Positions 1 through 44,316 of a stretch of DNA of 44,316 nucleotides are shown here, in pieces. How positions within the stretch are numbered: the first letter of the stretch is position 1; each line of letters opens with the position of its first letter. The notes under the pieces are model-generated. The model saw nothing but the letters and a program-made list of their open reading frames with translations, did not search any database and was not told the origin of the DNA. The stretch comes from an uncultured Bacilli bacterium. Its GTDB lineage: Bacteria; Bacillota_I; Bacilli_A; RF39; UBA660. The position numbers were made by a program, and so were the translations under genes. The stretch spans positions 1 to 44,316 of the forward strand of contig CANQAS010000006.1 in assembly GCA_947589535.1 (NCBI GenBank), given 5' to 3'.

Positions 1-77
1 TTTTGCATTTGTATTCATTAAATGTCTTACTTTATCATCATCATAAAATTCTATACTTGTATCAATAAGTTTTATTT
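1..77. repeat. Terminal direct repeat, left copy
   Basis: The first 77 bases are identical to 44240-44316. An exact overlap of this length at both ends of a contig is the usual mark of a circular or circularly permuted molecule assembled with a k-mer of that size. A reading frame crosses the join without interruption, which supports closure. The unique genome length would be 44,239 bp. Confidence 0.95.
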
Positions 78-315
78 TTTCTATATCTTCCCACTCATCA
101 TTTTCTTCTGGTACAATTTCAACTGTATCATCTAATGTTACATATCCCAATGTAATTTTATAAAATAAATCATTATCAACTGTAAATTCTTTATTAATAT
201 AATAACGACTTCCAATCATTTCATATATTTCTTGATGTATTTTTATCTTTTTAGGTGCTTTATTATCTTTAATAAGCCCCATTAATTCATAAATTGTTAT
301 TGTTTTATTTTTCAT
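1..315 (-). CDS. Conserved hypothetical protein, 5' part (gene crosses the contig junction)
   Basis: ATG at 313-315. The frame stays open to base 1, continues at 44239 and ends with TAA at 44159-44161, giving 131 aa. The start lies just inside the upstream NTP-pyrophosphatase-like gene (overlap to 305), which suggests translational coupling. The N-terminus (MKNKTITIYELMGLIKDNKA, then PKKIKI and a YYIN segment) matches the C-terminal third of the next gene (43492-44157: TMIDLFNLIEKDDAPKHIKV, then YYINGDYY), so the two share a small domain. The last 25 residues are charged and probably helical. Function unknown; the family is common among small early genes of Firmicutes phages. Confidence 0.85.
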   Translation of the reverse strand, partial: MKNKTITIYELMGLIKDNKAPKKIKIHQEIYEMIGSRYYINKEFTVDNDLFYKITLGYVTLDDTVEIVPEENDEWEDIEKIKLIDTSIEFYDDDKVRHLMNTNAK

Positions 316-619
316 TTTCTATCCTTTCTATTTGTCTATTAATTTTATTTTTCATAACTTCTTTTATATCTTCATCTTTAATGTCATAATATAATTGAAA
401 TTGTTTTAACATAACCATAACATCTGCTATTTCTTCTGTAATATGTTTCTTTTTAGTAATATCACTATCTATTATTGTAATATCTAATAAATCTTTTAAT
501 GATTGTTCATCTTCATAATTAATAATTGCTTCATTTAATTCAAATACTTCTTCATTAAATTTTCTTAATTGGTGATTTACACCATAATTATTAATTATTC
601 TTAATAAATCTTTATCCAT
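305..619 (-). CDS. MazG-like nucleotide pyrophosphohydrolase
   Basis: A 104-aa all-helical protein. It resembles the MazG/dUTPase-type all-alpha NTP pyrophosphatase superfamily, which hydrolyses nucleoside triphosphates to monophosphates with Mg2+. Visible signs are an EExxE-type motif near residues 24-28 (FNEEVFELNEAI) and a later ExxD motif near residue 64 (EEIADVMVM), the usual four metal ligands, followed by a KINRQIERI helix. The start has AAAGGAG 7 nt upstream and overlaps the end of the replication initiator by 8 bp. In phages such enzymes clean or rebalance the nucleotide pool; its position among replication genes fits. Substrate not predictable. Confidence 0.75.
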   Translation of the reverse strand: MDKDLLRIINNYGVNHQLRKFNEEVFELNEAIINYEDEQSLKDLLDITIIDSDITKKKHITEEIADVMVMLKQFQLYYDIKDEDIKEVMKNKINRQIERIENEK

Positions 620-1367
620 CTCTAAACTCCTTTATAAAATTATCAAATTCTTTATTATCAACTGTTTCTGTACTTGTTATCTCTTTATTATACCATTCTG
701 GTATTATTTTTTTATTTGTAGTTTTATTGTTTCGTTGCTCCCATGTTCTTATACATGCTTTCCAATCTTTCATCTTGTTCTTGCCAACCATCCAACCTTT
801 ACTTTCATAAAAGTCGTAAAAGTTATTAGCATTTATGTTATTGTTTCTATCATTGCAATAATTTTGTATTTCCTCAATAGTAGGTTTTATAAATTTTTTT
901 TCTTTTTCTTTATTTATTTCTTTTTCTTTTTTTATATTTTTTTTATTATTATTAATACTATATTTACTATTAATACTACATATACTATTAGTATTATATT
1001 TACTATTAGTATTATATATTATATTATTGTGTAAAATTTTTTGGGTACCCCCCAAAATTTTTGGGTACCCCCCAAATTTTTTTACTACCCCCCAAATTAT
1101 TTTATACTTATTAAATTTTATGTTATTTATTATTTCTTGGTCTTTCTCAATATAACCTTTTTCAATTAAACTATTTATACAATTATCAACAGTTTGTAAT
1201 GATGTATTTAACCAAGTTGCTAAATAACTTCTACTACCTTTAAATTCACTATCTCCATCTTGACTAAAGCCATATATTATTGCATATATTAATAATTCAT
1301 TACCCTTTAAATTCAATTCACTAACCATCCACCCCTGAATTAAAATGTAATTGTTATTAATATCCAT
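612..1367 (-). CDS. Replication initiator / replisome organiser-like protein (251 aa)
   Basis: Start chosen at ATG 1365-1367, preceded by GGAGG; a start 12 nt upstream lies inside that SD. Residues 1-90 look like a winged-helix of the phage replisome-organiser type (GWMVSELNLKGNELLIYAII, then a second helix with LQTVDNCINSLIEKGYI). A low-complexity Asn/Lys/Ser linker follows (about 115-165). The C-terminal part (KPTIEEIQNYCNDR, FYDFYESKGW, MKDWKACIRTWE) is the DnaD-like tail found in many phage initiators. The DNA for residues near 95-112 contains three exact 20-bp-spaced repeats, and the linker DNA is almost pure AT, so the origin probably lies inside this gene, as in many Gram-positive siphophages. 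Confidence 0.75.
   Translation of the reverse strand: MDINNNYILIQGWMVSELNLKGNELLIYAIIYGFSQDGDSEFKGSRSYLATWLNTSLQTVDNCINSLIEKGYIEKDQEIINNIKFNKYKIIWGVVKKFGGYPKILGGTQKILHNNIIYNTNSKYNTNSICSINSKYSINNNKKNIKKEKEINKEKEKKFIKPTIEEIQNYCNDRNNNINANNFYDFYESKGWMVGKNKMKDWKACIRTWEQRNNKTTNKKIIPEWYNKEITSTETVDNKEFDNFIKEFRDG
1043..1096. repeat. Three 20-bp-spaced iterons within the initiator gene (candidate origin)
   Basis: The unit TACCCCCCAAA starts at 1046, 1066 and 1086, a period of exactly 20 bp. The first two copies are embedded in GGGTACCC palindromes. A C6/G6 tract is conspicuous in this AT-rich genome. Immediately beside it, about 890-1040 is nearly free of G and C and contains short TACTATTA-type repeats, a plausible DNA unwinding element. 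Together these look like initiator binding sites plus a melting region. The repeats also encode protein (GGY/GGT-containing segment), so both constraints may act. Confidence 0.7.
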
Positions 1368-1385
1368 AACTTCCTCCAAATTAAA

Positions 1386-1444
1386 AGAACTCTTAATACA
1401 AGGTATCTAGGTAGATAGAATTGATACCCTGTATTAAAAGTTCT
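1386..1444 (-). ncRNA. 22-bp hairpin with an anti-RBS loop (candidate regulatory RNA element)
   Basis: Arms 1386-1407 and 1423-1444 pair over 22 positions with no bulge. In the minus-strand RNA the two non-identical positions are U.G and G.U wobbles, whereas in plus-strand RNA they would be C/A mismatches, so the minus-strand transcript is the structured one. The 15-nt loop (AAUUCUAUCUACCUA) is complementary to AGGTAGATAGAA, which lies directly upstream of start codons at 4253, 5824 and 9066 and partly at 2466, and once more at 1453-1464 in this leader. It sits between the HTH regulator and the initiator gene. Alternatives: an RNase III processing stem, or a weak terminator (stem followed by TTTAATTT). 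Confidence 0.6.
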
Positions 1445-1452
1445 TTCTGTTC

Positions 1453-1464
1453 TTCTATCTACCT
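1453..1464 (-). promoter_or_regulatory. AGGTAGATAGAA motif, copy in the initiator leader
   Basis: Exact 12-nt copy of the motif found at gene starts 4253, 5824 and 9066. Here it is not followed by a start codon; it lies 8 nt before the 22-bp hairpin whose loop is complementary to it. It could pair with that loop in cis and compete with pairing to other genes. Confidence 0.5.
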
Positions 1465-1512
1465 TACCTCTAATTAAATTATATAAAATTATTTTTTAAA
1501 AAACAATTCTTT

Positions 1513-2466
1513 TTATAATCTATCAATTAATTTCTCATATCTTTTAATTTGAATTTTCAAATCAGCATTTTCTTTTAATATATCTCTATTTTCTTTTACA
1601 AGAAAATCTATATATTTTTCATATTCAATTTTTTTGTTATCTTCAAAATCAACTTCTTTTATACTATCATTTTGTGTGTTAGTATTTATTATTTCACAAT
1701 CATCTATTACATTATAATAATTTTCAATATTTATATTTTTTGGTTCAACTTCTGGTTCGATATTTTCATCAATTTTAATAACTTCTTTTTTTTCTTTAAT
1801 ATCATCTTTTTTATGTTCTTTATACCAGTTATATAAAATTTCCATAGTATTACTTAAATATTTAAACTTTGCTTTCTTATTTTCAATATTACAAATGCAA
1901 CTTTGTGCTACTTTCAATTTTCTTGATAAATCTATCATTGATAGATTTTCTTTTAATCTTATTGATTTTAAATCTTCATTTTTTAAAAAGTTTAGTATTT
2001 CTTCTTTCTCTTCATCTGTATATTCTTTACTTAGTACTGTGTTTCTATGTTTAACTTCAATTTTTTTATTTTCATCCTTTATATTCCTATTAAAGTCATT
2101 TTGAAAAAAATAATATAATTGTTTTAATCTATCTCCAACTTGTTTTATTTCATCTTTTTTGTTTTCAAAATTACATATTGTAGAATTATCACACTTTAAT
2201 TTTCTTGCTAATTCTGCTTGAGATTTATAACCAAAATCCTTTCTTAATTGTTTTAAATCTGTGTTATTATACCATTGTAGAATTTCAACATTTTCTAGTT
2301 CTTGTTCTGTCTTTGTTTTATTAGTCATTTCTAATACTTTATCAAATGTATTTCCACTAATGGTTCTTTTTCCATCTTTTAATTCACTTATTTTTTCTTC
2401 ATCAACATTTAATCTTTCTGCTATTGTTTTTGTATTTTTAATTTTCTTACCCCAAAAATTTGTCAT
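1513..2466 (-). CDS. Multi-HTH DNA-binding protein with C-terminal coiled coil
   Basis: A 317-aa protein with three successive segments that read as helix-turn-helix units: residues about 13-45 (KTIAERLNVDEEKISELKDG), 70-105 (SQAELARKLKCDNSTICNFE) and 165-200 (SMIDLSRKLKVAQSCICNIE). The second and third are clearly related and probably arose by duplication. The C-terminus (about 265-317) is a charged coiled coil, suggesting an oligomer. Likely role: transcriptional regulator or origin-binding protein. It lies directly upstream of the initiator gene and is a candidate for binding the repeated 16-bp operators or the iterons. I do not recognise a named family with this architecture. Confidence 0.65.
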   Translation of the reverse strand: MTNFWGKKIKNTKTIAERLNVDEEKISELKDGKRTISGNTFDKVLEMTNKTKTEQELENVEILQWYNNTDLKQLRKDFGYKSQAELARKLKCDNSTICNFENKKDEIKQVGDRLKQLYYFFQNDFNRNIKDENKKIEVKHRNTVLSKEYTDEEKEEILNFLKNEDLKSIRLKENLSMIDLSRKLKVAQSCICNIENKKAKFKYLSNTMEILYNWYKEHKKDDIKEKKEVIKIDENIEPEVEPKNINIENYYNVIDDCEIINTNTQNDSIKEVDFEDNKKIEYEKYIDFLVKENRDILKENADLKIQIKRYEKLIDRL

Positions 2467-2467
2467 A

Positions 2468-2476
2468 CTATCTACC
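2468..2476 (-). promoter_or_regulatory. Partial copy of the AGGTAGATAGAA start-site motif
   Basis: GGTAGATAG ends 1 nt before the ATG of the multi-HTH gene (sequence GAGGGTAGATAGTATG). Nine of the twelve motif bases are present, so pairing with the hairpin loop at 1386-1444 would be shorter than at the three full copies. Confidence 0.4.
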
Positions 2477-2491
2477 CTCTTTCTTATTTTT

Positions 2492-2686
2492 TTAATGTTT
2501 TTTAAATTTTACAACATAGACAAAATCATTATTTGTAACTTCTATTTCTTTTTTTACTCTTTTCTTAATTGCTTCAACATGTTCTTTATGATATACATAA
2601 CAATAGCCATTTTTGTTTAAATCACTAATTGCACTTTTAACAAATGAATTAAAATAATCACATTTATTTTCATTTTCTTCTTGCAT
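2492..2686 (-). CDS. Hypothetical protein (64 aa)
   Basis: Small acidic-then-basic protein with no recognised domain. Its ATG overlaps the stop of the HNH-like gene by one base (TAATG), with GGAGG about 11 nt upstream, so coupled translation is likely. Lies between the HNH-like protein and the multi-HTH regulator. Confidence 0.55.
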   Translation of the reverse strand: MQEENENKCDYFNSFVKSAISDLNKNGYCYVYHKEHVEAIKKRVKKEIEVTNNDFVYVVKFKKH

Positions 2687-2994
2687 TATAAATAATTCCT
2701 CCCATATCTTTTTAAAAAATCATCAGGTGTTTTTTTATAATATTCACACCATCTTCTTTCTGCAATTTCTTGTATTTTAATTTCTTCTTTCCAATATTTT
2801 GGGTTTTTATGAATTGCATATTTACCTGTTCTATGTAATTCTGGTTTTAAAAATATTACAAGTCCATCTTCAATAGATTTATTCCTGTTACCTGTTCTTC
2901 CTTCAAATATTTCATGTCTTTCTGTTCCATTTATTCTTCTGTTATACCATAGTGGAGCATTATTATTTAAAATACTAAACTCTTTATTAATCAT
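2686..2994 (-). CDS. HNH-like (beta-beta-alpha metal) phage protein
   Basis: 102 aa. It carries the pattern ERHEIFEG followed by KSIEDGLVIFLKPELHRTG, an AIHKN segment and a terminal FLKRYGRNYL. This matches a widespread group of small phage proteins in recombination/replication clusters that look like degenerate HNH nucleases (RH.IF, ELH, H.N). A zinc-binding cysteine set is absent. The gene overlaps the preceding gene by 8 bp and belongs to the SSB/recombination block. Nuclease activity is inferred only. Confidence 0.6.
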   Translation of the reverse strand: MINKEFSILNNNAPLWYNRRINGTERHEIFEGRTGNRNKSIEDGLVIFLKPELHRTGKYAIHKNPKYWKEEIKIQEIAERRWCEYYKKTPDDFLKRYGRNYL

Positions 2995-3319
2995 TGTCTA
3001 ATGACCATTCTTTATTAATTTGTTCTTGTATAATTTTAATTGCTAATTTAGTTGCATTTATACTTTCTAAATTTGCTTTATAAATTGCCTCTTTAGATAT
3101 TTCTAAAAATTTTAAATGTGCTATTTCTGGTTTGCCTCTTGCTATATCTCCAGCAAGTGTAATAGCATATCCTTCATCTTTTAATTTAACTAATTCTTTT
3201 GCTAATGCCACTCTATATTGAGTATAAGCCCTAGCATAATCTTCTCCTGTCTTTCTTAATGATTTAATAGAAACATCTAAATCATGCATTCTATTGTTTA
3301 ATTCTACTAATAAATCCAT
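2987..3319 (-). CDS. Conserved phage replication-region protein (110 aa)
   Basis: Helical, charged protein with the signature LNNRMHDLDVSIKSLRKTG, KDEGYAITLAGDIARGKPEI and a C-terminal IIQEQINKEW. This is a family of small proteins common in the recombination/replication cluster of Firmicutes siphophages, usually next to SSB and ERF or RecT genes; its function is unknown to me. A strong SD (TAGGAGG) stands 6 nt before the ATG. Cytoplasmic, no membrane segment. Confidence 0.7.
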   Translation of the reverse strand: MDLLVELNNRMHDLDVSIKSLRKTGEDYARAYTQYRVALAKELVKLKDEGYAITLAGDIARGKPEIAHLKFLEISKEAIYKANLESINATKLAIKIIQEQINKEWSLDND

Positions 3320-3436
3320 ACTAACCTCCTAATATTAATTTTAAGCATATTTTTAGCCGTTTTTAAAAACTTTTTTTATCTTTTAATAAATTTGGTTTGA
3401 ATTTAGTAAAAGTTTCTTATATCCTTTTAAAATCAT

Positions 3437-3853
3437 TTAAAATGGTAGCATACTATCATCTATTTTTATATCACTATTAATATTATCATATTCAGTTTTA
3501 TAACTATTAGGAATTTCTACTTCTTTTTTTTCTTCTTCCTTTTTATCTTCTTTCTTCATTTGTAAGAACGATACTCTTTCTGCTAAAAATCTATATTCAT
3601 AATGTTTATTACCATTCTTATCTTCATAATTATTATTCTTGATAATTCCTTTAACTCCAAGTAAATCTCCTTTTTTGCAGAATTTATTTATAGTTTCTGC
3701 AATTGTACCAAATACACTAACATTTAAGAAAGTAGTATCATCTTTACCATTGCTTATTGCTAGTGGTAACTCTAATACTGCTTTATGGTCTTTTGTGTAT
3801 CTTAATTCTAAATCTCTTGTTATTCTTCCTATTACAATAAAATTATTATTCAT
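3437..3853 (-). CDS. ssb: Single-stranded DNA-binding protein
   Basis: 138 aa with an N-terminal OB fold: MNNNFIVIGRITRDLELRYT start, a LELPLAIS strand, LNVSVFGTIAETINKFCKKG and the LLGVKGIIKNN strand, then a KE-rich linker and an acidic tip ending DDSMLPF, the conserved SSB C-terminal type (DDxLPF) that recruits partner proteins. It coats ssDNA in replication and ERF-mediated annealing. Its start overlaps the preceding gene by 8 bp; the Glu-rich tail of that gene supplies the SD. A second, interrupted SSB-like gene lies at 23759-24052. Confidence 0.95.
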   Translation of the reverse strand: MNNNFIVIGRITRDLELRYTKDHKAVLELPLAISNGKDDTTFLNVSVFGTIAETINKFCKKGDLLGVKGIIKNNNYEDKNGNKHYEYRFLAERVSFLQMKKEDKKEEEKKEVEIPNSYKTEYDNINSDIKIDDSMLPF

Positions 3854-4253
3854 CTTCTTCCTCTTCTTCTATTCCAATTTTAATTCCTAATTTACTAATT
3901 TCTTCTAATTGTTTTTTTAATCTTTCAATTTTATCTTTTGTTGTTTCTTCTGTTGTTTGTGTCTTTCCCATGCTTTTATATATATCTTCATTTATTTCTT
4001 CTTTACTATTAAAGAATTTATATTTATCTTCATACCCAATTCCTAATCTAAAAGCATATTCAACTTCTTCTTTCGTTACTCCTTTTAGTTTTAACATATT
4101 TAGTGTTAGTTCTGAGAATAATGTCATTAATGCTGATGTTGTACCTTTTAATGTTACTTCTTTATCATTAACACGTATTTCTGCCCCTTTCATATTTTTT
4201 AAATAATCTTTATATAAATTTTCTAATTCATTCAAATCTTTAAAATCTAACAT
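3846..4253 (-). CDS. Hypothetical early protein (135 aa)
   Basis: Unrecognised. Contains a LNELENLYKDYL helix, a short beta segment (EIRVNDKEVTLKG), a further helical region and an acidic C-terminus ending EEEEEDE. The DNA of that acidic tail (GAGGAAGAAG) forms the ribosome binding site of ssb. Located between a membrane protein and ssb, so a recombination-related role is possible but not shown. Its start region carries the 12-nt AGGTAGATAGAA motif. Confidence 0.6.
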   Translation of the reverse strand: MLDFKDLNELENLYKDYLKNMKGAEIRVNDKEVTLKGTTSALMTLFSELTLNMLKLKGVTKEEVEYAFRLGIGYEDKYKFFNSKEEINEDIYKSMGKTQTTEETTKDKIERLKKQLEEISKLGIKIGIEEEEEDE

Positions 4254-4255
4254 TT

Positions 4256-4267
4256 TTCTATCTACCT
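4256..4267 (-). promoter_or_regulatory. AGGTAGATAGAA motif at the start of the 135-aa gene
   Basis: The motif ends 2 nt before the ATG at 4251-4253, between the SD-like AAAGG and the start codon. All 12 bases are complementary to the hairpin loop at 1408-1422 (minus strand). Confidence 0.55.
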
Positions 4268-4275
4268 TTCCTTTC

Positions 4276-4668
4276 TTAATTATTTATTTTTATAATTTCT
4301 AAATCATTTACTTTAGTATCATCTAAATAGAAATACCACCATTGTTTTACATCTTCTTTTAAATCTGTTAGTTGTGTGTTGTATTCAACTATTTTATTTA
4401 CTAAATCTATTTTTTCTAAATCACTAATGTTTTCATTATTCATTGATGCTTCTATTATTTCTTTAGTGTTCTTCCAACTTTCTATTTTTTTATTATATTC
4501 ATTTACATCTGTTATATAACCTAAATATGTACCAAATGCTGTAGTTAAAATCATACCAATTATGGATAATAACCAAACAACGTGTTCATTAAAACTATCA
4601 ACTAAAATCAATGCTAATGGTATAAAAAATAATGACACAATAAATCCTAATGTAAATCCTATAATCAT
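4276..4668 (-). CDS. Two-TM small membrane protein
   Basis: 130 aa. Two hydrophobic segments (about residues 3-24 and 31-53: IGFTLGFIVSLFFIPLALI and VVWLLSIIGMILTTAFGTYL) are followed by a charged, helical cytoplasmic tail. No family recognised. An early membrane protein in this position could act on the host envelope (for example superinfection exclusion), but this is speculation from topology alone. Confidence 0.6.
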   Translation of the reverse strand: MIIGFTLGFIVSLFFIPLALILVDSFNEHVVWLLSIIGMILTTAFGTYLGYITDVNEYNKKIESWKNTKEIIEASMNNENISDLEKIDLVNKIVEYNTQLTDLKEDVKQWWYFYLDDTKVNDLEIIKINN

Positions 4669-4683
4669 AATTATTTTCCTTTC

Positions 4684-5070
4684 CTAATTATCTTTTGGCA
4701 TAGTAATTCTTAACATATCACTAGTACCACTTTTTATTAATACTTTCTTTTTTTGTCTATTACAGCAATCTTGATATATATGTGGATATTCTTGTTTTAA
4801 TCTTTCTATATCAAATTCTTCTACTTCTTGTTCTTCATATTCTGCTGTCTTACCAATAGAACAAGTAATTTGTATTCCTTTAGGTGTTATCCATTTTAAT
4901 TGTTCTAATTTATTTTTCTTTCCTATTTCTACCATTGATGTTTTTAATTTTGATTTAACATCATCATATCTTTCTTTTAATGTGTTTATTAATTTTATTT
5001 CTTCTTCTAAATTATCAAGTTGATTTAATAAATCTTCTTGTTGTTTTTTTATTAAATTATTTTTTATCAT
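4684..5070 (-). CDS. Phage early coiled-coil protein next to ERF
   Basis: 128 aa. The N-terminal 60 residues are a coiled coil (LLNQLDNLEEEIKLINTLKE). The C-terminal half has the pattern GIQITCSIGKTAEY ... EEFDIERLKQEYPHIYQDC ... KKVLIKSG, which recalls the small proteins that accompany ERF/RecT recombinases in many Firmicutes phages (Gp157-like or related families). Its start overlaps the ERF gene by 14 bp. It likely assists recombination or protects DNA ends, by context only. Confidence 0.6.
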   Translation of the reverse strand: MIKNNLIKKQQEDLLNQLDNLEEEIKLINTLKERYDDVKSKLKTSMVEIGKKNKLEQLKWITPKGIQITCSIGKTAEYEEQEVEEFDIERLKQEYPHIYQDCCNRQKKKVLIKSGTSDMLRITMPKDN

Positions 5071-5824
5071 TTTCTTCCCCTTTCTTTTTCATGATATCTA
5101 TTGCATCCTTTAATTGTTCTATACTCATTTGTGAATTATTTTCAACTTCATAATGCTTATATAATTTCTCTTTATCTGTATTTGTATTAATTACTAATTT
5201 GCTAAATTCAACCAATAATTTTAACCTTTCATCTTCATTCTCAATATTTTTACTATCTTTTTTATCTAATAAATCTATACATTTATTAAGGTATTCATCT
5301 TTCTTGTTATCATATAGCCATTCAATATATTCATAATCTTCATTATATACATCAATTAATAATTGACCTGCATGTTTTTTACCAAAATTAATTACATATT
5401 TCTTGGCATCTTCAAGTGTTGGTTCACTATTACCTGTGTTAGTTGTATCACTATCTTTAACATCATCTATTAAGAATAAGCCATTTAAAGCATATTTTCT
5501 AGCATAACTACTACTTGCTCCAGTTATTTGTGAACCATCCATCCCTTTCTTTGTAATTTCTTCTCTTGCATAAGCAACATTTTCTTCAACTTCATCACTT
5601 TCAATATCTTTTAATATAGCAGTTGCTCTAATATAATATCTATCTCCTAATACAATTAAATCATCATTTAATTTTAATTGTAATTTGTATTTGTTTAGAA
5701 GTGGTTTAACTGCCTCTAAAATATCTTCACAACTTCTGTAATTATATCCACCAAAATCGTTGTGTTGGTTTTTTGGTGCTTTTAGTTCCATTTGAACGTT
5801 TAATATTTTTTCTTTTAAATTCAT
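5057..5824 (-). CDS. erf: ERF family single-strand annealing protein
   Basis: 255 aa. The N-terminal 130 residues match the ERF superfamily: MELKAPKNQHNDFGGYNYRS, CEDILEAVKPLL, a strand set ending ILKDIESDEVEE, then the characteristic GMDGSQITGASSSYARKYAL and LFLIDDVKD. ERF proteins form rings that anneal complementary ssDNA in phage recombination and end repair. The C-terminal half is a charged linker and helix that may contact SSB. The ATG directly follows the AGGTAGATAGAA motif, so pairing with the 1386-1444 hairpin loop would cover the initiation region. Confidence 0.9.
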   Translation of the reverse strand: MNLKEKILNVQMELKAPKNQHNDFGGYNYRSCEDILEAVKPLLNKYKLQLKLNDDLIVLGDRYYIRATAILKDIESDEVEENVAYAREEITKKGMDGSQITGASSSYARKYALNGLFLIDDVKDSDTTNTGNSEPTLEDAKKYVINFGKKHAGQLLIDVYNEDYEYIEWLYDNKKDEYLNKCIDLLDKKDSKNIENEDERLKLLVEFSKLVINTNTDKEKLYKHYEVENNSQMSIEQLKDAIDIMKKKGEENDKK

Positions 5825-5836
5825 TTCTATCTACCT
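5825..5836 (-). promoter_or_regulatory. AGGTAGATAGAA motif at the start of erf
   Basis: The motif abuts the ATG (AAAGGTAGATAGAAATG). It overlaps the SD-start spacer and is complementary over 12 nt to the loop of the 1386-1444 hairpin. Same arrangement as at 4256-4267 and 9069-9080. Confidence 0.55.
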
Positions 5837-5842
5837 TTCTTT

Positions 5843-6049
5843 CTAATAAATTTTTAATAATTCCATTATATCTGCATCAGGGAATAATTTAGTAAACTTT
5901 TCTGCGAACTCAATACTTGGGTTTGTTTTTCCTTTTTTGATATTGCAGTAAGTTTGTTCTGTTATTCCTAATGCTTTTGCAACATCTCTTGCTTTTAAAT
6001 CATTTGCTTTTTCCCACAGAATTAAATTCTTTCTTGTTCCTCTTTTCAA
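5843..6049 (-). CDS. Small XRE/Cro-type HTH regulator
   Basis: 68 aa from a TTG start at 6047-6049, chosen because AAAGGAG lies 8 nt upstream; a GTG at 6058 would overlap the SD. A single XRE helix-turn-helix fills the protein (LKARDVAKALGITEQTYCNIKKGK, in two pieces around the turn). There is no oligomerisation or peptidase domain, so it is Cro-like rather than CI-like. It is the first gene after a promoter with extended -10 and a 16-bp operator, so autoregulation is plausible. Confidence 0.8.
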   Translation of the reverse strand: MKRGTRKNLILWEKANDLKARDVAKALGITEQTYCNIKKGKTNPSIEFAEKFTKLFPDADIMELLKIY

Positions 6050-6072
6050 AAATATCACTCCTTTCTATTTAT

Positions 6073-6101
6073 ATTATATCATAAAAAATTAAAATATTAT
6101 A
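6073..6101 (-). promoter_or_regulatory. Promoter of the HTH-erf gene group
   Basis: TATAAT -10 (6073-6078) with an upstream TGA giving an extended -10 (TGATATAAT). Counting 17 bp upstream, the -35 position (6096-6101) is a poor match. The 16-bp operator begins 8 bp beyond it, as at two other promoters. A weak -35 with a close upstream site suggests activator dependence. Confidence 0.55.
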
Positions 6102-6108
6102 TAATTTT

Positions 6109-6124
6109 TTAAAATTTATTTTAA
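6109..6124. promoter_or_regulatory. Operator copy TTAAAATTTATTTTAA
   Basis: Perfect 7-bp dyad around a 2-bp centre. Identical to 9635-9650, 24277-24292 and 24297-24312. It overlaps the last codons of the 64-aa gene at 6116-6310 and lies 8 bp upstream of the -35 position of the promoter at 6073-6101. Confidence 0.6.
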
Positions 6125-6310
6125 TCTTTTGTTATTGTTATTTGCTTTTATATATCCATCATAAAATTTATACATATTGTAAATCTTATTCTGTTCTTCA
6201 ATTAATTTACTTACATCATCATTTTTAATTCTTTCATCAAATTTTAATTCTCTTAATCTTATTGATTTTTTTATTAAATCATTTCTCTTCGTTATTATAT
6301 CTCTCTTCAT
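6116..6310 (-). CDS. Hypothetical protein (64 aa)
   Basis: Basic, helical small protein without recognised domain (RNDLIKKSIRLRELKF, then IEEQNKIYNMYKFYDGYIKA). AAAGGATAAAGA precedes the ATG. It overlaps the upstream gene by 32 bp in another frame, which suggests a tightly packed early operon. Its 3' end coincides with an operator. Confidence 0.5.
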   Translation of the reverse strand: MKRDIITKRNDLIKKSIRLRELKFDERIKNDDVSKLIEEQNKIYNMYKFYDGYIKANNNNKRLK

Positions 6311-6491
6311 TCTTTATCCTTTCAATTCTTAATTCCTGCTGTAATTCATTTATTCTGTCAACATATTTGCTTTTACTAGGCATATTTTTTATTCTTTTTT
6401 GTAGAATTTTATTTTCCTCTTTTAATTTTACATTCTTATATAATAATGATTTTTTAATTTTTTTAATAATATTCTTAATAATGTTTTTCAT
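6279..6491 (-). CDS. Hypothetical coiled-coil protein (70 aa)
   Basis: Lys/Glu-rich helical protein (KKIKKSLLYKNVKLKEENKI, then a second helix ELQQELRIERIKNEE). Only a weak SD is seen, and the start overlaps the previous stop, suggesting coupling. No family recognised. Confidence 0.5.
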   Translation of the reverse strand: MKNIIKNIIKKIKKSLLYKNVKLKEENKILQKRIKNMPSKSKYVDRINELQQELRIERIKNEERYNNEEK

Positions 6492-6718
6492 TAATTTTCT
6501 TCATCTTCTTTTTTCATCATAACTAAATCAGTATGTCCTATTTTATCAATTGCATTTTCTGATTTCATAACAAATATAAATGCTGTTCCTTTTTGTGGTG
6601 TTGGTACTGCTATCATATATCTTACATCATCTCCACATATTTTTACTTCATCAATGTATCCAAAACAACCACACCATTTATGATTTTCATTAAATTGTAT
6701 AACATCATTTAATTCCAT
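6491..6718 (-). CDS. Conserved phage protein (75 aa)
   Basis: Compact beta-rich protein: LNDVIQFNENHKWCGCFGYI, then EVKICGDDVRYMIAVPTPQKG and TAFIFVM. This NENHKW...GxxGxVDE...RYxIxVPxPQKG pattern occurs in small early proteins of many Firmicutes phages; function unknown. Strong SD (AAAGGAGG). One-base overlap with the following and preceding genes. Confidence 0.7.
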   Translation of the reverse strand: MELNDVIQFNENHKWCGCFGYIDEVKICGDDVRYMIAVPTPQKGTAFIFVMKSENAIDKIGHTDLVMMKKEDEEN

Positions 6719-6996
6719 TATTTACCTCCTTTCTGTAAATCATTAATAATTTTATTTTGATTATCAATAATTTTGTTTAATTCATTTATTTTATTATTAT
6801 AAAATTTTGTTTTATTTTCATATAATTCTTTTGTTGTTTCATAATATTCAACTAGTGTCATTATATCTTTGCAATGTTTTATACAAAATATTTCAAAATC
6901 ATTAAAGTCATTTATATTTCTACCATCTAAATATTCTCTATAAAATAAATCTGCATTTACATAATTTTTTAAATTTTTAATACTATCATCTATCAT
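6718..6996 (-). CDS. Hypothetical coiled-coil protein (92 aa)
   Basis: Helical protein with a DLFYREYLDGRNINDFNDF segment, then a long Asn/Lys/Ile coiled coil to the C-terminus. GAAAGGAAA precedes the start. No family recognised. Part of the early operon between the DUF7192-like protein and the 75-aa protein. Confidence 0.55.
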   Translation of the reverse strand: MIDDSIKNLKNYVNADLFYREYLDGRNINDFNDFEIFCIKHCKDIMTLVEYYETTKELYENKTKFYNNKINELNKIIDNQNKIINDLQKGGK

Positions 6997-7013
6997 ATTT
7001 TATTTCCTTTCTT

Positions 7014-7853
7014 TTAATCTAATACATTAATTCCATAACTCTTTAAATCATTTATAATTTCTTCTACTGATTTATAATTCATAAAACTTTCATAATTCCA
7101 AACAATAACATCATCTTTTAATACTTTATTTAAAAATTTTTTAATATAACCCCCATCTGCTTCATCACCATATCCATCAGTAAAATCACGGTATCCATCA
7201 TTTACTTCCATCCATCTAAACTTTATTCTCCTTTGCATACTTGGGTTTGCTATTGTAAAACATATTTTCTTTAAGTTCAATGGTTCTTTATCTGTCTTTA
7301 CTCTTACTAACATAAAACTATAATTACCATAATCATCATTTGCTACTCCACTATATAAATTACATCTGTATCCTTTTTTTTCTAACATATCAATAACTGT
7401 TAAATATTTACTTCCAATTCTTATTATATCACTTCCTTGAACACCACCATTAACTCTAATATTTAAGAATATATTTATAATTCTGTGTGATAATCTGTTT
7501 CTATTACAATTTATCATATTAATTGGATAACCTTTTAAATAATTTGGTACATTTGGTATATAGCCACATACATCATTCTTATATGCTAATCTATTTTTTA
7601 CATTTCCTAAATTATTTTTAATTTCTAATCTTGCTTTTTCTTCTTTTATTTTTTCATATAATTTATCATCACCATATTTTAATAAATTCAATGCTTCATC
7701 AAAATTTTTAGTTCCATACCATTCTTCATTACCCAATTCATTACTACTATTATTTCTTCCTGCTTTTCTTTGTTTTGTTGTTACATAATCAGCAAGTTCT
7801 GTTATATTATCAAATAAATTGAAATAATCATTTTTAGTTTTTATTTCTATCAT
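7014..7853 (-). CDS. DUF7192-like partner of the MoxR-type ATPase
   Basis: 279 aa. Features: YGTKNFDEALNLLKYGDDKL near residue 47-66, GYPINMINCNRNRLSHRIIN near 128, NIRVNGG, and SKYLTVIDMLEKKGYRCNLY near 168, a region reminiscent of a degenerate von Willebrand A-like domain. In many phages such a protein directly follows a CobS/MoxR-like AAA+ ATPase. The two genes overlap by 20 bp here, which argues for a complex. MoxR-VWA pairs act as chaperones or remodelling machines; the client in this phage is unknown. Confidence 0.65.
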   Translation of the reverse strand: MIEIKTKNDYFNLFDNITELADYVTTKQRKAGRNNSSNELGNEEWYGTKNFDEALNLLKYGDDKLYEKIKEEKARLEIKNNLGNVKNRLAYKNDVCGYIPNVPNYLKGYPINMINCNRNRLSHRIINIFLNIRVNGGVQGSDIIRIGSKYLTVIDMLEKKGYRCNLYSGVANDDYGNYSFMLVRVKTDKEPLNLKKICFTIANPSMQRRIKFRWMEVNDGYRDFTDGYGDEADGGYIKKFLNKVLKDDVIVWNYESFMNYKSVEEIINDLKSYGINVLD

Positions 7854-9066
7854 TTGCTATTTTCTCCAATTCTTTTGTCCATTCACTATTGTTTATTTCT
7901 TTTAATTTATTAATTATGATATTTAAATCATCTATTTGCATATTCTTAATTATAGCACTTCTTAATATATTTGCTTTAGTCATACCAATTTGTAATAATT
8001 TAGTAGCATTAATTGTTGCTCTCATTGAAACAATATATCTTAACGAGTTCTTTTCTATTATACTTCTTAAATCTCTTATAAATTCATATAACTCATTGTC
8101 ATAAGCAAGTGATTTTTCAACGTTTTCATCATAATTAAATTCTATAACAGTAAATCTATCAAGTGTAGCACCATCTAACGCATTTCTTCCAACATATATC
8201 ATATCTGCACCTGTACCATATGTATTACCAGCACAAACAACTCTAAAATTTTCATTTGCTGTTACTTTTCCATTTGGGAAATCAAAATACCCATTTGCTA
8301 TTGCACTATTTAATATAATTAAACTTTCTGGACAACTTGCGTCAATCTCATCTAAGAAGAATAACCCACCATTTTTAAATGCTTTATAAAATTGTGTTTC
8401 TTGATACACACCATTTGCATCTATAAATCCTGTCAATTTATATTCTTGAGTAATAGCATTACTAAAATAAAAATCTAAATCTAATGCCTCTGCTACTTGT
8501 TCTAATGTATGATTTTTACCAGCACCAGCAGAACCTACTAACATCAATGGTACACCTTTACTAACTATCTTTAGTATATCTTCAAATTTATTATGAAATA
8601 TACCTGTTATTTGTTTTGATTTAACTTCATCTTTTATTTCTATTTTTGTTGGCAATGCTCCATATTTATCAACTATGTATTTATCAAGTTTATCCATTAT
8701 CTTTTTGCTTAATTCTTCAACTGGTACTTTTGATGCTTTGTCAATAATCTTATCACTTATTGTTTCATCATACATAGTTCTTTTGTCAATTTTGCTAGTC
8801 AAATCTTTAATTGCTCCAACTACTTCTTTTAAATCTATAACCTGTGTATTGCTTTCTTCTTCATATTTTTCAAGCATTTCATCTGTCCAAGCAAAATCAA
8901 CTTCTTTTAGTCTATAACTGTTATCATAATCAACATCCTTTATAGTCATAAACTTTAAATTTTTTGTTTCTTCTCTCATTTCTTTAACAAAACACCATTC
9001 TCCGTAATTTGTTCCAACTTTCAATCCTTTTTTTACTTTAACTTTATCTCCTACTTTAAATTTCAT
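7834..9066 (-). CDS. AAA+ ATPase, MoxR/CobS-like (AAA_5)
   Basis: 410 aa. Residues 1-70 form an SH3/KOW-like start (FKVGDKVKVKKGLKVG). The AAA+ core holds Walker A LMLVGSAGAGKNHT near residue 176-188, Walker B GGLFFLDEIDA near 232, sensor-1 RVVCAGNT near 276 and the arginine-finger region ATLDRF near 300. This is the CobS/MoxR clade, often seen in phage early operons with a VWA-like partner, present here as the next gene. It probably powers remodelling of a protein complex in infection. The start carries the AGGTAGATAGAA motif, so it is one of the candidate targets of the hairpin loop. Confidence 0.85.
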   Translation of the reverse strand: MKFKVGDKVKVKKGLKVGTNYGEWCFVKEMREETKNLKFMTIKDVDYDNSYRLKEVDFAWTDEMLEKYEEESNTQVIDLKEVVGAIKDLTSKIDKRTMYDETISDKIIDKASKVPVEELSKKIMDKLDKYIVDKYGALPTKIEIKDEVKSKQITGIFHNKFEDILKIVSKGVPLMLVGSAGAGKNHTLEQVAEALDLDFYFSNAITQEYKLTGFIDANGVYQETQFYKAFKNGGLFFLDEIDASCPESLIILNSAIANGYFDFPNGKVTANENFRVVCAGNTYGTGADMIYVGRNALDGATLDRFTVIEFNYDENVEKSLAYDNELYEFIRDLRSIIEKNSLRYIVSMRATINATKLLQIGMTKANILRSAIIKNMQIDDLNIIINKLKEINNSEWTKELEKIANDRNKN

Positions 9067-9068
9067 TT

Positions 9069-9080
9069 TTCTATCTACCT
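9069..9080 (-). promoter_or_regulatory. AGGTAGATAGAA motif at the start of the AAA+ ATPase gene
   Basis: Exact copy ending 2 nt before the ATG at 9064-9066, within AAAGGTAGATAGAAAAATG. Complementary over 12 nt to the loop at 1408-1422. Confidence 0.55.
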
Positions 9081-9110
9081 TTACCTTTCTTATTTCTTAT
9101 TTTTTTGATT

Positions 9111-9323
9111 TTATAAATTTTCTTTTAATTGTTCTTTAACATATTCTAATGTTCTTAAATTATCTTTTAGTTCTCTCTTTTCATATTCTAAATCTTCAAG
9201 TTTTCTTTTAATGTCAATTTCAAATCTATCAAGTAATATATCTAATTGTATGTCTTTATCTTCATCTTTTGATTTAACATAAGATAATAACCCAAGTAAT
9301 TCATTTCTTATTTCGTTATTCAT
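9111..9323 (-). CDS. Hypothetical coiled-coil protein (70 aa)
   Basis: Entirely helical and charged (LLGLLSYVKSKDEDKDIQ, then RKLEDLEYEKRELKDNL). Strong SD (AAAGGAGAGG). Second gene of the early operon. No family recognised; a small adaptor or inhibitor is possible, but nothing in the sequence shows it. Confidence 0.6.
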   Translation of the reverse strand: MNNEIRNELLGLLSYVKSKDEDKDIQLDILLDRFEIDIKRKLEDLEYEKRELKDNLRTLEYVKEQLKENL

Positions 9324-9346
9324 TTTATTTCCTCTCCTTTCTTATC

Positions 9347-9547
9347 CTATAATTCATACCAATAATTAAATCTTGTGTTGTATTTGTATTTATTATCTTG
9401 TGAGTAAATTTCATAATCTCCTAAACTTTTAAAGCCACCACAAGTTTTAACATATTTTCTTAATTGATTTAAATTTTCAAAATTATCTTCAAACATATAA
9501 CCATTTGAGTAAGTAACTAATTTTACTTTTTTAACTATTATATTCAT
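9347..9547 (-). CDS. First early gene, hypothetical protein (66 aa)
   Basis: Start set at ATG 9545-9547 (MNIIVKKVKLVTYSNGYMF), which has AAAGGAGAGG upstream. A longer reading frame to 9607 would begin inside the promoter. Predicted beta-rich protein with LNQLRKYVKTCGGFKSLGDY and an aromatic end (NYWYEL). As the first gene behind the strongest early promoter it may be an immediate-early host-takeover factor; the function is not recognisable. Confidence 0.6.
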   Translation of the reverse strand: MNIIVKKVKLVTYSNGYMFEDNFENLNQLRKYVKTCGGFKSLGDYEIYSQDNKYKYNTRFNYWYEL

Positions 9548-9578
9548 TTTTTCCTCTCCTTTTAACTTTTGTAATTTA

Positions 9579-9607
9579 ATTATATCATAAAAAATTAAAA
9601 AAATCAA
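9579..9607 (-). promoter_or_regulatory. Early promoter
   Basis: Minus-strand TTGATT (9602-9607), 17-bp spacer, TATAAT (9579-9584). The same -35/-10/spacer combination occurs at 24241-24269, there with an extended -10. Expected start near 9572, 25 nt before the first ATG. Two operator boxes stand upstream at +8 and +28 bp from the -35 edge. Confidence 0.75.
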
Positions 9608-9614
9608 TAAAAAA

Positions 9615-9650
9615 TTAAAAATTTTTTTAAAAAATTAAAATTTATTTTAA
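9615..9650. promoter_or_regulatory. Tandem operators upstream of the early promoter
   Basis: The distal box 9635-9650 is the exact palindrome TTAAAATTTATTTTAA. The proximal box 9615-9630 (TTAAAAATTTTTTTAA) is a degenerate copy. They start 20 bp apart, and the proximal one begins 8 bp upstream of the -35. The spacing is identical to the pair at 24277-24312, so binding on one helix face beside RNA polymerase is likely. Confidence 0.6.
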
Positions 9651-9658
9651 TTGATATA

Positions 9659-9686
9659 TAAAAAAAGAGTTTAATATTTAAACTCT
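9659..9686 (-). terminator. Terminator of the late operon
   Basis: Minus RNA: stem AGAGTTTAA / TTAAACTCT (9 bp) with a 3-nt loop, followed by six or more U. It lies 38 bp after the endolysin stop and before the early promoter region, so it isolates the late unit from the early one. Confidence 0.85.
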
Positions 9687-9724
9687 TCTATTGTGCCATC
9701 CATATTTCTTAATACATCTTTAAA

Positions 9725-10330
9725 TTATTTACTTGTATCACAATGTACTGCATTACCCATATTTTTAGCATTTACTTTATATGATTTTTTGCCTTTTCTA
9801 CCCCAACCATTGCAATATGAGTAATTAGGTTTTTGTAAAGTAAACCAATAATTTATTATTTCTTTTCTATCACTTAAATTTTTAGTATGTGCATTTGTAA
9901 TATCTACTGCTCTACCTTTTGTATGATTAGAAGTGCTAGAACTACCACTTTGTTTACTATTCCAAGTCTTACATCTTAAAGGACTTGTTATAGTAGTAGC
10001 ACCATATTTATTTCTTAATTTTTGTACATTTTGTAATAAATAATCACTTAACTCTGCTGGATAACCAGTACAATATTTTCCTTTACAATGACAAGCAAAT
10101 TCTTCTAATTTAAAATTTTTACAATATTTATGTACCTTATAAGCGTTTCTTAATAAAATGTCTGTGTTTTTACCATATACTCCATCTTTATCTTGTTTTC
10201 TAAAAAAATATTTATTCTGTAAATCTTTATATGCTTGTTTAGTATTCTTTCCTACTTTACCATCTATTTTATCTTTATAAAATCCAAGTTCTTTTAAATA
10301 CTCTTGTCTTTTTTTAACTGATAATAACAT
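9725..10330 (-). CDS. Endolysin: peptidoglycan-binding plus M15 peptidase
   Basis: 201 aa. The N-terminal 70 residues are a peptidoglycan-binding fold (RQEYLKELGFYKDKIDGKVG, NTKQAYKDLQ, then KDGVYGKNT). From about residue 85 follows an M15 (VanY-like) zinc peptidase: the ITSPLRCKTWN segment, SNHTKGRAVDI with the HxxxxxxD metal ligands, and a terminal AVHCD supplying the last histidine. It cuts the stem peptide or cross-bridge of peptidoglycan at the end of infection. No signal peptide, so export depends on the holin encoded 1 bp upstream. Its SD is formed by the poly-Glu coding end of the holin gene. Confidence 0.9.
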   Translation of the reverse strand: MLLSVKKRQEYLKELGFYKDKIDGKVGKNTKQAYKDLQNKYFFRKQDKDGVYGKNTDILLRNAYKVHKYCKNFKLEEFACHCKGKYCTGYPAELSDYLLQNVQKLRNKYGATTITSPLRCKTWNSKQSGSSSTSNHTKGRAVDITNAHTKNLSDRKEIINYWFTLQKPNYSYCNGWGRKGKKSYKVNAKNMGNAVHCDTSK

Positions 10331-10331
10331 A

Positions 10332-10589
10332 TTATTCTTCTTCCTCCTCTTCTTCTAATTCTTCTCCATACTCATCTTCTTGAACTCCATTTTCTTTCTT
10401 ATATTTATTATTAGATATCTTTAATGCTACACCTAAAGCAGTAGTTAAAGCAGTTATAGTTGCACTAATTTCAATTCCATAAGGTATATTCCATATCTTG
10501 AATACTGTTGCTATAAATGTTGCTAATGCAGGTAAAACATATAATACTAAATCTTTTAAGAAATCATAAGTTTCATTTTTAAATTTCAT
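10332..10589 (-). CDS. Holin, phage Dp-1 family
   Basis: 85 aa. Two hydrophobic segments (about 10-30 VLYVLPALATFIATVFKIW and 38-58 EISATITALTTALGVALKIS) separated by NIPYG, then a charged tail of mostly Glu. This matches the Dp-1-type holins (YDFLK...YVLPALAT...IWxxPYGxEI). It forms the membrane lesion that releases the endolysin encoded directly downstream. The run of GAG/GAA codons at the end also serves as the endolysin SD, a compact coupling. Confidence 0.9.
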   Translation of the reverse strand: MKFKNETYDFLKDLVLYVLPALATFIATVFKIWNIPYGIEISATITALTTALGVALKISNNKYKKENGVQEDEYGEELEEEEEEE

Positions 10590-10604
10590 TTTCTCACCAC
10601 CTTT

Positions 10605-12689
10605 CTAATAATGTCCTATTGCGAACCATTGAAATCCAGTTGAATTTGTATTGCTTCTTGTTGCATATAATTTAAATCCACTTGTTGTGATATCTGTTGC
10701 TGACCAACCTTTCATTGTTGTTCCAGGTACTCCTGTGTCACAATTTACAAATACCAATGGTGCTTGTCCAAATGATGGACTAAAATTTACATTAATATAT
10801 ACTGGAGTATTTGCTACCATACTAGAAAATCTTTCTTGACCCCAACACATTTGTAAATCTCCTAAATATAAGTGTCCATCTCCACCACCCCATGAAAAAT
10901 CAAATCTTGATATATTAGGAAAACTAGGTACACTAGGTATATCACTTAATGATGCTATTTCTCCTCTTGCACAATACCTTAAATTTGAACCCGAACCAAG
11001 ATATCTACCATTCCAATTCTTTAACGTTTTTCCAGTAATTAAATAATCATCTGCATCAGTTAAACTTGAAAAGTTATCAGTATGTGCTACTGCGGTTATT
11101 CCTTGATCTGTATCAGGACTTCCATTTAAACTATAATAATATTTTGCACTTGTTATTTCTCTTGTACTCATCATATATGAAAATAAATTATCAGAAGTTA
11201 TTTTGCCATTTATATCTGCATCACCTTCAACAATTAAATTATCATATACTTTTGTATAATTATTTCCATCATTATCTTTATATTTAAATGTTGCTGGGTG
11301 TCCACTAGTTAACAACCCATTATATACATAAACTACCCCTAATTTATCTGTTATAGTTAGTTCATAATTTATTGTATCTTTAAAATTAAAATCTCCTAAT
11401 ATACCACTTAATGTTCCAGAAGTTTCTTGTGATATATCAATTGTTTTTTCTTCTCTAAATTGTTCTTCTTTATTTACTTTATATCTAAATATTGCTGATG
11501 GTTCTTGAAGATTAATTAATCCATCTCCGTTTGAATATTCCCATGTAATCTTATAATCAACTTCACTTCCTGTTGATTCTTTTCTACTTAAAACTCCTGT
11601 TATTTTAGGTATATTATAATCAACAACACTTAAATTTATTGTTGAACTTACTGATTTTCTACCATCGCTTGCTGTTATTGAATAACTATCTAAAAAACTT
11701 CCTTGTGCATTAATGGTAGCACTACCTCCACTTACTAATCCACTATAAGATGTTGCACCAGATACACTTATTGTTCTACCATATAACTTACCTGTACTTG
11801 AAGTAATCCTAAATTCTAACATCGGTACTGATACATTTCTAATTACTGTTTCTGGTGTTGGTTTGTAATATGAAAGAGGATGTCCTCCATACATTGCATC
11901 ATCGTTTAAATCTGTTACAAAAGTTTGAACATTTAATGAATAACTAGGAAGACTTGCTCTAACTGATATACTTGAACTTGTACCTAGTCCACTTGTTTCA
12001 ATATAAGCAGTTAAATAAGTATAAGTTGAAGTTCCAATTGCATTATATATTATTGCTCTTTCACTACTATTTAATATTTCATAACTACCACTATATACAT
12101 TTGTCTTTCTTATTGTTTGCGAACCTACTGTTAAGACTAGATTATTAGTATATCCACTAGTTCCACCACTAAAATAAGGAGTTACATATATATCTTCATC
12201 ACTATATATTGTTATTGATACATCATTTAATGTAGTTGGTACTGCTACACTTGATATTGTTATATTAGAACAAGATTTACTAGAAAGATAACCAGATGCA
12301 CTACTTCCACCACCTGTTCTTGCAACCCTAAACTTAATTCCTGTTAAACTTGTTTGTGATGCTGTTAGTCCAGTTATTGTATAAGTCTTTGATACTGTAT
12401 GTTTAGTAGTTCCACTCCAAGCAGTTCCTGTTCCTTTTATTTCTATTGCTGATTGTTCTGTTCCGTTTATAGTAATATATCCATTTAATCCCATAGATGA
12501 ACCAGTACCTAATGTACTTTCACTATATTTTAAATTAGCAGTTACACTAACTTTTATACTAACACTATTTGCTGTTCTATTACTTGGTTCTGCCTTAACT
12601 GTATATATTACATAAGGACTACCAGCAGTTGATTGTTGACTATTTAATATTGTTTGTTCTGCGAACATTTGAATATTTAATTTCATCAT
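10605..12689 (-). CDS. Tail structural/receptor protein, DUF859-like
   Basis: 694 aa. It begins MMKLNIQMFAEQ, sharing the KLNIQ(L/M)FA tag with the major capsid protein. Ser/Thr/Gly-rich beta modules follow, as in the DUF859 siphovirus proteins (YVIYTVKAEPSNRTANSVSI). Residues about 590-694 form a separate C-terminal domain (LYLGDLQMCWGQERF, YINVNFSPSFGQAPLVFVN, FQWFAIGHY) like the gp53-type/H-type lectin receptor-binding tips of tail fibres. Last tail gene before lysis, overlapping the tail-tip gene by 4 bp. Probably binds host surface glycans. Confidence 0.8.
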   Translation of the reverse strand: MMKLNIQMFAEQTILNSQQSTAGSPYVIYTVKAEPSNRTANSVSIKVSVTANLKYSESTLGTGSSMGLNGYITINGTEQSAIEIKGTGTAWSGTTKHTVSKTYTITGLTASQTSLTGIKFRVARTGGGSSASGYLSSKSCSNITISSVAVPTTLNDVSITIYSDEDIYVTPYFSGGTSGYTNNLVLTVGSQTIRKTNVYSGSYEILNSSERAIIYNAIGTSTYTYLTAYIETSGLGTSSSISVRASLPSYSLNVQTFVTDLNDDAMYGGHPLSYYKPTPETVIRNVSVPMLEFRITSSTGKLYGRTISVSGATSYSGLVSGGSATINAQGSFLDSYSITASDGRKSVSSTINLSVVDYNIPKITGVLSRKESTGSEVDYKITWEYSNGDGLINLQEPSAIFRYKVNKEEQFREEKTIDISQETSGTLSGILGDFNFKDTINYELTITDKLGVVYVYNGLLTSGHPATFKYKDNDGNNYTKVYDNLIVEGDADINGKITSDNLFSYMMSTREITSAKYYYSLNGSPDTDQGITAVAHTDNFSSLTDADDYLITGKTLKNWNGRYLGSGSNLRYCARGEIASLSDIPSVPSFPNISRFDFSWGGGDGHLYLGDLQMCWGQERFSSMVANTPVYINVNFSPSFGQAPLVFVNCDTGVPGTTMKGWSATDITTSGFKLYATRSNTNSTGFQWFAIGHY

Positions 12690-14668
12690 ATAATAAATTC
12701 TCCTATTCCAGTATTTCCTTCATCATCTTCATATTGTATATATAAAGCATGAGTTCCTATAATTGTATCTCCTGTTGCAACTAAATTTTTAGTAAATACT
12801 ATTGAATTGCTTTTAAAACTTCTTGTGCTTGTATCAAATCTTGTGTCATCTACATATCCACTAAAAAATATTTCTTCTCCATCTTTATTTTTTATTTGAA
12901 CTCCTTTTTCATTAAATCTTCCTGTTGTATCACTTATAACATTACCATCGCCATCTTCTTTTTGAATTAATAATCCATCTATATCAAATTTTCCTGTTTC
13001 ACTGACAACAGTTGTAACATTTACATTATTTCCTTCTTCATCTTTATAAGTTCCATTTGCTATTTGTTGAATTTCTGTCTTTGTATATGTATCAGTTTGT
13101 AATTGTCTTACATTATTTTCAATATTTGTTATTTGTGTATTTACATTTTGGGTAGTTTCTGCAACTTGATTTAATAAATCTTTAAAGTTTCCTTCTAATT
13201 CATTTATTGAATTTGTGTATCCACCTACAATAACATTTTCATATACATTATAGCCCACATCTTCAACATTATCTCCTACTTGATAATCAACTCCTTCTTC
13301 CATACTATTAAATTCATAAGTTATATTTTCTGGTATTGTATCTCCTATTTGATAATCTTTTCCTTGAATTAATCTTACATATTCTCCGTTTACTAATTTA
13401 TAATATTCTTTTTCTTCTTGAAATGTCAAATCTTGAGTTACTATAATTTTATAATAATCTTTTTCTTCTTTGAATATTGTATCTTGAGTTATTACATAAC
13501 TATTAATTCCATTTACTGTGATATCAATTTCTGTTTGTGTATTTACTACTGCTTCAATAGTTGCTTCATTCTTTCTAACTATAATATATGCTTGATTTAT
13601 TTTTCTATCTGTTTTACTCATATTTTTATATTCATCTGGTGCTTCATCAGGCAATTCTGTATATATGTTTTCTGTTAGCCCTTGTTCTACTTTTGGTTCA
13701 TCATTAAACATAATACAAGTATATTTTGTTCCATTTACATTTGCATAATATTTATCACATGCTTCATAATACATTAATCCTGTTGATACATAATCATTTA
13801 TATAAAATTCAAGCCCATTTAATTTATCTAATATTTCTGGTATATATTCATCTCTGTTGTTTTCATTCATTATTTGGTTATCTTCAATTTGTAATGCTAT
13901 TCTTTCTTCTTCTGGCAAGTCTTCAGGAATACACTTATAAATACTATCACTTCCACCACTTCTGGTTAGTATAATTGTATTTATTGCTCCAAATTTCTGT
14001 CCAAATTTTACATTTATATCTTTAAAATATTCTTCATCTATTTCATCTTGTGTATCTTCAACATATTTTATAAAAGCATTTTCCTCATTATCTAGCATTA
14101 TATTTCCAGCAATAACTGCTGACAACTCATCTAACACATCTCTATAAGTGTATCCTAAATTAGTTCCATCTTCTCCAATATATGGGTCAAATTGCATAAC
14201 TTTATCATAGTTAACAAATTCTGTTTCTTTATCTTTAAATTCTATATTTATTGTGGTTAACAATCTAGTTATATATTCTCTTATTGTCATAGGAAAAAAC
14301 GCATCTTTAACACCAGCATAGTCTATCATAGAATTAATCATTTTATCATAACACACATATTCATAAGTTGTTGTATCTTCATTATATTTCTTTTCGTTTA
14401 TATAATAATATCCATAATCTAACCATTCGTAGTCTTCTCCTACTAATAACCCAAATTCATATTTTATTCTTTCTCCAATTTGTAATTCTACATCGGTTTC
14501 AAAATTTAGTCCTTTCATAACACTCTTTAATAAACTTGTGTTTAATATAGGATATATATAATATAATTCTTCTCCAGTTATTATTAAATTATCAGTAGTG
14601 ATTTTATTATCTATTTCTCTACCCATTTCTTTTATATTAAATTTAAAATCTTCTGTTCTTGCTCTCAT
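12686..14668 (-). CDS. Tail-tip / tail-associated protein (Tal-like, 660 aa)
   Basis: The N-terminal 350 residues resemble the hub part of siphovirus tail-tip proteins (VELQIGERIKYEFGLLVGED, YYYINEKKYNEDTTTYEY, MTIREYITRLL), which cap the tail tube. A region of short repeats follows (ITQDTIFKEEKDYYKIIVTQ, DYQIGD, DYQVGD), then a coiled coil (about 490-540) and a beta C-terminus with an IGTHALYIQYEDD end. Position after the distal tail gene and before DUF859 fits the order tape measure, Dit-like, Tal, fibre. SD AGGAG. The repeats may vary between relatives. Confidence 0.75.
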   Translation of the reverse strand: MRARTEDFKFNIKEMGREIDNKITTDNLIITGEELYYIYPILNTSLLKSVMKGLNFETDVELQIGERIKYEFGLLVGEDYEWLDYGYYYINEKKYNEDTTTYEYVCYDKMINSMIDYAGVKDAFFPMTIREYITRLLTTINIEFKDKETEFVNYDKVMQFDPYIGEDGTNLGYTYRDVLDELSAVIAGNIMLDNEENAFIKYVEDTQDEIDEEYFKDINVKFGQKFGAINTIILTRSGGSDSIYKCIPEDLPEEERIALQIEDNQIMNENNRDEYIPEILDKLNGLEFYINDYVSTGLMYYEACDKYYANVNGTKYTCIMFNDEPKVEQGLTENIYTELPDEAPDEYKNMSKTDRKINQAYIIVRKNEATIEAVVNTQTEIDITVNGINSYVITQDTIFKEEKDYYKIIVTQDLTFQEEKEYYKLVNGEYVRLIQGKDYQIGDTIPENITYEFNSMEEGVDYQVGDNVEDVGYNVYENVIVGGYTNSINELEGNFKDLLNQVAETTQNVNTQITNIENNVRQLQTDTYTKTEIQQIANGTYKDEEGNNVNVTTVVSETGKFDIDGLLIQKEDGDGNVISDTTGRFNEKGVQIKNKDGEEIFFSGYVDDTRFDTSTRSFKSNSIVFTKNLVATGDTIIGTHALYIQYEDDEGNTGIGEFII

Positions 14669-15045
14669 CTTTTACTCCTAGCAATAAATGAAATACTAAA
14701 TGGTTGATTTTCTAATATATTCATATTATTTACTTCCCAATCACCAGTATATGTACTAATACTTATTTTTTGTTTTTTAATTGGGTCATAATATTTTAAT
14801 GTTTGTGTTGAACTATCTAATATTGGTGCTATTTCTTCTAATTCCTCTTTACTTAATCTTCTAAAATTTACACTTATTTTAGGAAATATTCCAATAAGTG
14901 TTCCACTCATTTTTCCTTTTAAATTTCTTCCACTATCACTTGCCCACAATTTAGGATATTGAAATGTTACATCTACAATATAATTACCTAAATTTATAGT
15001 CTTACCATTTGCTGTTACTTCTAAACTATCTTTATCAATAAACAT
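14665..15045 (-). CDS. Distal tail protein, DUF6711-like
   Basis: 126 aa, beta-rich. MFIDKDSLEVTANGKTINLG, the VTFQYPKLWASDSGRNLKGK segment and LKYYDPIKKQKISISTYTGD match the DUF6711 proteins found between tape measure and tail-tip genes in Firmicutes siphophages. Likely a baseplate hub or Dit-like adaptor joining tail tube and tip. Overlaps the next gene by 4 bp (ATGA type). SD AGGTAGGTG. Confidence 0.8.
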   Translation of the reverse strand: MFIDKDSLEVTANGKTINLGNYIVDVTFQYPKLWASDSGRNLKGKMSGTLIGIFPKISVNFRRLSKEELEEIAPILDSSTQTLKYYDPIKKQKISISTYTGDWEVNNMNILENQPFSISFIARSKR

Positions 15046-15053
15046 AATATCAC

Positions 15054-17297
15054 CTACCTATTCCTAATAAAATCATTATCTGCTTTTACTTGTTCAGTAG
15101 TTCTTTGCATTTCTCTACTATCTAATTTTGTTATGTTAGTTAAATTAATTGTTACATATTTTCCAATTGATTTACCTAATATTTCCATTTGTTGTTGGTC
15201 GGTTAAAGGGATAATTCCTTCTGGTCCTCCTTCTCCTCCCATATCAATTGGTACGCCTCTTCCAGGGTTATTAATAATACCACCTTTTCTATGAAATTTT
15301 GCTATTGTACTTGCGAAACTTAATGTTGGGAAGATAACACTAAATAATGAACTTCCTAAATTCTTTAAGAAAGAACCAATTGTAGAATTTGCTTTCTTTG
15401 TACTTGCACTTAATGTAATTGTGTGATTTTTAGCAACATCCTTTATTGCATTTGTTACATCATCTACTGTCTTTTGGTCTGCATCAACATTAATGTTTGC
15501 TTTATAATTACCTTTAACATCATCTAAAGATTTTTTTAGTTTTTCTATTCTTTCTTTGTTTGTTTTATATTCCTCGCTATTTTCTTTTAGATTTTCATTT
15601 GTTAGTTCTAAATTACTTATTTCATTTCTTAAAGCATTCATATATTGAACTTTTTGTTGTGTGTTCATATATCCTTGGTCATATAATGCTTTTAACATTT
15701 CTAAATTGTTTTGGTTTGCTTCAGTGTTATCATTCATTAATTGAGTGTTCTTTTTATATTCTCCAGTTAGTTTTTCTTTCCATCCTAGGTGTTGTGATAA
15801 TTCCCTATTTAAATATTGATTATCAGAAATTTGACTAAGTATCAAATCAACATCTTTTTTTGCTACATCATTATTTATTTCTCCTGCTTTTGCTTTTTCA
15901 ACTATTGCATTTTTTGTCTTTTCAGTAGATTTAACATAACTATTGCTTAAGGCAATATCCTCTTCTATATCTTTTTTTAATTCTTTTCCTTCATCTATAA
16001 CTTTCTTCATACCATTTACAGCAAGTCCTACTAGTATAACATCAAGAACTGCTAACACGCCTACTAAAGTAGCACCACCTCCAGCGGATAAGCCAATTTT
16101 ACCAATTAATGTACTTATTAATGAACCAATAGTTTTAAATGTGCCACCAATTAGTCCTAATTTACTTGCTAATTTTAATCCTATAATTGCGCCTATTACT
16201 GCTAATAATCTTTGTGGTTTATCATCTACCCATTTGCCAAATGCTTCTAATGCTGGTTTTAAAATACCATTCCAGAAAGTTTTCACAATTGGTACTATGT
16301 TTTCATTTATCCAATTAAATACAACTTTTAATCCTTCAACTATTTTATCAAGTCTTTTTTTAGTGTCTTCACTTAATAAATTGAATTTACTTAAATCTTC
16401 TGTTGGTAGTGTTACTCCACCACCTCCACCACCATAAGAAGTTGCACCACTATCTTGTAAAACATTCATTTCATCAAATCCTGCTACTGTCTTTTGAAGT
16501 TCTTTTGCTGATTTACCTGCACCATCTAAATTATCTTTTGTTTTACCAAAAGCATCAGCAGTAGCATTTGCGAATAAATTTACTCCTGTTAAAGAATATA
16601 CTATATAATTAATTGCTTGCAATACTTTATATACCCATTTAACTATTCTTTCTATTGTCTTTTCTAAAGTCTTTGCTAAAGCCCATCTAATATATTCCAA
16701 ATCACTTGCTAATTTTTCATTTGATTGTGATAATGTGCTAACTGCACTTCTTACGAACATATAAGCACTTCTAACACTAAAAATTGCTAAAGCCCATTTT
16801 CCAACTTTCTTTATAAGACTTGTTGTTTTATTTCCTATATTATCTATTGATTGTCCTATTTTACCATATACTTCTTGCATACGATTTTCTTGTTCTTGAG
16901 CATCATTATATTCTTGTTGCTTCTGTTTTAATTCTTGTAATTTTTGTACTTCTATTTTTCTTTTGTCTAAATTTTTACTTAACTCAGCACCAATTTCTTT
17001 AGATTTATCAAGCACACTAGAATATTCTTGTTTTACCTTTTGTATTTGCTCTAAAGCATATTTTTGATTTGCTCCTGGTGTATATTCTCCTGCCTCATCT
17101 GCTCTTTTCCATTCATCTTGTATTTCTCTTACTTGTCTTTTATAATCTGATAAATCAATTTTTAATGCTTGTTTCTTAAGACTTTCCCCTTGTTTATCTA
17201 ATTTTTTTATTTCAGTTTCTGCATCTTTAATTTTTGATTTAAAATCTTTATCTTCTACATCAACATTAAAAGTTAACCATCCTACTACATTTTTCAC
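15054..17297 (-). CDS. Tape measure protein (747 aa)
   Basis: GTG start at 17295-17297 after AGGAAGTGATG. An N-terminal coiled coil of 140 residues (SKIKDAETEIKKLDKQGESL), a hydrophobic region (IGQSIDNIGNKTTSLIKKVG and following AIFSVRSAYMF), a Gly-rich stretch near residue 290, several central membrane-like helices (about 365-425, VIGAIIGLKLASKLGLIGG) and a long helical C-terminus ending with GRGVPIDMGGEGGPEGIIPL. This is the usual layout of tape measure proteins, which set tail length and may help DNA cross the membrane. At 747 aa it predicts a tail of roughly 110 nm by the common 0.15 nm-per-residue rule. Confidence 0.9.
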   Translation of the reverse strand: MKNVVGWLTFNVDVEDKDFKSKIKDAETEIKKLDKQGESLKKQALKIDLSDYKRQVREIQDEWKRADEAGEYTPGANQKYALEQIQKVKQEYSSVLDKSKEIGAELSKNLDKRKIEVQKLQELKQKQQEYNDAQEQENRMQEVYGKIGQSIDNIGNKTTSLIKKVGKWALAIFSVRSAYMFVRSAVSTLSQSNEKLASDLEYIRWALAKTLEKTIERIVKWVYKVLQAINYIVYSLTGVNLFANATADAFGKTKDNLDGAGKSAKELQKTVAGFDEMNVLQDSGATSYGGGGGGVTLPTEDLSKFNLLSEDTKKRLDKIVEGLKVVFNWINENIVPIVKTFWNGILKPALEAFGKWVDDKPQRLLAVIGAIIGLKLASKLGLIGGTFKTIGSLISTLIGKIGLSAGGGATLVGVLAVLDVILVGLAVNGMKKVIDEGKELKKDIEEDIALSNSYVKSTEKTKNAIVEKAKAGEINNDVAKKDVDLILSQISDNQYLNRELSQHLGWKEKLTGEYKKNTQLMNDNTEANQNNLEMLKALYDQGYMNTQQKVQYMNALRNEISNLELTNENLKENSEEYKTNKERIEKLKKSLDDVKGNYKANINVDADQKTVDDVTNAIKDVAKNHTITLSASTKKANSTIGSFLKNLGSSLFSVIFPTLSFASTIAKFHRKGGIINNPGRGVPIDMGGEGGPEGIIPLTDQQQMEILGKSIGKYVTINLTNITKLDSREMQRTTEQVKADNDFIRNR

Positions 17298-17303
17298 ATT
17301 TCA

Positions 17304-17879
17304 TCACTTCCTTTTTATCCCTGTCAATTCATAAAATTTATCAACACTGTCTTGTTGTTTTTTTGTTAAAGGTTTTTTGTGTTTCTTTAATGCGTATCTT
17401 TTTTGCATTTTCTCTATTTTATTTTTTTCTTTAACATCTTTAATATCTCTTGTATCATAATTTCTTATTTCTCTAATTCTATTTAAAACACATTTATCTG
17501 TTAGTCCATTTAAATAGGTATAAAAGTCCCACCATTCAATGTTTTCTTTCATTAAGTCAATTCCATAATCACTTTTAAAACTAGCACATATAAGTCTAAA
17601 ATCTTGGTTTAAATCCATGTCTGGTTCTTCTATGTTATTATCATCAGTTTCTTCACCACAACTTAAATATTTATATGCTAAATCAAATAACTTGTTATAA
17701 TTTTCTTTATCTTTTAAAGCATCTTCTCCAAAAAGCATATAAATAATTGCTAGTGTTTTCTCATAATCACTTATTGTTTCATCAAATATTAATTCATTAC
17801 ATTTTAAAGCAACTTTATAACTTGTATTTATTGGATATTTCTTTTCTCCTACTTGAACATAATGAGGGTTAGTATTCAT
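17304..17879 (-). CDS. Tail assembly protein, bacteriophage Gp15 family
   Basis: 191 aa. INTSYKVALKCNELIFDE, a helical acidic middle, and DFRLICASFKSDYGIDLM followed by IEWWDFYTYLNGLTD, the hallmark of the Gp15 family that sits between the tail chaperone and tape measure. The ATG overlaps the preceding stop as TAATG and lies in its -1 frame. It probably works with the preceding gene as a tape-measure chaperone. Confidence 0.85.
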   Translation of the reverse strand: MNTNPHYVQVGEKKYPINTSYKVALKCNELIFDETISDYEKTLAIIYMLFGEDALKDKENYNKLFDLAYKYLSCGEETDDNNIEEPDMDLNQDFRLICASFKSDYGIDLMKENIEWWDFYTYLNGLTDKCVLNRIREIRNYDTRDIKDVKEKNKIEKMQKRYALKKHKKPLTKKQQDSVDKFYELTGIKRK

Positions 17880-18376
17880 TATTTTAATATGTCCTCTTGG
17901 TCTTTAATCATCTCTTTATACTTTTCAACTATCTTCTCATCAGTAGTATCCATATTTTCTTGAAATACTTTTTCAAGTATTGGAGAAATTGCTTCACCTA
18001 TATCTTCAAACATATTCCAATAAGGTTTTCTGCCCATAATATCAAGTATCATTTGTGTTTTTCCTTCTCCTAAAAATAAGTCTAATGCTTTCATATCTAA
18101 TTTAAAATATTCATTTAATGCTTTTACTTTATCTTCTTCGTTCTTACTTAATAATTTTTTACCTTTAACATCTTGTCTTTTATCAATCATCATAAATTTA
18201 TGTCTTAAATTTTTGAAATTCTTGTTATGTTCTTCTAATAATTGTTGATATCTTAATGGTAGTTCAACGTCATCCATATCAAAATCTAAAGTTTTTCCTG
18301 TATCATTTCCAAATTGGTCTTTAATTCCAACTCTTATTATATTATCTTTTTTTAATTGTATAAAATTTTCTGTCAT
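17879..18376 (-). CDS. Tail assembly chaperone (165 aa)
   Basis: Located between the major tail protein and Gp15, where siphophages carry gpG-like tail chaperones. Helical protein (LPLRYQQLLEEHNKNFKNLR, LDMKALDLFLGEGKTQMILD). SD AAAGGAG. The next gene begins in the -1 frame at the TAATG junction. I see no strong slippery heptamer, only A-rich TTA AAA TAA, so reinitiation is more likely than frameshifting. Confidence 0.75.
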   Translation of the reverse strand: MTENFIQLKKDNIIRVGIKDQFGNDTGKTLDFDMDDVELPLRYQQLLEEHNKNFKNLRHKFMMIDKRQDVKGKKLLSKNEEDKVKALNEYFKLDMKALDLFLGEGKTQMILDIMGRKPYWNMFEDIGEAISPILEKVFQENMDTTDEKIVEKYKEMIKDQEDILK

Positions 18377-18446
18377 TTTATACTCTCCTTTCTTAATTAA
18401 AAAAATAAGGTGGGCTTTATTTTACCCACCCACCCTTTAAGGTTTT

Positions 18447-18941
18447 TTATATTGCTACATCTGCTGTAAATGTTGGTTTTCCGCCCTCTATTTGTACTGT
18501 TCCAACAACTGGGTCGCCATTGTAATAAATAGAATATTCAATTACTGGGTTCTCTCCAGTTGCATAACTTGTTACGACTACTGCACAATCATATTTAGTT
18601 GCTTTATATTTACTTTCGGTTTCATCATATAAGTCAATATCTAATACTTGAGTGTTAACTTTACTACCAACTTTAGCATTTCTTCTTAAGTCATTTACAA
18701 AATCATAAACTTCATCACCAAAATAACACTTTTGAGAAACATCACCTTGAATTTGATAACTTTCTAATGTAGAAGTTGCATTTTTATGAATTATCCATTT
18801 CTCTGTTTCTACTTGTGGGTTGTAAGATTGTCCATAATCAGTTATACCTACACCAATTATAGCCCACTCTTCTTTTTCTTCACTTGGTTTTACATTTAAG
18901 TATGAAGCAATTTGGTCTCTTGTTACTTTTGTATATGCCAT
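18447..18941 (-). CDS. Major tail (tube) protein
   Basis: 164 aa, beta-rich with a short N-terminal helix. AYTKVTRDQIASYLNVKPS, EWAIIGVGITDYGQSYNPQ, VSQKCYFGDEVYDFVNDLRR and a DCAVVVTSYATGENPVIEY strand match tail tube proteins of Gram-positive siphophages. A strong SD (AAAGGAGG) fits high expression. It polymerises in hexameric rings around the tape measure. The end (PTFTADVAI) shows no Ig-like extension. Confidence 0.85.
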   Translation of the reverse strand: MAYTKVTRDQIASYLNVKPSEEKEEWAIIGVGITDYGQSYNPQVETEKWIIHKNATSTLESYQIQGDVSQKCYFGDEVYDFVNDLRRNAKVGSKVNTQVLDIDLYDETESKYKATKYDCAVVVTSYATGENPVIEYSIYYNGDPVVGTVQIEGGKPTFTADVAI

Positions 18942-18968
18942 CTTATTCCTTTTCCTCCTTTATTTATT

Positions 18969-19391
18969 CTATATGTTATATGTTATCTGTATTTGAATAT
19001 CAAACACAGCATTCTTTGTTTGTCCACTTATCATAGTTCCACAATTTAAACAACTTATGCTTTCAATTCCATCTATATCAGGTAAAATTTTATTTTTATT
19101 ATTTTCAAATATTACTTTTTCAAATGTTTCAAAAAAGCCAACATTATTTAAATTATTTATTACATCTTGTGAATATGCAACTCTACTTCTAAAAGAATAA
19201 ACATCTCTATGAATTTCATAACCTGTTATCCATTTTTCAACAACGCTTTCAGTAGGTATTTTATTAATTGAATAATTATTAATATCATCGCTTAACATAT
19301 CAACATTTATTTGCTTGCATTTGCTATTTATTGCTTTAACAACATCAAATAAATACGACCTTAATTTTTCAACTCTTAAATTATTATTCAT
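18969..19391 (-). CDS. Tail terminator / minor capsid-type protein
   Basis: 140 aa. Helical start (NLRVEKLRSYLFDVVKAINS) and a mixed alpha/beta body ending FDIQIQITYN, the pattern of the minor capsid/tail-completion proteins encoded just before the major tail gene. By position it should cap the tail tube at the head end. Immediately downstream of the 115-aa connector. Confidence 0.7.
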   Translation of the reverse strand: MNNNLRVEKLRSYLFDVVKAINSKCKQINVDMLSDDINNYSINKIPTESVVEKWITGYEIHRDVYSFRSRVAYSQDVINNLNNVGFFETFEKVIFENNKNKILPDIDGIESISCLNCGTMISGQTKNAVFDIQIQITYNI

Positions 19392-19397
19392 TTAATT

Positions 19398-19745
19398 TTA
19401 TTTCCTTCCATATTTTTGTTTTAATTCTCTAATAATGTCATCTTTCTCTGCACTTAACATTTTTTTATCCCAATAAGGTCCAGTACCTGGAGTAGTATAA
19501 TTCCAAGGCACTCCTGATTGACTTCCATAATATTGAATTGTTGCATAAGAACTTGTAAATGTGATACTATTATTTGTTTCTATTCTTAATTCATTTAAAT
19601 GAGTTTTACCTGTATCTCCACTAAATGGGATGTATTTATACATGTGTCTATATACACTATCGACTGCATCTTTCCGTAATTCTCCACCTACATTTATTCC
19701 TAAATCAACTTCAATGTTTGTTATTCCTTTAAGTTTAACACTCAT
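19398..19745 (-). CDS. Head-tail joining protein, minor capsid type
   Basis: 115 aa. VKLKGITNIEVDLGINVGGE, DAVDSVYRHMYKYIPFSGDT and a YYGSQSGVPWNYTTPGTGPY stretch followed by DKKMLSAEKDD identify the minor capsid / HK97-gp10-like connectors of Firmicutes siphophages. It lies third in a set of four small connector genes whose starts and stops touch or overlap. Confidence 0.75.
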   Translation of the reverse strand: MSVKLKGITNIEVDLGINVGGELRKDAVDSVYRHMYKYIPFSGDTGKTHLNELRIETNNSITFTSSYATIQYYGSQSGVPWNYTTPGTGPYWDKKMLSAEKDDIIRELKQKYGRK

Positions 19746-20092
19746 TATTTACCACCTAAATGTATGTGTGGTCTTGTACCAAATGTATTATCAGTTATTG
19801 CAGTTATATTGTATATTTCTTCTTGGTCTAAATCTTGTTGTGTTATTATATCCAGAGTTAAATTTCCTTTAATAAGTATATCTCCAACCTTGAAATTTTT
19901 AACATCTAAACTTGGGTTATTTTGATAAAAAATTCTAATTTCAACATCGTTAGCATCATCATATCCTTTATTGGTACCAGCACCTCTTCCACCGAACCAC
20001 CAAATATTCTCATAATTAAATCTAGTCCAAATTTCTATGTTATTATTTTCATCAAAATCTTTGTGATATACTGTTAAATCAGCATTTTTCAT
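19745..20092 (-). CDS. Head closure / connector protein, DUF6751-like
   Basis: 115 aa, beta-rich. ADLTVYHKDFDENNNIEIWT, RFNYENIWWFGGRGAG and VGDILIKGNL resemble the DUF6751 connector proteins. A C-terminal RPHIHLGGK is typical. Its start overlaps the previous stop. Probably closes the portal channel after packaging. Confidence 0.7.
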   Translation of the reverse strand: MKNADLTVYHKDFDENNNIEIWTRFNYENIWWFGGRGAGTNKGYDDANDVEIRIFYQNNPSLDVKNFKVGDILIKGNLTLDIITQQDLDQEEIYNITAITDNTFGTRPHIHLGGK

Positions 20093-20493
20093 TAAACACC
20101 TCTATATAAATAAGGTGTACCATCTTCAAGTTTACAATCTATTAAATATGTTCTTATAATATTACTCATCTCATTACTTTTAACATTTTCAATTGAACTA
20201 TCTACACTGTTACTAGTTGAGTTATAACTATAACTATAACCATCAATATTTTCACTTGCCAATGCTCTATCTTGTTCTTCCAAATTCTTATAACTGTTAG
20301 CAACATTTATAAGTTTATACATACATAATTTAACTTCATCTACTTGTGATAATAAATTCTTTAATCTTCCAAATGTGTATTTATCTATATATTGTCTTGC
20401 TTCAAATTCTAATAAATTAAAAGGCATTTCTTCTAGTAAACCTCCTAATTCTTTATACTCTGTATATGTTAAGTATTGTCCACTAAATTCCAT
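20092..20493 (-). CDS. Head-tail connector (gp6-like)
   Basis: 133 aa, helical. SGQYLTYTEYKELGGLLEEM, PFNLLEFEARQYIDKYTFGR and LKNLLSQVDEVKLCMYKLI match connector proteins that follow the major capsid gene. SD AAAGGAGG stands 7 nt before the ATG, 14 bp after the stop of the capsid extension. A Ser-rich loop near residues 85-105. Confidence 0.8.
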   Translation of the reverse strand: MEFSGQYLTYTEYKELGGLLEEMPFNLLEFEARQYIDKYTFGRLKNLLSQVDEVKLCMYKLINVANSYKNLEEQDRALASENIDGYSYSYNSTSNSVDSSIENVKSNEMSNIIRTYLIDCKLEDGTPYLYRGV

Positions 20494-20509
20494 AAAATGC
20501 CTCCTTTAT

Positions 20510-20926
20510 TTATATAGCAATGTCTAATTCTACTTCTTTTAAATTAAGTGTTCTTGTTTCTTTTCCTTCACTAGTTATTTCAATAGTATTGTCTTTGTTA
20601 TGTATTTGAAATACTATTAAACCATCTTTTTCATCAACTGCAACAGGTTTCTTTAATTTTGCTCCTGTTCCTTTAAGTTCACATTTAACAGTTCCTTTTG
20701 CTTGACCTTTTGCTTCTTCAAAATATAATGGTAAATAATTTCCTGATTGCTCATCATCTATTGATGAAAATTCAGTAAAATTTGATACATATTTTAATTT
20801 ACCTGTTACATTATCTCCTTCTATACTTACATTTTCACATAGGTCTTGTACTGTTTTTTCTCCTAAATTTAGTGAAGTTTCATTACTTGGAACACTTACT
20901 TTTATTTTGCCCTCTTCGGGCGTGCT
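20510..20926 (-). CDS. C-terminal extension of the capsid protein, made by +1 frameshift (138 codons)
   Basis: Open frame with TAA at 20510-20512 and, upstream, a stop at 20948-20950 inside the capsid gene. No ATG, GTG or TTG occurs anywhere in it, so it cannot start by itself. It follows the capsid frame in +1 phase from CCC TAG. The product begins STPEEGKIKVSVPSNETSLN and contains LKYVSNFTEFSS, EQSGNYLPLYF and VKCELKGTGAKLKKPVAV, an Ig-like beta sandwich of the kind displayed on phage capsids. It gives a 441-aa minor form of the coat protein, probably exposed on the head surface. Confidence 0.85.
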   Translation of the reverse strand, partial: STPEEGKIKVSVPSNETSLNLGEKTVQDLCENVSIEGDNVTGKLKYVSNFTEFSSIDDEQSGNYLPLYFEEAKGQAKGTVKCELKGTGAKLKKPVAVDEKDGLIVFQIHNKDNTIEITSEGKETRTLNLKEVELDIAI

Positions 20927-20930
20927 AGGG
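20909..20930 (-). promoter_or_regulatory. Programmed +1 frameshift site: CCC TAG plus hairpin
   Basis: Capsid frame ends ACT CCC TAG (930-925). A peptidyl-tRNA on CCC can slip to CCT, after which AGC ACG continues the other frame. Three nt past the stop begins a hairpin with GCCC/GGGC arms (918-921 and 909-912) and a 5-nt loop, the most GC-rich spot in the surroundings. An alternative pairing CCCT/AGGG would hide the shift site itself. Confidence 0.75.
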
Positions 20931-21836
20931 AGTTTTTGTGAATTCTGCTAGCACAACTTTTGTTTCATCAGTTAAAGCAACTGTATAATGTTCATCAATA
21001 GAAATGTCTGTTGTTCTATTTAATGTATGTCTTTCAGTTTCAACATTTGCATTTCTCTTCATATAAATTGTTACTGCTGATGTTTCATCTCCTGTTTGTG
21101 TTTGTGGTTTTAATTGTACGATAGGACATTGATATTTATTTAAACTTGCTTGTTCTGCTACATTATCACATGCTTTTCTTGATACAACTATTCTTGTATT
21201 TGCTATCATACCAATTTCACCTCTCATAATAACATTGTTATTATATTTATCATTACTTATGAAATTAGCATCTTTTCTTAAAGTTGCAACTTGGTCTGGG
21301 TGAATAAACATTACTTTTTCAACATTTTCTTCTTCTCCAAATTTTGCTATTGCATCAACAACATTGTTATAACTTATTTCACCCTCTGCCTCAAATTTTA
21401 ATTTTGCTTTCTTTAATTCATCAAATACATCATTATCAATTTTACTAGCAATAGATTTTGCTAATTGGTTATTTGCTTCTCCAACAGGATTTCCATAACC
21501 ACTTAATATTGCTTCATCAGTTAAAGTTACTGCCTTCATTGCTTTCTTAACTGTGTATGTATCAGTATCAGTTTCTAGTTTAACTGTTCCTGCTTCTACT
21601 CCTTCTGCAACATCTTCTGCATCACCAATGTATTTATATCTTGGTACTGTTATTGTACTTCCAGGTTGTCCTACAAGTGTATTATCAACCTTTGCAAATG
21701 GTGTAGCAACTATTGCATTTACTATTTTAGCACTAATCATTGGTGCCATTACTTCTGGGTCAACTAAATTTTCTAATTTAGTAGTTCCAGCCGCAAATAA
21801 TTGAATATTTAATTTAAAATTTTTATTCTTTTCCAT
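20925..21836 (-). CDS. Major capsid protein, HK97-fold (N4-gp56-like)
   Basis: 303 aa in the zero frame. N-terminal tag FKLNIQLFAAG, then LVDPEVMAPMISAKIVNAIV, a GQPGSTITVPRYKYIGDAED segment, AVTLTDEAILSG and a P-domain near KVMFIHPDQVATLRK, as in the N4-gp56 group of major capsid proteins. It forms the icosahedral shell. It ends with TKTP and TAG, where a fraction of ribosomes likely shift to +1 and add 138 codons. The scaffold gene is directly upstream and connectors follow. Expressed from the consensus promoter at 22500-22529. Confidence 0.92.
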   Translation of the reverse strand: MEKNKNFKLNIQLFAAGTTKLENLVDPEVMAPMISAKIVNAIVATPFAKVDNTLVGQPGSTITVPRYKYIGDAEDVAEGVEAGTVKLETDTDTYTVKKAMKAVTLTDEAILSGYGNPVGEANNQLAKSIASKIDNDVFDELKKAKLKFEAEGEISYNNVVDAIAKFGEEENVEKVMFIHPDQVATLRKDANFISNDKYNNNVIMRGEIGMIANTRIVVSRKACDNVAEQASLNKYQCPIVQLKPQTQTGDETSAVTIYMKRNANVETERHTLNRTTDISIDEHYTVALTDETKVVLAEFTKTP

Positions 21837-21850
21837 TTCCTTTTCCTTTC

Positions 21851-22405
21851 TTATTCATTAAATTTTTTGAATAACTCAGGATTTTCTTGTTTAAATGCTA
21901 CCCTTTCTTTATATCCCATTTTATCAAAATCTTCTTTTGATACATTACCTGTTTCAATATCTTTAACATCAGGCATATCTATTTGAGCATTTGGGTTAAC
22001 AAATATATCAGTTTTATCCTTTGTTATTTCTTCGAATAAATCTTTTGCTGATTTACCCATATTTGCATTATCTTTTAATGCTGTTTTAATTTCATTAATA
22101 ATTGAATTTTTAGTATACTCATTTACAAATTGTTTATCTTTAAGAACACTATTTATATTATTTGTTAAAATTGTATCTTCTTCTTTTAACTTTTTATCTT
22201 GTTCTTCTTTTTCAACTTTTGCATTTAATTCATCATACTTTTCTTTCCAATTATTATTTTCTGTTGAATTTTCTTTTAAGGTAGATAATTTGTTTTGTAA
22301 ATCAGTAATCTTTTCTTTATCTTTTGTTACTAATTTACCGTGTTCTGCCATAATACTATCTATGGTTTCATCATCTAATTCTAATCCTTTTAAAAATTCT
22401 CTCAT
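21851..22405 (-). CDS. Capsid scaffolding protein
   Basis: 184 aa, almost entirely helical and charged. LKGLELDDETIDSIMAEHGK start, a long coiled coil (about 30-80), then INEIKTALKDNANMGKSAKD and a C-terminal MGYKERVAFKQENPELFKKF that resembles the capsid-contacting end of phage scaffolds. First gene after the strong promoter at 22500-22529, directly followed by the major capsid gene. SD GAAGGAGAGG. Confidence 0.88.
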   Translation of the reverse strand: MREFLKGLELDDETIDSIMAEHGKLVTKDKEKITDLQNKLSTLKENSTENNNWKEKYDELNAKVEKEEQDKKLKEEDTILTNNINSVLKDKQFVNEYTKNSIINEIKTALKDNANMGKSAKDLFEEITKDKTDIFVNPNAQIDMPDVKDIETGNVSKEDFDKMGYKERVAFKQENPELFKKFNE

Positions 22406-22436
22406 ATAATATTCCTCTCCTTCACTTGTTATCGAA

Positions 22437-22493
22437 GTCGTGTCTCCGTGTGATTAAAATATTTTTAATAGCATATCGTTGCTATCTCACGAC
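22437..22493 (-). other. Structured 5' leader of the capsid operon
   Basis: The expected transcription start (about 22493) coincides with the first base of a closing stem GTCGTG / CACGAC (22488-22493 with 22437-22442). Inside is a second hairpin ATAGC / GCTAT with an 8-nt loop (22468-22485). A stem at the very 5' end suggests an mRNA stabiliser or a protein-binding site controlling scaffold and capsid synthesis. Confidence 0.5.
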
Positions 22494-22499
22494 AATTAA

Positions 22500-22529
22500 A
22501 TTATAGTATATAACAAAAAAAGATGTCAA
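22500..22529 (-). promoter_or_regulatory. Consensus promoter of the scaffold-capsid operon
   Basis: TTGACA (22524-22529), 18-bp spacer, TATAAT (22500-22505): full consensus for a sigma-A promoter. The -35 overlaps the 3' arm of the terminator at 22514-22540. It gives the capsid genes their own strong transcription behind the island at 23.5-24.8 kb. Confidence 0.85.
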
Positions 22530-22540
22530 ATACGACACCT
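22514..22540 (-). terminator. Terminator before the capsid promoter
   Basis: Minus RNA: AGGTGTC / GACATCT stem (7 bp, one G.U) with a 6-nt loop and a run of seven U. Lies about 100 bp after the stop of the ADP-ribosyltransferase-like gene. The 22541-22639 stretch between them is AT-rich and holds nothing else I can recognise. Confidence 0.75.
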
Positions 22541-22639
22541 CTTTTTGCATTTAATAATGAATTAAAAAAATAAGAATATAATATAGACTTGTTTTGTCTA
22601 TAAAATTATAATATCACTAATTATTAATAATTTCAAATA

Positions 22640-23161
22640 TTATTTCTTATTCTTTTTAGGAAAATATTCAAATTCGTTGATATCATCACCAGCAAATCTT
22701 ATATCATCTGCTTTTACTTTTAATTCTAAAATCTTTCCTTTACCTTTTAAATTACTTTCATTATGTATCTTTGCATATTCTTTGCTTAATGTTATCCAAT
22801 CTCCATCATTAATACTTTCTCCAGTTGTTGCTCTGTATATAGTTATTTCTTTATTTGGGTTATCTTTAATACTCTTCAATGCTTCAAAACTTTCTTTATT
22901 TTCTATTCTACTCATATCAATATAATTTTGTGGTTTTTCATAAAAATCTTTTGGATATGCAATATTTCCTTTTGTAATATCATCTGCTGTTGCTCCGTCT
23001 TCGTCTGGTCTATGAAACATTTTATATCCATTTTGTTCTTCTATTCTTTTTTGTTCTGCAAGATATTTTTGTCTTTCTTCTCTTTCTTTATGTGCTTTTT
23101 CAACTAATTTCTTATGTTCTTCCTCTTTGAATTTTCTATATTCTTCTACATTTTTATAACC
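22640..23161 (-). CDS. ADP-ribosyltransferase-like domain, -1 frameshift product
   Basis: The -1 frame is open from the slippery site at 23161-23169 to TAA at 22640 (173 codons after the shift). After about 40 charged coiled-coil residues comes a domain with the R-S-E signature of ADP-ribosyltransferases: YRATTG (Arg), GDWITLSKEYAKIHN (Ser), and EFEYF with an ExE pair near the end. An internal ATG at 23018-23020 could give the domain alone (126 aa), but I see no clear SD for it. Such ARTs occur fused to phage minor head proteins and may be injected with the DNA to modify host proteins. Target unknown. Confidence 0.65.
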   Translation of the reverse strand, partial: GYKNVEEYRKFKEEEHKKLVEKAHKEREERQKYLAEQKRIEEQNGYKMFHRPDEDGATADDITKGNIAYPKDFYEKPQNYIDMSRIENKESFEALKSIKDNPNKEITIYRATTGESINDGDWITLSKEYAKIHNESNLKGKGKILELKVKADDIRFAGDDINEFEYFPKKNKK

Positions 23162-23421
23162 TTTTTTAATGCTTCAATTTCTTCTTGTATTTTACCTTTT
23201 GCAAAAATTCCTTTTGCTTTTTCAAATTGTTTTTCTAATTCTTTAATCTTTTCTTCATTGTTATTTTCTTTTAAATCATCTTCTTTATTATCTTGTTTTT
23301 TATCTTTTATTTCATTCTTTTTGAATTTTCCACTTTCTTTCATAGCAGTTTTCAAATCTACACCATTTTTAATAAATATTTTTCTTCCACCAACTGTTCT
23401 CCAAACTCCATCTTCAAACAT
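23146..23421 (-). CDS. Minor structural protein, N-terminal part of the ART fusion
   Basis: 91 aa in the zero frame. It begins MFEDGVWRTVGGRKIFIKNG, a W-R-x-(I/V)-G-G-R-x-(I/V)-F-I motif common at the ends of phage minor head proteins, then a Lys/Glu-rich coiled coil and TAG. With the -1 shift the product is a 260-aa fusion with the ADP-ribosyltransferase-like domain; without it a 91-aa protein. SD AAAGGTG. It has its own promoter-like box just upstream. Confidence 0.65.
   Translation of the reverse strand: MFEDGVWRTVGGRKIFIKNGVDLKTAMKESGKFKKNEIKDKKQDNKEDDLKENNNEEKIKELEKQFEKAKGIFAKGKIQEEIEALKKVIKM
23161..23169 (-). promoter_or_regulatory. Candidate -1 frameshift heptamer A AAA AAG
   Basis: In the zero frame the codons are TTA AAA AAG followed by GTT. 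A AAA AAG is the most efficient bacterial -1 slippery sequence (as in dnaX). Slipping leads from EALKK into GYKNVEEYRKF of the ART frame. A plain one-base indel in the A6 run (mutation or assembly error) is the alternative. Confidence 0.6.
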
Positions 23422-23440
23422 ATATTCATCACCTTTTATA

Positions 23441-23449
23441 ATTATATCA
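23441..23449 (-). promoter_or_regulatory. Extended -10 promoter of the ART-fusion gene
   Basis: TGATATAAT, extended -10, about 20 bp upstream of the ATG. The -35 position falls in the U-run of the terminator at 23465-23491 and matches poorly. Weak on its own, but it is placed between a terminator and a gene. Confidence 0.45.
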
Positions 23450-23464
23450 TAATTACTTATTAAT

Positions 23465-23491
23465 AAAAAATGCTATTATTTTAATAGCATT
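23465..23491 (-). terminator. Terminator of the small early-type cassette
   Basis: Minus RNA: AATGCTATTA / TAATAGCATT, 10-bp stem with a 3-nt loop, then six U. The stem overlaps the stop codon of the zinc-ribbon gene. Confidence 0.85.
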
Positions 23492-23750
23492 AATTTTTAC
23501 TTCTATAACTTAATCTTTCTTGATATTCTTTTAAATGGCATTCTTCACACACAGTATATCCTAGTCCTAGTGGGTTGTGTACTTGCATAGAAGTATAACC
23601 ATCTCCATATCGAATTTCTTTTCCACACTGACAACAATTAATTATTTCTTCCATATTATCTGTACATAAAGGAACATTCCATTCATCAGGTATTATGTAA
23701 TCTTCATATTTTTGTTCTTTTTCATTAAATTTTTGATATTTTCTCTTCAT
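23490..23750 (-). CDS. Zinc-ribbon protein (86 aa)
   Basis: Two CxxC pairs (CCQCGKE near residue 40 and VCEECH near 69) enclose a short beta segment, a zinc ribbon or treble clef. The N-terminus is charged (FNEKEQKYEDYIIPDEW). SD AGGAG before the ATG. Last gene of the three-gene cassette that starts at the operator-controlled promoter at 24241-24269. Function unknown; zinc ribbons in small phage genes often bind RNA polymerase, nucleic acid or host proteins. Confidence 0.65.
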   Translation of the reverse strand: MKRKYQKFNEKEQKYEDYIIPDEWNVPLCTDNMEEIINCCQCGKEIRYGDGYTSMQVHNPLGLGYTVCEECHLKEYQERLSYRSKN

Positions 23751-23758
23751 ATAATCTC

Positions 23759-24052
23759 CTATTCTTCTTCTGGTTTCTTACTAGATAAGAATGTTATTCT
23801 TTCTGCAATTAGTTTTAATTCTTTTCCTTCTTCTTGTTGTAATTTACCTTTAACACCAACAGTATCATTTATTTTACAGTATTCTTTAACACTTTCAGCA
23901 ATATTATTATATAATTCTACATTAATGTAATCTGTTTCATATATTCCATCTTCATTTTTATATGGTCTTGGTACTGATAGTGTTAAAGTTAAATTGTTTC
24001 CTTCTTGATACGTACTTTTAATTTTTCCTACAATTACTACTTAGTTCAACAT
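23759..24052 (-). pseudogene. Second SSB-like gene with ochre codon at position 4
   Basis: A near-ideal SD (AAAGGAGG) stands 6 nt before ATG TTG AAC TAA, then the frame continues open for 93 codons: VVIVGKIKSTYQEGNNLTLT, the YETDYINVELYNNIAESVKE segment, NDTVGVKGKL and ITFLSSKKPEEE. This is a complete OB-fold SSB core that lacks the usual acidic tip. Most relatives would read MLNK at the start, so a single A to T change explains the stop. Either a recent nonsense mutation, a sequencing error, or a conditionally read gene. No other start codon exists before the core. Confidence 0.75.
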
Positions 24053-24206
24053 TCTCTTCCTCCTTTCCTATTAAACTTTCTAATAATATATCATCTAGTC
24101 TTTCAATAATATAATCAATATCAACTCTATTTTCTAACCCTTTTTCAATATTAATATTTTGATTATATTTTAATTCTTCTATAAATTCACTTAATCTTTC
24201 TTTCAT
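24018..24206 (-). CDS. Hypothetical helical protein (62 aa)
   Basis: Small acidic helical protein (MKERLSEFIEELKYNQNINI, then YIIERLDDILLESLIGKEEE). AAAGGAGAGATG precedes its ATG. First gene behind the early-type promoter at 24241-24269. It overlaps the SSB-like gene by 35 bp in another frame. No family recognised. Confidence 0.55.
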   Translation of the reverse strand: MKERLSEFIEELKYNQNINIEKGLENRVDIDYIIERLDDILLESLIGKEEENVELSSNCRKN

Positions 24207-24240
24207 TTTTACATCTCTCCTTTTTTAAATTTCTAAACTT

Positions 24241-24269
24241 ATTATATCACTAAAAATTAAAAAAATCAA
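24241..24269 (-). promoter_or_regulatory. Early-type promoter of the 24.2-kb cassette
   Basis: TTGATT (24264-24269), 17-bp spacer, TATAAT (24241-24246) with TG extension (GTGATATAAT). Same boxes and spacing as the early promoter at 9579-9607, with the same operator layout upstream. This cassette is therefore probably switched with the early genes although it lies within the late region. Confidence 0.75.
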
Positions 24270-24276
24270 TAAAAAG

Positions 24277-24312
24277 TTAAAATTTATTTTAAAATGTTAA
24301 AATTTATTTTAA
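24277..24312. promoter_or_regulatory. Tandem operators TTAAAATTTATTTTAA
   Basis: Two exact copies at 24277-24292 and 24297-24312, starting 20 bp apart. The first begins 8 bp upstream of the -35 of the minus-strand promoter. They also lie upstream of the plus-strand gene at 24418 and could serve both directions. Confidence 0.65.
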
Positions 24313-24417
24313 TAAAATTTAATAAGTTTCCTATTTTATCGGTGCATTTTATTCTTTAAAATATATGTGATAAAATTTTAATGTTGAAAATATAATCATA
24401 ATAATAAAGGGGTGTTT

Positions 24418-24819
24418 ATGAAAGAAGTAACTAAATTAATGATTGAGCAATATAATTTAAAAAAATTAAAATTAGATTTTATGGGATATTCATTCAATAA
24501 TATTAACCAATTAAGTTATCATCATCTAATAATTCCAAGAAGATTAAATGGTGAAATGACTTTTGAAAACGGTGCTATATTGAGACAAAATACTTCACAT
24601 GATTATTTACATAGAATAGAAAGAATAGATTATGATATGTATTTGGCAATTACTTATGAGATGATTGATGAAAAGATTAAAGGTTACATAGATGTAAACA
24701 ATTTAATTGCTATAAATGATATTTTAAATGAATTTGAAAAAGAATATTACAATTTAAAAACTAAAAGTGGTACTCCAATTATAAGAAAAGAATATACTAA
24801 AAGATTATTCAAGAATTAA
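24418..24819 (+). CDS. HNH-like protein, the only plus-strand gene
   Basis: 133 aa from ATG 24418, with AAAGGGGTG upstream. Core pattern LSYHHLIIPRR, a GEMTFENGAILRQNTSHDYL segment and HRIERIDYDMY, that is HHxxxP ... ENGAIL ... H..LH, typical of small HNH/His-Me-finger proteins in Firmicutes phages. A helical tail follows. It is oriented against all other genes and bounded by an operator region and a two-way terminator, so it looks like an inserted unit (homing endonuclease or moron). A TATAAT at 24391-24396 may be its promoter; its -35 is weak. Confidence 0.65.
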   Translation: MKEVTKLMIEQYNLKKLKLDFMGYSFNNINQLSYHHLIIPRRLNGEMTFENGAILRQNTSHDYLHRIERIDYDMYLAITYEMIDEKIKGYIDVNNLIAINDILNEFEKEYYNLKTKSGTPIIRKEYTKRLFKN

Positions 24820-24853
24820 AAAATGCACAATATTTTCCGTTTTATTGTGCATT
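24815..24853. terminator. Bidirectional terminator between convergent genes
   Basis: Arms AATGCACAAT (24822-24831) and ATTGTGCATT (24844-24853), 10-bp stem. On the minus strand it is followed by TTTTTTAATT, a good terminator for the late transcript. A third arm copy, ATTGTGCATT, at 24886-24895 is followed by TTTTATTATTTT and can pair with the first arm to form the plus-strand terminator. Confidence 0.85.
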
Positions 24854-24899
24854 CTTAGTTCATTTAATACATTATTTTGTCAATTATTGTGCATTTTTA

Positions 24900-25256
24900 T
24901 TATTTTACTTTCCAAGCACTCCACATTTTATAATCTCTACAATCAAATGTATCAAATATAGTTCCATCTATTATAGCAGTGATGTGGTTAGGCATTGTTA
25001 CTAAATAAGTTCCTTCTGGATATTCATTTGAAAATTCTTCAACAGTTTTAGAATAGTGTGGCATTCTTCTATATCTTTTGTCTAAATAATTTTCAACAAA
25101 ATCAATATCATCTAATAATATACCCTCACTTTGTGCTATATCACTTAATTTTTCATAAGTTTCATTCCAACTCATATCTTCTGCTAATGATATAGCCCTT
25201 ATTACACAATCATTAACAAAATTTCCTTTTGAATTTGCATTATAAAATTTATACAT
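24900..25256 (-). CDS. Papain-fold cysteine peptidase-like protein
   Basis: 118 aa. NDCVIRAISLAEDMSWNETY holds a candidate catalytic Cys at the start of a helix; YLVTMPNHITAIIDGTIFDT supplies His and Asp in strands; the end CRDYKMWSAWKV fits. The pattern matches small papain-like (C39/transglutaminase-like) proteins found in virion gene blocks of gut Firmicutes phages. Substrate unknown; it could process virion proteins or cell-wall peptides. Starts at a TAATG overlap with the previous gene and ends just before the terminator. Confidence 0.7.
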   Translation of the reverse strand: MYKFYNANSKGNFVNDCVIRAISLAEDMSWNETYEKLSDIAQSEGILLDDIDFVENYLDKRYRRMPHYSKTVEEFSNEYPEGTYLVTMPNHITAIIDGTIFDTFDCRDYKMWSAWKVK

Positions 25257-25783
25257 TACATTTCACTTATTTTCTTTGTGTATTTTTTTATTAATTCTAA
25301 TTCTTCTTGTGAGTTAGCATCATCTTTTAGCATCTTAACAAAATCAACCATAGATTGTAACATATATTCTAAACTCTTCATGCTATCTTCTTTTGCACCA
25401 TAATTGCCTCTACTATATGCTTCTTTTCCTTCGCTATAAGCCATAAAGTTTTCTTGCATATCTTCTATGCTATCACTGCCTCTATACTTTCTGTCATAAC
25501 CTCTTCTGCCATAGTTTCCATAATTATCTCCAGCACCATATCTTTCTCTTCCATAGTTGCCATAATTTATTCCATAATTACTTCCACTATAACCCCCAGC
25601 ACTATAACCTCTGTATCTCATACTTTCATCTTCTCCTTTCATTTCTCCACAAATATCTTTGTGTATATCAACTAATTTATATAAATGGTCTAAATTACTT
25701 GTAGTAATTCCTTCTTTTAAAATATTATTTATTGATTTTTCAGTTGCATCTAATACGCCTTTTTGCATTTCTTGTTCTTTCAT
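25256..25783 (-). CDS. Gly/Tyr/Arg-rich virion-associated protein (175 aa)
   Basis: Helical N-terminus (about 1-50), then a low-complexity middle of YGNYGR-like repeats (about 55-110), and a helical end with LEYMLQSMVDFVKMLKDDAN and ELELIKKYTKKISEM. A family recurring in gut Firmicutes phages beside the beta-sandwich and Cys-rich proteins seen here; function not known to me. The Tyr/Arg/Gly segment could be an assembly or adhesion region. Confidence 0.65.
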   Translation of the reverse strand: MKEQEMQKGVLDATEKSINNILKEGITTSNLDHLYKLVDIHKDICGEMKGEDESMRYRGYSAGGYSGSNYGINYGNYGRERYGAGDNYGNYGRRGYDRKYRGSDSIEDMQENFMAYSEGKEAYSRGNYGAKEDSMKSLEYMLQSMVDFVKMLKDDANSQEELELIKKYTKKISEM

Positions 25784-25968
25784 ACTTTCTCCTTTCTCAA
25801 TTCTTCTAATAAACTAATAATTTTATTATATTGTTCATCTTGTTCTTTTAAATGGTTTTCAATTTGATTTACTTGTTTATCATTTAGATTTAAATTTTGT
25901 ATTCCTATCATAAAAGATAAGATATTAATTAAATCTATTAAATAAGCATATTCTGTCTTACTATCCAT
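25780..25968 (-). CDS. Small helical phage protein (62 aa)
   Basis: Helices DSKTEYAYLIDLINILSFMI and a second amphipathic helix with IENHLKEQDEQYNKIISLLE. It overlaps both neighbours by a few bases, a sign of coupled translation. A conserved companion of the Gly/Tyr-rich protein in similar phages. Function unknown. Confidence 0.6.
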   Translation of the reverse strand: MDSKTEYAYLIDLINILSFMIGIQNLNLNDKQVNQIENHLKEQDEQYNKIISLLEELRKEKV

Positions 25969-26416
25969 TTAATCTTGTTATTGTTATATTAGCATTTTGA
26001 ATTGTAGGAATTTCAGTAGCAGTTGCAACTGGTGTAGTCGTTGATAAAATACTTGGTACACTTTGTATTGTTAAGGTAGCATCTCCTCTGCAACATACTG
26101 GTACAACTTTATTAATTGATACATTTGTATAATCTCCAGCAGTTGTTATTTGTGCTATTGTTGTTGTTCCTGGTAATAATATTCCATCCATATAAAGTCC
26201 AAATGCTACACTACCAACAGTTGCACTACTAACATTTGCATTAAATGTTACTCTATAATTACCACCACTTAATATTTTATATAATGGTGAATTTTCACTA
26301 TGTTGCAACCACCCACAACAATTAGCACTTCTTGTTCTTATACAATCTGTTTGAAATGTAACTGGAGCAGAATTGTTTGAAAGTGTTTCTATTGTTTCTT
26401 GATAACTTTGTATCAT
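25961..26416 (-). CDS. Beta-sandwich (collagen-like/exosporium tip-type) virion protein
   Basis: 151 aa. The segment GGNYRVTFNANVSSATVGSV, FGLYMDGILLPGTT and a series of alternating strands to VATATEIPTIQNANITITRL form a TNF/C1q-like jelly roll as in exosporium glycoprotein tips. Cysteine pairs (ANCCGW, PVCCRG) are unusual and may form disulfides outside the cell. Probably an accessory decoration or adhesin of the virion. Confidence 0.65.
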   Translation of the reverse strand: MIQSYQETIETLSNNSAPVTFQTDCIRTRSANCCGWLQHSENSPLYKILSGGNYRVTFNANVSSATVGSVAFGLYMDGILLPGTTTIAQITTAGDYTNVSINKVVPVCCRGDATLTIQSVPSILSTTTPVATATEIPTIQNANITITRLNG

Positions 26417-26440
26417 CTTTAAATCATTCCTTTCTTTAAA

Positions 26441-26474
26441 TAAAATTAAAGAGGTATAGACTTGCTATACCTCT
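26441..26474 (-). terminator. Intrinsic terminator after the Gly-rich virion gene
   Basis: Minus RNA: AGAGGTATAG / CTATACCTCT, 10-bp stem with a 5-nt loop, followed by TTAATTTTATTT. The U-run is interrupted, so partial readthrough to the next genes is likely. Confidence 0.65.
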
Positions 26475-26481
26475 TATGGTT

Positions 26482-26547
26482 AGGACATTTATGTCCTTAT
26501 CATTTAGCAAGTTCTCTTATGAGTTTCCTGTCATCAGGAGTTTGCTA
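26482..26547 (-). ncRNA. Compact structured 3' UTR element (three-way junction)
   Basis: Directly after the stop of the spliced gene: outer stem TAGCAA / TTGCTA (542-547 with 505-510) encloses two hairpins, CCTG-ATGA-CAGG (527-538) and CTC-ATAA-GAG (514-523). Next comes a hairpin AGGACAT / ATGTCCT (482-497) and then the terminator. Every base block is paired, and G+C is high for this genome. It matches no RNA class I can name. Confidence 0.45.
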
Positions 26548-27266
26548 TTAATAATTTCCACAGCCACAACCACTGTTTGCATATACACTATAATTTAGTG
26601 GAGCATTTGGGTTACATACCAAATATGATGGACGTGGACATGGAGATAATCTGTCAATAATTGTATCTGTGATGTAATTTGATTGTTGAGATTGACTTGC
26701 TCTTAATTCAGCATTATTTAATTTAGTTTGTAATGCTTGAATTTGTGCGTTCTTGTCTTCTATTCTGTTAGCAACAATTTCATCATGTAATGCTCTGTAA
26801 TTTGCATTTTGATTTTCAATTACATCTCTTGTATTGTTACATAATGTTTGTTGAATAGCATTAGTATTCATAGCCATATTGTAATTTACACCTTGAATAC
26901 CGCTTCTTAAATCACAACAACATTCAGCCAATTGACTTCCAAGTCCTGTTATTCCTCTTTCAATTTGGAAAGATTGGTTACATAAAGCATTGTTTAGATT
27001 AGCAAATCCAGTAGCAACGCCCATATTTGTTGTATTAAAGTTTTCTAAAGTACTATATCCTAGATTACAAATACCTTGATTTACTTGGTTAATTCCAGAG
27101 TTTACAGTATTGAATCCATCAGATAACAAACGTTGTAGAGTAGCAAAATCAGAGTTCAAAACATAAGCGTCCATTACAGAACCTCCTCCATTTGAACCAT
27201 TTCCATCGTTTCCCCAGCCGTTTCTTCCCCAGCCACAAAAAACGAATAAGAATAAGATTATTATCC
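26548..27266 (-). CDS. Exon 2 of an intron-split virion protein (273 aa after splicing)
   Basis: Joined to exon 1 at 27982-28084 the frame is continuous: ...GYGAW then W and IIILFLFVFCGWGRNGWGND. The exon starts with a transmembrane segment, a Gly/Asn/Ser linker, and VMDAYVLNSDFATLQRLLSD, followed by NTVNSGINQVNQGICNLG-type helices, ECCCDLRSGIQG and a Cys/Tyr end (SGCGCGNY). An ATG at 27172-27174 would give only the C-terminal 208 aa. This family, with an intact WW-III-LF hydrophobic segment, is frequent in gut Firmicutes phages; its role is unknown, possibly a membrane-active virion protein. Confidence 0.8.
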
Positions 27267-27981
27267 CAATTTGTTATCGTATGAGCTTTTTATCTCATAC
27301 TTCTATAACTTACTTATTTGTTATAGTTCAGCATATCTTTTCAAATGTTTCCAAGTTCTTCCTGATTTAATATCACATATAGTTGATGGAGATATATTAA
27401 ATTTTTTAGATAATTCTTTATTACTTAAATTAGTATTATTTAAAATATAAATAACATCTTTTTCTTTTAATTTAGAATATGAACATTTTTCACCGTATTT
27501 ATGTAATCCATTTATTATTGCGTGATTTCTGTTTTCTTGATTTGTTACAAATTCTAAATTTTCAACAGAATTATTTTCTTTATTTCCGTCTTTGTGATTA
27601 ACCTGTGGTTTATTTTCAGGATTATCAATATATTTTTCTGCAACAAGTCTATGAACAAACATTAATTTTTTTCCTATACACACTCTTAAATAACCTTTTC
27701 CATTTTTTTGTGGTTTTACTATATGTCCATTATGTTTATTTATAACTTGTCCACTTTTAGTTATAATATAGTCGTCAATTGAATAACGTTTGCCTTTTTG
27801 CATTATTATCCCCTCCACCTACATTATAATATATTTAAAAACATTTGTCGAGGTCTCTTGGGTAGATTATATCTTTTCACTACCTATGCGTTGCCCCTGA
27901 CTATACTTTGTATAGTCTTCGGTTCTGATTAGCATTTCAGCTTTCCAGTTTAATACCTCAATTTACCCTTGGCAGATTTCT
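27267..27981 (-). other. Group I intron (715 nt)
   Basis: Exon 1 ends in CUUGGU, which pairs with the guide GCCAAG eight nt into the intron (P1, U.G at the splice site). UUGAGGU (27955-27961) pairs with ACCUCGA (27848-27854) as P3; GACUAUAC / GUAUAGUC is a perfect hairpin (27899-27917); GGUAG / CUACC encloses AAGAUAUAAUCU, like the conserved S element. A P9-type hairpin GUAUGAG / CUCAUAC (27279-27300) comes before the terminal G at 27267. Splicing restores the reading frame exactly. An HNH gene fills the P8 region. Confidence 0.85.
27321..27803 (-). CDS. Intron-encoded HNH homing endonuclease
   Basis: 160 aa from ATG 27801-27803, chosen because GGAGGGG lies 6 nt upstream; a GTG 15 nt earlier sits inside that SD. 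NUMOD-like N-terminus (YSIDDYIITKSGQVINKHNG), HNH core KLMFVHRLVAEKYI, the ENKPQVNHKDGNKENNSVEN stretch and LEFVTNQENRNHAI, then a C-terminal HTH (LSNKELSKKFNISPSTICDI) for target recognition. Family role: cuts intron-less alleles of the host gene and so spreads the intron. Confidence 0.93.
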   Translation of the reverse strand: MQKGKRYSIDDYIITKSGQVINKHNGHIVKPQKNGKGYLRVCIGKKLMFVHRLVAEKYIDNPENKPQVNHKDGNKENNSVENLEFVTNQENRNHAIINGLHKYGEKCSYSKLKEKDVIYILNNTNLSNKELSKKFNISPSTICDIKSGRTWKHLKRYAEL

Positions 27982-28084
27982 ACCAAGCACCATATCCATC
28001 ACCAAATCCACCATTACTACCACTATTTCCACCATTACTTCTAGTAGCAAGGTCGATTGTTGGAACGATTCCTTCTCCTCTCAT
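27982..28084 (-). CDS. Exon 1 of the intron-split virion protein
   Basis: ATG 28082-28084 with AAAGGAG nine nt upstream. Encodes MRGEGIVPTIDLATRSNGGN, a Gly/Ser/Asn run and GYGAW, plus one base of the next codon. Without splicing, translation stops at the TAG that begins after TGG. MRGEG(I/L)VPT is the usual N-terminus of this phage protein family, which confirms that this is the true start of the gene. Between here and 28158 I see only a weak inverted repeat. Confidence 0.82.
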
Positions 28085-28157
28085 AGTTAAAATCTCCTTT
28101 CATATAATAGTATTATGGAATTGCAATATTATAAATTAAACCATAATATCTTATTAA

Positions 28158-28400
28158 CTATAAGCCTATATCATCTCTAAATTTTGATATTTCTGTGTCA
28201 AAATCTTTTCCTTGTTCTTTACATACATTTCTTGCAAAGGTTTCTATACCCTTATAGTCTTTATTTTCGACCATTTTTAGAACATTTTTTGCCATAAGGT
28301 TATTATTACCCATTAGCATTTGTATCATTGCTTCTTGTGGATTTTTTATACTCTTCATAAACATTCCCATTTGTTTTAGCTTATTTATAGGATTGTTCAT
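28158..28400 (-). CDS. Small conserved phage protein (80 aa)
   Basis: Helical, Met-rich: MNNPINKLKQMGMFMKSIKN, EAMIQMLMGNN, then MVENKDYKGIETFARNVCKE and a final FDTEISKFRDDI. The pattern recurs as a small companion gene in this virion block of gut phages. SD AGAAGGGAG. Function unknown. Confidence 0.65.
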   Translation of the reverse strand: MNNPINKLKQMGMFMKSIKNPQEAMIQMLMGNNNLMAKNVLKMVENKDYKGIETFARNVCKEQGKDFDTEISKFRDDIGL

Positions 28401-28402
28401 AT

Positions 28403-28831
28403 CTAATCTCCCTTCTTAATTTTTTTTATTTCTGATTTTATTTCTTTAATGTCTTCTTTCATATCGTCAATATCACTTAAATCTATGTCTTTAATTGATT
28501 TTTTTAAGTCTTCAATTGTTGCATATTGTACTTTTGGTGTGTCTTTTTCTTCTATTGGCTTATAAATTGTTGTTTTACTAGTTCCATTTGTTAATAATTG
28601 TTTTGTTACAATAGCAGTTCCATCAATAGTAGGAAAATAACTAACACTTCCATCTAATGGATATTCACTATTTTTAGCAACTTCTACTGAATCTACCATT
28701 TTTCCATTTAATGTTTGTCTGTTTTGTGTTGCTATCTGTGTTGTATTTTGTGTTCCATTAAAATCATTTACAGGTATAGTTGGTTGACTATATCTTTGAT
28801 AGTATGGGTTATAATATGGGTTATTATACAT
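28403..28831 (-). CDS. Conserved virion-associated protein (142 aa)
   Basis: Start set at ATG 28829-28831 (AAGGAG nine nt upstream), giving MYNNPYYNPYYQRYSQPTIP. The core LNGKMVDSVEVAKNSEYPLD, GSVSYFPTIDGTAIVTKQLL and GTSKTTIYKP is a family signature in Firmicutes phages. The C-terminus is a coiled coil (DDMKEDIKEIKSEIKKIKKG). Tyr/Asn-rich N-terminus. Probably a minor virion component; role unknown. Confidence 0.7.
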   Translation of the reverse strand: MYNNPYYNPYYQRYSQPTIPVNDFNGTQNTTQIATQNRQTLNGKMVDSVEVAKNSEYPLDGSVSYFPTIDGTAIVTKQLLTNGTSKTTIYKPIEEKDTPKVQYATIEDLKKSIKDIDLSDIDDMKEDIKEIKSEIKKIKKGD

Positions 28832-28890
28832 TTCTTTCATCTCCTTAAAATAGAAAAGAGAAAATGAATTAATACTCCTCAAATTATGTT

Positions 28891-28914
28891 TTAAATAATT
28901 CTAATGAGTTTCAT
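28891..28914 (-). CDS. Short upstream ORF MKLIRII
   Basis: ATG AAA CTC ATT AGA ATT ATT TAA with an excellent SD (AAGGAGG, 2 nt spacing to ATG). It lies in the leader after the terminator at 28942-28970 and 60 nt before the next start. Spacing is short, so initiation may be weak. Possible leader peptide or chance. Confidence 0.3.
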   Translation of the reverse strand: MKLIRII

Positions 28915-28941
28915 TTCCTCCTTCCAATTAAATTATTGCAT

Positions 28942-28970
28942 AAAAAAAGAAGTTGAAATTGCCAACTTCT
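28942..28970 (-). terminator. Terminator after the HTH gene
   Basis: Minus RNA: AGAAGTTG / CAACTTCT, 8-bp stem with a 7-nt loop, then seven U. Separates the small HTH gene from the virion block downstream. Confidence 0.8.
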
Positions 28971-28987
28971 AGACATATTATTGCCAC

Positions 28988-29185
28988 TTATATTATCTTA
29001 ATTATTTTCTTTTTTAATTTACTTATCCATCTACTTGCTGTTCTCTCACTTATGTTCAATTCCATTGCTATTTTAGTTATACTATAACCCTTTATTTTCA
29101 TTTCAAATATTCTTGCCAAATCATCATTTAACATTAATTTATCTTTTAAATATTCATATTCATCTTTTGTGAAATCAAATTTCAT
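28988..29185 (-). CDS. Small HTH regulator (sigma-70 region 4 / LuxR-like)
   Basis: 65 aa. DEYEYLKDKLMLNDDLARIF then a helix-turn-helix MKIKGYSITKIAMELNISER followed by TASRWISKLKKKI. The long recognition helix and GYS.TKIA.EL..SERT pattern is that of sigma region 4.2/LuxR-type HTH. It could act as a late-gene activator. Strong terminator behind it. Confidence 0.7.
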   Translation of the reverse strand: MKFDFTKDEYEYLKDKLMLNDDLARIFEMKIKGYSITKIAMELNISERTASRWISKLKKKIIKII

Positions 29186-29196
29186 ATTTCACCCAC

Positions 29197-29301
29197 TTAC
29201 ATATATCTTCCACATTTAGAACATCTTTTTTGCTTTGATTTTCTAATTTTCTTTCTTGTGGTTTTAGTGGTTTTACTATAACTCTGTTTAATCTTTGTCA
29301 T
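29197..29301 (-). CDS. Basic CxxC mini-protein (34 aa)
   Basis: MTKIKQSYSKTTKTTRKKIR followed by KSKQKRCSKCGRYM. Very basic, with a single CxxC zinc knuckle at the end. ATG overlaps the stop region of the upstream gene, with GGTGGTG as SD. A nucleic-acid-binding peptide is likely by composition. Below the usual gene-calling size limit. Confidence 0.5.
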   Translation of the reverse strand: MTKIKQSYSKTTKTTRKKIRKSKQKRCSKCGRYM

Positions 29302-29587
29302 TTACATCACCACCATTTACTATATTAGTGTTTTCTATGCTTCCTTCATTATCTATATCTTGATTATAACTTTCAGTAGTTTCTGTGGTTTCTACTACTT
29401 CAATGTCATTTAAAACATAAATTAAATATCCTACTGTTGTGAAATATGCTATTAATAGAATTATTATTACATAAATTAATCTTTTCTTTTCTCTGTTGGC
29501 ATCTCTTACCATTTCCATAGCAAGACTTTCTTGTTCTTCCACCTTTTTAACATTTCTTTCTATTCTTTTAATTTTATCCTCTATCAT
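29288..29587 (-). CDS. Single-TM coiled-coil protein (99 aa)
   Basis: Start at ATG 29585-29587, preceded by GGGGGAG. N-terminal coiled coil (MIEDKIKRIERNVKKVEEQE), basic EKKRL, one transmembrane helix (about 48-70, LIYVIIILLIAYFTTVGYLI) and an acidic, Asn/Thr-rich outer tail. The topology suggests a membrane-anchored protein made late; a lysis or superinfection role is possible. No family recognised. Confidence 0.6.
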   Translation of the reverse strand: MIEDKIKRIERNVKKVEEQESLAMEMVRDANREKKRLIYVIIILLIAYFTTVGYLIYVLNDIEVVETTETTESYNQDIDNEGSIENTNIVNGGDVNDKD

Positions 29588-29849
29588 TTTTAACTCCCCC
29601 TTTATGATATTGGTTAACATGATTTTCTATTGCTTCTTTTACTTTACTTGATATTTGGTCATCTAATTTAGATAACTTGCCTTTTATATCTTCTAAATCT
29701 TCTTTTATATCTTTTAGTTGTTGGTCTAATATTCCTTGTCTATAATTTCTGTCTGCTGTATCATTTTTAGATTTATCACCACGCCCGAATATAAAACTTA
29801 AAACTGTTATTACTGCTAATAATATTGTTACTAAATCATTCCATTTCAT
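29574..29849 (-). CDS. Membrane-anchored coiled-coil protein (91 aa), XhlA-like layout
   Basis: Short N-terminal membrane helix (WNDLVTILLAVITVLSFIFG), then a long coiled coil (ILDQQLKDIKEDLEDIKGKL). SD AAGGAG. First gene behind its own promoter at 29867-29895. The layout recalls hemolysin XhlA-type accessory lysis proteins turned around, but no diagnostic motif is visible. Confidence 0.55.
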   Translation of the reverse strand: MKWNDLVTILLAVITVLSFIFGRGDKSKNDTADRNYRQGILDQQLKDIKEDLEDIKGKLSKLDDQISSKVKEAIENHVNQYHKGGVKNDRG

Positions 29850-29866
29850 CCTTTTCTCCTTAATTT

Positions 29867-29895
29867 ATTATAACATTTTTTAATTTTTTTGTAAA
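29867..29895 (-). promoter_or_regulatory. Promoter inside the late region
   Basis: TTTACA (29890-29895), 17-bp spacer, TATAAT (29867-29872) with TG extension (TGTTATAAT). Close to consensus; sits in the 48-bp gap between the minor head gene and the two small membrane-protein genes. Confidence 0.75.
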
Positions 29896-29897
29896 AT

Positions 29898-31106
29898 TTA
29901 TTTAGTTTTTACCTTTCTGTACCCACTAATACTTAATCTCTGCATTTTTGTTTTTAGTCCTGCAAGTTCACTTAATTCTTTATATTTTTTTGTTAGAATT
30001 TGTATTTTATTTTGAGATTTTAAAATAGTGTCATCATCGTTTATTTCTCTTGCCATAATTTGAATATCTTTCTGCTTTCTTATCTCTGTTTCTAATTTTC
30101 TTTGTAATTGTGTACATTCATATTTAGTATATTTCTTTCCATCTATTTCTACTAAATCATTATTATTTTTAATTATTTCATTTAACTGTTTTTGAGTATA
30201 TTGTGGTTTGTTTATTCCTACCTTAATACTAAATACTATGTGATAACAATTCCATTCTCCTATATGTCTTATAATAGGTTCATACTCTTTACCATTTACA
30301 TCTTTAAAAGCATCACTATTCTGCATTTTATTAAATTCTTCTAATGTAAATTGATGTCCTTGTATATCTTCATGGTCTGGTGCTGGGTTTGCATGTACTG
30401 ATATTTCAACACCATCATTATTAATTTGCTTACCAATTTCTAATTGCATAGCATTTTCTAAATCTCTAATAGCACCCTGCACGTTCATTCTTATTGCACT
30501 ATCTAATCTGTTTGTTCTACCATTTTCATAATCAACATACTTTAATCCACTATTTCCAAAATCTTTTATTATTCTTCTACTAACTTGTTCAAAATCTTCT
30601 TTGCCTTGATATATACTCATTACTGCTTCATCTATCGCATCCCTATAAGCACTTGAAATATCTTTAAATATAATGTTTCCTTCTTTATCTCTAACACTAT
30701 AACCTATTGCGTTAGTTCTACTAATATTTTCAAATGTATTTAATGTTACACTCTTTATAGCATTTACTTGTTGTATTAATCCCATATTTTCATTAAATGG
30801 TATATATCCAATATTTCTTAATTGATATAACTGTTTTGCATTTAAATAATTCTTTTTTGCTAGTTCATCAATTATTTCTTCAATTTCTTTTGTATTTAAA
30901 TTAGTTAGTTGCCTTAATTGTTTTATAATTTTATTGTAATCTCCACCGTATTTTAATATATTACCTAATCTAAATGTTTCAGTAGGTGTTAGTTTTCCTA
31001 TTTCATCAATAGTTCTTGCTATTTGTTTTAATATCTCTGTATTTACCTTTTCAACTCTGCGTGCTAATCTTTCTGTTAACTTTTCAACTGTTTCTTCACT
31101 TAACAT
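29898..31106 (-). CDS. Phage minor head protein (minor capsid 2 / MuF-related)
   Basis: 402 aa. Helical N-terminal half, then SGLKYVDYENGRTNRLDSAI, RMNVQGAIRDLENAM, the ISVHANPAPDHEDIQGHQFT segment and IGEWNCYHIVFSIKVG, matching the phage minor capsid protein 2 family (AHxxPRPDHxxxQG ... CxH). Placed right after portal, as is usual for SPP1 gp7/MuF-type proteins that enter the prohead with the portal. The C-terminal KKYKELSELAGLKTKMQRL tail is basic. Confidence 0.85.
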   Translation of the reverse strand: MLSEETVEKLTERLARRVEKVNTEILKQIARTIDEIGKLTPTETFRLGNILKYGGDYNKIIKQLRQLTNLNTKEIEEIIDELAKKNYLNAKQLYQLRNIGYIPFNENMGLIQQVNAIKSVTLNTFENISRTNAIGYSVRDKEGNIIFKDISSAYRDAIDEAVMSIYQGKEDFEQVSRRIIKDFGNSGLKYVDYENGRTNRLDSAIRMNVQGAIRDLENAMQLEIGKQINNDGVEISVHANPAPDHEDIQGHQFTLEEFNKMQNSDAFKDVNGKEYEPIIRHIGEWNCYHIVFSIKVGINKPQYTQKQLNEIIKNNNDLVEIDGKKYTKYECTQLQRKLETEIRKQKDIQIMAREINDDDTILKSQNKIQILTKKYKELSELAGLKTKMQRLSISGYRKVKTK

Positions 31107-31117
31107 TGATTAATCAC

Positions 31118-32512
31118 CTACTTTTGGTTCTGTTTTTTATTTTTTTCTTCTTTTTCCTTTTTAGTGTTTTCAACAAAATTATTATTTCCTTCATCTCTGC
31201 CGACTAAATCTTCAATGCTTGGGTTATCTTGTTGTATTTCTTTTAATGCCTTTTCACTTTCTTCTAAAGTTTCATCTGGGTTTAGCCATTGTCTTAATTC
31301 TACCTTTTTAGTTACACCTAAATTAATACCTTGTATTAATTGTGAAAATTCTTGTTGTGTATCTTCTAATAAACTATAACTCCAATCAAATTCTAATTCA
31401 TATTCTCCAATAACACTTAAATTATAAGTATTTGCAAGAACATTACAAGCATAAAAGAAATCTTCAAGTCCTTTTTCAATGTTACTTCTCATATCATCTA
31501 CTATTGTAAATGTATCATACATTGACCTTTTAATTTCAGTAGCAGTTGCATTTTGAGTTTCAACTTTACTTAATATTCCACTACTTGTTCCAACTTCATG
31601 CTCTAATCTTACATATAATTCTTCTAATCTTGCGTGATAACTTGTTTCTCTAAATGCTGGGTCAAATATTTCCCAAAAATCATTTTCACTACTATCTAAT
31701 TTCTTATAAAGTCCATTACCATCTAATAATCTATTATTACCACTAAATAATGTTGCATCTGCACCAATAAATACTTGTTTATTTTCAAATTCTCTTACTA
31801 ATTGTTTCATAGTATCCTTTATTTCTTTAATTGTTGCATCACAACCATAAGTTATAGGTACTCCATATTTATCATTTGCTCTTCTGTTATTAATAGGAGA
31901 TTTTATATAACCGAATAAAACTCTATCAACATTTGAAATAGTTTGTTTTATTAATATATTTTGCCAAAAACTTGGAGTAGGTATTGACGTTCCTGTTTCA
32001 TCTGTGAATTTCTGTTCTATTATAATATTACTTTCTTCTAATCTATAATTAGTCCATCTTAAGTAAATTTTAGTTTGTCCTAATCCACTTGTTATCTCTT
32101 TTCTTTCTGCAAGTATAGTAGCACCTGTAATTAAATCTCCTTCTATACTATCTATTGTTACTCTGTCTTGAGGTACTACACTATAAAATATTTTTCCTTT
32201 TTTAACATAAGGTACTAAAAATATTCCTCCATAACCAAATGCCATAGAAGTTATTTTTTTAATCTTCTTCCACATTGATTTACCTATCATACTTAATAAA
32301 TCAACTCTAGCATTTTCTCCTGTTATGTTCAAATTACTATCACTAGCAACATAGTTTGATAACTTGTTACTAAATATTGCATTAAAATTAATATCATCTA
32401 TTCTTTGATAATCAAAAGAATATTTTTTATTGTCTTCAATTTCTCTTACTTTAGTTTCTGTTGAGATTTTAAACACATTTGTTAAAATCCATAGCCACAC
32501 ACTTTTTAACAT
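31118..32512 (-). CDS. Portal protein (SPP1 gp6 type)
   Basis: 464 aa. WLWILTNVFKISTETKVREI near the start, TSMAFGYGGIFLVPYVKKGK, SVVPQDRVTIDS, an ILAERKEITSG strand, SGILSKVETQNATATEIKRS and GLEDFFYACNVLANTYN match the phage_prot_Gp6 portal family. It forms the dodecameric ring for DNA entry and exit. SD AAAGGAG; 7-bp overlap with terL. C-terminal acidic/Lys-rich tail. Confidence 0.92.
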   Translation of the reverse strand: MLKSVWLWILTNVFKISTETKVREIEDNKKYSFDYQRIDDINFNAIFSNKLSNYVASDSNLNITGENARVDLLSMIGKSMWKKIKKITSMAFGYGGIFLVPYVKKGKIFYSVVPQDRVTIDSIEGDLITGATILAERKEITSGLGQTKIYLRWTNYRLEESNIIIEQKFTDETGTSIPTPSFWQNILIKQTISNVDRVLFGYIKSPINNRRANDKYGVPITYGCDATIKEIKDTMKQLVREFENKQVFIGADATLFSGNNRLLDGNGLYKKLDSSENDFWEIFDPAFRETSYHARLEELYVRLEHEVGTSSGILSKVETQNATATEIKRSMYDTFTIVDDMRSNIEKGLEDFFYACNVLANTYNLSVIGEYELEFDWSYSLLEDTQQEFSQLIQGINLGVTKKVELRQWLNPDETLEESEKALKEIQQDNPSIEDLVGRDEGNNNFVENTKKEKEEKNKKQNQK

Positions 32513-33804
32513 TTTCTTCTCCTTTCAATCATGTTATTAATTTGTTTCATATATCTTGTAAAGGAATATTCAAAAGCATCTAATGTATCTATATCTGTCG
32601 TTAAATCATCAAGTCTTACATCTTCTATTTTCTCACTATCCCATAATGCACTACTTAAAGCATCTACTAATGTTTTACACTCTTCTTCAATATAATAAAA
32701 CATATCGTATGCTATCATAGTTCTTTCTAAATCAATTCTATTATTAATTTCATCTTTGATACAACCTTTAACTATTGTATCAACATTTGCATTTATTACT
32801 GCATTTCTTAATCCTCTTATTAATACTGTTTCTGCGTTATCTGGTAGCATAAAATCAATTTTAGTTTTATATTTATACATCATTCTTTTAGCGAAGTTTA
32901 TTTCTAATTCTTCTAATTTATCTGGGTCAATATCTCCTTTGTGAAATTCACTTCCTAAAGCAATAACATATTTAAAATCATAACTTATTCTAGTACAAAC
33001 AAATGCCTGTCCTGATGCGTTACCTCCATAATCTATACCTATTATTGTATAACCATTTGGTAAGTCATATTCATCTGTTTCTTTACCACTATCATCTAAT
33101 TTCTTTTTAGTCCATATATATTTTTTAGGTTCATCTGCGAATTTCTTATATATTAATCCTTCTGCATTACACCACTGTCCTAAAATATATCTGTTATAAT
33201 AAATAGTTCCTTCATATTCTTTGCATAGATTATCAACAAATGTCTTATCTAAAAATGGGTTATCAAATATGGTGTAAGTTTGAATAAAAGCATCTATATT
33301 CTTTTCTTCTACTGTATCAATAAAATCTTTCTTCAACCAATGACTATTACTTTCAGGGTTAAGTGTAGCATCTAAACATGAATATGGTTTATCAAGTCTT
33401 GATTTTAATAATTCAAATACTTCTTCATTGTATTCTGCTAACTCATCACAATAGCAATATTTAATACTAGAACCTCTTATTTTTGATACTTGATTTACCT
33501 TTTCAGCACCTAAACAATAAACTTGTTCTCCAAATAACACAGCAATATTTCTACTACTAATTGTACTTATTAAATCATTACCATATATTTCTCTCAATGG
33601 TGTTAAAACATTTCTTTCAATAGTAGATGTTGTTACTCCTAATATAACATTTAAACCATCTTTTCCTGCTCTTTCTCTTATTCTAGCAGGAATGGTATAT
33701 AATATATCAAGATAAGTTTTCCCAGAACGAGTAGCCCCAGTTTTTATATTATATCTATGGTTTCCATAATTAATAAATTCTTTTTGTTTCTCACTTAATT
33801 GCAT
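32506..33804 (-). CDS. terL: Terminase large subunit
   Basis: 432 aa. ATPase domain with Walker A KTGATRSGKTYLD (about residue 17-29) and Walker B YCYCDELAEY (about 117-126), a coupling DATLNPESNSHW motif, then a nuclease domain beginning IGIDYGGNASGQA with the catalytic Asp, and later DNAETV and DALSSALWD acidic residues. It packages DNA into proheads through the portal. Directly follows terS with a 14-bp overlap. Confidence 0.95.
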   Translation of the reverse strand: MQLSEKQKEFINYGNHRYNIKTGATRSGKTYLDILYTIPARIRERAGKDGLNVILGVTTSTIERNVLTPLREIYGNDLISTISSRNIAVLFGEQVYCLGAEKVNQVSKIRGSSIKYCYCDELAEYNEEVFELLKSRLDKPYSCLDATLNPESNSHWLKKDFIDTVEEKNIDAFIQTYTIFDNPFLDKTFVDNLCKEYEGTIYYNRYILGQWCNAEGLIYKKFADEPKKYIWTKKKLDDSGKETDEYDLPNGYTIIGIDYGGNASGQAFVCTRISYDFKYVIALGSEFHKGDIDPDKLEELEINFAKRMMYKYKTKIDFMLPDNAETVLIRGLRNAVINANVDTIVKGCIKDEINNRIDLERTMIAYDMFYYIEEECKTLVDALSSALWDSEKIEDVRLDDLTTDIDTLDAFEYSFTRYMKQINNMIERRRKC

Positions 33805-34156
33805 TCTTTTTTATCTCATTTAACAATTCATCTACTTTGCTCATGTCAGTAGTTGCTAATTCTATATTATCTCTTTGCCCTAAATAGTTCTTACCTAAAA
33901 ATATTGCCATAGTAGCGTTCTTTTCTGCTAATTTCCATTGCATTCTTCTTAATGAAGAACAACCAAACATTCTTTTTTTAGCAAAAACTGGGGAAAAGTT
34001 TTCTCCATAAGTTCTTTTACACCATCTATTTAAAGTTTTTTCACTTACATTTAAAACAGAACAAATTTCTTCTTTAGTACATTGTATTCCACATAGTTTT
34101 TCAAACAAGTCTTGATTTATTTTATCTTGTTTTTGTTTTATTTGTCCTACTGCCAT
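33791..34156 (-). CDS. terS: Terminase small subunit
   Basis: 121 aa. N-terminal HTH (FEKLCGIQCTKEEICSVLNV, then SEKTLNRWCKRTYG), then SLRRMQWKLAEKNATMAIFL and GKNYLGQRDN, the common TerS pattern that recognises the packaging site and oligomerises. Strong SD (AAAGGAGG). First packaging gene after the SAM synthetase; 15 bp separate the two. Confidence 0.9.
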   Translation of the reverse strand: MAVGQIKQKQDKINQDLFEKLCGIQCTKEEICSVLNVSEKTLNRWCKRTYGENFSPVFAKKRMFGCSSLRRMQWKLAEKNATMAIFLGKNYLGQRDNIELATTDMSKVDELLNEIKKNAIK

Positions 34157-34171
34157 ATAAGCACCTCCTTT

Positions 34172-34966
34172 TTAAAATAATCCCCATTCTGCAAACTTTT
34201 CAAATCCACCTATCTTATTAATATAATCTTTTGCAAATTCTACTATTTCAGCATAAGGTTTACCATCTACATATTTATCACCAATAGCACAGTTTAATTC
34301 AACTACTTTGCCTGTTTCTTGTGCTTTACAGAAAGCATAAATATTTACTGATACATCTGCTTTAGATAAGTCTTTTCCGTGTAGTCCTCCACCTGTTACA
34401 CTTTGTGCCATATCACTTCCTAATTTCCTATTTGTTGCTCCTGTATCAACATCAGTTCCACCTGTCCATTCTCCTAGTGGGTTTATTATTATATGGTTAG
34501 ATATACCTACACTACTTTTTAATAAATCTTCATTTTTAGCATTGCTTTGACAAATAATCATTTTTTCATCTGTTAAAATATATTTTCCATCAGTTGGGTA
34601 TTCTTTATAAATATCTCTTGCTATTTGAGATATTTTCTTTTCATTTTCTGTTAAAGGTACACCTTTAAATATTCCATTATCACCACATCTTATTTCTTCA
34701 CTTTGATTTTTAGATAAATGTTCATCTTGTTTAACAACTACTAAATCAAGTTTCATTTTGCCAGCAATTCTATCAACTATTGCTTGTATTTCTTCATTTG
34801 TAAATTCTTCACTTGTTTCAGCAATAATATGACATATTCCGTGTCCTATTAATACCTCAACTGCTATTTTTGGTCTTTCATTTTTAGAATATGCTAGGTC
34901 AACCATAGCTCCTGCAATTCTATCTGCCACCTTATCAGGATGACTTGGGTTTACTTTTTCTATCAT
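34172..34966 (-). CDS. metK: Short S-adenosylmethionine synthetase (264 aa)
   Basis: Start at ATG 34964-34966 (GAGG six nt upstream). It makes SAM from methionine and ATP. Visible family motifs: NPSHPDKVADRIAGAMVD (ATP site His/Asp), the RCGDNGIFKG loop (GAGDQG in E. coli), NPLGEWTGGTDVDTGATNRK, and SVTGGGLHGKDLSKADVS with the conserved lysines. Cellular MetK is about 380 aa; the central domain and C-terminus are shortened here but the active-site residues seem kept. Overlaps the radical SAM gene region and probably feeds it. Confidence 0.9.
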   Translation of the reverse strand: MIEKVNPSHPDKVADRIAGAMVDLAYSKNERPKIAVEVLIGHGICHIIAETSEEFTNEEIQAIVDRIAGKMKLDLVVVKQDEHLSKNQSEEIRCGDNGIFKGVPLTENEKKISQIARDIYKEYPTDGKYILTDEKMIICQSNAKNEDLLKSSVGISNHIIINPLGEWTGGTDVDTGATNRKLGSDMAQSVTGGGLHGKDLSKADVSVNIYAFCKAQETGKVVELNCAIGDKYVDGKPYAEIVEFAKDYINKIGGFEKFAEWGLF

Positions 34967-34974
34967 TTTATTCC

Positions 34975-36288
34975 TCACATTCTTGTTTTTAATACTTCTT
35001 CTCTTTTCAAGCCCTTTTGTTTTTCAAATGTTACTTCTTGATTATATTTATATATAATATTATTATCTTCATCATAGCCATCTGGTATTAATACTTTTTC
35101 AAATATTTTATATGGACTTTGCCCCATTTTTGGGTTGTTCCATAAATAATGTAAATAATCTTTCATAGTCATATCACTAAATTTTGCACGATTTTCACTT
35201 GAAGTAAAATTAAATCCCTCTGCTGAGTTATATTGAAAATCTAAAAAATACATATCTTTTTCAATATCTTTCCAATAAACTTTACCTGTTGCTTTTGCTA
35301 TTTGTAATGCTGATGAGAAATTACCTCTTGAATAATCCCAATTCTTATTTAAAGCACAACAACAACAATTATTAGAACATTCTTTAAAATGAGCATCACT
35401 TACATAAAATCTCATACCTAATTCATCGCATATTCTTTTCATATCTTTTATGTATTTTTCTTTAATCTTTCTATTAAGTCTTAAATAACCTGTTCCTGTT
35501 GAATGCTTTTTATAAAAATCTACTATATCAAATCCACAACATTCACTAATAGTTTTATAATGTTCTTTTGCTTGATTAACACTTCTAACCTCTAAGCAAA
35601 AAAACTCTGTTGTTACTGCTGTTGCTCCTGCTTTATGTGCTTCTCTAATTAATTCTTCATAATCTTCACTACTAATTCCAGGTATAAATGGTCTTAATCT
35701 TAAAGTAGCACCACCTTTGCTTAATTTATTCCATTCTTTCATTGCTTCAAGTCTTTTTCTCGGAGATGGTACACCTACTTCTACTTTCTTTGCCTTTTCT
35801 TCATTTAAAGTAATAATACTAAATTTCATATTCCAGTTATCTGCACCTTTAAATAATTCTCTATATTTATCATCAAAAAATACCCACGCACTTTTTGTAC
35901 TAAAGCATATTGGATAGTTTATTTCTTTTAAATATTTTAATAATTCATAAGTCTTCCCATACTTCTTTTCAAATCCATCAAATTGGTCACTTAATCCACC
36001 ATATTGAATAGGTCTTTTATCTTTTACATATTTATAAAATTGACTTTTTTCATCTTCACCACTTAAAATCTTTTTAACCTTTTCAACATTAATACATTTA
36101 ACTAATTTATTTTTATATTCTTCTTTTCCTTTACCTATACCTCTTTGATATTGACTAAAGCAATATACACAACCAAAAGAGCAATTACTATATGTATCTA
36201 ATGTCATAGGTAAAGAACAATCAGCAATTTCTCCAGTCCATCTAGGACTGCCATAAGTTTGTTCTATATCTTCTTTATTTTCTGCCAT
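34975..36288 (-). CDS. Radical SAM enzyme with extra C-terminal cysteines
   Basis: 437 aa. TYSNCSFGCVYCFSQYQRG holds the CxxxCxxC motif (about residue 35-42) that binds the [4Fe-4S] cluster; a TIM-barrel body follows (ICFSTKSAWVF, WNMKFSIITLNEEKAKKVEV, GATLRLRPFIPGI), related to the spore photoproduct lyase-like branch. A second cluster FKECSNNCCCCALNKNWDYS near residue 305-325 may bind an auxiliary Fe-S centre. Reaction unknown; by context it modifies DNA bases. It lies between a glycosyltransferase-like gene (14-bp overlap) and SAM synthetase. Confidence 0.85.
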   Translation of the reverse strand: MAENKEDIEQTYGSPRWTGEIADCSLPMTLDTYSNCSFGCVYCFSQYQRGIGKGKEEYKNKLVKCINVEKVKKILSGEDEKSQFYKYVKDKRPIQYGGLSDQFDGFEKKYGKTYELLKYLKEINYPICFSTKSAWVFFDDKYRELFKGADNWNMKFSIITLNEEKAKKVEVGVPSPRKRLEAMKEWNKLSKGGATLRLRPFIPGISSEDYEELIREAHKAGATAVTTEFFCLEVRSVNQAKEHYKTISECCGFDIVDFYKKHSTGTGYLRLNRKIKEKYIKDMKRICDELGMRFYVSDAHFKECSNNCCCCALNKNWDYSRGNFSSALQIAKATGKVYWKDIEKDMYFLDFQYNSAEGFNFTSSENRAKFSDMTMKDYLHYLWNNPKMGQSPYKIFEKVLIPDGYDEDNNIIYKYNQEVTFEKQKGLKREEVLKTRM

Positions 36289-37012
36289 TTTTCTTTCCTT
36301 TCATTATAATACTATTTTTCTTGTTACCCCTCTTTATTAAGGTTGGATACTTTAATAATATTTTTCTAGTACATTCATCATCTTTGTTGTTTTTCCAAAA
36401 TTCTTCGCAACCACCTTTTGATTTATGTTTTCCTTTTGCGTGAATAAAATTAAATCTTATACAATTATACCCATCTTTAATAGTATGTAAACATATTTCA
36501 AAATCTTCTTTTATTTTAAAATCACTGTTAAATCTATAATCATCAATTATTATTCCCATAATACAACCTACACCAAAATTCTTTTTATCAATTGTATTAC
36601 TCATAAAAAAGCCATTTTCAACAGGATAACCCGTCCATATTAATGCGTTATTTTTTTGTGTATAATCAAAAGCATCATTTAAGAAGTTATGTAACTCATC
36701 TTTTGTAAATGGTTTTATTTGTTTATTATCTAAATGTCCAACAAATTTTAAATCATCATCTAACATTATCATTTTAGTTCCTTTAGGAAAATTATTTAAT
36801 AATGTATTTCTGTTATCTGATACACAACTACCCTCATTATAAATAATATTTGCTCTTTCACCATATTTATTTAAGTAGTTTTCATAATCTTCTTTAGTTT
36901 GTGTAGAAATATATATTTGTTCTTTAGAATAGCCCATACTTTCAAGATAATCTAATGTTAGTTGCTCTTCACATCTTTTATAACTAGGTATTCCAAATAT
37001 AAAGTTATTCAT
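36275..37012 (-). CDS. GT-A fold glycosyltransferase-like protein
   Basis: 245 aa. FIFGIPSYKRCEEQLTLDYL start (nucleotide-sugar fold), GSCVSDNRNTLLNNFPKGTK then IMLDDDL, the DxD-type metal site, and a later KIKEDFEICLHTIKDGYNCI followed by HAKGKHKSKGGCEEFW. This order (DDD, ED, H..GGC) recalls the GT-A enzymes predicted or shown to glycosylate modified bases in phage DNA (TET-associated glycosyltransferase-like). No TET/JBP dioxygenase is visible here. Overlaps ParB-like and radical SAM genes on either side. Confidence 0.65.
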   Translation of the reverse strand: MNNFIFGIPSYKRCEEQLTLDYLESMGYSKEQIYISTQTKEDYENYLNKYGERANIIYNEGSCVSDNRNTLLNNFPKGTKMIMLDDDLKFVGHLDNKQIKPFTKDELHNFLNDAFDYTQKNNALIWTGYPVENGFFMSNTIDKKNFGVGCIMGIIIDDYRFNSDFKIKEDFEICLHTIKDGYNCIRFNFIHAKGKHKSKGGCEEFWKNNKDDECTRKILLKYPTLIKRGNKKNSIIMKGKKNGRK

Positions 37013-37595
37013 TTACTTTCTCCATTATTTCTTCACATCTGTAAACAACTTTCATTTCTTCTTCTGTTTCATTAAATATCTTTCTTAAAAATTGCTCTTC
37101 TTCTGGTGTTTTATATGTTATTATTACTCTTTTATTTGTTAAAAAATCATCTGCATTTGAAGAATATTTTTCAATAATATCTTTATCATATTCTTCAGGT
37201 TCCATATCATCTGTCAATATTGATAATTCAAAATCACCAAATCCAAAATCTGTCATATCTATATCATTTAAAATATCTTTTAATTCAATAGATAATAAAT
37301 CATCATTCCATTCTGCCATATCATTTGTTTTATTATCTGCTATTCTAAATGCTTTTATTTGTTTTGGTGTTAAATCATCTGCGATTATACAAGGCACTTC
37401 TGTAAGTCCTAATTTTTGACTTGCTTTATATCTTGTATGACCTGTTACTATTACACCATTTTTATCAATTACTAATGGTACTTTAAAGCCAAATTCTTTA
37501 ATACTATTTGCAACATAATCTATTGCATTATCATTATTTCTTGGGTTATTTTCGTATGGTTTTAACTCATCTAATTTTTTATATACTATTTCCAT
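37005..37595 (-). CDS. ParB/Srx-fold protein
   Basis: 196 aa. KKLDELKPYENNPRNNDNAI, then VIVTGHTRYKASQKLG with the GxxRxxA box II of ParB N-domains, and TPKQIKAFRIADNKTNDMAE, typical of phage ParB-like proteins beside terminase or DNA modification genes. The methylase domain that often follows is absent; instead a small C-terminal domain (NKRVIITYKTPEEEQFLRKI) is present. ParB folds in phages bind or cleave nucleotides (CTP/ATP). Overlaps the GT-A gene by 8 bp. Confidence 0.85.
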   Translation of the reverse strand: MEIVYKKLDELKPYENNPRNNDNAIDYVANSIKEFGFKVPLVIDKNGVIVTGHTRYKASQKLGLTEVPCIIADDLTPKQIKAFRIADNKTNDMAEWNDDLLSIELKDILNDIDMTDFGFGDFELSILTDDMEPEEYDKDIIEKYSSNADDFLTNKRVIITYKTPEEEQFLRKIFNETEEEMKVVYRCEEIMEKVNE

Positions 37596-37610
37596 TTAAT
37601 CTACCTCTTT

Positions 37611-37988
37611 CTAAATTTCTTTTATTGTTAAATTTGGATATTTATATTCAAATATTTTTTTCTTTAACACATAAACTTTATCTTTTTTAGTTGCAATACT
37701 TTTTACATCTTCAACTATATATTGTTTCTTTTCATTATCGTAGTAAAAGAAATCACATATATAATTTATTGCTCTTATATTTTCACCATTATTATTCTTA
37801 TATTTTGGTTGTAATTCAAAATTCTTTTGTAATTCTAATTCACTTATTATTTTAGCCCTTTCTAATAATTTTAACTCACAATATCTGTTGCATTCTTTTT
37901 TACTATCAAATAGTATTCCATCAAATTCAACTTTCTTATTTTTATATTTATTATAACTCTTCTGTATTTTCATCTTTTTCAACTTCAT
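37611..37988 (-). CDS. DUF1064 nuclease-fold protein
   Basis: 125 aa. YNKYKNKKVEFDGILFDSKK, ECNRYCELKLLERAKIISEL, FELQPKY, then NYICDFFYYDN and YIVEDVKSI. The D ... ExD-x-K arrangement (CDFFY, VEDVK) is the core of PD-(D/E)xK endonucleases; DUF1064 proteins are widespread in phages and resemble Holliday junction resolvases. Likely resolves branched DNA before packaging. ATG 37986-37988 is used here; a second ATG 15 nt later is also possible. Overlaps the previous gene by 38 bp. Confidence 0.85.
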   Translation of the reverse strand: MKLKKMKIQKSYNKYKNKKVEFDGILFDSKKECNRYCELKLLERAKIISELELQKNFELQPKYKNNNGENIRAINYICDFFYYDNEKKQYIVEDVKSIATKKDKVYVLKKKIFEYKYPNLTIKEI

Positions 37989-38181
37989 CTAATCTTTTTG
38001 ATTTTTTAACTCTTTTAGGTGTATCATCTTGATTAATGATGTCTAGCAATTCTACTGCATTATGTTTTAATAATACATTATATCTTGCTTCAGTACATTT
38101 AAATACTTCATCTTTTAATCTTCTTTTTCCTTCATCTAAATCGTTAAAATCATATAATGCTTTAACTTCATAATTTTTCAT
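37951..38181 (-). CDS. Small phage protein (76 aa)
   Basis: YEVKALYDFNDLDEGKRRLK then DEVFKCTEARYNVLLKHNAV, the pattern of a small beta-barrel-like protein often encoded near phage head or packaging genes (KxxFxDxxxxxxxxKGDxFxxTxxRA). An acidic/basic C-terminal tail overlaps the nuclease gene. Function unknown. Confidence 0.6.
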   Translation of the reverse strand: MKNYEVKALYDFNDLDEGKRRLKDEVFKCTEARYNVLLKHNAVELLDIINQDDTPKRVKKSKRLDEVEKDENTEEL

Positions 38182-38237
38182 ACATTTTTACCTCACTTTC
38201 TTAAATTATGTTACCATAAATGAAATCATATTACAAA

Positions 38238-38510
38238 TCACATACCTTTCTTCAACTGTCCTAAAGTGCAGTATAATTCATTTAATTCCATAGGTTCATA
38301 TTTATATGACATTAACCATAACCAACATTTATCTTTTGCTAACATATCTCTTTCTTTGTTATCACTAAATGTATGTTCTTCATATATGTAATGTTTATAT
38401 TTAATCCAATCAAATTTATTTGTAGTCATTAAATAAGAAAATACTTCTAATATTTCTTCTGCTCTATTACAAAATTCTGTAAATGTATTAAACTTTAATT
38501 TACTTTCCAT
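38238..38510 (-). CDS. First late gene, hypothetical protein (90 aa)
   Basis: Start at ATG 38508-38510 after AGGAG with 5 nt spacing; the longer frame would begin inside the terminator. MESKLKFNTFTEFCNRAEEI, a second helix with LEVFSYLMTTNKFDWIKYKH, and a WLWLMSYKYEPMELNELY end. Helical and aromatic; no family recognised. Only 10 nt separate its ATG from the U-run of the attenuator-like hairpin, so its expression depends on readthrough. Confidence 0.65.
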   Translation of the reverse strand: MESKLKFNTFTEFCNRAEEILEVFSYLMTTNKFDWIKYKHYIYEEHTFSDNKERDMLAKDKCWLWLMSYKYEPMELNELYCTLGQLKKGM

Positions 38511-38520
38511 AAATACTCCT

Positions 38521-38550
38521 AAAAAAAGAGTGTATAAATCCATACACTCT
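38521..38550 (-). terminator. Leader terminator (candidate attenuator) of the late operon
   Basis: Minus RNA: AGAGTGTAT / ATACACTCT, 9-bp perfect stem, 6-nt loop, seven U. It lies between the late promoter (38609-38637) and the first late gene (38510). The stop codon of a 13-codon leader ORF overlaps the 5' base of the stem, so a ribosome there would block hairpin formation. Confidence 0.85.
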
Positions 38551-38590
38551 AAAAAAATTGGGGAATTTTAGTCAATGGTCTATCTATCAT
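38549..38590 (-). CDS. 13-residue leader peptide MIDRPLTKIPQFF
   Basis: ATG 38588-38590 follows GGTGGTGGTAAT, about 12 nt from the predicted mRNA start. The codons end CAA TTT TTT TAG, with TAG at 38549-38551 reaching into the terminator stem. Placement between a good promoter and an intrinsic terminator is that of a leader peptide in transcription attenuation. Translation is not proven. Confidence 0.45.
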   Translation of the reverse strand: MIDRPLTKIPQFF

Positions 38591-38608
38591 ATTACCACCA
38601 CCACGTCT

Positions 38609-38637
38609 AGTATATCATACTTATAAATTATTTTCAA
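38609..38637 (-). promoter_or_regulatory. Late promoter
   Basis: TTGAAA (38632-38637), 17-bp spacer, TATACT (38609-38614) with TG extension (TGATATACT). Transcription should start near 38602. Directly downstream of the terminator of the early unit. The 16-bp operator of the early promoters is absent here. Confidence 0.75.
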
Positions 38638-38639
38638 TA

Positions 38640-38681
38640 AAAAAGAACTAGATAAAGTTAGGAGTTGAAAGTCTAGTTCTT
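38640..38681 (-). terminator. Terminator of the early unit
   Basis: Minus RNA: AAGAACTAGA / TCTAGTTCTT, 10-bp stem (38672-38681 with 38643-38652), 19-nt loop, followed by four more U and ATTG. It ends transcription of the tail-fibre distal part of the early unit just before the late promoter. Confidence 0.7.
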
Positions 38682-38951
38682 GGTGTCATAATTTATGTAA
38701 AACGAATTATAAAGGTTTCTTATTAATCATGTTTAAATTTATAATACTAGTTATTTGTGGTGTTCTGATATTAAATAATAAAATAATAATGCGTACTCAA
38801 ATTTATCTCATATTTTTTCCTAACTTTATTTAGTATATTAGGAGCAAAATAAAGTATTTCTAACAATATCTTTATTTCAATTATGACACCTGTAAATCTT
38901 TTTAATTTACAATTATATTTTATAATATTTTTTAATAAATTACAATATATT
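38682..38951. other. Intergenic region between early and late units
   Basis: About 270 bp without a gene. It contains a 12-bp inverted repeat (GGTGTCATAATT at 38682-38693 and its complement at 38879-38890), and a hairpin ACTTTATTT / AAATAAAGT at about 38824-38854. Both this loop and the loop of the neighbouring terminator contain TTAGGAG. It could be a regulatory or packaging-site region; no coding potential seen. Confidence 0.45.
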
Positions 38952-39113
38952 TTAATTAAATATATTTATTATTTTATTATCAAACTTTAATATTAAATTT
39001 ATAATAAAATTGAATATCTTGCATATAGCCGTTAGCATTAATCCAATAAATACTGATGCAATTATAATTGGGAACATTAATATTGATATTAATTTTAATA
39101 ATACTTTTTTCAT
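38952..39113 (-). CDS. Small membrane protein (53 aa)
   Basis: MKKVLLKLISILMFPIIIAS followed by VFIGLMLTAICKIF and a second hydrophobic stretch (FIINLILKF). SD AAGGAG 5 nt before ATG 39111-39113; 9 bp after the preceding stop. One or two membrane helices with a basic N-terminus. Last gene of the early unit. Could be a small lysis or exclusion protein; no family recognised. Confidence 0.6.
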   Translation of the reverse strand: MKKVLLKLISILMFPIIIASVFIGLMLTAICKIFNFIINLILKFDNKIINIFN

Positions 39114-39122
39114 AAGTTCTCC

Positions 39123-39362
39123 TTAATCTTCATTTATACCACAGTCTTTAACTTGGTCTTGTATATCTAAAAATTTATGTAAATATTTGCAATATTCTTC
39201 ATCAAATTCTAATTCTTTATTATATTTCATGCACCAATATTTACATGACTTTGCACCCCAATTACCATCTGCATCTTGTTCAAAATGATGATGACAATAA
39301 ATACTTCTTTTAGGTATAAATCTACTTGCCCATAGTTCTCTTAATTTTCTTATTAAATTCAT
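39123..39362 (-). CDS. Cys/His-rich small protein (79 aa)
   Basis: IYCHHHFEQDADGNWGAKSC, KYWCMKYNKELEFDEEYCKY: four Cys and three His in the centre suggest a zinc-binding fold. Basic N-terminus, acidic C-terminus. SD AAAGGAG. Encoded after the receptor-type tail genes; role unknown. Confidence 0.6.
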   Translation of the reverse strand: MNLIRKLRELWASRFIPKRSIYCHHHFEQDADGNWGAKSCKYWCMKYNKELEFDEEYCKYLHKFLDIQDQVKDCGINED

Positions 39363-39374
39363 TAAATCTCTCCT

Positions 39375-40283
39375 TTATAAACAGAATGCTGGAGCAATTC
39401 CATATGTAGTAGTCGCCGATTGATATACTTCTACACCATTACCAGCACAAAGCAAATAATAAGAACTACCATATGAGGAAGGACTTCTTAACCAATAACT
39501 TAATAGTACCGAACTTTCTACACCATTATTATTAACTTTTTTTATTCTTCTATTAGTTGTGTCATAGTATTCATATTGTTCTCCTTCAAGTATTACACTA
39601 CCTTTATAATAACTATAACTTGCTGAGCCAAACATTTCAGGATAAGAAGTTAAAAATGCTTTATCTTCTGTTGTTTCTCCTGCTTTAGGAGTTGAACTAT
39701 GACTATCAAGGTTTTTCTTTAACACAGTTTTAACTAATGGTTGTATTGTAGTTGGTAGTGCTCCAAAAAATGTTTCATTTAACCATGTTCTACGTGGGTT
39801 TAATGGGTAGGTATCAGTAACACCTACACTTCCAGTAGAACCATACCATGCCCCTCCTTCAGCAGTTCCTTTATTACCTAATTGTTCTCTACATTGTAAA
39901 GTTATTGCTGATTTATTTATTCCATTAATAGGTTCTTTTAAATCATCATGATTAAAGCCAACTATAACCATCGTCATATCTTGTTCTACATGACTTTCAC
40001 ACGTTCCTGCTTCCATAGCAGACAAGTGCATTACTCTAGTATCACCAACATTCCAATAATCTGCTAAATTATAATATCCTTTGTAATGTCCATCTAAATA
40101 TTGTTGTAATTCTTCATCAGTACATTCTGAAAATGGTTTTATTTTTGCAGTAACATCTAATTTATTAATTAATTGTGTAAAAGTATCATTATCATTTACA
40201 TTATAATTCATATTTTTCATTTTAGTTGCTAATTCTTGTTTATCTTTTTGTAAATTATCTAAATATTCTTTTATTGTTGCCAT
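39375..40283 (-). CDS. DUF6273-type tail/receptor protein, short paralogue (302 aa)
   Basis: N-terminal coiled coil (MATIKEYLDNLQKDKQELAT), then DYWNVGDTRVMHLSAMEAGT, HVEQDMTMVIVGFNHDDLKE, NPRRTWLNETFF, KAFLTSYPEMFGSASYSYYK and a C-terminal YWLRSPSSYGSSY ... YGIAPAFCL. This is the DUF6273/C-type-lectin-like fold also at the end of the next protein (40294-43173). The two share about 200 residues, and parts of the DNA are nearly identical. The short form lacks a tail-anchoring domain; it may be an alternative or free receptor-binding head. SD AGGAGG. Confidence 0.75.
   Translation of the reverse strand: MATIKEYLDNLQKDKQELATKMKNMNYNVNDNDTFTQLINKLDVTAKIKPFSECTDEELQQYLDGHYKGYYNLADYWNVGDTRVMHLSAMEAGTCESHVEQDMTMVIVGFNHDDLKEPINGINKSAITLQCREQLGNKGTAEGGAWYGSTGSVGVTDTYPLNPRRTWLNETFFGALPTTIQPLVKTVLKKNLDSHSSTPKAGETTEDKAFLTSYPEMFGSASYSYYKGSVILEGEQYEYYDTTNRRIKKVNNNGVESSVLLSYWLRSPSSYGSSYYLLCAGNGVEVYQSATTTYGIAPAFCL
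39891..40000 (-). repeat. Duplicated segment of the receptor domain, copy 1
   Basis: 110 bp that match 40810-40919 with three differences; the first 71 bases (39891-39961) are identical. Encodes the same part of the DUF6273 domain in both paralogues. The identity is much higher than in the rest of the pair, pointing to recent gene conversion or duplication. Confidence 0.85.
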
Positions 40284-40293
40284 ATATTACCTC

Positions 40294-43173
40294 CTATAAA
40301 CAAAATGCAGGAGCTAGCCCATAGCTGTCATTACTATTGCGATTGCTAGCCGAACCATCACTATGAACATCAATCCAAGAATAAGAGTTATAAGAGCTGG
40401 GACTTCTTAACCAATAGTAACTATTGTTACCACTTGCAACCCCGTTTTTATTCCAAAATTTTGTTCTTTTAGCATTTGAATTATAGTATGGATATTGCTC
40501 TCCTTCAAGCATTACACTACCTTTATAATTACTATAACTTGCTGAGCCAAACATTTCAGGATAAGATGTTAAGAATGCCTTGTCCTCTGTATCTGGACCA
40601 GCACTAGGACTTGAACTATGGTCATTAATATTTTTCTTAATTACAGTCTTAACTAACGGTTGAATAGCACTTGGTAATGAATTTACAAATGTGTCATTTA
40701 ACCATGTTCTACGTGGGTTTTTAGAGTAATTTGAATCACTTACAGTAGATGTACTAGAACCCCAAATATAAACCCATTCTGCACTGCCATTATTTCCAAG
40801 AACCTCTTTACATTGTAAAGTTATTGCTGATTTATTTATTCCATTAATAGGTTCTTTTAAATCATCATGATTAAAGCCAATAATAACCATTGTCATATCT
40901 TGTTCTACATGACTTTCACTTGCACCTGTGCCACTAGACATTGCACTAAGATGCATCTTTCTAGTATCACCAACATTCCAATAATCTTCAATATTAATAA
41001 GACCTTTATAATGAGCATCTAAAATTTCTGCTAATTCTTCATCAGTTGCATCAGCAAATGATACTTTTTTAGGTAGTAAAGAAGTTAAAGTTGATAAAGT
41101 GGTAATCATATTACCTACTGTGCTATCAAATTCTTCTCTTGTAACATAATCACCACTTGATACTTCTATATGTTTAGGTGTTAGTGTTAGTGTACTACCA
41201 TAACTTTCCATATTACCTAAAATTGTACCTGTATAACATACATAATTTTCATTGTCAAAATATACTGCACTTACATATTTATTATGAACTACATTTTGTG
41301 CTTGAGTTGTAACACTATCATCTACACTTGTTACAAATACCATAGTAGAAGTTGTTGTACTTTCTAAATTTCCATTTATAACATTAAATTTAATTTTCAT
41401 ATTAAATATATTATTATTAGCAATAAATTTTATTTTTTCTTCATCATCTATTGTAATTGTTGGATATATGTATTTTTGTTTATCACTTTGTTGAATTTCT
41501 GCTGATAATTCTAAAGTAGGAATTTCACTATTAATTAATTGATTTACTTTTTCATCTAAATCTTGTCCTTTTAATGCACCCAATACAGCATTTGTTGGTA
41601 CATCAGTTTTAACATCTAGGTTATCAATTTCTACAATAGTTTCAGTTGCACCACTTTTATTCTTAACATTAACAATAGTTTGAGAACTAAATCCGCCATT
41701 TTCTTCATCTGGTTTTAATTCTCTTGATAATGTTTGAAGTAAATCTCTTGTTTCTTCATCTACTTTACTGCTAACTGTTGTATCAACATAATTTTTGTGT
41801 GCTGGTATATAATCACTATAAACACTATATTGTTTTTCATTATCAAATGTAATTAGTCTAGAAACAGATGTTACTTGACTACTTAATGAATTACCATCAC
41901 TTGTTACATTTCCAACGTAAATATTACCATTAGGTAACAAAATTGTATAATTTTTACTATTACTAAGTGCATTTTTAGCTATACAAATTATAGTTCCTAT
42001 TGACATAGCCATTGGTACAGGAAATAAAGCATTTGCTCCAAAATCCAATTTTAATTGCTTTGTTACTGCATAATTTCCTTCTTCTAATTCCCATACATTT
42101 GTATCACTTTCTAATTTTGAAAATGTAATTTCACTTTGTTTAGCATAGTCTTGAAGTGCTGTATTTAATTTTTCAGTATTAATATAATCATCTAAATTAA
42201 TCTTTGTAGTTCCTATTAATTCAAATGATTGTTCTTCTTCAAGCCATATATATTCATTTTTAATGTTATTTTCTTCTTGTTCTAAAGATGGTACTAAATA
42301 AATGTAATTACTTTCTCCTTGTTCTGGTAGAACATCAACTAATTTTAAATTAATTGTTTTAATTGCACTTATTCTTTGGTTTATTTCTTCTTGAGTATAT
42401 GTTTCTGTCTTTTTATAATAATTTTCTAAATCATCAACTGCTTTTGTTATAAAATTTTTAACATCAGGAATTTCTTGTTTTGTTGCATATTTATCATCAC
42501 TTGTAGTTTTATCATAGTAATTTTCTAAATCTGTAACATCTTTTTTAATAAAATCTTTTGTATTAGGTATTTCATCTTTAGTAGCATAAGTTGTACTTGC
42601 TGTTTGTTTATCTAAAAACTTTTCATCTGCATCTTTTGTTTTTAAATAATCTTTTAAGTCTATTCCACTTACTTTATCATCAACTTCTTGCTTTGAATAT
42701 GTTTCTTCTTTTGTGTAATAATTATTCTTTAAATCATCACTTAATTTTTTTGTGTCATCTTCTACTTTACTTATTCTTTCATCAACTACTACGAACCATA
42801 CTTTATAATCTTCAGGAATTTCTTTACTAATTGTATTAATGCTATTATCAATTTTGAAATCAAATATTTCACTTTTAGTTATAACTATATCATCTTTAAT
42901 TAATGTAAATTGCATTTGAATATAACTATATTTCAAAATACTATCATAAATTGGTACAACATATTTATTATCTTCTGTTTTATATTCTTGAATTTTAATA
43001 AAATATTTCTTGTCGTGTTGTCTTATTTCTAAATATGCTTCAGTGTTATCATCAACACTCATTTCTGTTTCTATTATTAGGTTTCTAGTTTTATTTTCTC
43101 CAATATAACCAATTGTATTCTTGGATAATTCAACTTTTCCATTAATAGAAATTTTTACATTTACATCATCCAT
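40294..43173 (-). CDS. Tail fibre / receptor-binding protein with DUF6273 tip (959 aa)
   Basis: Residues 1-130 look like a BppU-type baseplate-anchoring N-domain (NTIGYIGENKTRNLIIETEM, YLEIRQHDKKYFIKIQ). Then a long stalk with imperfect repeats (EIPNTKDFIKKDVTDLENYY, EIPDVKNFITKAVDDLENYY), beta modules, and at 760-959 the DUF6273 domain: DYWNVGDTRKMHLSAMSSGT, NPRRTWLNDTFV, KAFLTSYPEMFGSASYSNYK, YWLRSPSSYNSYS ... YGLAPAFCL. The tip likely binds the host surface. The last 35 residues differ most from the paralogue and are rich in NNY codons. Located at the end of the early unit, away from other tail genes. Confidence 0.8.
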   Translation of the reverse strand: MDDVNVKISINGKVELSKNTIGYIGENKTRNLIIETEMSVDDNTEAYLEIRQHDKKYFIKIQEYKTEDNKYVVPIYDSILKYSYIQMQFTLIKDDIVITKSEIFDFKIDNSINTISKEIPEDYKVWFVVVDERISKVEDDTKKLSDDLKNNYYTKEETYSKQEVDDKVSGIDLKDYLKTKDADEKFLDKQTASTTYATKDEIPNTKDFIKKDVTDLENYYDKTTSDDKYATKQEIPDVKNFITKAVDDLENYYKKTETYTQEEINQRISAIKTINLKLVDVLPEQGESNYIYLVPSLEQEENNIKNEYIWLEEEQSFELIGTTKINLDDYINTEKLNTALQDYAKQSEITFSKLESDTNVWELEEGNYAVTKQLKLDFGANALFPVPMAMSIGTIICIAKNALSNSKNYTILLPNGNIYVGNVTSDGNSLSSQVTSVSRLITFDNEKQYSVYSDYIPAHKNYVDTTVSSKVDEETRDLLQTLSRELKPDEENGGFSSQTIVNVKNKSGATETIVEIDNLDVKTDVPTNAVLGALKGQDLDEKVNQLINSEIPTLELSAEIQQSDKQKYIYPTITIDDEEKIKFIANNNIFNMKIKFNVINGNLESTTTSTMVFVTSVDDSVTTQAQNVVHNKYVSAVYFDNENYVCYTGTILGNMESYGSTLTLTPKHIEVSSGDYVTREEFDSTVGNMITTLSTLTSLLPKKVSFADATDEELAEILDAHYKGLINIEDYWNVGDTRKMHLSAMSSGTGASESHVEQDMTMVIIGFNHDDLKEPINGINKSAITLQCKEVLGNNGSAEWVYIWGSSTSTVSDSNYSKNPRRTWLNDTFVNSLPSAIQPLVKTVIKKNINDHSSSPSAGPDTEDKAFLTSYPEMFGSASYSNYKGSVMLEGEQYPYYNSNAKRTKFWNKNGVASGNNSYYWLRSPSSYNSYSWIDVHSDGSASNRNSNDSYGLAPAFCL
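40810..40919 (-). repeat. Duplicated segment of the receptor domain, copy 2
   Basis: Partner of 39891-40000: 107 of 110 bases equal, with a 71-bp identical block at 40810-40880. Could mediate recombination that swaps the C-terminal tips of the two genes. Confidence 0.85.
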
Positions 43174-43237
43174 TTTTTCTTTTCTCCTTCAAGAAAATTT
43201 TAACATAAAGAATAAAATAACACAAATTCAAGAATTG

Positions 43238-43492
43238 TTATTTATTTCCTTTTAATTCTTCTAATTTTTCTAAACACACCCTAGGAATTAAAAAAACTTC
43301 TAAATCATTCATTGTTTTAAGCCACTTTTCAAATTCAGTTAAAATATTTTTATAATGTTCATTTTCTTGTTGTAATTGTTCAATATAATTTACTAATAAT
43401 TTTTGCCTTTCTACATATTTATCATGCCATTGTTCCATATGTTTAATATATTCTTTCCATTTAGCAATCATTTCTTTTATTTCTTCACTCAT
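43238..43492 (-). CDS. Coiled-coil protein (84 aa)
   Basis: SEEIKEMIAKWKEYIKHMEQ, then a second helix VNYIEQLQQENEHYKNILTE and a C-terminal LEVFLIPRVCLEKLEELKGN. Overlaps the preceding stop by one base. No family recognised. Lies before the fibre gene. Confidence 0.55.
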   Translation of the reverse strand: MSEEIKEMIAKWKEYIKHMEQWHDKYVERQKLLVNYIEQLQQENEHYKNILTEFEKWLKTMNDLEVFLIPRVCLEKLEELKGNK

Positions 43493-44157
43493 TATTTTTC
43501 ACCTTTTTTTAATTCATTTTTTAAATCTTCTTCATTTAATATTTCAACTTCTAATTTTAATATTTCTTTAAAACTATATTCTTTACCTAAATCATAAAAT
43601 AAATCTATATTTCCAATATTATTTACATTTTTAATATTATAATAATCTCCATTAATGTAATATGCTATTTTATTATCAACTTTAATATGTTTAGGTGCAT
43701 CATCTTTTTCTATTAAATTGAATAAATCAATCATTGTTATTCTTTTTTTATCTTTATAAGTGCCATAAATTATACATTGCTCTATTACTGATTTAACATC
43801 TTCATATATTTCTTCTGTTGTCCATTGTTTATTTAATTTTAATGTACTAATAAAATTATTAAAATTAAAATAATATCCACTAAAATCTCCTGCGTGTGCA
43901 TAATCCCAACCTATGAACCACCCTTTTATTTCTTTTTTATTTTCAATCCATAAATGGTCTTCACTATAAGTTAACCCTCCATGAACATTAATATCAATGT
44001 CATCATAATTCTTTTTATTTAATAAAACATTATTTTTTACATTTACATAAGCAGTTGGATGTGTACCTAAATTTAAAATATAAAATTCATAACCTTTATA
44101 AATTCCATTATATAATACTTCAATCTTTTTTTCTGGTTGATATAACATTTCTTTCAT
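43492..44157 (-). CDS. Conserved early protein with duplicated small C-terminal domain (221 aa)
   Basis: N-terminal 130 residues: VLYNGIYKGYEFYILNLGTH, PTAYVNVKNN, the DDIDINVHGGLTYSEDHLWI segment and KGWFIGWDYAHAGDFSGYYF, then a QWTTEEIYEDVKSVIEQC helix. This is a family common in Firmicutes phages and prophages, function unknown; the conserved GGLTYSED and GWDYAH suggest an active site or ligand pocket. Residues 140-221 repeat the small domain of the preceding gene (see 1-315). TAA of that gene is 1 nt from this ATG. Confidence 0.75.
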   Translation of the reverse strand: MKEMLYQPEKKIEVLYNGIYKGYEFYILNLGTHPTAYVNVKNNVLLNKKNYDDIDINVHGGLTYSEDHLWIENKKEIKGWFIGWDYAHAGDFSGYYFNFNNFISTLKLNKQWTTEEIYEDVKSVIEQCIIYGTYKDKKRITMIDLFNLIEKDDAPKHIKVDNKIAYYINGDYYNIKNVNNIGNIDLFYDLGKEYSFKEILKLEVEILNEEDLKNELKKGEK

Positions 44158-44158
44158 A

Positions 44159-44316
44159 TTATTTTTCCTCCAACTTTTCTATTATTTTTCGTTGATTTTT
44201 AATAAGTTGATTTATTTTTGCTATATAAATATTTCTATCTTTTGCATTTGTATTCATTAAATGTCTTACTTTATCATCATCATAAAATTCTATACTTGTA
44301 TCAATAAGTTTTATTT
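44159..44316 (-). CDS. 3' part of the junction-spanning hypothetical gene
   Basis: Continuation of the gene that starts at 315. From the join (44239) the codons read DRNIYIAKINQLIKNQRKII then EKLEEK and TAA at 44159-44161. Bases 44240-44316 repeat 1-77 and are redundant. The open frame through the join is evidence that the molecule is circular or permuted. Confidence 0.85.
   Translation of the reverse strand, partial: IKLIDTSIEFYDDDKVRHLMNTNAKDRNIYIAKINQLIKNQRKIIEKLEEK
44240..44316. repeat. Terminal direct repeat, right copy
   Basis: Identical to bases 1-77. Should be removed when the circular map is drawn. Confidence 0.95.

Follow-up and report, generated by a model that had tools for sequence, protein, structure and literature searches.

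The long hairpin upstream of the replication initiator gene in this phage genome is one half of a self-pairing leader switch, and both the structure of the switch and its conservation are well supported computationally. Our computations revealed two leader helices that covary across phages and fold exclusively of each other, together with a promoter-like site, a U-tract and complementarity of the hairpin loop to ribosome binding sites (RBSs). The window, that is, the whole stretch of 44,316 nucleotides that was analysed, is a complete circular phage genome with a 77-bp terminal direct repeat and siphovirus-type structural genes. No integrase match was obtained among the proteins scanned, a set to which many small and some large tail-region proteins did not belong. 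The host assignment is uncertain, since the phage genome sits in a metagenome-assembled genome. Apart from the leader, the window contains a small HTH gene (5843-6058) that is a candidate for a further, separate regulator of early genes; a TATAAT-like site of its own directly precedes it (TATGATATAATATAAATAGAAAGGA-GTG). It also encodes a protein that by reading resembles S-adenosylmethionine synthetase (34172-36288; phrog_1569, no named function) and adjoins a radical-SAM-like protein, and the two may form a DNA or metabolite modification module.

Leader architecture in the window

The leader is read from the minus strand and carries four segments in the order A (1453-1464), B (1423-1447), A' (1409-1420) and B' (1383-1407). 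A promoter-like site, TTGTTT-17-TATAAT (1478-1506, minus strand), gives a predicted transcript start at ~1470; taken alone the match is weak, as 14% of random places equal it. The 5' end of the predicted transcript is formed by A (AGGUAGAUAGAA), which pairs with A' (UUCUAUCUACCU) as an antiterminator-like helix, while B and B' are the 5' and 3' arms of the long hairpin in whose loop A' lies. The base of B' overlaps a terminator-like U-rich tail (UUCUUUUAAUUU, 1378-1390), followed by the Shine-Dalgarno sequence GGAGG (1373-1377) of a 251-aa replication initiator or DnaD-like gene (612-1367, minus strand; phrog_270, phrog_186, HTH_36). This gene, whose ATG starts at 1367, is the one predicted to be controlled in cis. 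Within it, tandem GGGTACCCCCC repeats on the plus strand (1039-1090) can be read as short terminator-like hairpins.

The initial annotation had described an unbroken 22-bp stem on the minus-strand RNA (1386-1407 with 1423-1444). This was a conservative estimate: we measured 25 consecutive pairs (1383-1407 with 1423-1447), 22 of them Watson-Crick and three G.U, closing a loop of 15 nt. The minus-strand RNA between 1370 and 1480 folds with -32.6 kcal/mol (z -4.69), a value equalled by none of 200 shuffles. The plus strand of the same region folds more weakly (-23.9), because every G.U turns into A/C there. The proposal that selection acts on the minus-strand RNA also gained support from the covariance model, which scored 62 bits in sense against 36 in antisense, and from the G.U pairs found in the stems throughout the family described below. 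We excluded the tally of 38 G.U against 0 A.C as independent evidence because the finder itself permits G.U and penalises A.C.

Related leaders and covariation of the two helices

Two syntenic relatives, L091 and L042, carry a hairpin at the same place but of quite different sequence. The 31-bp hairpin of L042 has GTGTTCGTACTC in its loop, the complement of GAGTACGGACAC near the start of the transcript. A scan of perfect stems for loop complements missed the relatives, and the exact pattern of leader motif and loop gave 0 matches in viral contigs because the tag differs between phages. The perfect-stem scan was replaced with a GU-aware scan for interleaved A-B-A'-B' segments, which returned 14 matches with a score of 60 or higher in 6.26 Mb (every locus on both strands, with overlaps between loci counted) and 0 in 3.13 Mb of Markov-2 sequence. 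From the scan we accepted the elements of the window, L042, L091 (weaker), L123/L124, L027, L117, L120 and L185. Matches in L082, L127, L179, L195, L209 and L139 were dropped as lacking a promoter/U-tract context, as repeats or for high GC. With the later additions of three elements in L239 (a, b and c) and of L245 and L256, both on contig G747, the family numbers 13 elements, spread over 10 genomes or contigs of phages.

The later additions were found without the A:A' criterion. A covariance model in which only B is paired, scanned against 386 genomes, found L239b and gave L239a and L239c as weak sites; L245 was found by a DNA pattern of the loop flanks and L256 by a second covariance model. 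All five have 11-13 bp of A:A' pairing, and they represent a fair test because the first elements had been picked for that pairing. The layout of the family is a promoter-like site, a 5' A of 11-13 nt, a B helix of 18-32 bp whose loop carries A', a U-tract and an RBS. We found it in all 13 elements, with L091 degraded at A and its A:A' pairing imperfect. Every element is in gene orientation and starts just after a promoter-like site with 17-bp spacing. Random places equalled this site in 0-15% of cases for eight of the nine elements tested, L091 being weak. Likewise, B' ends in four or more consecutive T before the RBS in 13/13, though this run is partly paired and these genomes are T-rich.

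Covariation of this region in related phages, which the initial annotation had put forward as a check, was evident for both helices. In a MAFFT alignment of eight elements 98.5% of B:B' positions were paired and 20 of 26 pairs had changed on both sides, with a covariation score of 0.72 compared with 0.10-0.15 when the arms were slid. With twelve elements, 17 of 23 pairs had changed on both sides and the score was 0.74 (at most 0.16 slid). For A:A', aligned by hand on constant anchors in seven elements, 98.8% of positions were paired and all 12 of 12 pairs had changed on both sides, and the score was 1.33, while sliding the arms gave no more than 0.19. All 12 of the 12 aligned elements have one U.G wobble in common, with a U-A pair after it (alignment A5 columns 30:91; 1438 with 1392 in the window), although the rest of the stem is variable, and this could be a recognition feature for a protein or an RNase.

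The element is followed by initiators of several families (phrog_270, phrog_4707 and phrog_5968) in four genomes, those of the window, L042, L123 and L027, and the gene after the L091 element aligned with these initiators at low identity. The L185 element precedes an Erf-like ssDNA-annealing gene, HNH genes follow the L120 and L239b elements and GIY-YIG-like genes, recognised by reading the sequence, follow those of L245 and L256. These four elements stand directly before their homing-endonuclease-type genes (L120 1436-2026, L239 9755-10381, L245 ~2184 onward and L256 ~1610 onward), and the leader may travel with, or restrain, HNH and GIY-YIG genes of this type.

Other searches added no elements. 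Searching viral sequences with erf, and both viral sequences and genome contigs with the HTH protein, found no relatives, and a genome-contig search with alignment A1 yielded 28 loci, none with a clear element. Among the named phages searched there was no convincing homologue of the element; a Staphylococcus match spans the promoter/RBS only. Rfam gave no match at the gathering threshold in the window, the relatives or L239, and we took the sub-threshold matches at the locus, of microRNA type or to the bglG leader, as chance.

Proposed switching and the copies of A at gene starts

Stepwise minimum-energy folding favoured A:A' until the transcript reached ~80 nt and B:B' afterwards. The linkers between the four segments are mostly 0-7 nt, so that a full pseudoknot holding the 12-bp and 25-bp helices together is implausible on geometric grounds. 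The layout, as we model it, is that of an attenuator with a permissive early helix and a terminator-like later one. We consider it on balance probable that the element works as a bistable attenuator, placed in the 5' leader of one of the early genes (the initiator in this phage), and that the leader RNA acts in trans on A, blocking the RBSs of the erf, AAA+ and pre-ssb genes as well. The termination, the action in trans and the silencing are predictions of this model, which would run as follows. The promoter would start RNA synthesis just before A, and in the growing RNA A would pair first with A' (12 bp, with B looped out), so that the polymerase reads on. If A were unavailable, the 25-bp B:B' hairpin with its U-rich end would form and transcription would stop just before the initiator RBS, leaving a stopped RNA that shows A' in its loop. 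The likeliest signal would be the leader RNA itself, accumulating with genome copies: its A' loop would catch A on new transcripts and cause more termination, and the same loop would block translation of the erf, AAA+ and pre-ssb genes through the A copies at their RBSs. Read-through would depend on kinetics because B:B' is far more stable than A:A'. Against the terminator reading, part of the U-tract falls within the stem, and a simple terminator scan, which allowed loops of 3-8 nt only, did not call the B:B' hairpin with its U-tract.

The sequence of A, AGGTAGATAGAA, occurs exactly at four places on the minus strand (1453-1464, 4256-4267, 5825-5836 and 9069-9080), and the loop contains its exact 12-nt complement; the loop had thus been rightly described as complementary to early-gene starts. 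No further exact copy of A or of its complement exists anywhere in the 1.13-Mb assembly, and a second-order Markov model predicts 0.03 copies for the minus strand and 0.0003 for the plus strand. Copy number alone is unimpressive because the genome has 26% GC and contains 24 different 12-mers with at least four copies on the minus strand; looser matches to A (up to 3 mismatches) were not enriched either, with 76 observed and 105 in shuffles. What is unusual is that A exactly complements a hairpin loop and that it lies 0-2 nt before an ATG.

Three of the exact copies are located at gene starts, as the initial annotation had stated. The one at 4256-4267 lies at the RBS of a 135-aa gene before ssb (3846-4253), that at 5825-5836 at the RBS of the Erf ssDNA-annealing protein gene (5057-5824; PF04404, 3e-41) and that at 9069-9080 at the RBS of an AAA+ ATPase gene (7834-9066; AAA_5). 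All three genes are on the minus strand and are candidate trans targets, with a predicted pairing of -17.9 kcal/mol to the loop in each case, better than with the loop of any other phage. The HTH regulator gene (1513-2466) has a partial copy at its start (GGGUAGAUAGUA, 2466-2477, minus strand), which had also been correctly noted earlier (2468-2476) and which pairs with the loop at -15.0 kcal/mol, and a weak copy with 2 mismatches (AGGUAGAUUAAA, 37595-37606, minus strand) is found at the start of a ParB-like gene. The antisense segment of c4 RNA (RF01695) is also complementary to an RBS; in our family this property was established for the window.

These copies at the erf, AAA+ and pre-ssb RBSs are the strongest hint of action in trans. 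Comparison with relatives does not back trans silencing, since among the sequences read the RBS copies were found only in this genome. In the genome parts that we read for L042, L123, L027, L120, L185, L117 and L239, the complement of the loop is found only in the leader and never at an RBS, and L091 has one tentative RBS site, at an AAA+ gene (-14.5 with a bulge; next best -10.4). In the relatives it is A:A' in the leader that is conserved and covaries. Accordingly, the leader copy, which had been listed as one more target, turned out to be the conserved partner of A'. Of the earlier idea that the loop silences a set of early genes, the antisense loop and its predicted pairing with three RBSs stand, but the absence of RBS copies from the parts read of seven relatives speaks against it as a general function. 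Because the relatives keep only the A:A' pairing of the leader, multi-gene silencing would be at most a lineage-specific extension of the cis switch. As such it is plausible in the window phage, where one RNA could switch off several replication genes at once.

Across phages, the predicted pairing of a loop with its own A averaged -16.9 kcal/mol, compared with -5.8 for other pairs, and only the close pair L239/L117 cross-pairs fully. The three tags of the L239 genome are largely non-crossing, the strongest cross being that of the L239a loop with the L239c A (-14.4). L239a and L256 share 91% identity in the 60 nt upstream but only ~53% in A and 36-40% in B, and both are fully self-paired. Fast change with the self-match kept is typical of self-specific trans-acting RNAs such as plasmid copy-control RNAs. 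The rapid change of the tag could fit such an RNA, but it could also reflect neutral drift of a pure cis switch. By analogy with the P4 CI RNA, the released loop probably acts in trans on A. A wider and more speculative idea, which we regard as possible but doubtful, is that the tag is a self-recognition code. Each leader RNA would repress only leaders with the same 12-nt tag, providing copy-number control and immunity against phages of that tag, with several tags per genome and with tags on RBSs building a regulon.

Two alternatives also start from the A copies. The first, which we consider rather unlikely, is a switch that works in cis only, where the choice between A:A' and B:B' would be set by a phage protein that binds RNA, by the movement of ribosomes or by how fast the polymerase runs, and the A copies at RBSs would be sites of the same protein. 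T4 RegA is such a protein, with translational control of several early genes. The conserved part of the system does lie wholly in cis, A at the RBSs could be the operator set of one protein, and short open frames cross the leader in L042 and L027. However, the sequence of A varies between phages and among the three L239 elements, a change that a single protein could hardly follow, and the window leader has no ATG and therefore no shared leader peptide. Moreover, while several early RBSs share a motif as they do with RegA, the motif here is the exact complement of an RNA loop. The second alternative, the version of the initial annotation, is a dedicated small RNA whose loop shuts off early genes through their RBSs, with the leader copy as just another site. 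The three exact RBS copies, paired at the energies given above, would suit it, but the relatives, as far as their genomes were read, retain the leader copy without the RBS copies and A stands at the transcript 5' end in every element, so we give this version little chance.

Comparison with known systems and a second kind of leader

The bistable attenuator that we favour has partial counterparts among known leader RNAs. The P4 CI RNA derives from an untranslated leader and, through its pairing with seqA and seqC, terminates transcription of the replication genes of P4 (PMC4825925). The element resembles it in that a leader segment (A') is complementary to an upstream sequence of the same leader (A) and would cause premature termination before replication genes. 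It differs in that the P4 CI RNA arises by processing of a longer transcript and acts on both seqA and seqC. In the element, the antisense loop belongs to a terminator-like hairpin, which is one of the two mutually exclusive folds, and the tag is hypervariable, with up to three differently tagged elements per genome; we set the two apart by description. The c4 antisense RNA of P1/P7 (Rfam RF01695; PMC8198154, PMC2864571) is required in P1 for full ant repression (PMC8198154). It too is a phage leader RNA with a segment complementary to upstream sites that blocks a downstream phage gene, as is predicted here. However, its fold differs, and our elements belong to Firmicute phages and precede initiators, a recombinase gene and homing-endonuclease genes instead of an antirepressor gene. 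RF01695 gave no gathering-threshold match in the window, the relatives or L239 and was absent from the matches up to E 10 at the locus.

The rep leaders of pT181 and pIP501 are attenuated by countertranscripts (PMC5703833). With them the element shares mutually exclusive folds in the leader of a replication initiator, the later one a terminator-like stem just before the rep RBS. It differs in that their regulator is a countertranscript from the opposite strand, while here none is predicted and the regulator would be the sense leader. A combination of P4 CI with a rep attenuator comes closest to the predicted working of the element, which we count as a member of none of the P4 CI, c4 and pT181/pIP501 systems. 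Attenuation as in pT181/pIP501, with an antisense RNA from the opposite strand binding the leader and triggering termination, would agree with the site before a replication initiator and the terminator-like hairpin before its RBS. We find it very unlikely, as in eight of nine elements the opposite-strand promoters do not exceed those of random places. Moreover, A and B are separated by 0-5 nt in most elements, so that an antisense RNA covering A would extend over B and prevent B:B'.

An RNase III site, a stability hairpin or a translation enhancer without switching, of which the RNase III site with a shared enhancer had been the earlier alternative, would account for a long perfect stem just before the RBS and for the invariant U.G wobble. 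None of these needs the 12/12 covariation of A:A' or a fixed A at the transcript start, nor would they explain the exclusive folds, and we regard them as scarcely credible. The chance that the element is a DNA feature (an origin, a cruciform or a repressor operator) merely resembling RNA is negligible, for although it adjoins the initiator and its motif is repeated, its pairs are kept via G.U on one strand only, as the sense and antisense model scores reflect, and it is always gene-oriented after a promoter-like site.

If the attenuator model is true, the elements would make up a family of phage leader RNAs that is so far unlisted and whose self-complementary tag is modular and changes rapidly. 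Among phages from uncultured gut Firmicutes, this family would serve initiators, a recombinase gene and homing-endonuclease genes. Phages would possess a protein-free means to sense their own transcript or copy number, and the family would illustrate how tag copying onto start sites can turn a cis switch into a multi-gene antisense regulon.

Finally, we observed a second kind of leader before initiator-type genes, at ~2400-2587 in L019, ~9345-9532 in L026 (the same in L025 and L023) and ~9615-9802 in L034. This kind, for which there was no Rfam match, consists of a hairpin with AGTGCGG, GTTGCGG or TTGTGCAG, followed by a terminator-like hairpin with the respective complement (CCGCACT, CCGCAAC or CTGCAC) in its loop and by a T-run, and it resembles a covarying kissing-loop version of the same logic.

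Follow-up and report, generated by a model that had tools for sequence, protein, structure and literature searches.

A repeated 16-bp box at three promoters of an uncultured phage is probably a UP element for host RNA polymerase

Upstream of three minus-strand promoters in the DNA analysed here (the window, 44,316 bp) stand identical copies of a 16-bp palindrome, and the question they raise is whether they are operators of a special regulator or docking sites of the host RNA polymerase. The window is contig C6 of an AT-rich bin of 1.13 Mb (1,126,946 bp), whose organism we infer from the binning to be the host. It carries tailed-phage genes (terminase, portal, minor head protein, scaffold, major capsid, tape measure, endolysin) as well as Erf, SSB and a DnaD/O-like initiator, and nearly all genes of the window lie on the minus strand. 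Among the ORFs scanned (all of the larger and part of the short ones) there was neither an integrase nor a lysogeny module. The two ends are identical over 77 bp (1–77 = 44240–44316), an overlap typical of the assembly of a circular or permuted complete genome. The genome is therefore circular or terminally redundant, with 44,239 bp of unique sequence, and the contig looks like the whole of it.

The exact box, TTAAAATTTATTTTAA, was found at 6109, 9635, 24277 and 24297, as reported by the first-pass annotation, and the rest of the bin has no further copy. The degenerate copy listed at 9615 is also present, with two symmetric positions changed and the dyad kept (TTAAAAAAATTTTTAA). Looser dyads of the form TTAAAAN4TTTTAA are strongly enriched, with six in the 44-kb window and 10 in the remaining 1.08 Mb. 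In 100 windows generated with a third-order Markov model no 16-mer with a 7+2+7 dyad exceeded two copies, compared with one in four copies in the real window. These data confirm that the repetition of the box is real and non-random. The remaining loose matches, at 37268 (inside the gene 37005–37595) and at 38940, have no such promoter, and a broad scan for any palindrome above any promoter-like site was too noisy for use. The boxes, the three promoters (P24, P9 and P6) and a neighbouring gene discussed below are as follows.

24297–24312, minus strand: distal box (box 2) of P24, TTAAAATAAATTTTAA on the minus strand, at about −78 to −63
24277–24292, minus strand: box 1 of P24, read as a UP element, 7 bp upstream of the −35
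24241–24269, minus strand: P24 core, −35 TTGATT (24269–24264), N17, −10 TATAAT (24246–24241), TGA extended −10
9635–9650, minus strand: distal box (box 2) of P9, exact copy
9615–9630, minus strand: box 1 of P9, read as a UP element, symmetric variant
9579–9607, minus strand: P9 core, −35 TTGATT (9607–9602), N17, −10 TATAAT (9584–9579), TGA extended −10
6109–6124, minus strand: single box of P6, best UP match among the three promoters (12–13/14)
6073–6101, minus strand: P6 core, poor −35 TATAAT (6101–6096), N17, −10 TATAAT (6078–6073), TGA extended −10
5843–6058, minus strand: small HTH_3 (Cro/C1-like) protein, candidate regulator in an alternative reading

P24 precedes an operon of small genes that runs from 24206 downward (a 62-aa ORF, an SSB-like ORF and others), upstream of the capsid genes. 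P9 precedes the replication/recombination operon (AAA ATPase, 7834–9066; DUF7192 gene, 7014–7853; and onward). P6 is an internal start within the P9 operon, followed by the HTH_3 gene and then by the Erf, SSB and replication genes. The fixed geometry described previously was reproduced: the gap between box and −35 is 7 bp in each case, so that the box starts at the eighth base upstream; P24 and P9 have a second box 20 bp beyond the first; and P6, with one box, does have the worst −35 (TATAAT). Control of the plus-strand gene at 24412/24418 by the same region was not established: the sole −10-like sequence of that gene lies near 24371, and some 36 bp separate the end of the boxes from the position expected for its −35.

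Two features had been overlooked. All three boxed promoters share the extended −10 TGA TATAAT, and their spacers between −35 and −10 are near-identical (14–16 of 17 positions; shuffled spacers reach 16 with p of about 5e-6). The shared spacers indicate that what is repeated is an entire promoter cassette, and the box is a component of it. P24 and P9 agree at 39 of 45 positions upstream and 15 of 17 in the spacer, and identity outside the cassette is at the level of chance (10–12/30). P6 has retained the box, and its 7-bp gap and −35 have diverged.

At the boxed promoters the box spans roughly −58 to −43, which is the register of a UP element, in DNA that is 96–100% AT. The UP element is the site of the RNA polymerase α-CTDs; its consensus, AAAWWTWTTTTNNNAAA, is 17 nt long, with subsites near −42 and −52 (PMC2412878). 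Promoters were scored as the number of matches to 14 positions of this SELEX consensus (from the UP element of the E. coli rRNA promoter), set at the canonical offset of 4 bp from the −35. P24 scored 9/14, P9 10/14 and P6 12/14 (64–86%). The mean of 10.3 exceeds that of shuffled sequences (7.9, p 0.009) and rises to 11.0 at an offset of 3 bp, while four unboxed promoters of the window average 6.0, which equals chance. In B. subtilis, UP elements have been called at more than 60% identity to the consensus (PMC4495994); the boxed promoters exceed this value in register, and their boxes lie in the stretch of about −40 to −60, directly above the −35, that is typical of UP elements. P6 and relatives have the proximal AAA subsite, which is replaced by CTT or TTT at P24 and P9. 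Partial (half) UP elements are reported to activate (PMC4495994), and a good UP element is able to offset a poor −35 (PMC2412878). The combination found at P6, hardly any −35 and the best UP match, is what would be expected if UP contacts compensate for a poor −35.

Relatives of the AAA ATPase gene behind P9 were found in 23 viral contigs; searches with the Erf protein found none, and the HTH protein gave one weak match only. For 11 relatives, the best −35/−10 pair in the 700 bp that precede the orthologous AAA gene was chosen blind to the DNA above it. Their mean UP score is 10.6/14 at 3–4 bp from the −35, compared with 7.0 ± 0.5 when the same 60 bp were reshuffled (0 of 5000 shuffles reached the observed score), and the profile has a second peak 11–12 bp, about one turn, higher. 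Two of the 11 promoters (L162 and L163) have the same sequence, which leaves ten independent cases. Composition does not explain the score, because several of these phages have 42–49% GC, and A- and T-tracts mark their promoters against a background of mixed DNA. Eight scaffold/capsid-operon promoters of relatives scored at chance (6.75 vs 6.6).

The closest relative, the record G193 (L005, L075, L076, L148), has a UP score of 12 at its AAA-operon promoter (L148, 3413) with 6 of 8 dyad pairs, and of 11 at a promoter in the P24 position (L076, 8325; about 4.9 kb before the capsid gene if the record is circular) with 4 of 8. Another promoter in the P24 position (L006, 1757) scored 13, with 6 of 8 pairs. 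Since high UP scores go together with only 4–6 of 8 pairs, the conserved property is the pattern of A- and T-tracts in register and not the palindrome. The element of L164, TTGAAAAACTTTTCAA, is itself a 7+2+7 dyad, 7 bp before TTGACA.

The bin encodes an α subunit with an intact CTD. This domain can be aligned over its full length with that of B. subtilis, DNA-contact segments included; VR-YNCLK and NLGKKS are part of the match, as are the segments that hold the equivalents of E. coli R265 and G296. The promoter of the host 16S rRNA has phased A-tracts every 10–11 bp that run into TTGACA. If the bin does hold the true host of the phage, both the machinery and the habit of placing A-tracts above a −35 are thus present there. 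The bulk of putative host promoters, mostly unverified pattern matches, gave no UP signal.

We consider it probable, at roughly three chances in four, that the boxes are UP elements, docking sites of the host α subunit, and not operators of a special regulator. This reading draws on the sequence and register of the elements, their recurrence in relatives, their restriction to one class of promoter, the conserved α-CTD and the A-tracts of the rRNA promoter. P24, P9 and P6 are then best read, from their sequence, as early promoters of an already known kind, the UP/−35/TGn/−10 type of phi29 and T4. The phage would carry three copies of a cassette into which the box is built together with −35, TGn, −10 and a near-identical spacer, and unmodified host σA polymerase would recognize them at once upon infection. 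Contacts of the α-CTDs with the UP element would let these presumably strong promoters outcompete those of the host. Box 2, two helical turns further up, may offer an extra α-CTD or A-tract site on the same face of the DNA; the absent −35 of P6 would be compensated by its extended −10 together with the strongest UP match.

The closest known parallels are the phi29 early promoters C2, A2b and A2c, which use UP elements in B. subtilis (Meijer and Salas, 2004, cited in PMC4495994). Like these, the window has AT-rich elements directly above the −35 of what would be phage early promoters for a Bacillota σA polymerase, here recognized from sequence alone. Unlike those of phi29, the elements here form a 16-bp dyad that is nearly perfect and recurs with identical letters at three promoters, in tandem at two. 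T4 early promoters form an 'uber' UP/−35/TGn/−10 class with extra conserved positions (PMC2988021). The window shares with them all four elements, conserved positions beyond these (here the spacer) and several promoters per phage, but has three such promoters where T4 has dozens; moreover, P6 has no recognizable −35, and phage and host are unrelated to those of T4. The elements share with the E. coli rRNA UP consensus (PMC2412878) its length, its register to the −35 and 9–13 of 14 positions, whereas P24 and P9 do not have its proximal AAA subsite.

If the boxes are UP elements, a supposed new phage regulon gives way to a well-known mechanism that recurs in register across uncultured phages of very different GC content. 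The UP score would be a simple means of distinguishing between early and late promoters in these genomes, and the cassettes are candidates for strong promoters that could be used as they stand in uncultured hosts with AT-rich DNA. However, several observations count against this reading. The four boxes are letter-perfect and dyadic, more uniform than UP function requires; the variant at 9615 is altered symmetrically; P6 keeps its box despite a diverged gap and −35; the proximal AAA is missing at P24 and P9; and the bulk of putative host promoters, mostly unverified, has no UP signal.

An alternative proposal is that the boxes are operators of a dimeric regulator encoded by the phage, for which the HTH_3 protein expressed from P6 is the most plausible candidate. 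From its site at −58 to −43 it would work either as an activator or as a repressor of polymerase loading, with cooperative binding at the tandem sites of P9 and P24. The exact 16-bp dyad in four copies and the two-turn spacing would suit such a protein, and the perfect identity of the boxes together with the symmetric change at 9615 is the best argument for a dimeric binder. The HTH_3 gene adjoins the single-box promoter, and the corresponding operons carry similar elements in G193, the relative with an ortholog (61% over 61 aa). Yet besides one match of 27 residues this is the only clear ortholog, and UP-like elements are spread much more widely. AAA promoters keep the element in relatives with no detectable HTH ortholog in the fetched flanks, a search that is incomplete since these are mostly 3.5 kb. 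The exact symmetry is lost in relatives (4–6 of 8 pairs), including G193 with its ortholog (6/8 and 4/8), the conserved part extends outside the box into the −10/−35 spacer, and no integrase or lysogeny module was seen among the scanned ORFs. We regard the operator reading as unlikely. Of the first-pass interpretation, one shared element at fixed geometry upstream of three −35 hexamers, on the activating side and offsetting the worst −35, was borne out; its assignment as the operator of a dimeric activator or cooperative regulator was not, the register and sequence fitting a UP element. Binding of the box by one of the three HTH proteins of the window, as proposed there, also gained no support, because the elements recur in relatives mostly without an HTH gene in the fetched DNA.

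The boxes might also serve twice, as UP elements first and as operators once the HTH protein from P6 has accumulated, switching the early promoters off (or further on). This is distinctly unlikely; if true, one 16-bp sequence would time the whole early programme, an unusually economical early switch. Likewise improbable is the more general case of a UP element later recognized or occluded by a phage factor that shuts the early promoters. In favour of such a factor stands the letter-perfect identity of the boxes, which UP function alone does not explain, and it has precedents in phage G1 gp67, which disrupts the α-CTD/UP contact (PMC4495994), and T4 ModA, which modifies Arg265 of α (PMC2988021), but none was identified in this analysis. 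Recent copying of one promoter region, with the box having no specific function, would fit the similarity of P24 and P9 noted above but is hardly credible given flanks at chance identity past the cassette, a P6 that kept the box and not the −35, and an element in the same register in distant relatives.

Operators of a phage repressor or immunity system are unlikely, as the scanned ORFs did not include an integrase. The boxes were also rejected as iterons or an origin, because they are arranged as promoters are and a more convincing array of iterons exists at 1034–1102. There, 3.5 tandem 20-bp repeats (AAATTTTTTGGGTACCCCCC) lie within the DnaD/O-like initiator gene (612–1379) and are probably the iterons of the replication origin.

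Several other features of the window were noted. The SSB-like frame directly behind P24 (23759–24052, minus strand) starts ATG TTG AAC TAA GTA GTA ATT GTA GGA, with an in-frame stop at codon 4 and the rest of the gene open; the other SSB gene of the window is at 3437–3853. In another phage, the relative L165, at least six near-identical TTGATT-(A/T spacer)-TATAAT promoters lie between 2545 and 7644, so that it too multiplies one cassette.

The major capsid gene (region 20513–20935, minus strand) ends in CCC-TAG and is followed in the +1 frame by an extension of ∼140 codons that has no start codon. The junction reads CCC T AGC ACG CCC GAA GAG GGC in the +1 frame, with a GCCC/GGGC hairpin just behind. 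Capsid genes of two relatives (L040 and L041) end in CCC-TAA and have homologous extensions (75% and 32% identity), and those of relatives without the extension end mostly in AGTTTATAA. The end of the gene looks like a programmed +1 frameshift that yields a capsid-extension fusion, which we take to be similar to that of Listeria phage PSA.

The capsid operon may have a leader RNA (22410–22506, minus strand), located after its strong promoter (TTGACA at 22529) and before the scaffold gene. Its hairpin at 22433–22448 (minus strand), CGGAG-ACACGA-CTTCG, shows compensatory changes in four of five pairs among seven distinct relative sequences, with 35 of 35 cells paired, a result that carries selection because the hairpin is seen only in a hand-cut segment. 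RNAalifold on an automatic alignment of the leader found nothing, and no Rfam family matches the window.

Finally, the cluster at 34172–37012 comprises a TET-associated glycosyltransferase (36275–37012), a protein with the N-terminal domain of SAM synthetase (34172–34978) and, between them, a 437-aa protein with no assigned function. It possibly serves hypermodification of DNA bases.

Follow-up and report, generated by a model that had tools for sequence, protein, structure and literature searches.

How a long reading frame that begins at the stop codon of a phage major capsid gene, and has no start codon of its own, comes to be translated is the question raised by the window, as we call the whole 44,316-nucleotide stretch of DNA analysed here. 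We think it very likely that one gene yields two coat proteins by +1 slippage at a CCC codon, and that the domain so appended forms a cassette with its slip signal.

The window carries portal, terminase and tape-measure genes in addition to the head genes of Table 1, and its ends are an exact 77-nt terminal repeat (1-77 = 44240-44316) that fits a circular assembly; it is therefore taken to be a whole phage or close to one, and the contig is probably circular and complete. The capsid protein matches the phrog_544 profile (major head protein) at 3e-82 over residues 15-302, most of its length, and PF25209 (Phage_capsid_4) at 3.5e-15, and has one relative in the PDB (9m66 'Gp6', 1.8e-45). A GGAGG lies close 5' of the ATG of the head-tail adaptor gene. 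Far from the head genes, a 959-aa protein (40294-43173, minus strand) matches a Hoc-like head decoration family with its C-terminal part (1.4e-9) and is possibly a second display protein. Two proteins (34975-37012, minus strand) encoded near the terminase gene, one weakly matching radical SAM and the other glucosyltransferase-like, are unusual neighbours for packaging genes.

Table 1. Coordinates in the window of the capsid gene, its proposed recoding signal and adjacent features.
Feature	Position	Strand	Evidence
Head scaffolding protein gene, upstream	21851..22405	-	PF06810 1e-7, slightly under its cut-off; phrog_194 2.7e-6
Major capsid gene, 303 aa (0-frame product), TAG at 20925-20927	20925..21836	-	phrog_544, PF25209, PDB 9m66
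Candidate +1 shift site ACT CCC TAG (CCC, 20928-20930, would slip to CCT)	20925..20933	-	CCC rarity, tRNA set
+1-frame extension, 138 codons and stop (20510-20512)	20510..20926	-	phrog_31690-type all-beta domain, no own start codon
3' hairpin GCCC-GAAGA-GGGC, proposed stimulator	20909..20921	-	3 nt past stop; synonymous-codon null
Head-tail adaptor gene, downstream	20092..20493	-	phrog_541 1.4e-18

The capsid frame (21836->20925) ends ACA AAA ACT CCC TAG. Skipping the T of TAG leads into the +1 frame (20926->20513), whose 138 codons (STPEEGK...DIAI) contain no ATG, GTG or TTG, the non-standard candidates being confined to ATA (seven) and ATT (two), and reading on through CCCT gives a fusion of 441 aa. 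The hairpin (20921->20909) is predicted at -8.1 kcal/mol (z -2.5). The initial annotation had placed a major capsid gene with a +1 extension at 20510-21836, naming no strand; its account of the ACT CCC TAG end, the start-less 138-codon frame, the GC-rich hairpin from three nucleotides after the stop and the 441-aa length all proved accurate, on the minus strand.

With CCC as the last sense codon before the stop and the +1 frame open, the locus falls among CCC-stop sites. Across the 46 genes of the window, CCC accounts for 2 of 11,513 codons and 2 of 233 proline codons, one of the two being the last codon of the capsid gene; on the minus strand of the window, CCCTAG occurs once and CCCTAA is absent. 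No tRNA gene is encoded in the window, and a single tRNA-Pro, with anticodon UGG, was found among the tRNAs of the bin, of which 34 of 34 could be typed (ARAGORN). As the contig is probably a circular phage, its host assignment, and hence the tRNA argument, depends on binning, and the bin, made up of 73 contigs, reaches 95.7% completeness, so that a tRNA-Pro(GGG) may have been missed.

The extension matches phrog_31690, a family annotated as of unknown function, at 2.3e-15 (residues 30-130 of 138 on profile positions 2-100 of 107), and is 75% identical over 132 aligned residues to the extension of a related capsid gene, L037, from which it differs 26, 17 and 48 times at the first, second and third codon positions. 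This excess at third positions, as expected of a translated frame, the profile match, the rarity of CCC and the single CCCTAG on that strand together indicate that the open +1 frame is more than chance. The earlier description of the extension as an Ig-like beta domain holds for its beta part, a model predicted from 12 sequences being all-beta (pLDDT 84.7); the Ig-like part is not established, no Ig family being among the Pfam matches of the window extension and 34 family members, and the best Z of a VIA structure comparison, with rows including FN3, Ig-like and macroglobulin domains, being 5.8, under the usual background. Searched with the model, Foldseek returned nothing from the PDB at E <= 0.001 (best E 1.2e-2), and BFVD gave three uncharacterised phage proteins at E <= 7e-9; searched by sequence, the PDB yielded nothing at E <= 1 for a 12-row extension profile and two weak unrelated chains for a 34-row one. 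Going by the model, a beta sandwich of Ig-like fold is plausible. In tblastn searches of 50,697 phage records, the window extension found three records, and so did the extension of L061.

Relatives of the capsid protein indicate that the extension is optional. Among 43 loci with such relatives, two only end in CCC TAA, and both are followed by a long open +1 frame, of 229 codons in L037 and 123 in L038, while a third, L033, has an extension of the -1 type; CCC is never the last codon in those of the 43 that lack an extension. Since the closest relatives (L002 and L003, 75 and 74% identity) have no extension and CCC-stop is found only with one, the capsid protein is complete by itself, and CCC-stop accompanies the extension. 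The capsid protein itself was matched in 1 of 18 genomes of the same genus (the window's own) and, in the sample taken of the family, in 2 of 291.

Several relatives show other endings. In L033 (5800-6072), the capsid frame ends CCA AAA AAA GCG TAG, with a run of seven A, and is followed by an 86-codon -1 extension that we take to resemble a bacterial Ig-like (Big_2) domain. In L110 (1600-2300), one of the 8 loci counted out of 11 from a second capsid search (L108, L112 and L113 being left out), the frame ends CCC TAA. The first part of its +1 extension presumably resembles a fibronectin type III domain; a stretch of about 20 codons containing several stops then interrupts the extension, which resumes in the same frame past the break and ends in a Thr-rich repeat; the break may be an insertion, a bypass or an assembly error. 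Seven further relatives (L029-L032, L036, L041 and L042) end in GGGGGAG TAA, after which comes a short -1 frame, similar among them and 18-21 codons long, with a CCCCGG complement after the capsid stop in some of them, and may represent a second, short -1 extension class.

The distribution of the domain extends well beyond these relatives. Its profile matches 33 of 385 genomes of the order; in the phylum as a whole it matches 5 of 392, and three of those five belong to the window's family. In the 30 loci listed for the order, the domain lies in the +1 frame of another ORF in 15 (including L115, at a contig edge), in the -1 frame in 8, and in frame or otherwise in 7. Together with L037, the distinct +1 sites number 16: the window, L115-L117, L118 (= L038), L120, L123-L129, L131, L140 and L037, with L118 and L038, identical in sequence at the site and taken as one contig, counted once. 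All 16 read AC[AT] CCC TA[AG], behind capsid genes of five PHROG families, which lends strong comparative support to the initial reading of CCC plus stop as a +1 slip context; on these sequences, programmed +1 slippage on the CCC that precedes the stop is strongly supported.

This recurrence bears on whether the window locus is a decayed capsid fusion, once in frame and since deprived of a base, or the product of a sequencing or assembly indel. In-frame fusions of a phrog_31690-type domain do exist (L132 and L061), but the same CCC-stop junction at 16 distinct loci, the excess of third-position differences in the extension and a hairpin that has been kept all argue against such an accident, to which we give a minute chance.

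At the -1 sites, other slippery sequences take the place of CCC; heptamers are named by the usual X_XXY_YYZ rule. Six of the eight in the order are runs of 9-10 A (L119, L121, L122, L133, L134 and L139), the others being A_AAC_CCT (L130) and GGGGGAA (L135). On viral contigs and in phage records, the -1 sites are GGGGGGT (L060/L045, L063/L047), C_CCA_AAA (L062), G_GGA_AAA (L064) and A_AAC_CCC (L065), and the TTT-stop of L066, and of L144 from the phylum search, is a weaker case. For the six A-run sites, where 9-10 A precede the stop with no G+C stem nearby, it is possible, at somewhat less than even prospects, that slippage by RNA polymerase rather than by the ribosome makes the fusion; that process is inapplicable to the CCC class, to which the window belongs.

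Upstream of the out-of-frame domains, every scanned ORF encodes a head protein (20 of 20, and 6 of 6), the L135 upstream ORF lying outside the typed set. Nine head PHROG families are represented, the window's included (544, 10, 247, 422, 267, 1328, 212, 29 and 3270); there are weak matches between some of them, and the label of 3270 is head maturation protease. Three proteins also carry the domain in frame at their end, namely a capsid protein (L132), a major tail protein (L061) and a virion structural protein (L067). L141-L143, where the domain matches long proteins weakly, were left out of the interpretation. In L136 (202-2178, minus strand), the domain is inserted in frame inside a tail sheath protein (phrog_23), and in L138, seen with L137, two in-frame copies follow an N-terminal part without a PHROG match. 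A search of viral_contigs for the pattern CCCTRR-N(0-12)-GCCCGAAGAGGGC gave seven stretches, which were taken as chance, none being a capsid gene with such an extension.

If the extension were a separate gene, it would be translated by re-initiation or from its own start just past the capsid stop. The two frames do overlap at the stop, like coupled genes, and in the record of Chenonceau phage such an extension is annotated as a separate 'hypothetical protein'. Against this stand the 138 start-less codons of the window and the absence of any start before codon 89 past the stop in L120, L126, L127 and L129, of any past the stop in L037, and of any whatever in L121. The initial annotation had named an independent gene with its own start, found in relatives, as the observation that would count against it; across the 29 out-of-frame sites listed, no start codon is shared by position. 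Moreover, a free gene would need neither AC[AT]CCCTA[AG] at each +1 site nor slippery runs at the -1 sites, and we give this explanation a very small chance. Frameshifting would instead account for some of the 'hypothetical proteins' that automatic annotation calls as separate after capsid genes.

The hairpin was examined against a synonymous-codon null, in which the extension protein was kept and codons 2-26 were redrawn from later codon use at 15 of the +1 sites, a stem being counted if it had at least 4 G-C pairs and started 2-6 nt after the stop. Such a stem is present at 14 of the 15 sites (the exception being L140), several of which share recent ancestry, the 15 falling into 7 groups by our own sequence grouping, 6 of them with a stem. 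It arises in at most 1.8% of the redrawn versions of each of these sites (P <= 0.018 each), the stem of the window being reproduced in 0 of 1000, and the A-run -1 sites have a G+C stem in 0 of 6. L115, at its contig edge, stood outside the null, its stem having been seen by eye. CCC makes up 11 of 26 proline codons within the first 26 extension codons versus 1 of 38 beyond, GCCC keeps an almost constant distance from the stop despite differing codon phases, and L117 has GCCAC/GTGGC where the others have GCCC/GGGC. By total folding energy, 11 of 15 sites stand apart from their synonymous versions (p < 0.05), and the window does not (p = 0.108), its 3' region beating the redrawn versions by the placed stem only. 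The comparison of CCC, stop and hairpin among relatives that had been proposed as a check thus favours the signal, and by these sequence measures selection acts on the hairpin in its own right, the whole signal being kept beyond what the protein needs. An upstream arm, GTGCTAGC (20947-20954), pairs with the slip region in the window; it was dropped, as nothing corresponds to it at the other 15 sites.

Slippage might be real and still incidental, the extension being a leaky, non-functional read-out. Most close capsid relatives are without it, and the extension of a tail protein in phage SPP1, an FN3 domain, is reported to leave laboratory fitness without detectable change (PMC6316719). Constraint on the extension at the protein level, the recurrence of the domain behind head proteins of nine PHROG families and constraint on the slip signal at the nucleotide level all speak against that view, and the chance we allow it is small.

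How the signal came to stand behind such different capsid genes is suggested by comparison of pairs of loci. L126 and L127, whose capsid proteins belong to phrog_1328 and phrog_267, are 96% identical over the 376 nt that begin with the slip codon and run to the stop of the extension, while the 300 nt before and after are 62% and 64% identical, against 64.3 +- 2.6% for shuffled sequence; per-position identity rises at ACTCCC and drops at the extension stop. The same contrast with the flanks is seen in the +1 pairs L124/L125 (91%), L116/L037 (83%) and L120/L116 (80%), and in the -1 pairs L060/L063 and L121/L122 (both 83%). Conversely, the capsid proteins of L037 and L038 are 90% identical and their slip site is the same, while their extensions are just 39% identical, that of L037 having an added N-terminal part. 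Both kinds of pair point to exchange at the slip site, with slip codon, stop and hairpin travelling with the domain, and this suggests that signal and domain move together between unrelated capsid genes as one cassette.

We consider it probable that the recoding signal is part of the mobile unit, which would comprise slip codon, stop, 3' hairpin and display domain or, in other versions, an A-run or GGGGGGT together with the domain. If so, a domain could be displayed at low copy on any capsid fold by a single recombination step, the dose would be set by the cassette's own frameshift signal, and the frame would follow from the cassette acquired rather than from chance landing and later adaptation. 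The latter view, that domains land in or out of frame by chance and that frameshifting is selected afterwards, is reported in PMC5009743; beside it, the present comparisons suggest a further route, in which the signal arrives along with the domain.

The anatomy of the site, its conservation and the cassette boundaries are read directly from the sequences; from them we infer slippage at some rate, incorporation into virions, outward display and a binding role, as follows. Most ribosomes would stop at TAG and release the 303-aa capsid protein. Some would stall at the very rare CCC with peptidyl-tRNA-Pro in place, a codon that the host, as assigned by binning, seems to decode only by a wobbling UGG anticodon; during the pause the stop would occupy the A site and the G+C hairpin would press at the mRNA entry side. 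The tRNA would then re-pair one base onward, from CCC to CCU, and translation would continue as AGC ACG CCC ... to give the 441-aa form with its C-terminal beta domain, a few copies of which would enter the head. Slip site, hairpin and domain, as a cassette of about 0.4-0.7 kb, would have been placed by recombination 3' of unrelated capsid genes, and the cassette, bringing its own recoding signal, would be partly expressed wherever the landing frame is right. The minor, surface-displayed 441-aa coat form that was originally envisaged is plausible, and the domain perhaps binds cell surfaces or mucus, which is a guess by analogy with other phages.

For phrog_31690, these results provide a setting, that of an accessory domain which virion structural proteins may carry, in most cases major capsid proteins and by way of frameshifting, and the joint exchange of signal and domain, seen at the level of single bases, bears on why frameshifted domains are so common on phage heads. 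Fraser et al. in 2006 reportedly described Ig-like domains on phage capsid and tail proteins. The phrog_31690-type domain resembles them as a promiscuous C-terminal beta domain joined to various structural proteins by -1 shift, +1 shift or direct fusion; it differs in having no Pfam match and at most a plausible Ig-like fold, and in that the signal moves with it. In the window it follows a major capsid gene in another frame and lacks a start codon, elsewhere it is attached to unrelated structural proteins, also in frame, and on both counts the locus belongs with frameshift-extended structural proteins. The open-licence literature yielded no paper on phrog_31690, and none that we recognised as describing a cassette of slip signal and domain.

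The type of recoding, a +1 shift at CCC-stop, is already known from experiment in tsh of Listeria phage PSA and in 17.1 of Bacillus phage SPP1, as the excerpts of two papers report (PMC5009743, PMC6316719). Of the PSA precedent first invoked for the window, the +1 shifting stands, and the closest parallels are these two genes. As in the window, tsh slips at a CCC right before the stop (CCC_UGA; PMC5009743, in excerpt); its record has ACA before CCC, as at the AC[AT] CCC sites here, and in L068 (7288-7332) a predicted stem, UCCCCU/AGGGGA, stands 3 nt past the stop (-12.1 kcal/mol), the layout of the window, whereas the excerpts name a stimulator for cps of PSA and the stop codon alone for tsh (PMC5009743). 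Unlike the window, tsh is a tail gene with a short extension of 24 codons and without a phrog_31690 domain. In SPP1 17.1/17.1* (CCC_UAA), a rare CCC slips to the frequent CCU, giving a 3:1 product ratio, and, as far as the excerpts describe it, the mechanism proposed here is that of 17.1 except for the stem (PMC6316719); 17.1, compared by description rather than by sequence, encodes a tail tube protein and carries another domain. The cps gene of PSA also lengthens a major capsid protein by a +1 shift at a proline CCC, but according to the excerpts it slips at CCC_UCC, upstream of the stop and before a pseudoknot (PMC5009743), and its extension runs about 47 codons past the stop without a phrog_31690 domain. 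Beside these systems and within the literature searched, what look new are the setting of the domain, the stem conserved past the CCC-stop of capsid genes, and the joint movement of signal and domain from one capsid gene to an unrelated one.
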